Source: Agelas oroides
Lineage: Eukaryota > Porifera > Demospongiae > Agelasida > Agelasidae
NCBI GenBank assembly: GCA_949130485.1
Contig: OX422196.1
Location: 5,980,814 to 6,044,813, forward strand
DNA length: 64,000 nt
Reading direction: 5' to 3'
Part shown: in pieces, positions 1-64,000 of the stretch
How positions within the stretch are numbered: the first letter of the stretch is position 1
Layout of the letters: each line of letters opens with the position of its first letter
Made by a program: the position numbers and the translations under genes
Notes under the pieces: generated by a model
Seen by the model: only the letters and a program-made list of their open reading frames with translations
Database searches by the model: none
Told to the model about the DNA's origin: nothing

Positions 1-3000
1 TTTGACTCTAGTACACTCTACGATAGCTCTACGTGGCTCTACATGACTCTACTGCACTCTACCATGCCTCTGCTGCATTCTACCATGTCTCTACTTGTCT
101 CTACTTGACTCTACTACACTCTACCATCTCTCTACTACATTCTACCTTGGCTCCACGTGACTCTACTTGCCTCTACATGACTCCACTACATGCTACCGTG
201 GGTCTACTTGGCTCTACTTGACTCTAGTATACTCTAGCATGGCTCTACTCCATTGTACCATGGCTCTACTTGACACTACATCACTCTACTACATTGTACC
301 ATGGCTCTACTTGACTCTACTACACTCTACGATGGCTCTACTTCGCTCTACTTGACTCTACTACACTATACCATTGCTACTCCTGGCTCTACTTGTCTAC
401 TACACTCTGCCTTGTCTCTACTACATCCTACCATGGATCCACGTGACTCTACTTGACTCTACTAGACTCTATCATGCCTCTACTTGGCTCTACTACATTC
501 TACAATGACTCTACTTGACTCTACATGACTTTACTATATTCTACCATGGCTCTACTTGATTCTACTTGACTCTTCTACATTCTATCATGGCTCTACTTGT
601 CTCTACTTGACTCTACTACACCCTACCATGTCTCTACTACATTCTACCATGGCTGCACGTGACTCTACTTGGCTCTACATGACTCCACTACATGCTACCG
701 TGGCTCTACTTGGTTCTACTTGACTCTACTATACTCTACCATGGCTCTACTCCATTGTACCATGGCTCTACTTGATTCTACTTGACTCTACTACATTCGA
801 CCATTGCTCTAGTCGACTCTACTACACTATATCATTGCTAGACCTGGTTGTACTTGTCTCTACTACACTCTACCTTCGCTCTACCACATCCTACCATGGA
901 TCCACGTGACTCTACTTGACTCTACTACACTCTACCATGGCTCTATTTGACTCTACATGCCTCTACTACATTCTACCATGGCTCTACTTGACTCTACTTG
1001 ACTCTACTACATTCTACCATGGCTCCACGTGACTCTACTTGACTCTACTGCATTCTACCATGGCTGTACCTGTCTCTACTACATTCCACCATGGCTCTAC
1101 TTGGCTCTACATGACGCTACTACATGCTACCATGGCTCTACTTGGCTATACTTGCATCTACTGCACTCTACCATTGCTCTACTTGGCTCTACTTGACTCT
1201 ACTACACTCTACCATGGCTCTACTCCATTGTACCATTGCTCTACTTGACACTACATGACTCTACTACATTCTACCATGGCTCTACTTGACTCTACTACAC
1301 TCTACGATGGCTCTATTTGGCTCTACTTGACTCTACTACACTATACCATTGCTAGTCCTCGCTCTACTTATCTACTACACTCTATACCTTGTCTCTACTA
1401 CATCCTACCATGGCTCCACGTGTCTCTACTTGACTCTACTACACTCTACCATGGCTCTACCTGGCTCTACTACATTCTACAATGGCTCTACTTGGCTCTA
1501 CATGACTCTACTACATGCTACCATGGCTCTACTTGGCTCTACTTGAGTCTACTACACTCTACCATTGCTCTACTTGGCTCTACTTCACTCTACTACAATC
1601 TACCATAGCTCTACTCCAATGTATACGATGGCTCTACTTCACACTACATGGCTCTACTACATTCTACCATGCCTCTACTTGACTCTACTACACTCTACGA
1701 TGGCTCTACTTGGCTCTACTTGACTCTACTACACTATATGATTGCTAGACCTGGCTGTACTTGTCTCTACTACACTCTACCTTGGCTCTAGTACATCCTA
1801 CCATGGATCCACGTGACTCTACTTGACTCTACTACACTCTTCCATGGCTCTACCTTGCTCTACTACATTCTACCATGGCTCTACTTGAGTCTACATGACT
1901 CTACTACACTCTACCATGGCTCAACTTGGCTCTACTTGAGTCCACTACACTCTATCTTGGGTCTGCTTCGCTCTACTTGACTCTAGTACACTCTACCATG
2001 GCTCTACTCCATTGGATATCATGGCTCTACTTCACACTACATGACTCTACTACATTCTACCATCGCTCTACTTGACTCTACTACAATCTACCATGGCTCA
2101 ACTTGGCTCTACTTGACTCTAGTACACTCTACCATGGCTCTACTCCATTGTACCATGGCTCTTCTTGGCACTTCATGATTCTACTGAATTCTAGCATGGC
2201 TCTTCTTGACTCTACTTGACTCTCCTACACTCTACCATTGCTCTACATGGCTCTACTACACTCTACCATGGCTTTACTTGGCTCTACTACACTCTACCAT
2301 GGCACTACTTGGCTCTACTTGACTCTACTACACTCTACCATGTCTATACTTCATTCTACGATAGCTCCACGTGACTCTACGTGACTCTACTACATTCTAC
2401 CATAGCTCTAATTGACTGTGTACGCCTCTACTACATTCTACCTTCGCTCTACTTGACTCTACTTGACTCTACTACATTCTACCATGGCTCTACTTGACTC
2501 TACTTGACTGTACTACACTCTACCTTTGCTCTACTACATTCTACCATGGCTCCACGTGACTCTACTTGGCTCTACATGACTCCACTACATGCTACCGTGG
2601 GTCTACTTGGCTCTACTTGTCTCTACTACACTCTACCATGGCTCTACTCCATTGTACCATGTCTGTACTTGACACTACATGACTCTACTACATTCTACCG
2701 TGGCTCTACTTGACTCTACTACACTCTGCGATGGCTCTACTTGGCTCTACTTGACTCTACTACACTATACCATTGCTAGTCCTGGCTCTACTTATCTAAT
2801 ACACTCTACCTTGTCTCTACTACATCCTACCATGGCTCCACGTGTCTCTACTTGACTCTACTACACTCTCCCATGGCTCTACCTGGCTCTACTTGGCTCT
2901 ACATGACTCTACTACATGCTACAATGGCTCTACTTGGCTCAACTTGAGTCTACAACACTCTACCATTGCTCTACTTGGCTCTACTTGACTCTACTACACT

Positions 3001-6000
3001 ATATCATTGCTCTACTCCAATATATACGATGGCTCTACTTCACACTACATGGCTCTACTACATTCTACCATGGCTCTACTTGACTCTACTTGACTCTACT
3101 ACACTATATCATTGCTAGACCTGGCTGTACTTGACTCTACGACACTCTACCTTGGATCTACTACATTCTACCATGTCTCCACGTGACTCTACTTGACTCT
3201 ACATGACTCCACTACATGCAACCATGGCTCTACTTGTCTCTACTTGACTCTACTACACCCTACCATGTCTCTACTACATTTTACCATGGCTCCACGTGAC
3301 TCTACTTGACTCTACATGACTCCACTACATGCTACCGTGGCTCTACTGGGCTCTACTTGACTCTACTACACTCTACCATGGCTCTACTCCATTGTACCAT
3401 GGCTCTAGTTGACACTACATGACTCTACTACATTCTACCATGGCTCTACTTGTCTCTACTACACTATATGATGGCTCTACTGGCTCTACTTGACTCTACT
3501 ACACTATATCATTGCTAGACCTGGCTGTACTTGTCTCTACTACACTGTACCTTGGCTGTACTACATCCTACCATGGATCCATGTGACTCTACTTCACTCT
3601 ACTACACATTACCATGGCTCTACCTGACTCTACTACATTCTACCATGGTTCTACTTGACCCTACTACACTCTACGATGACTCTACTTAGCTCTACTTGAC
3701 TCTACTACACTATGCCATTGCTTGTCCTGGCTCTACTTGTCTACTACACTCTGCCTTGTCTCTACTACATCCTAGCATGGATCCACGTGACTCTACTTGA
3801 CTCTACTACACTCTACCATGGCTCTACTTGGCTCTACTACATTGTACCATGGCTCTACTTGACTCTACATGACTTTACTACATTCTACCATGGCTCTACT
3901 TGACTCTACTTGACTCTTCTACATTCTACCATGGCTCTACTTGTCTCTACTTGACTCTACTACACCCTACCATGTCTCTACTACATTTTACCATGGCTCC
4001 ACGTGACTCTACTTGGCTCTACATGACTCCACTACATGCTACCGTGGCTCTACTGGGCTCTACTTGATTCTACTCCACTCTACCATGGCTCTACTCCATT
4101 GTATCATGGCTCTAGTTGACACTACATGACTCTACTACATTCTACCATGGCTCTACTTGTCTCTACTACACTCTATGATGGCTCTACTGGCTCTACTTGA
4201 CTCTACTACACTATATCATTGCTAGACCTGGCTGTACTTGTCTCTACTACACTGTACCTTGGCTGTACTACATCCTACCATGGATCCACGTGACTCTACT
4301 TCACTCTACTACACTCTACCATGGCTCTACCTAACTCTACTACATTCTACCATGGCTCTACTTGACTCTACTACACTCTACGATGGCTCTACTTGGCTCT
4401 ACTTGACTCTACTACACTATGCCATTGCTAGTCCTGGCTCTACTTGTCTACTACACTCTGCCTTGTCTCTACTACATTGTACCATGGCTCTACTTGACTC
4501 TACATGACTTTACTACATTCTACCATGGCTCTACTTGACTCTACTTGACTCTACTACATTCTACCATGGATCTACTTGTCTCTACTTGACTCCACTATAC
4601 CCTACCATGTCTCTACTACATTCTACCATGGCTCCACTTGTCTGCACTACATGTGACCGTGGCTCTACTTGGCTCTACTTGACTCTACTACACTCTACCA
4701 TGACTCTACTCCATTGTACCATGGCTCTACTTGACTCTACTTGACTCTACTACATTCTACCATGGCTCTACTTGACTCTACTACACTATATCATTGCTAG
4801 ACCTGGTTGTACTTGTCTCTACTACACTCTACCTTCACTCTACCACATCCTATCATGGATCGACGTGACTCTACTTGACTCTACTACACACTACCATGGC
4901 TCTACCTGGCTCTACTACATTCTACCATGGCTCTACTTGATTCTGCATGAGTCTACTACATTATACCAATGCTGTACTTGACTCTATTTGACTCTAGTAC
5001 ACTCTACGATAGCTCTACGTGGCTCTACATGACTCTACTGCACTCTACCATGCCTCTGCTGCATTCTACCATGTCTCTACTTGTCTCTACTTGACTCTAC
5101 TACACTCTACCATCTCTCTACTACATTCTACCTTGGCTCCACGTGACTCTACTTGCCTCTACATGACTCCACTACATGCTACCGTGGGTCTACTTGGCTC
5201 TACTTGACTCTAGTATACTCTAGCATGGCTCTACTCCATTGTACCATGGCTCTACTTGACACTACATCACTCTACTACATTGTACCATGGCTCTACTTGA
5301 CTCTACTACACTCTACGATGGCTCTACTTCGCTCTACTTGACTCTACTACACTATACCATTGCTACTCCTGGCTCTACTTGTCTACTACACTCTGCCTTG
5401 TCTCTACTACATCCTACCATGGATCCACGTGACTCTACTTGACTCTACTAGACTCTATCATGCCTCTACTTGGCTCTACTACATTCTACAATGACTCTAC
5501 TTGACTCTACATGACTTTACTATATTCTACCATGGCTCTACTTGATTCTACTTGACTCTTCTACATTCTATCATGGCTCTACTTGTCTCTACTTGACTCT
5601 ACTACACCCTACCATGTCTCTACTACATTCTACCATGGCTGCACGTGACTCTACTTGGCTCTACATGACTCCACTACATGCTACCGTGGCTCTACTTGGT
5701 TCTACTTGACTCTACTATACTCTACCATGGCTCTACTCCATTGTACCATGGCTCTACTTGATTCTACTTGACTCTACTACATTCGACCATTGCTCTAGTC
5801 GACTCTACTACACTATATCATTGCTAGACCTGGTTGTACTTGTCTCTACTACACTCTACCTTCGCTCTACCACATCCTACCATGGATCCACGTGACTCTA
5901 CTTGACTCTACTACACTCTACCATGGCTCTATTTGACTCTACATGCCTCTACTACATTCTACCATGGCTCTACTTGACTCTACTTGACTCTACTACATTC

Positions 6001-8217
6001 TACCATGGCTCCACGTGACTCTACTTGACTCTACTGCATTCTACCATGGCTGTACCTGTCTCTACTACATTCCACCATGGCTCTACTTGGCTCTACATGA
6101 CGCTACTACATGCTACCATGGCTCTACTTGGCTATACTTGCATCTACTGCACTCTACCATTGCTCTACTTGGCTCTACTTGACTCTACTACACTCTACCA
6201 TGGCTCTACTCCATTGTACCATTGCTCTACTTGACACTACATGACTCTACTACATTCTACCATGGCTCTACTTGACTCTACTACACTCTACGATGGCTCT
6301 ATTTGGCTCTACTTGACTCTACTACACTATACCATTGCTAGTCCTCGCTCTACTTATCTACTACACTCTATACCTTGTCTCTACTACATCCTACCATGGC
6401 TCCACGTGTCTCTACTTGACTCTACTACACTCTACCATGGCTCTACCTGGCTCTACTACATTCTACAATGGCTCTACTTGGCTCTACATGACTCTACTAC
6501 ATGCTACCATGGCTCTACTTGGCTCTACTTGAGTCTACTACACTCTACCATTGCTCTACTTGGCTCTACTTCACTCTACTACAATCTACCATAGCTCTAC
6601 TCCAATGTATACGATGGCTCTACTTCACACTACATGGCTCTACTACATTCTACCATGCCTCTACTTGACTCTACTACACTCTACGATGGCTCTACTTGGC
6701 TCTACTTGACTCTACTACACTATATGATTGCTAGACCTGGCTGTACTTGTCTCTACTACACTCTACCTTGGCTCTAGTACATCCTACCATGGATCCACGT
6801 GACTCTACTTGACTCTACTACACTCTTCCATGGCTCTACCTTGCTCTACTACATTCTACCATGGCTCTACTTGAGTCTACATGACTCTACTACACTCTAC
6901 CATGGCTCAACTTGGCTCTACTTGAGTCCACTACACTCTATCTTGGGTCTGCTTCGCTCTACTTGACTCTAGTACACTCTACCATGGCTCTACTCCATTG
7001 GATATCATGGCTCTACTTCACACTACATGACTCTACTACATTCTACCATCGCTCTACTTGACTCTACTACAATCTACCATGGCTCAACTTGGCTCTACTT
7101 GACTCTAGTACACTCTACCATGGCTCTACTCCATTGTACCATGGCTCTTCTTGGCACTTCATGATTCTACTGAATTCTAGCATGGCTCTTCTTGACTCTA
7201 CTTGACTCTCCTACACTCTACCATTGCTCTACATGGCTCTACTACACTCTACCATGGCTTTACTTGGCTCTACTACACTCTACCATGGCACTACTTGGCT
7301 CTACTTGACTCTACTACACTCTACCATGTCTATACTTCATTCTACGATAGCTCCACGTGACTCTACGTGACTCTACTACATTCTACCATAGCTCTAATTG
7401 ACTGTGTACGCCTCTACTACATTCTACCTTCGCTCTACTTGACTCTACTTGACTCTACTACATTCTACCATGGCTCTACTTGACTCTACTTGACTGTACT
7501 ACACTCTACCTTTGCTCTACTACATTCTACCATGGCTCCACGTGACTCTACTTGGCTCTACATGACTCCACTACATGCTACCGTGGGTCTACTTGGCTCT
7601 ACTTGTCTCTACTACACTCTACCATGGCTCTACTCCATTGTACCATGTCTGTACTTGACACTACATGACTCTACTACATTCTACCGTGGCTCTACTTGAC
7701 TCTACTACACTCTGCGATGGCTCTACTTGGCTCTACTTGACTCTACTACACTATACCATTGCTAGTCCTGGCTCTACTTATCTAATACACTCTACCTTGT
7801 CTCTACTACATCCTACCATGGCTCCACGTGTCTCTACTTGACTCTACTACACTCTCCCATGGCTCTACCTGGCTCTACTTGGCTCTACATGACTCTACTA
7901 CATGCTACAATGGCTCTACTTGGCTCAACTTGAGTCTACAACACTCTACCATTGCTCTACTTGGCTCTACTTGACTCTACTACACTATATCATTGCTCTA
8001 CTCCAATATATACGATGGCTCTACTTCACACTACATGGCTCTACTACATTCTACCATGGCTCTACTTGACTCTACTTGACTCTACTACACTATATCATTG
8101 CTAGACCTGGCTGTACTTGACTCTACGACACTCTACCTTGGATCTACTACATTCTACCATGTCTCCACGTGACTCTACTTGACTCTACATGACTCCACTA
8201 CATGCAACCATGGCTCT
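1..8217 (+). repeat. Higher-order tandem duplication, period 4,986 bp
   Basis: The sequence from the first base of the window reappears at 4,987 and remains matched to about 3,231 / 8,217, where the copies part: the first reads CTTGTCTCTACTTGAC and the second CTTGGCTCTACTTGAC. Spot checks along the block show the same unusual variants at a constant offset of 4,986, for example the TTGCATCTACTGCAC variant and the TTCGACC variant. The match looks essentially perfect by eye, so this is a recent duplication or a repeated assembly path. The left end lies outside the window, so the true unit may be longer. Confidence 0.9.
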
Positions 8218-11200
8218 ACTTGGCTCTACTTGACTCTACTATACTCTACCATGGCTCTACTCCATTGTACCATGGCTCTACTTGACACTACACGACTCTA
8301 CTACATTCTACCATGGCTCTACTTGACTCTACTACACTATACCATTGCTAGTCCTGGCTCTACTTGTCTGCTACACTCTACCTTGTCTCTACTACATCCT
8401 ACCATGGCTCCACATGACTCTACTTGACTCTACTACACTCTACCATGGCTCTACCTGGTTCTACTACATTCTACAGTGGCTCTACTTGACTCTACATGAC
8501 TCTACTACATTCTACCATGGCTCTACTTTAACTCTACTTGACTCTACTACACTCTATCATGGCTCTACTTGGCTCTTCTTGAGTCCACTACAGTCTTCTT
8601 TGGCTGTAGTTGGCTCTACTTTACTCTACTACACTCTACCATGGCTCTACTCCATTGTATATCATGGCTCTACTTCACACTACATGACTCTACTACATTC
8701 TACCATGGCTCTACTTGACTCTACTACACTCTACGATGGCTCTACTTGGCTATACTTGACTCTACTACACTATATCATTGCTAGACCTGGCTGTACTTGT
8801 CTCTACTACACTCTACCTTGGCTCTACTACATCCTACCATGGATCCGCGTGACTCTACTTGACTCTACTACACTCTAACATTGCTCTACCTTTCTCTACT
8901 ACATTCTACCATGGCTCTACTTGACTCTACATGACTCTACTACACTCTACCATGGCTCTACTTGGCTCTACTTGAGTCCACTACACTCTATCTTGGGTCT
9001 GCTTGGCTCTACTTGACTCTACTACACTCTACCATAGCTCTCCTCCATTGTATATCATGGCTCTACTTCACACTACATGACTCTACTACATTCTACCATC
9101 GCTCTACTTGACTCTACTACACTCTACCATGGCTCTACTACATTGTACCATGGCTCTACTTGAAACTTCATGATTCTACTGAATTCTAGCATTGATCTTC
9201 TTAACTCTACTTGACTCTACTACATTCTACCATGGCTCTACTTGACTCTACTTGACTGTACTACACTCTACCTTGGCTCTACTACATTCTAGCATGGCTC
9301 CACTTGACTCTAGTTAGCTCTACATGACTCCACTACATGCTACCGTGGCTCTACTTGGCTCTACTTGACTCTACTATATTCTACCATGGCTCTACTCCAT
9401 TGTACCATGGCTCTACTTGACACTACACGACTCTACTACATACTACCATGGCTCTACTTGACTCTACTACACTCTACGATGGCTCTACTTGGCTCTACTT
9501 GACTGTACTACACTATACCATTGCTAGTCCTGGCTCTACTTGTCTTCTACACTCTACCTTGTCTCTACTACATCCTACCATGGCTCCATGTGACTCTACT
9601 TGACTCTACTACACTCTATCATGGCTCTACCTGGCTCTACTACATTCTACTATGGCTCTACTTGACTCTACATGACTCTACTACACTCTACCATGGCTGT
9701 ACTTGGCTCTACTTGCGTCCACTACACTCTACTTTGGCTGTACTTGGCTCTACTTTACTCTACTACACCCTACCATCGCTCTACCTGGCTCTACTAAATT
9801 CTACCATGGCTCTACTTGACTCTACATGACTCTACTACATTCTACCATGGCTCTACTTGACTCTACTTGACTCTACTACATTCTACCATGGCTCCACGTG
9901 ACTGTACTTGACTCTACAGCATTCTACCATTGCTGTACCTGGCTCTACTACATTCCACCATGGCTCTACTTGGCTCTACATGACGCTACTACATGCTACC
10001 ATGGCTCTACTTGGCTCTACTTGCGTCTACTGCACTCTACCATTGCTCTACTTGGCTCTACTTGACTCTACTACTCTCTACCATGGCTTTACTCCAATGT
10101 ATACCATGGCTCTACTTCACACTACATGGCTCTACTACATTCTACCATGGCTCCAATTGAATCTACTACACTCTACCATGACTCAACTTGGCTCTACTTG
10201 ACTCTACCAAACTCTACCGTGGCTCTACTTGGCTCTACTTGACTCTACTACACTCTACCATGGGTCTACTCCATTGTACCATGGCTCTACCTGACACTAC
10301 ATGACTCTACTACATTCTACCATGGCTCTACTTGACTCTACTACACTCTACAATGGCTCTACTTGGCTTTACTTGACTCTACTACACTATATCATTGCTA
10401 GTCCTGGCTGTACTTGTCTCTACTACACTCTATCTTGGCTCTACTACATCCTACCATGGATCCACGTGACTCTACTTGACTCTACTACACTCTACCATGG
10501 CTCTACTTGGCTCTACTACACTCTACCATGGCTCTACTTGGCTCTACTTGACTCTACTACACTATACCATTGATAGTCCTGGCTCTACTTGTCTACTACA
10601 CTCTACCTTGTCTCTACTACATCCTACCATGGCTCCACGTGACTCTACTTGACTCTACTACCCTCTATCATGGCTCTACCTGGCTCTTATACATTCTACC
10701 GTGGCTCTACTTGACTCTACATGACTCTACTACACTCTACCATGGCTCTACTTGGCTCTACTTGAGTCCACTACACTCTACTTTGGCTGTACTTGTCTCT
10801 ACTTTGCTCTACTACACTCTTCCATGGCTCTACTTCACTCTACTTGACTCTACTATATTCTACCATGGCTCTACTTCTCTCTACTTGACTCTACTACACA
10901 CTACCATGTCTCTACTACATTCTACCATGGCTACACGTTACTCTACTTGGCTCTACATGACTCCACTTCATGCTACCGTGGCTCTACTTGGCTCTACTTG
11001 ACTCTACTACACTGTACCATGGCTCTACTCCATTGTACCATGGCTCTACTTGACTCTACTTGACTCTACTACATTCTACCATGGCTCTACTTGACTCTAC
11101 TACACTATATCATTGCTAGACCTGGTTGTACTTGTCTCTACTACACTCTACCTTCGCTCTACCACATCCTACCATGGATCCACGTGACTATACTTGACTC

Positions 11201-12770
11201 TACTACACTCTACCATGGCTCTACCTGGCTCCACTACATTCTACCATGGCTCTACTTGACTCTACATGACTCTACTACATTCTACCATGGTTTTACTTGA
11301 CTCTACTTGACTCTACTACATTCTACCATGGCTCCACGTGACTCTACTTGACTCTACTGCATTCTACCATGGCTGTACCTGGCTCTACTACATTCCACCA
11401 TGGCTCTACTTGGCTCTACATGACGCTACTACATGCTATCATGGCTCTACTTGGCTCTACTTGCATCTACTGCACTCTACCATTGCTCTACTTGGCTCTA
11501 CTTGACTCTACTACTCTCTACCATGGCTTTACTCCAATGTATACCATGGCTCTACTTCACACTACATGGCTCTACTACATTCTACCATGGCTCCAATTGA
11601 ATCTACTACACTCTACCATGACTCAACTTGGCTCTACTTGACTCTACTTGACTCTACCACACTCTACCGTGGCTGTACTTGACTCTACTTGACTCTACTA
11701 CACTCTGCATGGGTCTACTCCATTGTACCACGGCTCTACCTGACACTACATGACTCTACTACATTCTACCATGGCTGTACTTGACTCTACTACACTCTAC
11801 GATGGCTCTACTTGGCTTTACTTGACTCTACTACACTATATCATTGCTAGTCCTGGCTGTACTTGTCTCTACTACACTCTATCTTGGCTCTACTACATCC
11901 TACCATGGATCCACGTGACTCTATACTTGACTCTACTACACTCTACCATGGCTCTACCTTGCTCTACTACATTCTACCATGGCTCTACTTGACTCTACAT
12001 GACTCTACTACATTCTATCATGGCTCTACTTGACTAGTAGAGTCAAGTAGAGCCATTGTAGAATGTAGTAGAGTCATGTAGTGTCAAGTAGAGCCATGGT
12101 ACAATGGAGTAGAGCCATGGTAGGGTGTAGTAGAGTCAAGTAGAAACAAGTAGACCCAAGGTAGTGTGTAGTGGACTCAAGTAGAGCCAAGTATAGCCAT
12201 GGTAGAGTGTAGTAGAGTCATCTAGACACTCTACGATGGCTCAACTTGGTGCTACTTGACTCTACTACACTCTACCATGGCTCTACTGCATTGTACAATG
12301 GCTCTACTTGACACTTCATGATTCTACTGAATTCTACCATGGCTCTTCTTGACTCTACTTGACTCTCCTACACCCTACCATTGCTCTACTTGGCTCTACC
12401 ATACACTACAATGGCTCTACTTGGCTCTACGTGACTCTACTACACTCTACCATGGCACTACTTGGCTCTACTTGACTCTACTATACACTCTACCATGTCT
12501 CTACTACATTCTACCATGGCTCCATGTGACTCTACTTTACTCTACTTGACTCTACTATATTCTGCCATGGCTTTACTTGACTCTACTTGACTGTACTACA
12601 CTCTACCATGACTCTACTACATTCTACCATAGCTCCACGTGACTCTACTTGACTCTACTGCATTCTACCATGGCTCTACCTCACTCTACTACATTCTACC
12701 ATGGTTCTACTTGGCTCTACATGACTCTACTACATGCTACCGTGGCTCTACTTGGCTCTACTTGATTCTC
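8179..12770 (+). repeat. Segmental duplication, copy 1 (partner 19,879-24,115)
   Basis: This block matches 19,879-24,115. The offset falls stepwise from 11,700 at 8,179 to 11,682 at 8,881, 11,374 at 9,908, 11,343 at 11,091 and 11,345 at 11,750. The steps mark small deletions in the second copy, the largest about 308 bp. Both copies include the same 185 bp inverted segment and the same rare variants. After about 12,770 the two diverge; in this copy the following satellite has the ordinary TATACACCATGG sequence where the other copy region carries the phosphofructokinase fragment. Confidence 0.8.
12036..12220 (-). repeat. Inverted satellite segment, copy 1
   Basis: For 185 bp the words appear as GTAGAG instead of CTCTAC, so the satellite is flipped relative to the array around it. 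At the left junction GGCTCTACTTGACT (12,022-12,035) faces AGTCAAGTAGAGCC (12,041-12,054) across a 5 bp loop, a perfect 14 bp hairpin. At the right junction AGAGTGT and ACACTCT form a shorter pair around TCTAG. Copies at 23,381-23,565 and 25,017-25,201 have the same junctions, so one inversion event was spread by later duplications. Confidence 0.9.
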
Positions 12771-15423
12771 TCTACTCTACTATGGCTCTAGTTGGCTCTA
12801 CTTGACTCAACTACACTCTACCATGGCTCTACTCCATTGTATACACCATGGCTCTACTTCACACTACATGGCTCTACTACATTCTACCATGGCTCCAATT
12901 GAATCTACTACACTCTACCATGACTCTACTTGGCTCTACTTGACTCTACCACACTCTACCGTGGCTCTACATGGCTCTACTTGACTCTACTACACTCTAC
13001 CATGGCTCTACTCCATTGTACCATGGATCTACTTGACACTACATGACTCTACTACATTCTACCATGGCTCTACTTGACTCTACTACACTCTACAATGGCT
13101 CTATTTGGCTCTACTTGACTCTACTACACTATACCATTGCTAGTCCTGGCTCTACTTATCTACTACACTCTACCTTGTCTCTACTACATCCTACCATGGC
13201 TCCACGTGTCTCTACTTGACTCTACTACACTCTACCATGGCTCTACCTGGCTCTACTACATTCTACCATGACTCTACTTGGCTCTACTTGTCTCTACCAC
13301 ACCCTACCGTGGCTCTACTTGGCTCTACTTGACTCTACTACACTCTACCATGGCTCTACTCCATTGTACCATGGCTCTACTTGATACTACATGACTCTAC
13401 TACATTCTACCATGGCTCTACTTGACTCTACTACACTCTACGATGGCTCTATTTGGCTCTGCTTGACTCTACTACACTATACCATTGCTAGTCCTGGCTC
13501 TACTTATCTACTACACTCTACATTGTCTCTACTACATTCTACCATGGCTCCACGTGTCTCTACTTGACTCTACTACACTCTACCATGGCTCTACCTGGCT
13601 CTACTACATTCTACCATGGCTCTACTGCATTGTATACCATGGCTCTAGTTCACACTACATGGCTGTACTACATTCTACCATGGCTCCAATTGAATCTACT
13701 ACACTCTACCATGAATCTACTTGGCTGTACTTGACTCTACAACACTCTACCGTGGCTCTACTTGGCTCTACTTGACTCTACTACACTCTACCATCGCTCT
13801 ACTCCATTGTACCATGGCTCTACTTGACACTACATGACTCTACTACATTCTACCATGGCTCTACTTGTCTCTACTACACTCTACAATGGCTCTACTGGCT
13901 CTACTTGAATCTACTACACTATATCATTGCTAGACCTGGCTGTACTTGTCTCTACTACACTGTACCTTGGCTGTACTACATCCTCCCATGGATCCACGTG
14001 ACTCTACTTCACTCTACTACACTCTACCATGGCTCTACCTGACTCTACTACAGTCTACCATGGGTCTACTTGACTCTACATCACTTTACTACATTCTACC
14101 ATGGCTCTACTTGATTCTACTTGATTCTACTTGATTCTACTACATTCTACCATGGCTCTACTTGTCTCTACTTGACTCTACTCCACTCTAGCATGTCTCT
14201 ACTACATTCTACCACGACTCCACGTGACTCTACTTGGCTCTACATGACTTCACTACATGCTACCGTGGCTCTACTTGGCTCTACTTGACTCTACTACATT
14301 CTACCATCGCTGTACTCCATTGTACCATGGCTCTACTTGACACTACATGAATCTATTACGTTCTACCATGGCTCTACTTGACACTACATGAATCTATTAC
14401 GTTCTACCATGGCTCTACTCGACTGTACTACACTCTACGATGGCTCTACTTGGCTCTAGTTGACTCTACTACACTATACCATTCCTAGTCCTGGCTCTAC
14501 TTGTCTACTACACTCTGCCTTGTCTCTACTACATTCTACCATGAATCCACGTGACTCTACTTGACTCTACTACACTCTAACATGGCTCTACTTGGTTCTA
14601 CTACATTCTACCATGGCTCTACTTGACTCTACATGACTTTACTATTTTGTACCATGGCTCTACTTGACTCTACTTGACTCTACTACATTCTACCATGGCT
14701 CTACTTGTCTCTACTTGACTCTACTACACCCTAGCATGTGTCTACTACATTCTACCATGGCTCCACGTGACTCTACTTAGCTCTACATGACTCCACTACA
14801 TGCTACCGTGGCTCTACTTGGCTCTACTTGACTCTACTACACTCTACCATGCCTCTACTCCATTGTACCATGGCTCTACTTGACTCTACTTGACTCTACT
14901 ACATTCTACCATTGCTCTACTTGACTCTACTACACTATATCATTGCTAGACCTGGTTGTACTTGTCTCTACTACACTCTACCTTCACTCTACCACATCCT
15001 ACCATGGATCCACGTGACTCTACTTGACTCTACTACACTCTACCATGGCTGTACCTGGCTCTACTACATTCTACCATGGCTCTACTTGACTCTGCATGAC
15101 TCTACTACATTATACCAATGCTGTACTTGACTCTATTTGACTCTAGTACAGTCTACAATAGCTCTACGTGGCTCTACTTGACTCTACTGCACTCTACCAT
15201 GCCTCTACTACATTCTACCATGGCTCTACTTGTCTCTACTTGACTCTACTACACTCTACCATGTCTCTACTACATTCTACCATGGCTCGATATGACTCTA
15301 CTTGGCTCTACATGACTCCACTACATGCTACCGTGGGTCTACTTGGCTCTACTTGACTCTACTACATTCTACCATGGCTCTACTTGACTGTACTACATTC
15401 TACCATGGCTCTACTTGACTCTA

Positions 15424-16837
15424 CATGACTTTACTACATTCTACCATAGCTCTACTTGACTCTACTTGACTCTTCTACATTCTACCATGGCTCTACTTGT
15501 CTCTACTTGACTCTACTACACCCTACCATGTCTCTACTACATTTTACCATGGCTCCACGTGACTCTACTTGGCTCTACATGACTCCACTACATGCTACCG
15601 TGGCTCTACTGGGCTCTACTTGACTCTACTACACTCTACCATGGCTCTACTCCATTGTACCATGGCTCTAGTTGACACTACATGACTCTACTACATTCTA
15701 CCATGGCTCTACTTGTCTCTACTACACTCTATGATGGCTCTACTGGCTCTACTTGACTCTACTACACTATATCATTGCTAGACCTGGCTGTACTTGTCTC
15801 TACTACACTGTACCTTGGCTGTACTACATCCTACCATGGATCCACGTGACTCTAGTTCACTCTACTACACATTACCATGGCTCCACCTGACTCTACTACA
15901 TTCTACCATGGCTCTACTTGACTCTACTACACTCTACGATGGCTCTACGTGGCTCTACTTGACTCTACTACACTATACCATTGCTAGTCCTGGCTCTACT
16001 TGTCTACTACACTCTGCCTTGTCTCTACTACATCCTAGCATGGATCCACGTGACTCTACTTGACTCTACTACACTCTACCATGGCTCTACTTGGCTCTAC
16101 TACATTGTACCATGGCTCTACTTGACTCTACATGACTTTACTACATTCTACCATGGCTCTACTTGACTCTACTTGACTCTTCTACATTCTACCATGGCTC
16201 TACTTGTCTCTACTTGACTCTACTACACCCTACCATGTCTCTACTACATTTTACCATGTCTCCACGTGACTCTACTTGGCTCTACATGACTCCACTACAT
16301 GCTACCGTGGCTCTACTGGGCTCTACTAGACTCTACTCCACTCTACCATGGCTCTACTCCATTGTACCATGGCTCTAGTTGACACTACATGACTCTACTA
16401 CATTCTACCATGGCTCTACTTGTCTCTACTACACTCTATGATGGCTCTACTGGCTCTACTTGACTCTACTACACTATATCATTGCTAGACCTGGCTGTAC
16501 TTGTCTCTACTACACTGTACCTTGGCTGTACTACATCCTACCATGGATCCACGTGACTCTACTTCACTCTACTACACTCTACCATGGCTCTACCTGACTC
16601 TACTACATTCTACCATGGCTCTACTTGACTCTACTACACTCTACGATGGCTCTACTTGGCTCTACTTGACTCTACTACACTATACCATTGCTAGTCCTGG
16701 CTCTACTTGTCTACTACACTCTGCCTTGTCTCTACTACATCCTAGCATGGATCCACGTGACTCTACTTGACTCTACTACACTCTACCATGGCTCTACTTG
16801 GCTCTACTACATTGTACCATGGCTCTACTTGACTCTA
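15424..16837 (+). repeat. 707 bp tandem duplication in the satellite
   Basis: The variant CATGACTTTACTACATTC occurs at 15,424 and again at 16,131, and the following landmarks keep the 707 bp spacing, including the MSLLHCTLAVLHP-encoding stretch at 15,794 and 16,501. Closely related sequence also occurs around 3.9-4.5 kb, so this block has relatives elsewhere in the left half. The two copies differ by scattered single bases, such as CCATAGC against CCATGGC, so they are not a simple assembly echo. Confidence 0.75.
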
Positions 16838-19800
16838 CATGACTTTACTACATTCTACCATGGCTCTACTTGGCTCTACTTGACTCTACTACATTCTACC
16901 GTGGCTCTACTTGTCTCTACTTGACTCCACTATACCCTAACATGTCTCTACTACATTCTACCATGGCTCCACTTGTCTCCACTACATGTGACCGTGGCTC
17001 TACTTGGCTCTACTTGACTCTACTACACTCTACCATGACTCTACTCCATTGTACCATGGCTCTACTTGACTCTACTTGACTCTACTACATTCTACCATGG
17101 CTCTACTTCACTCTACTACACTATATCATTGCTAGACCTGGTTGTACTTGTCTCTACTACACTCTACCTTCACTCTACCACATCCTATCATGGATCCACG
17201 TGACTCTACTTGACTCTACTACACACTACCATGGCTGTACCTGGCTCTACTACATTCTACCATGGCTCTACTTGATTCTGCATGAGTCTGCTACATTATA
17301 CCAATGCTGTACTTGACTCTATTTGACTCTAGTACACTCTACGATAGCTCTACGTGGCTTTACTTGACTCTACTGCACTCTACCATGCCTCTACTGCATT
17401 CTACCATGTCTCTACTTGTCTCTACTTGACTCTACTACACTCTACCATCTCTCTACTACATTCTACCTTGGCTCCACGTGACTCTACTTGCCTCTACATG
17501 ACTCCACTACATGCTACCGTGGGTCTACTTGGCTCTACTTGACTCTACTACACTCTAGCATGGCTCTACTCCATTGTACCATGGCTCTACTTGACACTAC
17601 ATCACTCTACTACATTCTACCATGGCTCTACTTGACTCTACTACACTCTACGATGGCTATACTTCGCTCTACTTGACTCTACTACACTATACCATTGCTA
17701 CTCCTGGCTCTACTTGTCTACTACACTCTGCCTTGTCTCTACTACATCCTACCATGGATCCACGTGACTCTACTTGACTCTACTAGACTCTATCATGCCT
17801 CTACTTGGCTCTACTACATTCTACAATGGCTCTACTTGACTCTACATGACTTTACTATATTCTACCATGGCTCTACTTGATTCTACTTGATTCTTCTACA
17901 TTCTATCATGGCTCTACTTGTCTCTACTTGACTCTACTACACCCTACCATGTCTCTACTACATTCTACCATGGCTGCACGTGACTCTACTTGACTCAACT
18001 ACACTCTATCATGGCTCCACTTGGCTCTACTACATTCTACAATGGCTCTACTTGACTCTACATGACTTTACTATATTCTACCATGGCTCTACTTGATTCT
18101 ACTTGACTCTTCTACATTCTATCATGGCTCTACTTGTCTCTACTTGACTCTACTACACCCTACCATGTCTCTACTACATTCTACCATGGCTGCACGTGAC
18201 TCTACTTGGCTCTACATGACTCCACTACATGCTACCGTGGCTCTACTTGGTTCTACTTGACTCTACTATACTCTACCATGGCTCTACTCCATTGTACCAT
18301 GGCTCTACTTGACTCTACTTGACTCTACTACATTCGACCATTGCTCTAGTTGACTCTACTACACTATATCATTGCTAGACCTGGTTGTACTTGTCTCTAC
18401 TACACTCTACCTTCGCTCTACCACATCCTACCATGGATCCACGTGACTCTACTTGACTCTACTACACTCTACCATGGCTCTACCTGGCTCTACTACATTC
18501 TACCATGGCTCTACTTGACTCTACATGACTCTACTACATTCTACCATGGCTCTACTTGACTCTACTTGACTCTACTACATTCTACCATGGCTCCACGTGA
18601 CTCTACTTGACTCTACTGCATTCTACCATGGCTGTACCTGTCTCTACTACATTCCACCATGGCTTTACTTGGCTCTACATGACGCTACTACATGCTACCA
18701 TGGCTCTACTTGGCTCTACGTGCGTCTACTGCACTCTACCATTGCTGTACTTGGCCCTACTTGACTCTACTACACTCTACCATGGCTCTACTCCATTGTA
18801 CCATGGCTCTACTTGACACTACATGACTCTACTACATTCAACCATGGCTCTACTTGAATCTACTACACTCTACGTCGGCTCTATTTGGCTCTACTTGACT
18901 CTACTACACTATACCATTGCTAGTCCTCGCTCTACTTATCTACTACACTCTACCTTGTCTCTACTACATCCTACCATGGCTCCACGTGTCTCTACTTGAC
19001 TCTACTACACTCTACCATGGCTCTACCTGGCTCTACTACATTCTACCATGACTCTACTTGGCTCTACTTGACTCTACCACACTCTACCGTGGCTCTACTT
19101 GGCTCTACTTGACTCTACTACACTCTACCATGGCTCTACTCCATTGTACCATGGCTCTACTTGATACTACATGACTCTACTACATTCTACCATAGCTCTA
19201 CTTGACTCTAATACACTCTACGATGGCTCTATTTGGCTCTACTTGACTCTACTACACTATACCATTGCTAGTCCTGGCTCTACTTATCTACTACACTCTA
19301 CCTTGTCTCTACTACATCCTACCATGGTTCCACGTGTCTCTACTTGACTCTCCTACACTCTACCATGGCTCTACCTGGCTCTACTACATTCTACCATGGC
19401 TCTACTTGGCTCTACATGACTCTACTACACTATACCATTGCTAGTCCTGGCTCTACTTATCTACTACACTCTACCTTGTCTCTACTACATCCTACCATGG
19501 CTCCACGTGTCTCTACTTGACTCTACTACACTCTACCATGGCTCTACCTGGCTCTACTACATTCTACCATGGCTCTACTTGGCTCTACATGACTCTACTA
19601 CATGCTACCATGGCTCTACTTGGCTCAACTTGAGTCTACAACACTCTATCATTGCTCTACTTGGCTCTACTTGACTCTACTACACTATTTCATTGCTCTA
19701 CTCCAATATATACGATGGCTCTACTTCACACTACATGGCTCTACTACATTCTACCATGGCTCTACTTGACTCTACTTGACTCTACTACACTATATCATTG

Positions 19801-19878
19801 CTAGACCTGGCTGTACTTGACTCTACGACACTCTACCTTGGATCTACTACATTCTACCATGTCTCCACGTGACTCTAC

Positions 19879-22800
19879 TTGACTCTACATGACTCCACTA
19901 CATGCAACCATGGCTCTACTTGGCTCTACTTGACTCTACTATACTCTACCATGGCTCTACTCCATTGTACCATGGCTCTACTTGACACTACACGACTCTA
20001 CTACATTCTACCATGGCTCTACTTGACTCTACTACACTATACCATTGCTAGTCCTGGCTCTACTTGTCTGCTACACTCTACCTTGTCTCTACTACATCCT
20101 ACCATGGCTCCACATGACTCTACTTGACTCTACTACACTCTACCATGGCTCTACCTGGTTCTACTACATTCTACAGTGGCTCTACTTGACTCTACATGAC
20201 TCTACTACATTCTACCATGGCTCTACTTTAACTCTACTTGACTCTACTACACTCTATCATGCCTCTACTTGGCTCTCCTTGAGTCCACTACAGTCTTCTT
20301 TGGCTGTACTTGGCTCTACTTTACTCTACTACACTCTACCATGGCTCTACTCCATTGTATATCATGGCTCTACTTCACACTACATGACTCTACTACATTC
20401 TACCATGGCTCTACTTGACTCTACTACACTCTACGATGGCTCTACTTGGCTATATCATTGCTAGACCTGGCTGTACTTGTCTCTACTACACTCTATACCT
20501 TGGCTCTACTACATCCTACCATGGATCCACGTGACTCTACTTGACTCTACTACACTCTAACATTGCTCTACCTTTCTCTACTACATTCTACCATGGCTCT
20601 ACTTGACTCTACATGACTCTACTACACTCTACCACGGCTCTACTTGGCTCTACTTGAGTCCACTACACTCTATCTTGGGTCTGTTTGTCTCTACTTGACT
20701 CTACTACACTCTACCATAGCTCTCCTCCATTGTATATCATGGCTCTACTTCACACTACATGACTCTACTACATTCTACCATCGCTCTACTTGACTCTACT
20801 ACACTCTACCATGGCTCTACTACATTGTACCATGGCTCTACTTGAAACTTCATGATTCTACTGAATTCTAGCATTGATCTTCTTAACTCTACTTGACTCT
20901 ACTACATTCTACCATGGCTCTACTTGACTCTACTTGACTGTACTACACTCTACCTTGGCTCTACTACATTCTAGCATGGCTCCACTTGACTCTACATGGC
21001 TCTACATGACTCCACTACATGCTACCGTGGCTCTACTTGGCTCTACTTGACTCTACTATATTCTACCATGGCTCTACTCCATTGTACCATGGCTCTACTT
21101 GACACTACACGACTCTACTACATACTACCATGGCTCTACTTGACTCTACTACACTCTACGATGGCTCTACTTGGCTCTACTTGACTGTACTACACTATAC
21201 CATTGCTAGTCCTGGCTCTACTTGTCTTCTACACTCTACCTTGTCTCTACTACATCCTACCATGGCTCCACGTGACTGTACTTGACTCTACAGCATTCTA
21301 CCATGGCTGTACCTGGCTCTACTACATTCCACCATGGCTCTACTTGGCTCTACATGACGCTACTACATGCTACCATGGCTCTACTTGGCTCTACTTGCGT
21401 CTACTGCACTCTACCATTGCTCTACTTGGCTCTACTTGACTCTACTACTCTCTACCATGGCTTTACTCCAATGTATACCATGGCTCTACTTCACACTACA
21501 TGGCTCTACTACATTCTACCATGGCTCCAATTGAATCTACTACACTCTACCATGACTCAACTTGGCTCTACTTGACTCTACCAAACTCTACCGTGGCTCT
21601 ACTTGGCTCTACTTGACTCTACTACACTCTACCATGGGTCTACTCCATTGTACCATGGCTCTACCTGACACTACATGACTCTACTACATTCTACCATGGC
21701 TCTACTTGACTCTACTACACTCTACAATGGCTCTACTTGGCTTTACTTGACTCTACTACACTATATCATTGCTAGTCCTGGCTGTACTTGTCTCTACTAC
21801 ACTCTATCTTGGCTCTACTACATCCTACCATGGATCCACGTGACTCTACTTGACTCTACTACACTCTACCATTGCTCTACTTGGCTCTACTTGACTCTAC
21901 TACACTATACCATTGCTAGTCCTGGCTCTACTTGTCTACTACACTCTACCTTGTCTCTACTACATCCTACCATGGCTCCACGTGACTCTACTTGACTCTA
22001 CTACCCTCTATCATGGCTCTATATGGCTCTAATACATTCTACCATGGCTCTACTTGACTCTACATGACTCTACTACACTCTACCATGGCTCTACTTGGCT
22101 CTACTTGAGTCCACTACACTCTACTTTGGCTGTACTTGGCTCTACTTTGCTCTACTACACTCTTCCATGGCTCTACTTGACTCTACTTGACTCTACTATA
22201 TTCTACCATGGCTCTACTTCTCTCTACTTGACTCTACTTCACACTACCATGTCTCTACTACATTCTACCATGGCTCCACGTGACTCTACTTGGCTCTACA
22301 TAACTCCACTTCATGCTACCGTGGCTCTACTTGGCTCTACTTGACTCTACTACACTGTACCATGGCTCTACTCCATTGTACCATGGCTCTACTTGACTCT
22401 ACGTGACTCTACTACATTCTACCATGGCTCTACTTGACTCTACTACACTATATCATTGCTAGACCTGGTTGTACTTGTCTCTACTACACTCTACCTTCGC
22501 TCTACCACATCCTACCATGGATCCACGTGACTCTACTTGACTCTACTACACTCTACCATGGCTCTACCTGGCTCTACTACATTCTACCATGGCTCTACTT
22601 GACTCTACATGACTCTACTACATTCTACCATGGCTCTACTTGACTCTACTTGACTCTACTACATTCTACCATGGCTCCACGTGACTCTACTTGACTCTAC
22701 TGCATTCTTCCATGGCTGTACCTGGCTCTACTACATTCCACCATGGCTCTACTTGGCTCTACATGACGCTACTACATGCTATCATGGCTCTACTTGGCTC

Positions 22801-24115
22801 TACTTGCGTCTACTGCACTCTACCATTGCTCTACTTGGCTCTACTTGACTCTACTACTCTCTATACCATGGCTTTACTCCAATGTATACCATGGCTCTAC
22901 TTCACACTACATGGCTATACTACATTCTACCATGTCTCCAATTGAATCTACTACACTCTACCATGACTCAACTTGGCTCTACTTGACTCTACTTGACTCT
23001 AACACACTCTACCGTGGCTGTACTTGACTCTACTTGACTCTACTACACTCTGCATGGGTCTCCTCCATTGTACCACGGCTCTACCTGACACTACATGACT
23101 CTACTACATTCTACCATGGCTCTACTTGACTCTACTACACTCTACGATGGCTCTACTTGGCTTTACTTGACTCTACTACACTATATCATTGCTAGTCCTG
23201 GCTGTACTTGTCTCTACTACACTCTATCTTGGCTCTACTACATCCTACCATGGATCCACGTGACTCTATACTTGACTCTACTACACTCTACCATGGCTTT
23301 ATCTTGCTCTACTACATTCTACCATGGCTCTACTTGACTCTACATGACTCTACTACATTCTATCATGGCTCTACTTGACTAGTAGAGTCAAGTAGAGCCA
23401 TTGTAGAATGTAGTAGAGTCATGTAGTGTCAAGTAGAGCCATGGTACAATGGAGTAGAGCCATGGTAGGGTGTAGTAGAGTCAAGTAGAAACAAGTAGAC
23501 CCAAGGTAGTGTGTAGTGGACTCAAGTAGAGCTAAGTAGAGCCATGGTAGAGTGTAGTAGAGTCATCTAGACACTCTACGATGGCTCAACTTGGTGCTAC
23601 TTGACTCTACTACACTCTACCATGGCTCTACTCCATTGTACAATGGCTCTACTTGACACTTCATGATTCTACTGAATTCTACCATGGCTCTTCTTGACTC
23701 TACTTGACTCTCCTACACTCTACCATTGCTCTACTTGGCTCTACCATACACTACAATGGCTCTACTTGGCTCTACGTGACTCTACTACACTCTACCATGG
23801 CACTACTTGGCTCTACTTGACTCTACTATACACTCTACCATGTCTCTACTACATTCTACCATGGCTCCATGTGACTCTACTTTACTCTACTTGACTCTAC
23901 TATATTCTGCCAATGCTTTACTTGACTCTACTTGACTGTACTACACTCTACCATGACTCTACTACATTCTACCATAGCTCCACGTGACTCTACTTGACTC
24001 TACTGCATTCTACCATGGCTCTACCTCACTCTACTACATTCTACCATGGCTCTACTTGGCTCTACATGACTCTACTACATGCTACCGTGGCTCTCCTTGG
24101 CTCTACTTGACTCTA
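19879..24115 (+). repeat. Segmental duplication, copy 2 (partner 8,179-12,770)
   Basis: This is the second copy of the block described at 8,179-12,770. It is shorter by about 350 bp because of internal deletions, mainly between about 21,270 and 21,285, where sequence equivalent to about 9,590-9,890 is missing. Single-base differences are scattered through it, so the copies have had time to diverge a little. The right part of this block was then duplicated again with a 1,636 bp period. Confidence 0.8.
23381..23565 (-). repeat. Inverted satellite segment, copy 2
   Basis: This is the same 185 bp flipped segment as at 12,036, 11,345 bp further on, with identical junctions. It differs at a few positions, for example AGAGCTAAGTAGAGCC where copy 1 has AGAGCCAAGTATAGCC. 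Confidence 0.9.
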
Positions 24116-24358
24116 CTACACTCTACCATGGCTCTACTTGGCTCTACTTGACTCAACTACACTCTACCATGGCTCTACTTCACACTACATGGCTACTATG
24201 GCTGGACGTGTCTCTACTTGACTCTACTGCATTCTACCATGGCTCTACCTCACTCTACTACAATCTACCATGGCTCTACTAGGCTCTACTACACTCTAGC
24301 ATGGCTCTACTTGGCTCTACTTGACTCAACTACACTCTACCATGGCTCTACTCCATTG

Positions 24359-24553
24359 ATGCATCGACAACGGCCAATGCGAATCGCCATCAACACCGGA
24401 GGGGGCGACGCTCCCGGCCTCAACACGGTGGTGCGGGCGGTCGTGATCGCGGCGCAGGGACGGGGCTGGGACGTGGTCGGCATCGAGTGGGGGTACGACG
24501 GCCTCTTTGCGCCAGGCGGCATCGTGGAGCTCGACAGCGCGGTCGTCAGCGGG
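24359..24553 (+). pseudogene. Bacterial-type 6-phosphofructokinase N-terminal fragment, copy 1
   Basis: A 195 bp, strongly GC-rich island interrupts the satellite and reads as 65 codons. The protein starts MHRQRP and continues [16 protein letters not shown], followed by VVRAVV, GWDVVGI and GYDGLF. The GGGDAPGLN stretch is the glycine-rich nucleotide-binding loop at the start of phosphofructokinases, and GYDGL matches the GYEGL/GYDGL segment about 30 residues later. In the family these enzymes phosphorylate fructose 6-phosphate using ATP or pyrophosphate. The fragment stops just before the expected second substrate loop (GGT), so about four fifths of a normal enzyme of over 300 residues is missing. 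Met7 is the more usual start. Base composition is unlike everything else in the window and resembles a high-GC bacterium. The satellite reading frame on both sides is open in phase, but no function is likely. Whether it is captured bacterial DNA or a chimeric assembly cannot be told from sequence alone. Confidence 0.88.
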
Positions 24554-25016
24554 ATGGCTCTACTACATTCTACCAAGGCTCCAATTGAATCTACTACACT
24601 CTACCATGACTCTACTTGGCTCTACTTGACTCTACCATGCACACTCAACCGTGGCTCTACTTGGCTCTACTTGACTCTACTACACTCTACCATGGCTCTA
24701 CTCCATTGTAACATGGCTCTACTTGACACTACATGACTCTACTACATTCTACCATGGCTCCACTTCACTCTACTACACTCTACGATGGCTCTACTTGGCT
24801 CTACTTGACTCTACTACACTATACCATTGCTAGTCCTTGCTCTACTTATCTACTACACTCTATCTTGGCTCTACTACATCCTACCATGGATCCACGTGAC
24901 TCTATACTTGACTCTACTACACTCTACCATGGCTTTATCTTGCTCTACTACATTCTACCATGGCTCTACTTGACTCTACATGACTCTACTACATTCTATC
25001 ATGGCTCTACTTGACT

Positions 25017-25201
25017 AGTAGAGTCAAGTAGAGCCATTGTAGAATGTAGTAGAGTCATGTAGTGTCAAGTAGAGCCATGGTACAATGGAGTAGAGCCATG
25101 GTAGGGTGTAGTAGAGTCAAGTAGAAACAAGTAGACCCAAGGTAGTGTGTAGTGGACTCAAGTAGAGCTAAGTAGAGCCATGGTAGAGTGTAGTAGAGTC
25201 A
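25017..25201 (-). repeat. Inverted satellite segment, copy 3
   Basis: This is the flipped segment carried by the second unit of the 1,636 bp tandem duplication. It matches copy 2, sharing the AGAGCTAAG variant, so it descends from copy 2 rather than from copy 1. Confidence 0.9.
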
Positions 25202-25994
25202 TCTAGACACTCTACGATGGCTCAACTTGGTGCTACTTGACTCTACTACACTCTACCATGGCTCTACTCCATTGTACAATGGCTCTACTTGACACTTCAT
25301 GATTCTACTGAATTCTACCATGGCTCTTCTTGACTCTACTTGACTCTCCTACACTCTACCATTGCTCTACTTGGCTCTACCATACACTACAATGGCTCTA
25401 CTTGGCTCTACGTGACTCTACTACACTCTACCATGGCACTACTTGGCTCTACTTGACTCTACTATACACTCTACCATGTCTCTACTACATTCTACCATGG
25501 CTCCATGTGACTCTACTTTACTCTACTTGACTCTACTATATTCTGCCAATGCTTTACTTGACTCTACTTGACTGTACTACACTCTACCATGACTCTACTA
25601 CATTCTACCATAGCTCCACGTGACTCTACTTGACTCTACTGCATTCTACCATGGCTCTACCTCACTCTACTACATTCTACCATGGCTCTACTTGGCTCTA
25701 CATGACTCTACTACATGCTACCGTGGCTCTCCTTGGCTCTACTTGACTCTACTACACTCTACCATGGCTCTACTTGGCTCTACTTGACTCAACTACACTC
25801 TACCATGGCTCTACTTTACACTACATGGCTACTATGGCTGGACGTGTCTCTACTTGACTCTACTGCATTCTACCATGGCTCTACCTCACTCTACTACAAT
25901 CTACCATGGCTCTACTAGGCTCTACTACACTCTAGCATGGCTCTACTTGGCTCTACTTGACTCAACTACACTCTACCATGGCTCTACTCCATTG

Positions 25995-26189
25995 ATGCAT
26001 CGACAACGGCCAATGCGAATCGCCATCAACACCGGAGGGGGCGACGCTCCCGGCCTCAACACGGTGGTGCGGGCGGTCGTGATCGCGGCGCAGGGACGGG
26101 GCTGGGACGTGGTCGGCATCGAGTGGGGGTACGACGGCCTCTTTGCGCCAGGCGGCATCGTGGAGCTCGACAGCGCGGTCGTCAGCGGG
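25995..26189 (+). pseudogene. Bacterial-type 6-phosphofructokinase N-terminal fragment, copy 2
   Basis: This is an identical second copy of the GC-rich island, exactly 1,636 bp after the first, with the same junctions: CTCCATTG on the left and ATGGCTCTACTACATTC on the right. It encodes the same 65 residues with the GGGDAPGLN nucleotide-binding loop and the same abrupt end. Because the surrounding satellite is duplicated with it, it arose by copying the host segment and not by a second insertion. Confidence 0.88.
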
Positions 26190-28040
26190 ATGGCTCTACT
26201 ACATTCTACCAAGGCTCCAATTGAATCTACTACACTCTACCATGACTCTACTTGGCTCTACTTGACTCTACCATGCACACTCAACCGTGGCTCTACTTGG
26301 CTCTACTTGACTCTACTACACTCTACCATGGCTCTACTCCATTGTAACATGGCTCTACTTGACACTACATGACTCTACTACATTCTACCATGGCTCCACT
26401 TCACTCTACTACACTCTACGATGGCTCTACTTGGCTCTACTTGACTCTACTACACTATACCATTGCTAGTCCTTGCTCTACTTATCTACTACACTCTACC
26501 TTGTCTCTACTACATCCTACCATGGCTCCATGTGTCTCTACTTCACTCTACTACACTCTACCATGGCTCTACCTGGCTCTACTACATTCTACCATGGCTC
26601 TACTTGGCTCTACATGACTCTACTACATGCTACCATGGCTCTACTTGGCTCTACTTGAGTCTACTACACTCTACCATTGCTCTACTTGGCTCTACTTGAC
26701 TCTACTACACTCTACCATGGCTCTACTCCAATGTATATACCATGGCTCTACTTCACCTACATGGCTGTACTACATTCTACCATGGCTCTACTTGACTCTA
26801 CTATACTCTACGATGGCTCTACTTGGCTCTACTTGACTCTACTACACTATATCATTGCTAGACCTGGCTGTACTTGTCTCTACTACACTCTACCTTGGCT
26901 CTACTACATCCTACCATGGATCAACGTGACTCTACTTGAGTCTACTACACTCTACCATGGCTCTACCTTGTTCGACTGCATTCTATACCATGGCTCTACT
27001 TGACTCTACATGACTCTACTACTCTCTACCATGGCTCTACTTGGCTCTACTTGAGTCAATTACACTCTATTTTGGGTCTGCTTGGCTCTACTTGACTCTA
27101 GTACACTCTACCATGGCTCTACTCCATTGTATATCATGGCTCTACTTCACACTACATGACTCTACTACATTCTACCATCGCTCTACTTGACTCTACTACA
27201 CTCTACCATGGCTCAACTTGGCTATACTTGACTCTACTACACTCTACCATGACTCTAATACATTCTACCATGGCTCTACTTGGCTCTATATGACTCTACT
27301 ACATGCTACCGTGGCTCTACTTGATTCTCTACACTCTACTATGGCTCTAGTTGGCTCTACTTGACACAACTACACTCTACCATGGCTCTACTCCATTGTA
27401 TACACCATGGCTCTACTTCACACTACATGGCTCTACTACATTCTACCATGGCTCCAATTGAATCTACTACACTCTACCATGACTCTACTTGGTTCTACTT
27501 TACTCTACCACACTCTACCGTGGCTCTACTTGGCTCTACTTGACTCTACTACACTCTACCATGGCTCTACTCCATTGTACCATGGCTCTACTTGACACTA
27601 CATGACTCTTCTACATTCTACCATGGCTCTACTTGACTCTACTACACTCTACGATGGCTCTACTTGGCTCTACTTGACTCTACTACACTATACCATTGCT
27701 AGTCCTGGCTCTACTTATCTACTACACTCTACCTTGTCTCTACTATTTCCTACCATGGCTCCATGTGTCTCTACTTGACTCTACTACACTCTACCATGGC
27801 TCTACCTGGCTCTACTACATTCTACCATGGCTCTACTTGGCTCTACATGACTCTACTACATGCTACCATGGCTCTACTTGGCTCTACTTGAGTCTACTAC
27901 ACTCTACCATTGCTCTACTTGGCTCTACTTCACTCTACTACAATCTACCATAGCTCTACTCCAATGTATACGATGGCTCTACTCCACACTACATGGCTCT
28001 ACTACATTCTACCATGCCTCTACTTGACTCTACTACACTC

Positions 28041-28240
28041 NNNNNNNNNNNNNNNNNNNNNNNNNNNNNNNNNNNNNNNNNNNNNNNNNNNNNNNNNNNN
28101 NNNNNNNNNNNNNNNNNNNNNNNNNNNNNNNNNNNNNNNNNNNNNNNNNNNNNNNNNNNNNNNNNNNNNNNNNNNNNNNNNNNNNNNNNNNNNNNNNNNN
28201 NNNNNNNNNNNNNNNNNNNNNNNNNNNNNNNNNNNNNNNN
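28041..28240. other. Assembly gap of 200 N
   Basis: There are exactly 200 unknown bases, a round number typical of a scaffolding placeholder and not of a measured gap. The satellite changes orientation here: CTCTAC words end at 28,040 and GTAGAG words begin at 28,241. The true distance, and the relative orientation of the two sides, are therefore uncertain. Apparent proteins spanning this interval are meaningless. Confidence 0.99.
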
Positions 28241-31200
28241 GCCAAGTAGAGTCATGGTAGAGTGTAGTAGATTCAATTGGAGCCATGGTAGAATGTAGTA
28301 GAGCCATGTAGTGTGAAGTAGAGCCACGGTATACAATGGAGTAGAGCCATGGTAGAGTGTCGTAGAGTCAAGTAGAGCCAAGTAGAGCCATGGTAGAATG
28401 TAGTAGAGGCATACAGAGTCAAGTAGAGCTATGGTACAATGTAGTAGAGTCACATAGAGTCACGTGGAGCCATGGTAGAATGTAGTAGAGCCAAGTTAAA
28501 GTGCAGTACAGTCAAGGGGAGTCATGTAGAGCCATGGTTGATTGTAGTAGAGTCAAGTAGAGCCAAGTAGAGCCATGGTAGAGTGTAGAAGTGCCAAGTA
28601 GAGCCAAGTAGAGCAATGGTAGAGTGTAGGAGAGTCAAGTAGTGTGAAGCAGAGCCATGGTAGAATTTAGTACAATCATGTCATGTCAAGTAGAGCCATG
28701 GTACAATGGAGGAGAGCGATGGTAGAGTGTAGTAGAGCCAAGTAGAGCCATGGTAGAATGTAGTAGAGTCATGTAGTGTGGAGTAGAGTGATGATATACA
28801 ATGGTGTAGAGCCATGGTAGAGAGGAGTAGAGTCAAGTAGAGCCAACTAGAGCCATGGTAGAGTGAAGTAGAGTCAAGTAGAGTCATGTGGATCCATGGT
28901 AGGATGTAGTAGAGTCAAGGTAGAGTGTAGTAGAGACAAGTACAGCCAGGTCTAGCAATGATATAGCGTAGTAGAGTCAAGTAGAGCCATGGTAGAATGT
29001 AGTAGAGTCTTGTAGTGTCAGGTAGAGCCATGGTACAATGGAGTAGAGCCATGGTAGAGTGTGGTAGAGTCAAGTAGAGCCAAGTATATAGCCACGGTAG
29101 GATGTAGTAGAGTTATGTAGAGCCAAGTAGAGCCATGGTAGAATGTAGTAGAGCCTGGTAGAGCCATGGTAGAATACAGTAGAGTCAAGTAGAGTCACGT
29201 GGAGCCATGGTGGAATGTAGTAGAGCCAAGGTCGAGTGTAGTACAGTCAAGTAGAGTCAAGTAGAGCCATGGCAGAATGTAGTAGAGTCAAGTAGAGTCA
29301 TGGTAGAATGTAGTAGAGGCATACAGAGTCAAGTAGAGCTATGGTAGAAAGTAGTAGAGCAAGGCTGAGCCATGGTAGAGTGTAGTAGAGTCAAGTAGAA
29401 TCACGTGGATCCATGGTATGATGTAGAAGAGCCAAGGTAGAGTGTAGTAGAGACAAGTAGAGCCAGGTCTAGCAATGAAATAGTGTAGTAGAATCAAGTA
29501 GAGCCAAGTAGAGTCATCGTAGAGTGTAGTAGAGTCAGGTAGAGCCATGGTAGAATGTAGTAGAGTTATGTAGTGTCAAGTAGAGCCATGGTACAATGGT
29601 GTAGAGCCATGGTAGAGTGTAGTAGAGTCAAGTAGAGCCATGGTAGAGTGTGGTAGAGTCAAGTAGAGCCAAGTAGAGTCATGGTAGAGGGTAGTAGATT
29701 CAATTGGAGCCATGGTAGAATGTAGTAGAGCCATGTAGTGTGAAGTAGAGCCATGGTATACAATGGAGTAGAGCCATGGTAGAGTGTAGTAGAGTCAAGT
29801 AGAGTCAAGTAGAGCCACGGTAGCATGTAGTAGAGTCATGTAGAGTCACGTAGAGCCATGGTAGAATGTAGTAGAGCAAGGTAGAACCATGGTAGAGTGT
29901 AGTAGAGTCAAGTAGAATCACGTGGATCCATGGTAGGATGTAGTAGAGCGATGGTAGAATGCAGTAGAATTATGTAGTGTCAAGTAGAGTCATGGTACAA
30001 TGGAGTAGAGCCATGATAGAGTGTAGTACAGTCAAGTACAGCCAAGTAGAGTCACAGTAGAGTGTGGTAGAGTCAAGTAGAGCCAAGTAGAGTCATGGTA
30101 GAGTGTAGTAGAGCCTAGTAGAGCCAAGTAGAGCAATGGTAGAGTGTAGGAGAGGCATACAGAGTGAAGTAGAGCTATGGTAGAATGTAGTAGAGTAACG
30201 TAGAGTCACGTGGAGCCATGGTAGAATGTAGTAGAGCCAAGGTAGAGTGTAGTACAGACAAGGAGAGTCATGTAGAGCCATGGTTGGTTGTAGTAGAGTC
30301 AAGTAGAGCCAAGTAGAGCCATGGTAGAGTGTAGTAGGGCCAAGTAAAGCCAAGTAGAGCAATGGTAGAGTGTAGGAGAGTCAAGTAGAGTGAAGAAGAG
30401 CCATGGTAGAATTTAGTAGAACCATGTCGTGTCAAGTAGAGGCATGGTACAATGGAGTAGAGCCATGGTAGAGTATAGTAGAGCCAAGTAGAGCCATGGT
30501 AGAATGTAGTAGAGTCATGTAGTGTGGAGTAGAGCCATGATATACAATGGTGTAGAGCCAGGGTAGAGAGGAGTAGAGTCAAGTAGAGCCAACTAGATCC
30601 ATGGTAGAGTGTAGTAGAGTCAAGTAGAGTCACGTGTATCCATGGTAGGATGTAGTAGAGCCAAGGTAGAGTGTAGTAGACAAGTGGACCAAGGACTAGC
30701 AATGGTATAGTGTAGTGGAGTCAAGTTGATACTAGTTGAGCCATCGTAGAGTGTAGTAGAGTCAAGTAGAGCCATGGTAGAATGTACTAGAGTCATGTAG
30801 TGTGAAGTAGAGCCATGATATACAATGGAGTAGAGCCATGGTAGAGTGTAGTAGAGTCAAGTAGAGTTAAGTAGCGGCATGGTAGAATGTAGTAGAGTCA
30901 AGTAGAGTCAAGGAGAGCCCTGGTAGAATGTAGTAGAGGAATACAGAGTCAAGTAGAGCTATGGTAGAGTGTAGTAGAGTCAAGTAGAGTCACGTGGAGT
31001 CATGGTATAATGTAGTAGAGACATAGTAGAGTGTAGTTCAGTCAAGTAGAGCCAAGTAGAGGCAAGGTAGAATGTAGTAGAGTCAAGTAGAGTCAAGTAG
31101 AGCCATGGTATAATGTAGTAGAATCATATAGAGTTATGTAGAGCAATGGCAGAGTGTTGTGGAGCCATGGTAGAATGTAGTAGAGTCAAGTAGAGCCAGG

Positions 31201-34200
31201 TAGAGCAATGGTATAGCGTAGTAGAGTCAAGTAGAGAAAAGTAGGGTCATGGTAGAGAGTAATAGACTCAATTGGAGCAATGGTAGAATGTAGTAGAGCC
31301 ATGTAGTGTGAAGTAGAGCCATGGTATACAATGCAGTAGAGCCATGGTAGAGTGTAGTAGAGTGAAGTAGAGTCAAGTAGAGCAATGGTAGAGTGTAGTA
31401 GACTCAAGTAGAGCCAAGTAGAGCCATGGTAGCATGTAGTAGAGTCATGTAGAGCCAAGTAGAGCCATGGTAGAATGTAGTAGAGCCAGGTAGAGCCATG
31501 GTAGAGTGTTGTAGAGTCAAGGAGAGTCACGTGGAGCCATGGTAGGATGTAGTAGAGCCAAGTAGAGCCATCATAGAGTGTAGTAGAGTCAAGTAGAGCC
31601 ATGGTAGAATGTAGTAGAGTCATGTAGTGTCAAGTAGAGCTATGGTACAATGGAGTAGAGCCATGGTAGAGTGTAGTAGAGTCAAGTAGAGCCAAGTAGA
31701 TCCATGGTAGAGTGTAGTAGAGCCAAGTAGAGCCAAGTAGAGCAATGGTAGAGTGTAGGAGAGTCAAGTAGAGTCAAGAAGATCCAGGGTAGAATTTAGT
31801 AGAATCATGTAGTGTCAAGTAGAGCCATGGTACAATGGAGTAGAGCCATGGTAGAGTGTAGTAGAGCCAGGTAGAGCCATGGTAGAATGCAGTAGAGTGA
31901 AGTAGAGTCACGGGGAGTCATGGTAGAATGTAGTAGAGGCAAGGCAGAGTGTAGTACAGTCAAGTAGAGTCAAGTAGAGCCATCGTAGAGTGTAGTAGAG
32001 TCAAGTAGAGCCATGGTAGAATGTAGTAGAGTCATATAGAGCCAAGTAGAGCGATGGTAGACTGTAGTAGAGTCAAGTAGAGTTAAGTAGAGCCATGGTA
32101 GAATGCAGTAGAGTCATATAGAGCCAAGTAGAGCCATGGTAGAGTGTAGTAGAGCCAAGTAGAGCAATGGTAGAGTGTAGGAGAGTCAAGTAGAGTCAAG
32201 AAGTGCCACTGTAGAATTCAGTAGAATCATGAAGTGTCAAGTAGAACCATGGTACAATGGAGTAGAGCCGTGGTAGAGTGTAGTAGAGTCAAGTAGAGCC
32301 AAGTTGAGCCATGGTAGAGTGTCGTAGAGTCAAGTAGAGCCATGGTAGAATGCAGTAGAGTCATGTAGTGTGAATAGAGACATGACATACAATAGAGTAG
32401 AGCCATGGTAGAGTGTAGTAGAGTCAAGTAGAGCCAAGAAGACCCAAGATAGAGTGTAGTGGACTCAAGTAGAGCCAAGTAGAGCCATGGTAGAGTTTAG
32501 TAGAGTCGAGTAGAGTCAAGTAGAGCCATGGTAGAATGTAGTAGAGTCAAGTAGAGTCACGTTTAGCCATGGTAGGATGTAGTAGAGCCAAGTAGAGCCA
32601 TCGTAGAGTGCAGTAGAGTCAAGTAGAGCCATGGTAGAGTGTAGTAGAGTCAAATAGAGCCAAGTAGAGCCAAAGTAGCATGTAGTAGAGTCATGTAGAG
32701 CCAAGTAGAGCCATGGTAGAATGTAGTAGAGTGAGGTATAGCCATGGTAGAATGCAGTAGAGTCAAGTAGAGTCACGTGGAGCCATGGTAGAATGTAGTA
32801 GAGCCAAGGTAGAGTGTAGTACAGTCAAGTAGAGTCAAGTATAGAGCCATGGTAGAATGTAGTAGAGGCATACAGAGCCAAGCACAGCTATGGTAGAATC
32901 CAGTAGAGTCAAGTACAGTCACGTGGAGCGATGGTAGAATGTAGTAGAGACATGGTAGAGTGTAGTAGAGTCAAGTAGAGCCAAGTAGTGCCATGGTAGA
33001 GTGTAGTAGAGTCAAGTAGAGCCAAGTAGAGCCATGGTAGAGTGTAGTAGAGTCAAGCAGAGCCAAGTTGAGCCATCGTACAGTGTAGTGGACTCAAGTA
33101 GAGCCACGTAGAGCCATGTTAGACTGTAGTAGATTCAAGTAGAGTCAAGTAGAGCCATGGCAGAATGTAGTAGAATCATGTAGAGTCAAGTAGAGCCATG
33201 GTAGAATGTAGTAGAGCAAGGTAGAGCCATGGTAGAGTGTAATAGAGTCAAGTAGAGTCACGTGGATCCATGGTAGAATGTAGTAGAGACATGGTAGAGT
33301 GTAGAAGAGTCAAGTAGAGCCAAGTAGTGCCAAGGTAGAGTGTAGTAGAGTCAAGTAGAGCAAAGTAGAGCCATGGTAGAGTGTAGTAGAGTCAAGCAGA
33401 GCCAAGTTGAGCCATCGTAGAGTGTAGTGGACTCAAGTAGAGCCACGTAGAGCCATGATAGAGTGTAGTAGAGTCAAGTAGAGTCAAGTAGAGCCATGGC
33501 AGAATGTAGTAGAATCATGTAGAGTCAAGTAGAGCCATGGTAGAATGTAGTAGAGCAAGGTAGAGCCATGGTAGAGTGTAGTAGAGCCAAGTAGAGTCAC
33601 GTGGATCCATGGTAGGATGTAGTAGAGCCAAGGTAGAGTGTAGTACAGACAAGTACAGCCAGGTCTATCAATGATATAGTGTAGTAGAGTCAAGTAGAGT
33701 CAAGTAGAGCCATCGTGCAGTGTAGTAGAGTCAAATAGAGCCATGGTAGAATGTAGTAGAGTCAAGTAGTGTCAAGGAGAGCCATGCTACAATGGAGTAG
33801 AGCCATGGTAGAGTGTAGTAGAGTCAAGTAGAGCAAAGTAGAGCCACGGTAGAGTGTGGTAGAGTCAAGTAGAGCCAAGTTGAGTCATGGTAGAGTGTAG
33901 TAGATTCAATTGGAGCCATGGTAGAATGTAGTAGATCCATGTAGTGTGAAGTAGAGCCATGGGATACATTGGAGTAGAGCCATGGTATAGTGTATAGTAG
34001 AGTCAAGTAGAGCCAAGTAGAGCAATGGTAGAGTGTAGTAGAGTCAAGTAGAGCCAAGTAGAGCCATGGTAGCATGTAGTAGAGTCATGTAGAGCCAAGT
34101 AGAGCCATGGTAGAATGCAGTAGAGTCAAGTAGAGTCATGTGGAGCCATGGTAGAATGTAGTAGAGTCAAGTAGAGTCAAGTAGAGCCATGGTACAATGT

Positions 34201-37200
34201 AGTAGAGTCATGTAGAGTCAAGTAGAGCCATGGTAGAATGTAGTAGAGCCAGGTAGAGCCATGGTAGAGTGTAGTAGAGTCAAGTAGAGTCACGTGGATC
34301 GATGGTAGGATGTGGTAGAGCGAAGGTAGAGTGTAGTAGAGACAAGTACAGGCATGTCTAGCAATGATATAGTGTAGTAGAGTCAAGTAGAGCCAAGAAG
34401 AGCCATCGTAGAGAGTAGTAGAGTCAAGTAGAGCCATGGTAGAATGTAGGAGAGTGAAGTAGAGCCAAGTAGAGCCACGGTAGCATGTAGTGGAGTCATA
34501 TAGAGCCAAGTAGAGTCACGTGGAGCCATGGTAGAATGTGGTAGAGACATGGTAGAGTGTAGTAGAGTCAAGTAGAGACAAGTAGAGCCATGGTAGAATG
34601 TAGCAAAGTCATATAGAGTCAAGTAGAGCCATGGTAGAATGTACTATAGAGCCAGGCAGATCCATGGTAGAGTGTAGTAGAGTCTAGTAGAGTCACGTGG
34701 ATCCATGGTAGGATGTAGTAGAGACAAGGTAGAGTGTAGTAGACAAGTAGAGCCAGGACTAGCAATGGTATAGTGTAGTAGAGTCAAGTAGAGCCATGGT
34801 AGAATGTTGTAGAGTCATGTAGTGTCAGGTAGAGCCATGGTAGAATGGAGTAGAGCCATGGTAGAGTGTAGTAGAGTCAAGTAGAGCCAAGTAGAGCCAT
34901 CATAGAGAGTAGTAGAGTCAAGTAGAGCCATGGTAGAATGTAGTAGAGTCATGTAGTGTCAAGTAGAGCCATGTACAATGGAGTAGAGCCATGGTAGAGT
35001 GTAGTAGAGTCAAGTAGAGCCAAGTAGAGCCACGGTAGCGTGTGGTGGAGTCATGTAGAGCCAAGTAGAGTCACGTGGAGCCATGGTAGAATGAAGTAGA
35101 GACATGGTAGAGTGTAGTAGAGCCAAGTAGAGTCAAGTAGAGCCATGGTAGAATGTAGTAAAGTCATGTAGAGTCAAGTAGAGCCATGGTAGAATGTAGT
35201 AGAGCCAGGTAGAGCCATGGTAGAGTGTAGTAGAGTCAAGTAGAGTCACGTGGATCCATGGTAGGATGTGGTAGAGTCATGTAGAGTCAAGTAGAGCCAT
35301 GGTAGAATGTAGTATAGCCAGGTAGATCCATGGAAGAGTGTAGTAGAGTCAAGTAGAGTCACGTGGATCCATGGTAGGATGTAGTAGATCCAAGGTAGAG
35401 TGTAGTAGATAAGTAGACCAAGGACTAGCAATGGTATAGTGTAGTAGAGTCAAGTAGATCCAAGTTGAGCCATGGTAGAGTGTAGTAGAGTCAAGTAGAG
35501 CCATGGTAGAATGTAGTAGAGTCATGTAGTGTGAAGTAGAGCCATGATATACAATGGAGTAGAGCCATGGTAGAGTGTAGTAGAGTCAAGAAGAGCCAAG
35601 TAGAGCCAAAGTAGAGTTTAGTGGTCTCAAGTAGAGCCATGGTAGAGTGTAGTAGAGTCAAGTAGAGTTAAGTAGAGCGATGGTAGAATGTAGTAGAGTC
35701 ATATAGAGCCAAGTAGAGCCATGGTAGAGTGTAGTATAGCCAAGTAGAGCAATGGTAGAGTGTAGTAGAGTCAAGTAGAGCCAAGTATAGAGCCACAGTA
35801 GCATGTAGTAGAGTCATGTAGAGCCAAGTAGAGCCATGATAGAATGTAGTAGAGTGAGGTATAGCAACGGTAGAGTGTAGTAGAGACAAGTAGAGCCAAG
35901 TAGATCCATGGTAGAGTGTAGTAGAGCCAAGTAGAGTCAAGTAGAGCAAGGGTAGAGTGTAGGAGAGTCAAGTAGAGTCAAGAAGATCCAGGGTAGAATT
36001 TAGTAGAATGATGTAGTGTCAAGTATATAGAGCCACGGTACAATGGAGTAGAGCCATGGTAGAGTGTAGTAGAGCCAGGTAGAGCCATGGTAGAATGCAG
36101 TAGAGTGAAGTAGAGTCACGTGGAGTCATGGCAGAATGTAGTAGAGGCAAGGTAGAGTGTACTACAGTCAAGTAGAGTCAAGTAGTGCAATGGTAGCATG
36201 TAGTAGAGTCATGTAGAGCCAAGTAGAGCCATGGTAGAATGTAGTAGAGCCAGGTAGAGCCATGGTAGAGTGTAGTAGAGTCAAGTAGAGTCACGTGGAG
36301 CCATGGTAGGATGTAGTAGCGCCAAGTAGAGCCATCGTAGAATGCAGTAGAGTCAAGTAGAGCCATGGTACAATGGAGTAGAGCCATGGTAGAGTGTAGT
36401 AGAGACAAGTAGAGCCAAGTAGAGCCACAGTAGCATGTAGTAGAGTCATGTAGAGTCAAGTAGAGCCATGGTAGAATGTAGTAGAGCCAGGTAGAGCCAT
36501 GGTAGAGTGTAGTAGAGTAAAGTACAGCCATGGTAGAATGTAGTAGAGTCATGTAGTGTGAAGAAGAGCCATGGTATACAAAGGAGTAGAGCCATGGTAG
36601 AGTGTAGTAAAGTAAAGTAGAGCCAAGTAGAGCCACGGTAGCATGTAGTAGAGTCATGTAGAGTCAAGTAGAGCCATGGTAGAATGTAGTATAGCCAGGT
36701 AGATCCATGGCAGAGTGTAGTAGAGTCAAGTAGAGTCACGTGGATCCATGGTAGGATGTAGTAGATCCAAGGTAGAGTGTAGTAGACAAGTAGACCAAGG
36801 ACTAGCAATGGTATAGTGTAGTAGAGTCAAGTAGAGTTAAGTAGACCAATGGTAGAATGTAGGAGAGTCATATAGAGCCAAGTAGAGCCATGGTAGAGTG
36901 TAGTATAGCCAAGTAGAGCAATGGTAGAGTGTAGTAGAGTCAAGTAGAGCCAAGTAGAGCCACAGTAGCATGTAGTATAGTCATGTAGAGCCAAGTAGAG
37001 CCATGATAGAATGTAGTAGAGTGAGGTATAGCAACGGTAGAGTGTAGTAGAGACAAGTAGAGCCAAGTAGATCCATGGTAGAGTGTAGTAGAGCCAAGTA
37101 GAGTCAAGTAGAGCAAGGGTAGAGTGTAGGAGAGTCAAGTAGAGTCAAGAAGATCCAGGGTAGAATTTAGTAGAATGATGTAGTGTCAAGTATATAGAGC

Positions 37201-37663
37201 CACGGTACAATGGAGTAGAGCCATGGTAGAGTGTAGTAGAGCCAGGTAGAGCCATGGTAGAATGCAGTAGAGTGAAGTAGAGTCACGTGGAGTCATGGCA
37301 GAATGTAGTAGAGGCAAGGTAGAGTGTACTACAGTCAAGTAGAGTCAAGTAGTGCCATGGTAGCATGTAGTAGAGTCATGTAGAGCCAAGTAGAGCCATG
37401 GTAGAATGTAGTAGAGCCAGGTAGAGCCATGGTAGAGTGTAGTAGAGTCAAGTAGAGTCACGTGGAGCCATGGTAGGATGTAGTATAGTGCCAAGTAGAG
37501 CCATCGTAGAGTGCACTAGAGTCAAGTAGAGCCATGGTACAATGGAGTAGAGCCATGGTAGAGTGTAGTAGAGACAAGTAGAGCCAAGTAGAGCCACAGT
37601 AGCATGTAGTAGAGTCATGTAGAGCCAAGTAGAGCCATGGTAGAGTGTAGTAGAGCCAAGTAG

Positions 37664-39770
37664 AGCAATGGTAGGGTGTAGGAGAGTCAAGTAGAGTCAA
37701 GAAGAGTCATTGTAGAATTCAGTACAATCATGAAGTGTCAAGTAGAGCCATAGTACAATGGAGTAGAGCCATGGTAGAGTGTAGTAGAGTCAAGCAGAGC
37801 CAAGTTAAGCCATCGTAGAGTGTAGTGGACTCAAGTAGAGCCACGTAGAGCCATGGTAGAGTGTAGTAGAGTCAAGTAGAGTCAAGTAGAGCCATGGCAG
37901 AATGTAGTAGAATCATGTAGAGTCAAGTAGAGCCATGGTAGAATGTAGTATAGCAAGGTAGAGCCATGGTAGAGTGTAGTAGAGTCAAGTAGAGTCACGT
38001 GGATCCATGATAGGATGTAGTAGAGCCAAGGTAGAGTGAAGTAGAGACAAGTACAGCCAGGTCTAGCAATGATATAGTGTAGTAGAGTCAAGTAGAGTCA
38101 AGTAGAGCCATCGTGCAGTGTAGTAGAGTCAAGTAGAGCCACGGTAGAACGTAGTAGAGTCATGTAGTGTCAGGTAGAGTCATGGTACAATGGAGTAGAG
38201 CCATGGTAGAGTTACGTAGAGTCAAGTAGAGCAAAGTAGAGCCACGGTAGAGTGTGGTAGAGTCAAGTAGAGCCAAGTTGAGTCATGGTAGAGTGTAGTA
38301 GATTCAATTGGAGCCATGGTAGAATGTAGTAGATCCATGTAGTGTGAAGTTGAGCCATGTTATACATTGGAGTAGAGCCATGGTATAGTGTATAGTAGAG
38401 TCAAGTAGAGCCAAGTAGAGCAATGGTAGAGTGTAGTAGACTCAAGTAGAGCCAAGTAGAGCCATGGTAGCATGTAGTAGAGTCATGTAGAGACAAGTAG
38501 AGCCATGGTGGAATGTAGTAGAGCCAGATAGAGCCATGGTAGAATGCAGTAGAGTCAAGTAGAGTCACGTGGAGCCATGGTAGAATGTAGTAGAGCCAAG
38601 GTAGGGTGTAGCACAGTCAAATAGAGTCAAGTAGAGCCATGGCAGAATGTAGTAGAGTCAAGTAGAGTCAAGTAGAGCCATGGTAGAATGTAGTAGAGGC
38701 ATACAGAGTCAAGTACAGCTATGGTAGACTCCAGTAGAGTCAAGTAGAGTCACGTGGAGCCATGGTAGAATGTAGTAGAGACATGGTAGAGTGTAGTAGA
38801 GTCAAGTAGAGCCAAGTAGAGCCATGGTAGAGTGTAGTAGAGTCAAGTAGAGCAATGGTAGGGTGTAGGAGAGTCAAGTAGAGTCAAGAAGAGCCATGGT
38901 AGAATTCAGTACAATCATGAAGTGTCAAGTAGAGCCATAGTACAATGGAGTAGAGCCATGATAGAGTGTAGTAGAGTCAAGCAGAGCCAAGTTAAGCCAT
39001 CGTAGAGTGTAGTGGACTCAAGTAGAGCCACGTAGAGCCATGGTAGAGTGTAGTAGAGTCAAGTAGAGTCAAGTAGAGCCATGGCAGAATGTAGTAGAAT
39101 CATGTAGAGTCAAGTAGAGCCATGGTAGAATGTAGTATAGCAAGGTAGAGCCATGGTAGAGTGTAGTAGAGTCAAGTAGAGTCACGTGGATCCATGATAC
39201 GATGTAGTAGAGCCAAGGTAGAGTGAAGTAGAGACAAGTACAGCCAGGTCTAGCAATGATATAGTGTAGTAGAGTCAAGTAGAGTCAAGTAGAGCCATCG
39301 TGCAGTGTAGTAGAGTCAAGTAGAGCCACGGTAGAACGTAGTAGAGGCATGTAGTGTCAGGTAAAGTCATGGTACAATGGAGTAGAGCCATGGTAGAGTG
39401 TAGTAGAGTCAAGTAGAGCAAAGTAGAGCCACGGTAGAGTGTGGTAGAGTCAAGTAGAGCCAAGTTGAGTCATGGTAGAGTGTAGTAGATTCAATTGGAG
39501 CCATGGTTGAATGTAGTAGATCCATGTAGTGTGAAGTTGAGCCATGTTATACATTGGAGTAGAGCCATGGTATAGTGTATAGTAGAGTCAAGTAGAGCCA
39601 AGTAGAGCAATGGTAGAGTGTAGTAGACTCAAGTAGAGCCAAGTAGAGCCATGGTAGCATGTAGTAGAGTGATGTAGAGACAAGTAGAGCCATGGTGGAA
39701 TGTAGTAGAGCCAGATAGAGCCATGGTAGAATGCAGTAGAGTCAAGTAGAGTCATGTGGAGACATGGTAG
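37664..39770 (-). repeat. 1,187 bp tandem duplication in the satellite
   Basis: AGCAATGGTAGGGTG occurs at 37,664 and 38,851, and the sequence following each keeps the 1,187 bp spacing for more than 900 bp, up to about 39,760. There the second copy reads GTCATGTGG where the first has GTCACGTGG and the two then diverge. Shared rare variants include GAATTCAGTACAATC and GCCATGTTATACATTGG. Scattered single-base differences separate the copies. Confidence 0.8.
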
Positions 39771-41825
39771 AATGTAGTAGAGTCAAGTAGAGCCATGGTA
39801 TAATGTAGTAGAGTCATGTAGAGTCAAGTAGAGCCATGGTATAATGTAGTATAGAGCCAGGTAGAGCCATGGTAGAGTGTAGTAGAGTCAAGTAGAGTCA
39901 CGTGGATCCATGGTAGGATGTGGTAGAGCGAAGGTAGAGTGTAGTAGAGACAAGTACAGCCAGATCTAGCAATGATATAGTGTAGTAGAGTCAAGTAGAG
40001 CCAAGAAGAGCCATCGTATAGAGTGTAGTAGAGTCAAGTAGAGCCAAGTTGAGGCATGGTAGCATGTAGTAGAGTCATGTAGAGGCAAGTAGAGCCATGG
40101 TAGAATGTAGTAGAGTGAGGTATAGCAACGGTAGAGTGTAGTAGAGACAAGTAGAGCCAAGTAGATCCATGGTAGAGTGTAGTAGAGCCAAGTAGAGTCA
40201 AGTAGAGCAAGGGTAGAGTGTAGGAGAGTCAAGTAGAGTCAAGAAGATCCAGGGTAGAATTTAGTAGAATGATGTAGTGTCAAGTATATAGAGCCACGGT
40301 ACAATGGAGTAGAGCCATGCATGGTAGAGTGTAGTAGAGCCAGGTAGAGCCATGGTAGAATGCAGTAGAGTGAAGTAGAGTCAGTGGAGTCATGGCAGAA
40401 TGTAGTAGAGGCAAGATAGAGTGTACTACAGTCAAGTAGAGTCAAGTACTGCCATGGTAGCATGTAGTAGAGTCATGTAGAGCCAAGTAGAGCCATGGTA
40501 GAATGTAGTAGAGCCAGGTAGAGCCATGGTAGAGTGTAGTAGAGTCAAGTAGAGTCACGTGGAGCCATGGTAGGATGTAGTAGCGCCAAGTAGAGCCATC
40601 GTAGAGTACAGTAGAGTCAAGTAGAGCCATGGTACAAAGGAGTAGAGCCATGGTAGAGTGTAGTAGAGACAAGTAGAGCCAAGTAGAGCCACAGTAGCAT
40701 GTAGTAGAGTCATGTAGAGCCAAGTAGAGCCATGGTAGAATGTAGTAGAGTGAGGTATAGCCATGGTAGAATGCAGTAGAGTCAAGTAGAATCACGTGGA
40801 GCCATGGTAGAATGTAGTAGAGCCAAGGTAGGGTGTAGCACAGTCAAATAGAGTCAAGTAGAGCCATGTCAGAATGTAGTAGAGCCATGGTAGAATGTAG
40901 TAGAGTCAAGTAGAGTCAAGTAGAGCCATGGTAGAATGTAGTAGAGGCATACAGAGTCAAGTACAGCTATGGTAGAATCCAGTAGAGTCAAGTAGAGTCA
41001 CGTGGAGCCATGGTAGAATGTAGTAGAGTGAGGTATAGCCACGGTAGAGTGTAGTAGAGACAAGTAGAGCCAAGTAGATCCATGGTAGAGTGTAGTAGAG
41101 CCAAGTAGAGTCAAGTAGAGCAAGGGTAGAGTGGAGGAGAGTCAAGTAGAGTCAAGAAGATCCAGGGTAGAATTTAGTAGAATGATGTAGTGTCAAGTAT
41201 ATAGAGCCACGGTACAATGGAGTAGAGCCATGGTAGAGTATAGTAGAGCCAGGTAGAACCATGGTAGAATGCAGTAGAGTGAAGTAGAGTCACGTGGAGT
41301 CATGGCAGAATGTAGTAGAGGCAAGGTAGAGTGTACTACAGTCAAGTAGAGTCAAGTAGTGCCATGGTAGCATGTAGTAGAGTCATGTAGAGCCAAGTAG
41401 AGCCATGGTAGAATGTAGTAGAGTCAGGTAGAGCGATGGTAGAGTGTAGTAGAGTCAAGTAGAGTCACGTGGAGCCATGGTAGGATGTAGTAGCGCCAAG
41501 TAGAGCCATCGTAGAGTGCAGTAGAGTCAAGTAGAGCCATGGTACAATGGGGTAGAGCCATGGTAGAGTGTAGTAGAGACAAGTACAGCCAAGTAGAGCC
41601 ACAGTAGCATGTAGTAGAGTCATGTAGAGCCAAGTAGAGCCATGGTAGAATGTAGTAGAGTGAGGTATAGCTATGGTAGAATGCAGTAGTGTCAAGTAGA
41701 GTCACGTGGAGCCATGGTAGAATGTAGTGGAGCCAAGGTAGGGTGTAGCACAGTCAAATAGAGTCAAGTAGAGCCATGGCAGAATGTAGTAGAGTCAAGT
41801 AGAGTCAAGTAGAGCCATGGTAGAA

Positions 41826-44618
41826 TGTAGTAGAGGCATACAGAGTCAAGTACAGCTATGGTAGAATCCAGTAGAGTCAAGTAGAGTCACGTGGAGCCAT
41901 GGTAGAATGTAGTAGAGACATGGTAGAGTGTAGTAAAGTCAAGTAGAGCCAAGTAGTTCCATGGTAGAGTGTAGTAGAGTCAAGTAGAGCCAAGTAGAGC
42001 CATGGTAGAGTGTAGTAGAGCCAAGTAGAGCAATGGTAGGGTGTAGGAGAGTCAAGTAGAGTCAAGAAGAGCCATGGTAGAATTCAGCACAATCATGAAG
42101 TGTCAAGTAGAGCCATAGTACAATGGAGTAGAGCCATGGTAGAGTGTAGTAGAGTCAAGCAGAGTCAAGTTAAGCCATCGTAGAGTATAGTGGACTCAAG
42201 TAGAGCCACGCAGAGCCAAGGTAGAGTGTAGTAGAGTCAAGTAGAGTCAAGTAGAGTCATGGAAGAATGTAGTAGAATCATGTAGAGTCAAGTAGAGCCA
42301 TGGTAGAATGTAGTAGAGCAAGGTAGAGCCATGGTAGAGTGTAGTAGAGTCAAGTAGAGTCACGTGGATCCATGGTAGGATGTAGTAGAGCCAAGGTAGA
42401 GTGTAGTAGAGACAAGTACAGCCAGGTCTAGCAATGATATAGTGTAGTAGAGTCAAGTAGAGTCAAGTAGAGCCATCGTACAGTGTAGTAGAGTCAAGTA
42501 GAGCTACGGTAGAATGTAGTAGAGTCATGTAGTGTCAGGTAGAGTCATGGTACAATGGAGTAGAGCCATGGTAGAGTGTAGTAGAGTCAAGTAGAGCAAA
42601 GTAGAGCCATGGTAGAGTGTGGTAGAGTCAAGTAGAGTCAAGTTGAGTCATGGTAGAGTGTAGTGGATTCAATTGGAGCCATGGTAGAATGTAGTAGATC
42701 CATGTAGTGTGAAGTTGAGCCATGGTATACATTGGAGTAGAGCCATGGTATAGTGTATAGTAGAGTCAAGTAGAGCCAAGTAGAGCAATGGTAGAGTGTA
42801 GTAGACTCAAGTAGAGCCAAGTAGAGCCATGGTAGCATGTAGTAGAGTCATGTAGAGCCAAGTAGAGCCATGGTGGAATGTAGTAGAGTCAGGTAGAGCC
42901 ATGGAAGAATGCAGTAGAGTCAAGTAGAGTCATGTGGAGCCATGGTAGAATGTAGTAGAGTCAAGTAGAGTCAAGTAGAGCCATGGTAGAATGGAGTAGA
43001 GCCAGGTAGAGCCATGGTAGAGTGTAGTAGGGGCAAGTATAGAGTCACGTGGATCCATGGTAGGATGTGGTAGAGTGAAGGTAGAGTGTAGTAGAGACAA
43101 GTACAGCCAGGTCTAGCAATGATATAGTGTAGTAGAGTCAAGTAGAGCCAAGAAGAGCCATCGTATAGAGTGTAGTAGAGTCAAGTAGAGCTATGGTAGA
43201 ATGTAGTAGAGGCATACAGAGTCAAGTACAGCTATGGTAGAATCCAGTAGAGTCAAGTAGAGTCACGTGGAGCCATGGTAGAATGTAGTAGAGACATGGT
43301 AGAGTGTAGTAAAGTCAAGTAGAGCCAAGTAGTTCCATGGTAGAGTGTAGTAGAGTCAAGTAGAGCCAAGTAGAGCCATGGTAGAGTGTAGTAGAGCCAA
43401 GTAGAGCAATGGTAGGGTGTAGGAGAGTCAAGTAGAGTCAAGAAGAGCCATGGTAGAATTCAGCACAATCATGAAGTGTCAAGTAGAGCCATAGTACAAT
43501 GGAGTAGAGCCATGGTAGAGTGTAGTAGAGTCAAGCAGAGTCAAGTTAAGCCATCGTAGAGTATAGTGGACTCAAGTAGAGCCACGCAGAGCCAAGGTAG
43601 AGTGTAGTAGAGTCAAGTAGAGTCAAGTAGAGTCATGGAAGAATGTAGTAGAATCATGTAGAGTCAAGTAGAGCCATGGTAGAATGTAGTAGAGCAAGGT
43701 AGAGCCATGGTAGAGTGTAGTAGAGTCAAGTAGAGTCACGTGGATCCATGGTAGGATGTAGTAGAGCCAAGGTAGAGTGTAGTAGAGACAAGTACAGCCA
43801 GGTCTAGCAATGATATAGTGTAGTAGAGTCAAGTAGAGTCAAGTAGAGCCATCGTACAGTGTAGTAGAGTCAAGTAGAGCTACGGTAGAATGTAGTAGAG
43901 TCATGTAGTGTCAGGTAGAGTCATGGTACAATGGAGTAGAGCCATGGTAGAGTGTAGTAGAGTCAAGTAGAGCAAAGTAGAGCCATGGTAGAGTGTGGTA
44001 GAGTCAAGTAGAGTCAAGTTGAGTCATGGTAGAGTGTAGTGGATTCAATTGGAGCCATGGTAGAATGTAGTAGATCCATGTAGTGTGAAGTTGAGCCATG
44101 GTATACATTGGAGTAGAGCCATGGTATAGTGTATAGTAGAGTCAAGTAGAGCCAAGTAGAGCAATGGTAGAGTGTAGTAGACTCAAGTAGAGCCAAGTAG
44201 AGCCATGGTAGCATGTAGTAGAGTCATGTAGAGCCAAGTAGAGCCATGGTGGAATGTAGTAGAGTCAGGTAGAGCCATGGAAGAATGCAGTAGAGTCAAG
44301 TAGAGTCATGTGGAGCCATGGTAGAATGTAGTAGAGTCAAGTAGAGTCAAGTAGAGCCATGGTACAATGTAGTAGAGTCATGTAGAGTCAAGTAGAGCCA
44401 TGGTAGAATGGAGTAGAGCCAGGTAGAGCCATGGTAGAGTGTAGTAGGGGCAAGTATAGAGTCACGTGGATCCATGGTAGGATGTGGTAGAGTGAAGGTA
44501 GAGTGTAGTAGAGACAAGTACAGCCAGGTCTAGCAATGATATAGTGTAGTAGAGTCAAGTAGAGCCAAGAAGAGCCATCGTATAGAGTGTAGTAGAGTCA
44601 AGTAGAGCTATGGTAGAA
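41826..44618 (-). repeat. 1,376 bp tandem duplication in the satellite
   Basis: The block 41,826-43,201 is repeated from 43,202. GAGGCATACAGAGTC and AATTCAGCACAATC recur at an offset of 1,376. From about 44,350 the offset becomes 1,417 because the second copy holds an extra 41 bp of satellite (around 44,359-44,400, with GTACAATGTAGTAG). Elsewhere the copies look identical by eye, so this is a young duplication. Confidence 0.88.
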
Positions 44619-47600
44619 TGTAGTAGAGACATGGTAGAGTGTAGTAGAGTCAAGTAGAGACAAGTAGAGCCATGGTAGAATGAAGTAAAGTCGTGTAGAG
44701 TCAAGTAGAGCCATGGTGGAATGTAGTAGAGCCATGTAGTGTGAAGTAGAGCCATGGTATACAATGGAGTAGAGCCATGGTAGAGTGTAGTAGAGTCAAG
44801 TAGAGCCAAGTAGAGCAATGGTAGAGTGTAGTAGACTCAAGTAGAGCCAAGTAGAGCCATGGTAGCATGTAGTAGAGTCATGTAGAGCCAATTAGAGCCA
44901 TGGTAGAATGTAGTAGAGCCAGGTAGAGCCATGGTAGAGTGTAGTAGAGTCAAATAGAGTCACGTGGAGCCATGGTAGAATGTAGTAGAGCCAAGTAGAG
45001 CCATCGTAGAGTGTAGTAGAGTCAAGTAGAGCCATGGTAGAATGTAGTAGAGTCATGTAATGTCAAGGAGAGCCATGGTACAATGGAGTAGAGCCATGGT
45101 AGAGTGTAGTAGAGTAAAGTAGAGCCAAGTAGATCCATGGTAGAGTGTAGTAGAGCCAAGTAGAGCCAAGTAGAGTAATGGTAGAGTGTAGGAGAGTCAA
45201 TTAAGTAGAGTCAAGACTATCCAGGGTAGAGTTTAGTAGAATCATGTAGTGCCAAGTAGAGCCATGGTACAATGGAGTAGAGCCATGGTAGAGTGTAGTA
45301 GAGCCAGGTAGAGCCATGGTAGAATGCAGTAGAGTGAAGTAGAGTCACGTGGAGTCATGGTAGAATGTAGTAGAGGCAAGGTAGAGTGTAGTACAGTCAA
45401 GTAGAGTCAAGTAGAGCCATGGCAGAATGTAGTAGAGCCAAGGTCGAGTGTAGTACAGTCAAGTAGAGTCAAGTAGAGCCATGGCAGAATGTAGTAGAGT
45501 CAAGTAGAGCCATGGTAGAATATAGTAGAGGCATACAGAGTCAAGTAGAGCTATGGTAGAATGTAGTAGAGTAAGGCAGAGCCATGATAGAGTGTAGTAG
45601 AGTGAAGTAGAATCACGTGGATCCATGGTAGGATGTAGAAGAGCCAAGGTAGAGTGTAGTAGAGACAAGTAGAGCCAGGTCTAGCAATGAAATAGTGTAG
45701 TGGAATCAAGTAGAGCCAAGTAGAGTCATCGTAGAGTATAGTAGAGTCAAGTAGAGCCATGGTAGAATGTAGTAGAGTTATGTAGTGTCAAGTAGAGCCA
45801 TGGTACAATGGAGTAGAGCCATGGTAGAGTGTAGTATAGAGTCAAGTAGAGCCATGGTAGAGTGTGGTAGAGTCAAGTAGAGGCAAGTAGAGTCATGGTA
45901 GAGTGTAGTAGATTCAATTGGAGCCATGGTAGAATGTAGTAGAGCCATGTAGTGTGAAGTAGAGCCACGGTATACAATGGAGTAGAGCCATGGTAGAGTG
46001 TAGTAGAGTCAAGTAGAGCCAAGTAGAGCCATGGTAGGATGTAGTAGAGTCATGTAGAGTCAAGTAGAGCCATGGTAGAATGTAGTAGAGCAAGGTAGAA
46101 CCATGGTAGAGTGTAGTAGAGTCAAGTAGAATCACGTGGATCCATGGTAGGAAGTAGTTGAGCCATGGTAGAATGCAGTAGAATTATGTAGCGTCAAGTA
46201 GAGCCATGGTAAAATGGAGTAGAGCCGTGATAGAGTGTAGTACAGTCGAGTACACTGTACAGCCAAGTAGAGCCACAGTAGAGTGTGGTAGAGTCAAGTA
46301 GAGCCAAGTAGAGTCATGGTAGAGTCTAGTAGAGCCAAGTAGAGCCAAGTAGAGCAATGGTAGAGTGTAGGAGAGTCAAATAGAGTCAAGAAGAGCCATG
46401 GTAGAATTTAGTAGAATCATGTAGAGTCACGTAGAGCCATGGTAGAATGTAGTAGAGCCAGGTAGAGCCATGGTAGTGTGTAGTAGAGTCAAGTAGAGTC
46501 ACGTGGATCCATGGTAGGATGTAGTAGAGCCAAGGTAGAGTGTAGTAGACACGTAGAGCCAGGTCTAGCAATGGTATAGTGTAGTAGAGTGAAGTAGAGC
46601 CAAGTAGAGTCATGGTAGAATGTAGTAGAGTCAAGTAGAGCCATTGTAGAATGTAGTAGAGTCATGTAGTATCAAGTAGAGCCATGGTACAATGGAGTAG
46701 AGCCATGGTAGAGTGTAGTAGAGTCAAGTAGAACGAAGTAGAGCCATGGTAGAGTGTAGTAGAGCCAAGTAGAGCCAAGTAGAGCCAAGTAAAGCAATGG
46801 TAGAGTGTAGGAGAGTAAAATAGAGTCAAGAAGAGCCATGGTAGAATTTATCTAGTGTCAAGTACAGCCATGGTACAATGGAGTAGAGCCATGGTAGAGT
46901 GTAGTAGAGTCAAGTAGAGCAAAGTTGAGCCATGGTAGAGTGTAGTAGAGTCAAGTAGAGTCAAGTAGAGCCATGGCAGAATGTAGTAGAGGCATACAGA
47001 GTCAAGTAGAGCTATGGTAGAATGTAGTAGAGTCACGTAGAGTCACGTGGAGTCATGGTAGAATGTAGTAGAGACAAGTAGAGACAGGTAGAGCAATGGT
47101 ATTAGTAGTAGATTCAATTGGAGCCATGGTAGAATATAGTATATATAGTCATGTAGTGTGAAGTAGAGCCATGGTATACAATGGAGTAGAGCCATGGTAG
47201 AGTGCAGTAGAGTCAAGTAGAGCCAAGTAGAGCCAAGTAGAGCAATGGTAGAGTGTAGGAGAGTCAAGTAGAGTCAAGAAGAGCCATGGTAGAATTTAGT
47301 AGAATCATGTAGTGTCAAGTAGAGCCATGGTACAATGGAGTAGAGCCATGGTATAGTGTAGTAGAGTCAAGTAGAGCCAAGTAGAGCCACGGTAGCATGT
47401 AGTAGAGTCATGTAGAGCCAAGTAGAGCCATGGTAGAATGTAGTAGAGCCAGGTAGAGCCATGGTAGAATGCAGTAGAGTCAAGTAGAGTCACGTGGAGC
47501 CATGGTAGAATGTAGTAGAGCCAAGGTAGAGTGTGGTACAGTCAAGTAGAGTCAAGTAGAGCCATGGCAGAATGTAGTAGAGTCAAGTAGAGTCAAGGAG

Positions 47601-48144
47601 AGCCCTGGTAGAATGTAGTAGAGGAATACAGAGTCAAGTAGAGCTATGGTAGAATGTAGTAGAGTCAAGTAGAGTCACGTGGAGTCACGGTAGAATGTAG
47701 TAGAGTCATATAGAGTCAAGTAGAGCTATGGCAGAATGTAGTGGAGCCATGGTAGAATGTAGTAGAGTCAAGTAGAGCCAGGTAGAGCCGGCAATGGTAT
47801 AGCGTAGTAGAGTCAAGTAGAGAAAAGTAGTGTCATGGTAGAGAGTAATAGATTCAATTGGAGCAATGGTAGAATGCAGTAGAGTCATGTAGTGTGAAGT
47901 AGAGCCATGATATACAATGGAGTAGAGCCATGGTAGAGTGTAGTAGAGTCAAGTAGAGCCAAGTAGAGCCAAGGTAGAATGTAGTAGAGCCAGGAAGAGT
48001 CAAGTAGAGTCACGTGAATCCATGGTAGGATGTAGTACAGCCAAGGTAGAGTGTAGTAGACAAGTAGAGCCAGGTCTAGCAATGGTATAGTATAGTAGAG
48101 TCAAGTAGAGCCAAGTAGAGCCATCGTAGAGTCAAGTAGAGCCA

Positions 48145-51100
48145 TTGTAGAATGTAGTAGAGTCATGTAGTGTCAAGTAGAGCCATGGTACAATGGAGTT
48201 GAGCCATGGTAGAGTGTAGTAGAGTCAAGTAGAGCCTAGTAGAGCCATGGTAGAGTGTAGTATAGCCAAGTAGAGCCAAGTAGAGCAATGGTAGAGTGTA
48301 GGAGAGTCAAGTAGAGTCAAGAAGAGCCATGGTAGAATTTAGTAGAATCATGTAGTGTCAAGTAGAGCCATGGTACAATGGAGTAGAGCCATGGTGGAGT
48401 GTAGTAGAGTCAAGTAGAGTCACGTGGAGTCACGGTATAATGTAGTACAGACATAGTAGAGTGTAGTTCAGTCAAGTAGAGCCAAGTAGAGGCAAGGTAG
48501 AGTGTAGTAGACTCAAGTAGAGTCAAGTAGAGTCACGTAGATCCATGGTAGGGTGTAGTAGAGCCAAGGTAGAGTGTAGTAGAGAAGTAGAGCCAGGTCT
48601 AGCAATGGTATAGTGTAGTGGAGTCAAGTAGAGCCAAGTAGAGCCATCGTAGAATGTAGTGGAGTCAAGTAGAGCCATAGTAGAATGTAGTAGAGTCATG
48701 CAGTGTCAAGTAGAGCCATGGTACAATGGAGTAGAGCCATGGTGGAGTGTAGTAGAGTCAAGTAGAGTCATGTGGAGTCACGGTATAATGTAGTACAGAC
48801 ATAGTAGAGTGTAGTTCAGTCAAGTAGAGCCAAGTAGAGGCAAGGTAGAGTGTAGTAGACTCAAGTAGAGTCAAGTAGAGTCACGTAGATCCATGGTAGG
48901 GTGTAGTAGAGCCAAGGTAGAGTGTAGTAGAGAAGTAGAGCCAGGTCTAGCAATGGTATAGTGTAGTGGAGTCAAGTAGAACCAAGTAGAGCCATGGTAG
49001 AGTGTAGTAGAGCCAAGGTAGAGTGTAGTAGAGAAGTAGAGCCAGGTCTAGCAATGGTATAGTGTAGTGGAGTCAAGTAGAACCAAGTAGAGCCATGGTA
49101 GAGTGTAGTAGAGCCAAGTAGAGCCAAGTAAAGCAATGGTAGAGTGTAGGAGAGTAAAATAGAGTCAAGAAGAGCCATGGTACAATTTATCTAGTGTCAA
49201 GTAGAGCCATGGTACAATGGAGTAGAGCCATGGTAGAGTGTTGTAGAGTCAAGTAGAGCAAAGTTGAGCCATGGTAGAGTGTAATAGAGTCAAGTAGAGT
49301 CAAGTAGAGCCATGGCAGAATGTAGTAGAGTCACGTAGAGTCACGTGGAGTCATGGTAGAATGCAGTAGAGACAAGTAGAGACAGGTAGAGCAATGGTAT
49401 TAGTAGTAGATTCAATTGGAGCCATGGTAGAATGTAGTATATATAGTCATGTAGTGTGAAGTAGAGCCATGGTATACAATGGAATAGAGCCATGGTAGAG
49501 TGCAGTAGAGTCAAGTAGAGCCAAGTAGAGCCAAGTAGAGCAATGGTAGAGTGTAGGAGAGTCAAGTAGAGTCAAGAAGAGCCATGGTAGAATTCAGTAG
49601 AATCATGTAGTGTCAAGTAGAGACATGGTACAATGGAGTAGAGCCATGGTATAGTGTAGTAGAGTCAAGTAGAGCCAAGTAGAGCCACGATACCATGTAG
49701 TAGAGTCATGTAGAGCCAAGTAGAGCCATGGTAGAATGTAGTAGAGCCAGGTAGAGCCATGGTAGAATGCAGTAGAGTCAAGTAGAGTCACGTGGAGCCA
49801 TGGTAGAATGTAGTAGAGCCAAGGTAGAGTGTGGTACAGTCAAGTAGAGTCAAGTAGAGCCATGGCAGAATGTAGTAGAGTCAAGTAGAGTCAAGGAGAG
49901 CCCTGGTAGAATGTAGTAGAGGAATACAGAGTCAAGTAGAGCTATGGTAGAATGTAGTAGAGTCAAGTAGAGTCACGTGGAGTCACGGTATAATGTAGTA
50001 GAGACATAGTAGAGTGTAGTTCAGTCAAGTAGAGCCAAGTAGAGGCAAGGTAGAATGTATTATAGTCAAGTAGAGTCAAGTAGAGCCATGGTAGAATGTA
50101 GTAGAGACATAGTAGAGTGTAGTTCAGTCAAGTAGAGCCAAGTAGAGGCAAGGTAGAATGTATTATAGTCAAGTAGAGTCAAGTAGAGCCATGGTAGAAT
50201 GTAGTAGAGTCATATAGAGTCAAGTAGAGCTATGGCAGAATGTAGTGGAGCCATGGTAGAATGTAGTAGAGTCAAGTAGAGAAAAGTAGGGTCATGGTAG
50301 AGAGTAATAGATTCAATTGGAGCAATGGTAGAATGTAGTAGAGTCATGTAGTGTGAAGTAGAGCCATGATATACAATGGAGTAGAGCCATGGTAGAGTGT
50401 AGTAGAGTCAAGTAGAGCCAAGTAGAGCCAAGGTAGAATGTAGTAGAGCCAGGTAGAGTCAAGTAGAGTCACGTGAATCCATGGTAGGATGTAGTAAAGC
50501 CAAGGTAGAGTGTAGTAGACAAGTAGAGCCAGGTCTAGCAATGGTATAGTGTAGTAGAGTCAAGTAGAGCCAAGTAGAGCCATCGTAGAGTCAAGTAGAG
50601 CCATTGTAGAATGTAGTAGAGTCATGTAGTGTCAAGTAGAGCCATGGTACAATGGAGTTGAGCCATGGTAGAGTGTAGTAGAGTCAAGTAGAGCCTAGTA
50701 GAGCCATGGTAGAGTGTAGTATAGCCAAGTAGAGCCAAGTAGAGCAATGGTAGAGTGTAGGAGAGTCAAGTAGAGTCATGAAGAGCCATGGTAGAATTTA
50801 GTAGAATCATGTAGTGTCAAGTAGAGCCATGGTACAATGGAGTAGAGCCATGGTGGAGTGTAGTAGAGTCAAGTAGAGTCACGTGGAGTCACGGTATAAT
50901 GTAGTACAGACATAGTAGAGTGTAGTTCAGTCAAGTAGAGCCAAGTAGAGGCAAGGTAGAGTGTAGTAGACTCAAGTAGAGTCAAGTAGAGTCACGTAGA
51001 TCCATGGTAGGGTGTAGTAGAGAAGTAGAGCCAGGTCTAGCAATGGTATAGTGTAGTGGAGTCAAGTAGAGCCAAGTAGAGCCATCGTAGAATGTAGTGG

Positions 51101-54086
51101 AGTCAAGTAGAGCCATAGTAGAATGTAGTAGAGTCATGTAGTGTCAAGTAGAGCCATGGTACAATGGAGTTGAGCCATGGTAGAGTGTAGTAGAGTCAAG
51201 TAGAGCCTAGTAGAGCCATGGTAGAGTGTAGTATAGCCAAGTAGAGCCAAGTAGAGCAATGGTAGAGTGTAGGAGAGTCAAGTAGAGTCAAGAAGAGCCA
51301 TGGTAGAATTTAGTAGAATCATGTAGTGTCAAGTAGAGCCATGGTACAATGGAGTAGAGCCATGGTGGAGTGTAGTAGAGTCAAGTAGAGTCACGTGGAG
51401 TCACGGTATAATGTAGTACAGACATAGTAGAGTGTAGTTCAGTCAAGTAGAGCCAAGTAGAGGCAAGGTAGAGTGTAGTAGACTCAAGTAGAGTCAAGTA
51501 GAGTCACGTAGATCCATGGTAGGGTGTAGTAGAGCCAAGGTAGAGTGTAGTAGAGAAGTAGAGCCAGGTCTAGCAATGGTATAGTGTAGTGGAGTCAAGT
51601 AGAGCCAAGTAGAGCCATCGTAGAATGTAGTGGAGTCAAGTAGAGCCATAGTAGAATGTAGTAGAGTCATGCAGTGTCAAGTAGAGCCATGGTACAATGG
51701 AGTAGAGCCATGGTGGAGTGTAGTAGAGTCAAGTAGAGTCATGTGGAGTCACGGTATAATGTAGTACAGACATAGTAGAGTGTAGTTCAGTCAAGTAGAG
51801 CCAAGTAGAGGCAAGGTAGAGTGTAGTAGACTCAAGTAGAGTCAAGTAGAGTCACGTAGATCCATGGTAGGGTGTAGTAGAGCCAAGGTAGAGTGTAGTA
51901 GAGAAGTAGAGCCAGGTCTAGCAATGGTATAGTGTAGTGGAGTCAAGTAGAACCAAGTAGAGCCATGGTAGAGTGTAGTAGAGCCAAGGTAGAGTGTAGT
52001 AGAGAAGTAGAGCCAGGTCTAGCAATGGTATAGTGTAGTGGAGTCAAGTAGAACCAAGTAGAGCCATGGTAGAGTGTAGTAGAGCCAAGTAGAGCCAAGT
52101 AAAGCAATGGTAGAGTGTAGGAGAGTAAAATAGAGTCAAGAAGAGCCATGGTACAATTTATCTAGTGTCAAGTAGAGCCATGGTACAATGGAGTAGAGCC
52201 ATGGTAGAGTGTTGTAGAGTCAAGTAGAGCAAAGTTGAGCCATGGTAGAGTGTAATAGAGTCAAGTAGAGTCAAGTAGAGCCATGGCAGAATGTAGTAGA
52301 GTCACGTAGAGTCACGTGGAGTCATGGTAGAATGCAGTAGAGACAAGTAGAGACAGGTAGAGCAATGGTATTAGTAGTAGATTCAATTGGAGCCATGGTA
52401 GAATGTAGTATATATAGTCATGTAGTGTGAAGTAGAGCCATGGTATACAATGGAATAGAGCCATGGTAGAGTGCAGTAGAGTCAAGTAGAGCCAAGTAGA
52501 GCCAAGTAGAGCAATGGTAGAGTGTAGGAGAGTCAAGTAGAGTCAAGAAGAGCCATGGTAGAATTCAGTAGAATCATGTAGTGTCAAGTAGAGACATGGT
52601 ACAATGGAGTAGAGCCATGGTATAGTGTAGTAGAGTCAAGTAGAGCCAAGTAGAGCCACGATACCATGTAGTAGAGTCATGTAGAGCCAAGTAGAGCCAT
52701 GGTAGAATGTAGTAGAGCCAGGTAGAGCCATGGTAGAATGCAGTAGAGTCAAGTAGAGTCACGTGGAGCCATGGTAGAATGTAGTAGAGCCAAGGTAGAG
52801 TGTGGTACAGTCAAGTAGAGTCAAGTAGAGCCATGGGAGAATGTAGTAGAGTCAAGTAGAGTCAAGGAGAGCCCTGGTAGAATGTAGTAGAGGAATACAG
52901 AGTCAAGTAGAGCTATGGTAGAATGTAGTAGAGTCAAGTAGAGTCACGTGGAGTCACGGTATAATGTAGTAGAGACATAGTAGAGTGTAGTTCAGTCAAG
53001 TAGAGCCAAGTAGAGGCAAGGTAGAATGTATTATAGTCAAGTAGAGTCAAGTAGAGCCATGGTAGAATGTAGTAGAGACATAGTAGAGTGTAGTTCAGTC
53101 AAGTAGAGCCAAGTAGAGGCAAGGTAGAATGTATTATAGTCAAGTAGAGTCAAGTAGAGCCATGGTAGAATGTAGTAGAGTCATATAGAGTCAAGTAGAG
53201 CTATGGCAGAATGTAGTGGAGCCATGGTAGAATGTAGTAGAGTCAAGTAGAGAAAAGTAGGGTCATGGTAGAGAGTAATAGATTCAATTGGAGCAATGGT
53301 AGAATGTAGTAGAGTCATGTAGTGTGAAGTAGAGCCATGATATACAATGGAGTAGAGCCATGGTAGAGTGTAGTAGAGTCAAGTAGAGCCAAGTAGAGCC
53401 AAGGTAGAATGTAGTAGAGCCAGGTAGAGTCAAGTAGAGTCACGTGAATCCATGGTAGGATGTAGTAAAGCCAAGGTAGAGTGTAGTAGACAAGTAGAGC
53501 CAGGTCTAGCAATGGTATAGTGTAGTAGAGTCAAGTAGAGCCAAGTAGAGCCATCGTAGAGTCAAGTAGAGCCATTGTAGAATGTAGTAGAGTCATGTAG
53601 TGTCAAGTAGAGCCATGGTACAATGGAGTTGAGCCATGGTAGAGTGTAGTAGAGTCAAGTAGAGCCTAGTAGAGCCATGGTAGAGTGTAGTATAGCCAAG
53701 TAGAGCCAAGTAGAGCAATGGTAGAGTGTAGGAGAGTCAAGTAGAGTCATGAAGAGCCATGGTAGAATTTAGTAGAATCATGTAGTGTCAAGTAGAGCCA
53801 TGGTACAATGGAGTAGAGCCATGGTGGAGTGTAGTAGAGTCAAGTAGAGTCACGTGGAGTCACGGTATAATGTAGTACAGACATAGTAGAGTGTAGTTCA
53901 GTCAAGTAGAGCCAAGTAGAGGCAAGGTAGAGTGTAGTAGACTCAAGTAGAGTCAAGTAGAGTCACGTAGATCCATGGTAGGGTGTAGTAGAGAAGTAGA
54001 GCCAGGTCTAGCAATGGTATAGTGTAGTGGAGTCAAGTAGAGCCAAGTAGAGCCATCGTAGAATGTAGTGGAGTCAAGTAGAGCCA
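48145..54086 (-). repeat. 2,971 bp tandem duplication in the satellite
   Basis: The sequence from about 48,145 is repeated from about 51,116 with an offset of 2,971 and is nearly identical. The marker GTCATGCAGTGTCAAG lies at 48,694 and 51,665, and the unusual TAGTATATATAGTCATG lies at 49,435 and 52,406. Part of the unit also exists once more to the left, around 47.0-48.1 kb, at an offset of 2,298 from the 49.3 kb copy. Shorter repeats sit inside each unit, for example the doubled GTAGAGTGTAGTTCAGTC segment near 50,000 and 50,110. Confidence 0.88.
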
Positions 54087-57000
54087 TAGTAGAATGTAGT
54101 AGAGTCATGTAGTGTCAAGTAGAGCCGTGGTACAATGGAGTAGAGCCATGGTGGAGTGTAGTAGAGTCAAGTAGAGTCATGTGGAGTCACGGTATAATGT
54201 AGTACAGACATAGTAGAGTGTAGTTCAGCCAAGTAGAGCCAAGTAGAGGCAAGGTAGAGTGTAGTAGACTCAAGTAGAGTCAAGTAGAGTCACGTAGATC
54301 CATGGTAGGGTGTAGTAGAGCCAAGGTAGAGTGTAGTAGAGAAGTAGAGCCAGGTCTAGCAAAGGTATAGTGTAGTGGAGTCAAGTAGAGCCAAGTAGAG
54401 CCATCGTAGAATGTAGTGGAGTCAAGTAGAGCCATAGTAGAATGTAGTAGAGTCATGTAGTGTCAAGTAGAGCCATGGTACAATGGAGTAGAGCCATGGT
54501 AGAGTGTAGTAGAGTCAAGTAGAGCCAAGTAGAGCCATGGTAGAGTGTAGTAGAGCCAAGTAGAGCAATGGTAGAGTGTAGGAGAGTGAAGTAGAGTCAA
54601 GAAGAGCCATGGTAGAATTGAGTAGAATCATGTAGTGTCAAGTAGAGCCATGGTACAATGGAGTAGAGCCATGTAGAGTCACGTAGAGCCATGGTAGAAT
54701 GTAGTAGAGCCAAGGTAGAGTGTAGTAGACAGGTAGAGCCAAGTCTAGCAATGGTATAGTGTAGTATAGAGTCAAGTAGAGCCATTGTAGAATGTAGTAG
54801 AGTCATGTAATGTCAAGTAGAGCCATGGTACAATGGAGTAGAGCCATGGTAGAGTGTAGTAGAGTCAAGTAGAGTCAAGTAGAGCCATGGCAGAATGTAG
54901 TAGAGTCAAGTAGAGTGGAGTAGAGCTATGGTAGAATGTAGTAGAGGCATACAGAGTCAAGTATAGCTATGGTAGAATGTAGTAGAGTCACGTAGAGTCA
55001 CGTGGAGCCATGGTAGAATGTAGTAGAGACATGGTAGAGTGTAGTACAGTCAAGGAGAGACAAGTAGAGGCATGGTAGAATGTAGTAGAGTCAAGTAGAG
55101 TCAAGTAGAACCATGGTAGAATGTAGTAGAGTCATATAGAGTAAAGTAGAGCTATGGCAGAATCTAGTGGAGCCATGGGACAATGTAGTAGAGTCATGTA
55201 GAGTCAAGTAGAGCCTTGGGAGAATGTAGTAGAGCCAGGTAGAGTCATAGTAGAGTGTAGTAGAGTCAAGTAGAATCACGTGGATCCATGATAGGATGTA
55301 GTAGAGCCTAGGTAGAGTGTAGTAGACAAGTAGACAAAGGACTAGCAATGGTACAGTGTAGTAGAGTCAAGTAGAGCTAAGTAGAGCCATCGTAGAGTGT
55401 AGTAGAGTCAAGTAGAGCCATGGTAGAATGTAGTAGAATCATGTAGAGTCAAGTAGAGCCATGGTAGAGTAGAGCCAGGTAGAGCCACGGTAGAATGCAG
55501 TAGAGGCAAGTAGAGTCACGTGGAGCCATGGTAGAATGTAGCAGAGCCAAGGTAGAGTGTGGTACAGTCAAGTAGAGTGAAGTAGAGCCATGGCAGAATG
55601 TAGTAGAGTCAAGTAGAGTCAAGTAGAGCCCTGGGAGAATGTAGTAGAGGCATATAGAGTCAAGTATAGAGCTATGGTAGAGTGTAGTTGAGTCAAGTAG
55701 AGTCACGTGGAGTCACGGGATAATGTAGTAGAGACATAGTAGAGTGTAGTTCAGTCAAGTAGAGCCAAGTAGAGCCATGGTAGAATGTAGTAGAGGCATA
55801 CAGAGTGAAGTAGAGCTATGGTAGAATATAGTAGAGTCAAGTAGAGTCACGTGGAGCCATGGTAGAATGTAGTAGAGTCATGTAGAGTCAAGTAGAGCCA
55901 TGCTAGAATGTAGTAGAGCCAGGTATAGAGCAATGGTAGAGTGTAGTAGAGTCAAGTAGAGTCACGTGGATCCATGGTATAGGATGTAGGAGAGCCAAGG
56001 TAGAGTGTAGTAGACAAGTAGAGCCAGGACTAGCAATGGTATAGTGTAGTAGAGTCATGTAGAGCCAAGTAGAGCCATGGTAGAGTGTAGTAGAGTCACG
56101 TAGAGCCATGGTAGAATGTAGTAGAGTCATGTAGTGTCAAGTAGAGCCATGGTACAATGGAGTAGAACCATGGTAGAGTGTAGTAGAGTCAAGTAGAGCC
56201 AAGTAGAGCCACGGTAGCATGTAGTAGAGTCATGTAGAGCCAAGTAGAGCCATGGTAGAATGTAGTAGAGTGGGGTAGAGCCATGGTAGAATGCAGTAGA
56301 GTCAAGTAGAATCAAGTGGAGCCATGGTAGAATGTAGTAGAGCCAAGGTAGAGTGTAGTACAGTGAAGGAGAGTCAAGTAGAGCCATGGCAGAATGTAGT
56401 AGAGTCAAGTAGAGTCATGTAGAGCCATGGTATAGAATGTAGTAGAGGGATACAGAGTCAGGTAGAGCTATGGTAGAATGTAGTAGAGTCAAGTACAGTC
56501 ACGTGGAGCCATGGTAGAATGTAGTACAGACGTGGTAGAGTGTAGTAGAGTCAAGTAGAGCCAAGTAGTGCCATGGTAGAGTGTAGTAGAGTCAAGTAGA
56601 GCCAAGAAGAGCCATGGTAGAGTGTAGAAGAGCCAAGTAGAGCAATGTTAGAGTGTAGGAGAGTCAAGTAGAGCCAAGAATAGCCATGGTAGAATTCAGT
56701 AGAATCATGAAGTGTCAAGTAGAGCCATAGTACAATGGAGTAGAGCCATGGTAGAGTGTAGTAGAGCCAAGTATAGAGTCAAGTAGAGCCATGGTAGAAT
56801 GTAGTAGAGTCATGTAGTGTCAAGGAGAGCCATGGTACAATGGAATAGAGCCATGGGAGAGTGTAGTAGAGTCAAGTAGAGCCAAGTAGAGCCACGGTAG
56901 AGTGTGGTAGAGTCAAGTAGAGGCAAGTAGAGTCACTGTAGAGTGTAGTAGATTCAATTGGAGCCATGGTAGAATGTAGTAGAGCGATGTAGTGTGAAGT

Positions 57001-58210
57001 AGAGCCATGGTATACAATGGAGTAGAGCCATGGTAGAGTGTAGTAGAGTCAAGTAGAGCCAAGTAGAGCAATGGTAGAGTGTAGTAGACTCAAGTAGAGC
57101 CAAGTAGAGCCATGGTAGCATGAAGTAGAGTCATGTAGAGGCAAGTAGAGCCATGGAAGAATGTAGTAGAGCGAGGTAGATCCATGGTAGAATGCAGTAG
57201 AGTCAGGTAGAGTCACGTGGAGCCATGGTAGAATGTAGTAGAGTCAAGTAGAGTCAAGTAGAGCCATGGTAGAATGTAGTAGAGTCATGTAGAGTCAAGT
57301 AGAGCCATGGTAGAATGTAGTAGAGCCAGGTAGAGCCATGGTAGAGTGTAGTAGAGTCAAGTAGAGTCACGTGGATCCGTGGTACCAGGTCTAGCAATGA
57401 TATAGTGTAAGAGAGTCAAGTAGAGCCAAGTAGAGTCATCGTAGAGTGTAGTAGAGTCAAGTAGAGCCATGGTAGAATGTAGTAGAGTCATGTAGTGTGA
57501 AGTAGAGCCATGGTACAATGGAATAGAGCCATGGGAGAGTGTAGTAGAATGAAGTAGAGCCAAGTAGAGCCACGGTAGAGTGTGGTAGAGTCAAGTAGAG
57601 CCAAGTAGAGTCATTGTAGAGTGTAATAGATTCAATTGGAGCCATGGTAGAATGTAATAGAGCCATGTAGTGTGAAATAGAGCCATGGTATACAATGGAG
57701 TAGAGCCATGGTAGAGTGTAGTAGAGTTAAGTAGAGCCAAGTAGAGCAATTGTAGAGTGTAGTTGACTCAAGTAGAGCCAAGTAGAGCCATGGTAGCATG
57801 TAGTAGAGTCAAGGTAGAGTCACGTGGTCCCATGGTAGAATGTAGTAGAGTCAAGTAGAGTCAAGTAGAGCCATGGTAGAATGTAGTAGAGTCATGTAGA
57901 GTCAAGTAGAGCCATAGTAGAATGTAGTAGAGCCAGGTAGAGCCATGGTAGAGTGTAGTAGAATCAAGTAGAGTCACGTGGATCCATGGTAGGATGTAGT
58001 AGAGTGAAGGTAGAGTGTAGTAGACACAAGTATATAGAGCCAGGTCTAGCAATGATATAGTGTAGTAGAGTCAAGTAGAGCCAAGTAGAGCCATCGTAGA
58101 GTGTAGTAGAGTCAAGTAGAGCCATGGTAGAATGTAGTAGAGTCATGTAGTGTCAAGGAAAGCCATGGTACAAAGGAGTAGAGCCATGGGAGAGTGTAGT
58201 AGAGCTAGGT

Positions 58211-59096
58211 ATATCTAAGTGACAGAGCATCTCTAAAAGCAGACTTGTGAAGAGCAAAGCTGTGATGGTCGATGGGCACAGCTGTCAGCCATATTGATGC
58301 TCCTTTCTCTTGGGAGAGCTCCATGCACCTCTGTAAGGCAGCTGGGAGTTGCTTTTGCAGATCTTCAGCATCTTCTTTCTGTTTGCACTTCTTCTCAGAT
58401 TGAGCACGAGTCTTTAGTACATTGTAGTTGTTGTGTTGCATGGCACTCTCCCAATGTGAGCTCAAGATTGACCACCCGATTGACAAGGGGGGTGCTGATG
58501 AGCTTTGATGTGTGGTGCTGTTCTGCAGAGGCATCCACAGGATTAATCAGGCCGAGGCCACCAAGATGAGTAGGAAGGGCCAATAGCTGATGAACAAGGT
58601 CTCCAGTTGGATTCTGGCCAGTAAGGGCTGGAATGAGTTGTGAGTTGATGGATGTTCAAGTGGTTGAAGCAACTCAGAAGCAGAGTGTGTTTCTAAATCT
58701 GTGACACATAGAGCATAGTTCCATTTGGAACAGAGGCCATGGGTGAATGCAGCATAGGCAGCATGGGGTTGAGTCTTAGCAATGTCGCTGAGGGTCTGAA
58801 TCTCGTCTACCCATTCTTGGACCTTTCTCCCCACAAATTGCTCAATGAATGAAGTGGAACCTATTGCTCCTCCTAAGTAGCCTCTTCCCTCTGTGGAGAT
58901 AGCAATGCCTGTGTCTTTGAATATCTCTTTAGCAGATTCAGCATCGTGCTTGGTTAGAACATGGGTCTTTGAACTGTTGGGAAAGTACCCATAAATCGGG
59001 CCAACTTCCTTCAGCAGGTCCAACCAACTCCTAAGATTCTGCAGCGTTGACCCAGCTGCAGAGTCATCTGCGTACCATACTTGCTTGGCAATGCCA
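58211..59096 (-). pseudogene. Reverse-transcriptase element remnant (YADD), truncated at both ends
   Basis: On the minus strand the sequence opens at 59,096 with NGIAKQVWYADD, which contains the catalytic YADD box of a reverse transcriptase. It continues with GYFPNSSKTHVL (the G...N..K motif that follows the active site) and GYLGGAIG. Similarity then moves to a second frame near 58,655 (LIPALTGQNPTGD, LALPTHLGGLGLINP) and to a third frame between about 58,500 and 58,430 (ELSQEKGASIWLTAVP, FALHKSAFRDALSLRY). At least two frameshifts therefore disable it. The fingers part of the domain upstream of YADD is missing, and the 3' end is cut by the satellite right after LRY. The YADD box is usual for non-LTR-type elements; the C-terminal motif is one I recall from invertebrate retroelement proteins, but the exact clade is uncertain. 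Confidence 0.82.
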
Positions 59097-59176
59097 TTTT
59101 ATCTACGTATAGCACTGAACTCTAAAGTGTTCGAGCGAAGGTAAACCTGCAGCACTAACCTCTTATGAGCATCTTG
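59097..59176. repeat. 80 bp direct repeat, first copy (partial dispersed element)
   Basis: Positions 59,097-59,176 are identical to 59,461-59,540, an exact 80 bp direct repeat at an offset of 364. It begins TTTTATCTACGTATAGCAC and ends ATGAGCATCTTG. It starts exactly where reverse-transcriptase coding similarity stops, so this element bounds or interrupts the retroelement. It represents the 3' part of the repeat that follows. Confidence 0.9.
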
Positions 59177-59560
59177 CTACCGTGTATTGAGCGCGCGCTA
59201 CCGTAATAATACGCGCGTAACGCGTGAGTATAAAGCAGATGAAAGCGTGCCTCGCTATTCATGATTGATGAACTGATGTCTGGCTCCTCCCTTGAGGGTA
59301 AAACTTTTTTTAAGAAGCCACAAAACTCGGAACTCTAAGGCTTTCTACTTCAGGTAAATTTGCAGCACAAAATCCTGATTTCTAAAGCCTTCTACTTCAG
59401 GTCTTGTAGCTAAGTAGCAGTGCCAGTGAACTTTGTTTTCCTAAAGCCTAGTAACAAACATTTTATCTACGTATAGCACTGAACTCTAAAGTGTTCGAGC
59501 GAAGGTAAACCTGCAGCACTAACCTCTTATGAGCATCTTGGGGTGCGGTTACTTTGCTCG
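59177..59560. repeat. Dispersed repeat, full-length-like copy 1
   Basis: This 384 bp unit runs from GTGTATTGAGCGCGC through GATGTCTGGCTCCTCCCTTG, GCTTTCTACTTCAGGT and TCTACGTATAGCACTGAAC to GGGGTGCGGTTAC. A diverged copy lies at 59,981-60,327. It has no coding capacity. TAGCTAAGTAG (59,407-59,417) resembles an internal RNA polymerase III A box, and GTTCGAGCG (59,493-59,501) is near the B-box consensus, but the 75-80 bp between them is longer than in a tRNA. A short tRNA-related SINE or a MITE are both possible. Confidence 0.75.
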
Positions 59561-59980
59561 ATAAATAATATAGATCTAACTAACCCAATATAATACACAG
59601 GCCAGAGGAAGCGTTGGACATCCAATCTGAGTTGATATTCGTTAATGGCATGGTGCACGTACCCCAGGAATGAAACTTTGGTACACCAACAACTCTCCCT
59701 TCACCAGCTACACTACCGTCTCCCCTCACAGCGACTCCCGATGCGATTTTTCCGCTTACGTGACGTCACACGTTCAATATACATACGTATAAAAAAAAAT
59801 TTTTTTTTGCGATGAAAGTATAAATTTATTGATGATGGCAAAGGAATAGGAGAAGAGACTATACAAAACAAAAACAAATTAGGAATGTCAAGGTACAGGT
59901 TTTTGAGAATAGAATCAGTTTGAGGGGTAATTGAAACAAAATATTAAACACTGTGCTCCACATACACGTATAAAATCATT
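59561..59980. other. Spacer between two dispersed repeats; no gene seen
   Basis: There is no convincing reading frame in this stretch. It contains the palindromic octamer TGACGTCA (59,761-59,768), the consensus CRE/ATF-CREB site, and a run of nine A followed by nine T (59,791-59,808). AT-rich sequence follows. The A/T run could be the tail of a retroposed copy, but no flanking target duplication was recognised. Confidence 0.6.
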
Positions 59981-60327
59981 GCTACGTGTATTGAGCGCGC
60001 TACCATGCTTCGGGCTAATATTACGCACGTAACGCGCGCTCAAGTATAAAGCAGGTTAAGGCGTGCCTTGCTATTCACGATTGATAAACTGATGTCTGGC
60101 TCCTCCCTTGAGGGTTACTAAAGCTTTTTTTAAGAAACCACAAAACTCTGAACTCCAAGGCTTTCTATTTCAGGTCTTGTAGCTAAGTAGCAGTGAACTT
60201 TGTTTCCTAAAGCCTACTAACAAAGATTTCACCTATGTATAGCACTGAACTCAAAGTGTTCGAGCCAAGGTAAACCTGCAGCACTAACCTCCTATGATCA
60301 TCTTGGGGTGCGGTTACTTCGCTCGTA
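59981..60327. repeat. Dispersed repeat, full-length-like copy 2
   Basis: This 347 bp unit is the diverged partner of 59,177-59,560 and lies in the same orientation. TTGAGCGCGC (59,991-60,000) and GCGCGCTCAA (60,034-60,043) form a perfect 10 bp stem. GTATAAAGC follows directly. The B-box-like GTTCGAGCC (60,258-60,266) fits the consensus better than in the first copy, and TAGCTAAGTAG is conserved at 60,180-60,190. Two conserved copies within 1 kb suggest a repeat family in this genome. Confidence 0.75.
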
Positions 60328-60737
60328 GACAAATGATTTTATTGCTGGGAAGTGTTAGTTTTCAGCATAAAAGTGCATCCTTTATCATAGCTGATCACAT
60401 ATATAAACAAAAGTGTGAATTCCTGCTACATAATGGCAGTAAGTGCACGTACTTTCAGCACAGAATAATCAATGCTGTGTTTATTTTCTCACACACAATG
60501 ATGCTTATCCAGATTTGTTATTTCCTGAAGTTCACAATAATGTAACAATCACATTATGGTAGATTTTTGTTTGAACCAGCAAATTGTATACATGCATGCA
60601 AGCTACTGATGATTACGTTCATGAAAGAGTTATTAAAATGATTACAATACAAAACAAGTGCCTCTGTTTCTTTGTATGCCTATAAGAAACTAGTAAGGTA
60701 GTTGCACCTTGAAAATGAACCTGAATTTTGATCACAA
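60328..60737. other. Putative 3' UTR and downstream flank of the GPCR gene
   Basis: This AT-rich stretch lies directly downstream of the GPCR stop codon on the minus strand. Minus-strand AATAAA hexamers at 60,480-60,485 and 60,338-60,343 are candidate polyadenylation signals. An 83-codon plus-strand frame at 60,294-60,545 resembles nothing I know and partly overlaps the dispersed repeat, so I do not treat it as a gene. Confidence 0.45.
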
Positions 60738-62428
60738 CTAAGCTTTGGTGTCATCTGGTTCACCACCATCATCACTATCACTATCCAAAAAGTCCACTTC
60801 AACACTTTCAACATGGTGCTTGTAGGCCTTCTTTGTTGAGATGCGCTTCACACGTGTTTTGAGTTCAGCTCCATCTTCCCTCCACTGATAGGGTGAAGCA
60901 CGCTCCTCAGGAGAGGTGCTACTCTTTTCCAGCACCTCTTTCTTTTTCATCTCTGATGATCCAAGGTCAACTTTCTTGTCTGTGTCAAAATTTGTCTCGC
61001 TAATCTCTGGGTCATCCTTAAAGGTCACCACTGAAGGCTTTTCCTTTTCTTGTTCTGCTGCACTTGTGAGGGGTATGTCAGTGTATCTCTCCTCCTTGCC
61101 AAGGTCATCAGTGCTCGAGTTGTATCCATTTTTGCTGGAAATGGCTGAAGTAAGTTTAGAGTCAGAAAGGCCGGAACTTGTGGTTTTAAATTTTTTGCGG
61201 GTAGCATTGGCGCTAGAACTGCCATACTTGGCCTGTGATGGATGCAATGACTTAGAATGATAGCGACCACAAGAGAGCAACTCTAACCAAGACTCTCGGG
61301 CATCCTTGCTAAACACGCAGAAGAACAGGAAGATGAAGAAACCCTGGAAAGCGTTGCAGATCACAAAGAGAACTTGGAAGGCAGTTGAAGCTCTGGCATC
61401 TCCAAATCCAGTAACAGTAAGTCCACCAAAGAGCCATGTCAGACCAAAGAGAAACATGACACCTGCAATACTGATGACCAGTCTGATGGCGGTTTTCTTG
61501 TTCATTTGTTCTTTGGTACGACCAAGTGTGTTCCGGGTGTGCTTGATGAGGACTCCAATCACCATGATGAAGATGACAACATTGAAGATCAGGATAGCAA
61601 AGATGGGGCCTAGGAAGGCACCAAAGAATACTGCAGGGTCAAAGACAAAGCAGCTGGAGAGAAGAAAGAGAACAAAGTCAACCACTAATGTCATATGCTA
61701 CTGAGTAAGAGTGCATGTCATGGCATGTATTGTGCACTCAGCAACTTACAATCCTGGAATTTCTGCTGTAGGCCTGCGCACAACAAGATCTCTGCTGACT
61801 GCATCTGAGAGGTCTACAGCCATTGGAATTACCACAGGAATGATCGGTACCACTGGGGGAAGAGGAGAAGGAAAGCAGTTAATCTTGGGTGGTCAAGCAT
61901 TAGGACATTCCATATACACCTCCCATCCCCAAGACTAATATCTGGGAACAAAATAGTATATACACTTACACCAACAGACAAGTGACACAGCAACAAAGAA
62001 CTTGGTGGTAGTTTTACTGAACACAATGACCAGCTTCTGGAACATGAGCACAGCCTCTGCCCCCATGAACATTACAGCCACCAGCGTGAAGTAGTGGATC
62101 AGGGCTGACACAAGCACACAGCCTCCGTACACACTTGTTTGGTTAATACCACATACAAAGACAATCAGCATGCAGAACAGGGCTATGCAGAGCTGAATGT
62201 GAAATATTGTGGCATCCCGTTCACGAAGTTTCCTGTACAACAGAAAGTTTATGGTGTCAATTTTGGCAAGGCACATCACATACTGTGAACAAAACTAGTT
62301 CTGAACTGAACTCACTTGAACCAAAGCAAGGTGAAAAAGGTGACAACAATCCCAACCAGAGAAAGGACCACACCAATAATGGTGAGTGTTTCCAGCAAAG
62401 TTTGAAGTACAGCAGATGGCAAACAGTC
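60738..62428 (-). CDS. Adhesion-type (family B2) G-protein-coupled receptor, four 3' exons
   Basis: Four minus-strand exons, 62,316-62,428, 61,970-62,232, 61,750-61,852 and 60,738-61,653, join in phase through GT-AG introns to give 464 codons and a TAG stop. Exon 1 holds the first membrane segment (LTIIGVVLSLVGIVVTFFTL). Exon 2 holds segments 2 and 3 and most of 4, with the conserved extracellular Cys in VYGGCVLVSALIHYF. Exon 3 covers the end of segment 4 and the following loop. The last exon restores the partner loop Cys at its splice junction (PGF-CFVFDP), then segments 5 (GPIFAILIFNVVIF), 6 (GVMFLFGLTWLFGG) and 7 (FVICNAFQGFFIFLFFCVF). About 180 residues of cytoplasmic tail follow, rich in Ser and Lys and ending in an acidic DSDSDD run. 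IHYF in segment 3 and FGLTWLFG in segment 6 are typical of adhesion receptors. The GPS autoproteolysis motif and ectodomain must lie in exons further upstream and are not visible. Ligand and exact subfamily are unknown. Confidence 0.9.
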
Positions 62429-62638
62429 CTGAAACCTTGAACAGATGTCCTGGAATTTTGGTAAAGAACAGGTACATGCATGTCATGGCTATATAAACAC
62501 TGTATTTGTACACTGACAGTGGACAGCCCTCACTTCAAGACCACTATAGTAAAGTATAACGTACGGTATGACCTATTAGTGTTCATACAAAAGAGGTTGG
62601 AAGCTAGTAATTTAGTAGTAAATGCAAAGTAGCAATCA
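62429..62638. other. Upstream intron sequence of the GPCR gene; nothing recognised
   Basis: Upstream of the splice acceptor (AG at 62,429-62,430, after GGTTTC) no further exon with receptor similarity is seen on the minus strand. Short open frames here on both strands are shadows of the receptor exon or chance. Confidence 0.5.
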
Positions 62639-62720
62639 CAGTGGAATCCCTCTATAGCGGACACCATTGGGACCAACAATTTTGTCCTTTATAGTGAGGT
62701 ATCCCTAACTCAGGGGCTTC
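62639..62720. mobile_element. pogo/Tigger-like transposon terminus
   Basis: The sequence begins CAGTGGAATCCCTCTATAGC and continues with GGACACCATTGGGACC and TTTTGTCCTTTATAG. This matches the general look of terminal repeats of pogo/Tigger-type DNA transposons and their MITEs (CAGTNGAACCTC followed by GGACACC and GGGACC). Related GGTGTCCGT and CGGACACCCC segments occur at 63,053-63,080 and 63,600-63,630. No transposase frame is present, so it is a non-autonomous remnant. Confidence 0.6.
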
Positions 62721-62927
62721 CAGTATGTTTCCAGTAGGCGTGGTACTGCGTAATCGAGCTGTTGAAAACAACGTGGCTACATTTTCAGAGCTTTCCCTTG
62801 CTGTATGCTGGCAGGGAAGGCTAAGCAGAGGCTAACGAGTAACAGCACCAATCTAATGTCAAGTTGTTAACTTCATCAGCGATGGTGGACAATCTTGCTG
62901 AAAAGGTTGACGAGTGTCCACTAAATT

Positions 62928-63179
62928 GGGGTCGTTATGTATTGTTTGCGTACAATTTGGACAGCGAAAAGTGTCAGTTATACAGAGTAGTGGGGTGTAT
63001 TAAAGTCTATGGAGAAATGGTCGGGACTTTCAGAATCGTCTGTTATATCATGGGTGTCCGTGGTTGAGGGGTGTCCGTTCAATCATACAGATTGCCATAG
63101 CAGCGCATACTGAAGGGTGAAATCAAAAACATTTACTCTTTTGTTTTGGTCCTTAGTTGATACTGCAAGGGTGAGTTCT
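62928..63179 (+). repeat. Long inverted repeat X, left arm
   Basis: About 252 bp, from GGGGTCGTTATG to GGGTGAGTTCT, reappears inverted at 63,499-63,760. The arms are highly similar; the right arm has a roughly 9 bp insertion (TTCTAATGT when read on the minus strand). The arm contains pogo/Tigger-like GGGGTGTCCGTTC sequence. The 67-codon frame starting at 62,864 is a translation of this repeat; a related frame exists on the minus strand in the other arm. Confidence 0.88.
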
Positions 63180-63347
63180 AGGTGGACAGTTAGGCCAGTA
63201 TAACAGCTTCTCATCTCTTACCCACACCATTTTTAGTGGCTGCTCACCAGTATATAGCCATTATTGCCAATATTGCACATGTCTAGGTAGTTCATCAATC
63301 TCGTGCTCTGAACAATGTCAGTACTACTGATTTAATTTGTAAACACA

Positions 63348-63443
63348 GCATACTGCAAAACACCTAAAAGTTGTCTCCTTTCATAAAACAATGGAGACTA
63401 CACATTATGCTTTTTAGGTTGCAGCAGCTCTTTGTACTGGTAA
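63348..63443 (+). repeat. Inverted repeat Y, left arm
   Basis: About 96 bp, from GCATACTGCAAAACA to GTACTGGTAA, is found inverted at 63,905-64,000. It lies between the two arms of repeat X, so the pairs are interleaved (X, Y, X', Y') rather than nested. Confidence 0.85.
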
Positions 63444-63498
63444 TAGCTGCCCACCATCATGAACTTCAGGGAAAGTCTCTGATGAGAAACAGAACAAC

Positions 63499-63760
63499 AG
63501 AACTCACCCTTGCAGTATCAACTAAGGACCAAAACAAAAGAGTAAATGTTTTTGATTTCACCCTTCAGTATGTGCTGCTATGGCAATCTGTATGATTGAA
63601 CGGACACCCCTCAACCACGGACACCCATGATATAACGGACGATTCTGAAAGTCCCGACCACTTCTCCATAGACTTTAATACATTAGAAACACCCCACTAC
63701 TCTGTATAACTGACACTTTTCGTGGTCCAAATTGTACGCAAACAATACATAACGACCCCG
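63499..63760 (-). repeat. Long inverted repeat X, right arm
   Basis: This is the inverted partner of 62,928-63,179, beginning AGAACTCACCCTTGC and ending CATAACGACCCC. The arm is about 10 bp longer than its partner because of one insertion near 63,680-63,690. Confidence 0.88.
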
Positions 63761-63829
63761 AATAGCGGTCTTGCCAGGCAGTATCCACTGAGTGAGTTTA
63801 CAAAGAAAGAGCATACATGGCAGGCTGTA

Positions 63830-63904
63830 TACATCATTCATGTAGCACAAGTTGCTAGTTGTGTGTACACACAAACTAGCAACTAGTGCTACATGAATGA
63901 TGTA
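63830..63904. repeat. 75 bp near-perfect palindrome
   Basis: TACATCATTCATGTAGCAC at the left end pairs with GTGCTACATGAATGATGTA at the right end, and the palindrome continues through AGTTGCTAGTT to a GTGTGTACACAC centre with only one or two mismatches. It has essentially no spacer, so it could extrude as a cruciform, and it directly abuts the right arm of repeat Y. Confidence 0.9.
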
Positions 63905-64000
63905 TTACCAGTACAAAGAGCTGCTGCAACCTAAAAAGCACAATCTGCAGTCTCCATTGTTTTAGGAAAGGAGACAACTTTTAGCTGTTTTGCGGTATGC
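63905..64000 (-). repeat. Inverted repeat Y, right arm (runs to the window edge)
   Basis: This is the inverted partner of 63,348-63,443, starting TTACCAGTAC and reaching GGTATGC at the last base. The homology may continue beyond the window. Confidence 0.85.

Follow-up and report, generated by a model that had tools for sequence, protein, structure and literature searches.

The window analysed here is a stretch of 64,000 nucleotides (C14:5980814-6044813) on an 8.7-Mb contig, C14, of a host assembly of 259 Mb in 141 contigs. Its left part is a tandem satellite with a GC content of about 44%, within which lie two copies of a short GC-rich island encoding the start of a bacterial-type phosphofructokinase (PFK); the coordinates of these and of the associated repeat units are collected in Table 1. 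Beyond a scaffold gap the satellite continues from position 28241 to about 58,200 in the opposite orientation, rich there in the reverse complement of the CTCTAC of the left part, and the change of orientation at the gap reflects either a true pair of inverted arrays or a scaffold join made in the wrong orientation. To the right of the satellite lies non-satellite DNA that contains a gene for a secretin-family 7-transmembrane receptor, seen as two open frames that match the Pfam domain 7tm_2 (4.7e-13 and 5.6e-7). Near the right end of the window, positions of about 63030-63080 and 63590-63640 appear by eye to be mutually inverted copies, possibly the arms of a transposon other than the one described below.

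Table 1. Features of the window, with positions counted from its first nucleotide.
Feature	Position	Strand	Basis
CTCTAC-rich host satellite; called periods include 31, 41 and 72	1..28040	+	TRF and k-mer scans
Likely empty site: second island-free satellite unit	10981..12172	+	Joined island flanks 86% over 1,228 columns; 26 bp in the island's place
Likely empty site: neighbouring island-free satellite unit	22284..23517	+	Joined island flanks 86% over 1,249 columns; 26 bp in the island's place
First unit of recent direct duplication, carries copy 1	23213..24894	+	Self-comparison at a shift of 1636 bp; 4 mismatches in 1,682 bp
Island copy 1: first 59 codons of Longimicrobiales-type pfkA plus the 18 bp before them	24359..24553	+	Translation; Pfam PF00365; DNA identity to OY282361.1
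Second unit of direct duplication, carries copy 2	24849..26530	+	Same self-comparison
Island copy 2, same sequence as copy 1	25995..26189	+	BLAST within the window; genome search
Scaffold gap of 200 N; satellite orientation flips beyond it	28041..28240	.	Sequence and satellite scans

In the genome as a whole the satellite is common: a genome-wide pattern search with a 29-base consensus gave 42,324 plus 27,574 matches with at most two mismatches, and the reversed pattern, which served as a control, gave 0. The analysis covered about 189 kb of this satellite on C14, leaving out the 813 bp immediately before the window; its leftward continuation contains a third copy of the island at C14:5890070-5892158, and a 15-kb non-satellite block at C14:5843279-5858622 separates two parts of the array. 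Besides the three islands and a transposon that lies within copy 3, a k-mer scan of these 189 kb detected no non-satellite insert longer than 26 bp. Satellite blocks of 185 bp in inverted orientation occur at window positions 23382-23566 and 25018-25202, and further short inverted blocks lie near window positions 11990-12190 and near C14:5889001-5889200, the latter upstream of island copy 3. These blocks are similarly placed in a larger repeat unit and may serve as a marker of a higher-order unit of the array.

The island is 195 bp long and its translation, which contains the run WGYDGLF, matches positions 1-55 of the 277 in the Pfam PFK profile (PF00365) with an E-value of 2.7e-12. A preliminary description, made from the letters of the window, had reported the GC-rich start of a bacterial-type phosphofructokinase here, and its coordinates prove to be exact; the profile match, a GC content of 69.7% and the DNA identity to a bacterial gene given below all bear it out. 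That the island is the beginning of the gene holds for the 59 codons; the first 18 bp, however, precede the start codon and resemble by eye a bacterial upstream region. The surrounding DNA is a host satellite, as had been proposed, but the 28 kb assigned to it are merely the part to the left of the scaffold gap. The statement that these 28 kb hold no other foreign sequence does not stand, as copy 2 matches copy 1 at 208/208 bases, short flanks included, in a BLAST comparison within the window.

A Longimicrobiales source for the island

A chance resemblance is excluded because the DNA of the island is 93% identical to a bacterial pfkA gene. A search of bacterial genomes, of the kind recommended at the outset, places the donor within the Longimicrobiales, the best match being OY282361.1, the chromosome of a metagenome-assembled genome from this order. 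In a scan for relatives with one genome per species, which gave the best 80 of 112 related loci, the first 18 rows were all Gemmatimonadota. Across 177 nucleotides the pfkA gene of OY282361.1 agrees with copies 1 and 2 at 164 positions (92.7%) and with copy 3 at 168 (94.9%), and the second-best relative among the 22 compared reaches 135/177 (76%), in an ungapped comparison that scores three loci too low, namely L036 through a one-codon shift and L034 and L038 through differences in length. A tree was built from copies 1 and 3 and 30 hand-picked bacterial genes, 28 of them from Gemmatimonadota or its orders and two from Myxococcaceae. The copies group with the OY282361.1 gene (support 100/98) and copies 1 and 3 are sisters (99/80), while many of the other forks are weak because the alignment has only 177 columns. 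Matches were obtained in 72 of the 121 genomes searched from the donor's family, and with at most six candidates scored per genome, identities above 79% over at least 100 bp occurred only in the donor genome, pieces shorter than 100 bp exceeding 79% in some others. The island leader, GCATCGACAACGGCCA, is similar by eye to the bases preceding the start codon of the donor gene, CTTCGACAAGGAGACCCCA. The island thus comes from a pfkA gene of a member of the Longimicrobiales, an order of the Gemmatimonadota.

The identity of 92.7-94.9% to Longimicrobiales pfkA places the fragment with a bacterial lineage rather than with the host, whose own PFK genes are separate loci on contig C20. A DNA search of the genome with the island did not match these genes, and a PFK-family search of the assembly found, apart from the islands, only the C20 genes. 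When 6.2 kb around the donor gene was compared with the host assembly, only the islands were matched, and neither the remainder of the bacterial gene nor its neighbours were found. The host PFK genes form two loci that face each other at C20:2124094-2129893, each with two PFK domain matches, and their open frames run for 831 and 938 residues without a stop; so few introns seem unusual for an animal gene. Bacterial 16S was also searched for in the assembly, and among the best 5 of 3206 candidates, which were those scored, matches of 518 bits on C141, 192 bits on C92 and 122 bits on C5 lay above the cut-off. The C141 match is probably mitochondrial and none of these three appears to be a full bacterial 16S, although as a control this is weak because of the small share of candidates scored.

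Genomes of sponge- and coral-associated symbionts are included in the Longimicrobiales (PMC10581226). Several other near relatives have bin names that presumably derive from sponge studies. In our reading the donor bacterium was most likely one of the host animal's symbionts, and the donor, together with general features, suggests that the host is probably a sponge.

Three copies, a host transposon and the insertion site

A genome search with the island returned four match pieces, which correspond to copy 1, copy 2 and the two halves of copy 3. On C14, copies 1 and 2 start at 6005172 and 6006808, and copy 3 lies 115 kb upstream. Copies 1 and 2 are identical because a stretch of 1,682 bp is directly repeated here; the mismatches between the two repeats fall at 24181, 24863, 24868 and 24890, the last three lying no more than 32 bp from the distal edge. 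Near-identity of this kind could arise if the assembler had doubled a single unit, but the four mismatches, one of which is deep inside the duplicated unit, speak against this. Copy 3 differs from copies 1 and 2 at 6 of the 195 island positions (3.1%, interval 1.1-6.6) and, in a longer left flank, from copy 1 at 24 of 918 positions (2.6%, gaps left out). With the donor as outgroup, five changes are assigned to the branch leading to copies 1 and 2 and one to the branch leading to copy 3. The bases bordering the island are identical on both sides in all three copies, which have both end points in common.

Copy 3 is interrupted after base 108 by an element of 1.88 kb (C14:5890179-5892061) with inverted repeats of 104 bp that are 92% complementary. 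The element is flanked by an exact 9-bp target duplication, GGACGGGGC, of a length that we take to be typical of Mutator-like elements. It has no long open frame, the longest stop-to-stop stretch being 97 residues. A search for its relatives gave 343 first-look candidates, of which the best 40 were scored; these comprise at least 177 match pieces, with at least 16 contigs among the matches listed. In 12 copies of the element the target duplication was an exact 9 bp in seven, longer and exact in two, with one mismatch in one and not found in two. The element is a multicopy host transposon, and its presence within copy 3, together with its target duplication and on a contig of 8.7 Mb, establishes that the bacterial fragment is physically integrated in a host chromosome.

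These observations bear directly on whether the island is an artefact. A library or assembly chimera, in which a bacterial fragment was ligated to the satellite or joined to it by the assembler, was our first hypothesis. Satellite arrays assemble poorly, the 200-N gap is 1.85 kb from copy 2, and microbe-rich animal samples contain much bacterial DNA. The hypothesis was dropped when the genome search revealed copy 3, which has diverged and contains a transposon. A chimera is not plausible because there are three copies with common junctions, because one of them has diverged from the others, and because a host transposon with its target duplication lies within that copy; that is, the junctions are not unique and a host event has taken place inside the island. 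Given copy 3, this explanation is very unlikely. The preliminary description had offered a chimera as the alternative to capture of bacterial DNA by the satellite, and it is the latter that the shared end points, the sequence differences and the transposon support. The insert looks like a genuine old capture rather than a sequencing accident, because it is present three times in the satellite and one copy was later split by a host transposon.

The site of insertion can be approached through satellite units that have no island. Two such units are aligned with the joined island flanks in Table 1, one of which overlaps at its end the beginning of the duplicated unit, and another island-free unit (E1) has by eye 28 bp at the position of the island. 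From these comparisons it seems that about 26 bp of satellite gave way to the insert, which would agree with the capture of a stray fragment during the repair of a break. This is a statement about an ancestral unit, because the island flanks and the island-free units differ by about 14%. When single flanks were paired with the array, they had seemed to overlap by about 150 bp where the island entered; this reading was rejected as an effect of satellite register once the joined-flank search gave the 26-bp replacement. At the right junction the bases AT are shared with the donor; microhomology at this point is only suggestive, because a donor divergence of 5-7% blurs the last bases of each junction.

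Single insertion followed by copying is favoured mainly because the end points are identical in all three copies; similarity of the flanks, taken alone, is weak support for it. Over 250 bp to the left of the island copy 1 and copy 3 differ at 5 of 249 positions, as against 11-18 mismatches for five island-free units, and over 250 bp to the right at 5 of 245, as against 8-14, copy 3 being the nearest on both sides among the six places compared. With a right flank of 150 bp copy 3 has 3 mismatches and the island-free units 3-4, and with one of 400 bp an island-free unit matches the level of copy 3 (94.5 versus 94.25%). The alignments behind the 150-bp and 250-bp counts place no constraint on gaps in the units used for comparison. 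Because the duplicated unit ends 341 bp from the island, a match between right flanks longer than this is not expected. The weak signal in the right flank lowers one line of evidence and leaves integration intact.

The fragment might have been carried into the satellite inside a mobile element or a virus rather than by break repair. A few foreign bases at its ends could be overlooked, since OY282361.1 may not be the donor strain itself. However, both junctions change from bacterial homology to satellite within a few bases, no further non-satellite sequence adjoins copies 1 and 2, and the genome search places the fragment at these three sites only, all of which makes carriage of this kind improbable.

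Coding capacity and proposed history

The island is not a complete gene, and its changes look as they would without selection. A functional role, with the transferred gene or exon maintained by selection and expressed within a longer host protein, would agree with the position of copy 1 inside a stop-free frame of 194 residues and with a frame of equal length for copy 2. Yet other frames are likewise open in the adjoining satellite, and the 194-residue frame is no evidence of a gene. Of the PFK domain only profile positions 1-55 are represented, copy 3 is broken by the transposon, and of the six changes that arose after the copies separated five are nonsynonymous, as under neutrality, where a proportion of 0.73 is expected by chance. 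These changes fit neutral decay, six being too few to exclude weak selection, and the fragment is likely to be without function. We regard a working gene as extremely unlikely.

Our preferred account is that a short fragment of a Longimicrobiales chromosome was captured in the satellite during break repair, multiplied by amplification of the array and carried as a neutral passenger, and we put its probability at about 90%. Contact with the donor would have come through symbiosis, and a break inside the satellite array would have been repaired with the fragment, about 26 bp of satellite probably being lost at a site whose exact form before the insertion we reconstruct from the island-free units. 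The island-bearing unit would then have been multiplied by ordinary array amplification, perhaps by unequal exchange or conversion. In relative order, the insertion would have come first, and the unit would next have been copied into two locations, which then had separate histories. In one of these, 115 kb away, a host DNA transposon would later have struck the fragment, giving copy 3; the other would have acquired most of the substitutions and then undergone the recent tandem duplication of 1,636 bp that gave copies 1 and 2. Throughout, the fragment would have been a passenger in neutral decay.

Relation to known inserts and significance

Three published accounts allow a comparison with known systems. 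The nuwts of Drosophila ananassae are Wolbachia DNA that lies in the heterochromatin of a chromosome, was multiplied after insertion and is possibly functionless (PMC4299567). The island is alike in being bacterial DNA, most likely of a symbiont, in an animal chromosome that multiplied after insertion and possibly has no function, but the nuwts are large and amount to several Wolbachia genomes, whereas the island is 195 bp of Gemmatimonadota DNA inside a satellite unit. Numts are inserted by end joining, repair with microhomology has been observed, and 54% of events are without deletion (PMC2567098). They too are fragments captured at a break, which for the island is our reading of the junctions; they differ in having an organelle as donor, whereas the island has a bacterial donor and about 26 bp apparently lost. 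In a sponge genome, transferred bacterial genes have reportedly acquired host features and are expressed (PMC4784904); these share with the island the presence of bacterial DNA in an animal genome, which here too is probably that of a sponge, but they are host-like and expressed whereas the island is a functionless-looking fragment. The main text of that study makes no mention of phosphofructokinase, gemmatimonad or satellite as terms, and the titles and abstract openings among the literature matches listed do not describe a bacterial fragment as part of a satellite unit. The island is a numt-like insert, most likely from a symbiont, unusual in its donor and in riding a satellite. Symbiont inserts in animals, and their multiplication, were already known; a bacterial fragment within a satellite unit appears to be new.

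It is easy to write off a short bacterial insert in an animal genome as contamination. This island carries its own proof of integration, in the form of a host transposon within the bacterial DNA and of diverged satellite copies. Genuine inserts in other symbiont-rich genomes could be recognised by a simple screen for bacterial fragments that have repeat-unit junctions in common or are cut by a host transposon. A broader and rather doubtful extension, based on one captured fragment in about 189 kb of the C14 array, is that symbiont DNA may be trapped and amplified by the satellite arrays of microbe-rich animals, a captured fragment joining the repeat unit and spreading along with it, and that the arrays throughout this genome could hold a datable record of past symbionts. 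If our account is true, DNA from a Gemmatimonadota bacterium, not one of the classical intracellular germ-line symbionts, would have entered an animal chromosome and been multiplied there by satellite turnover.
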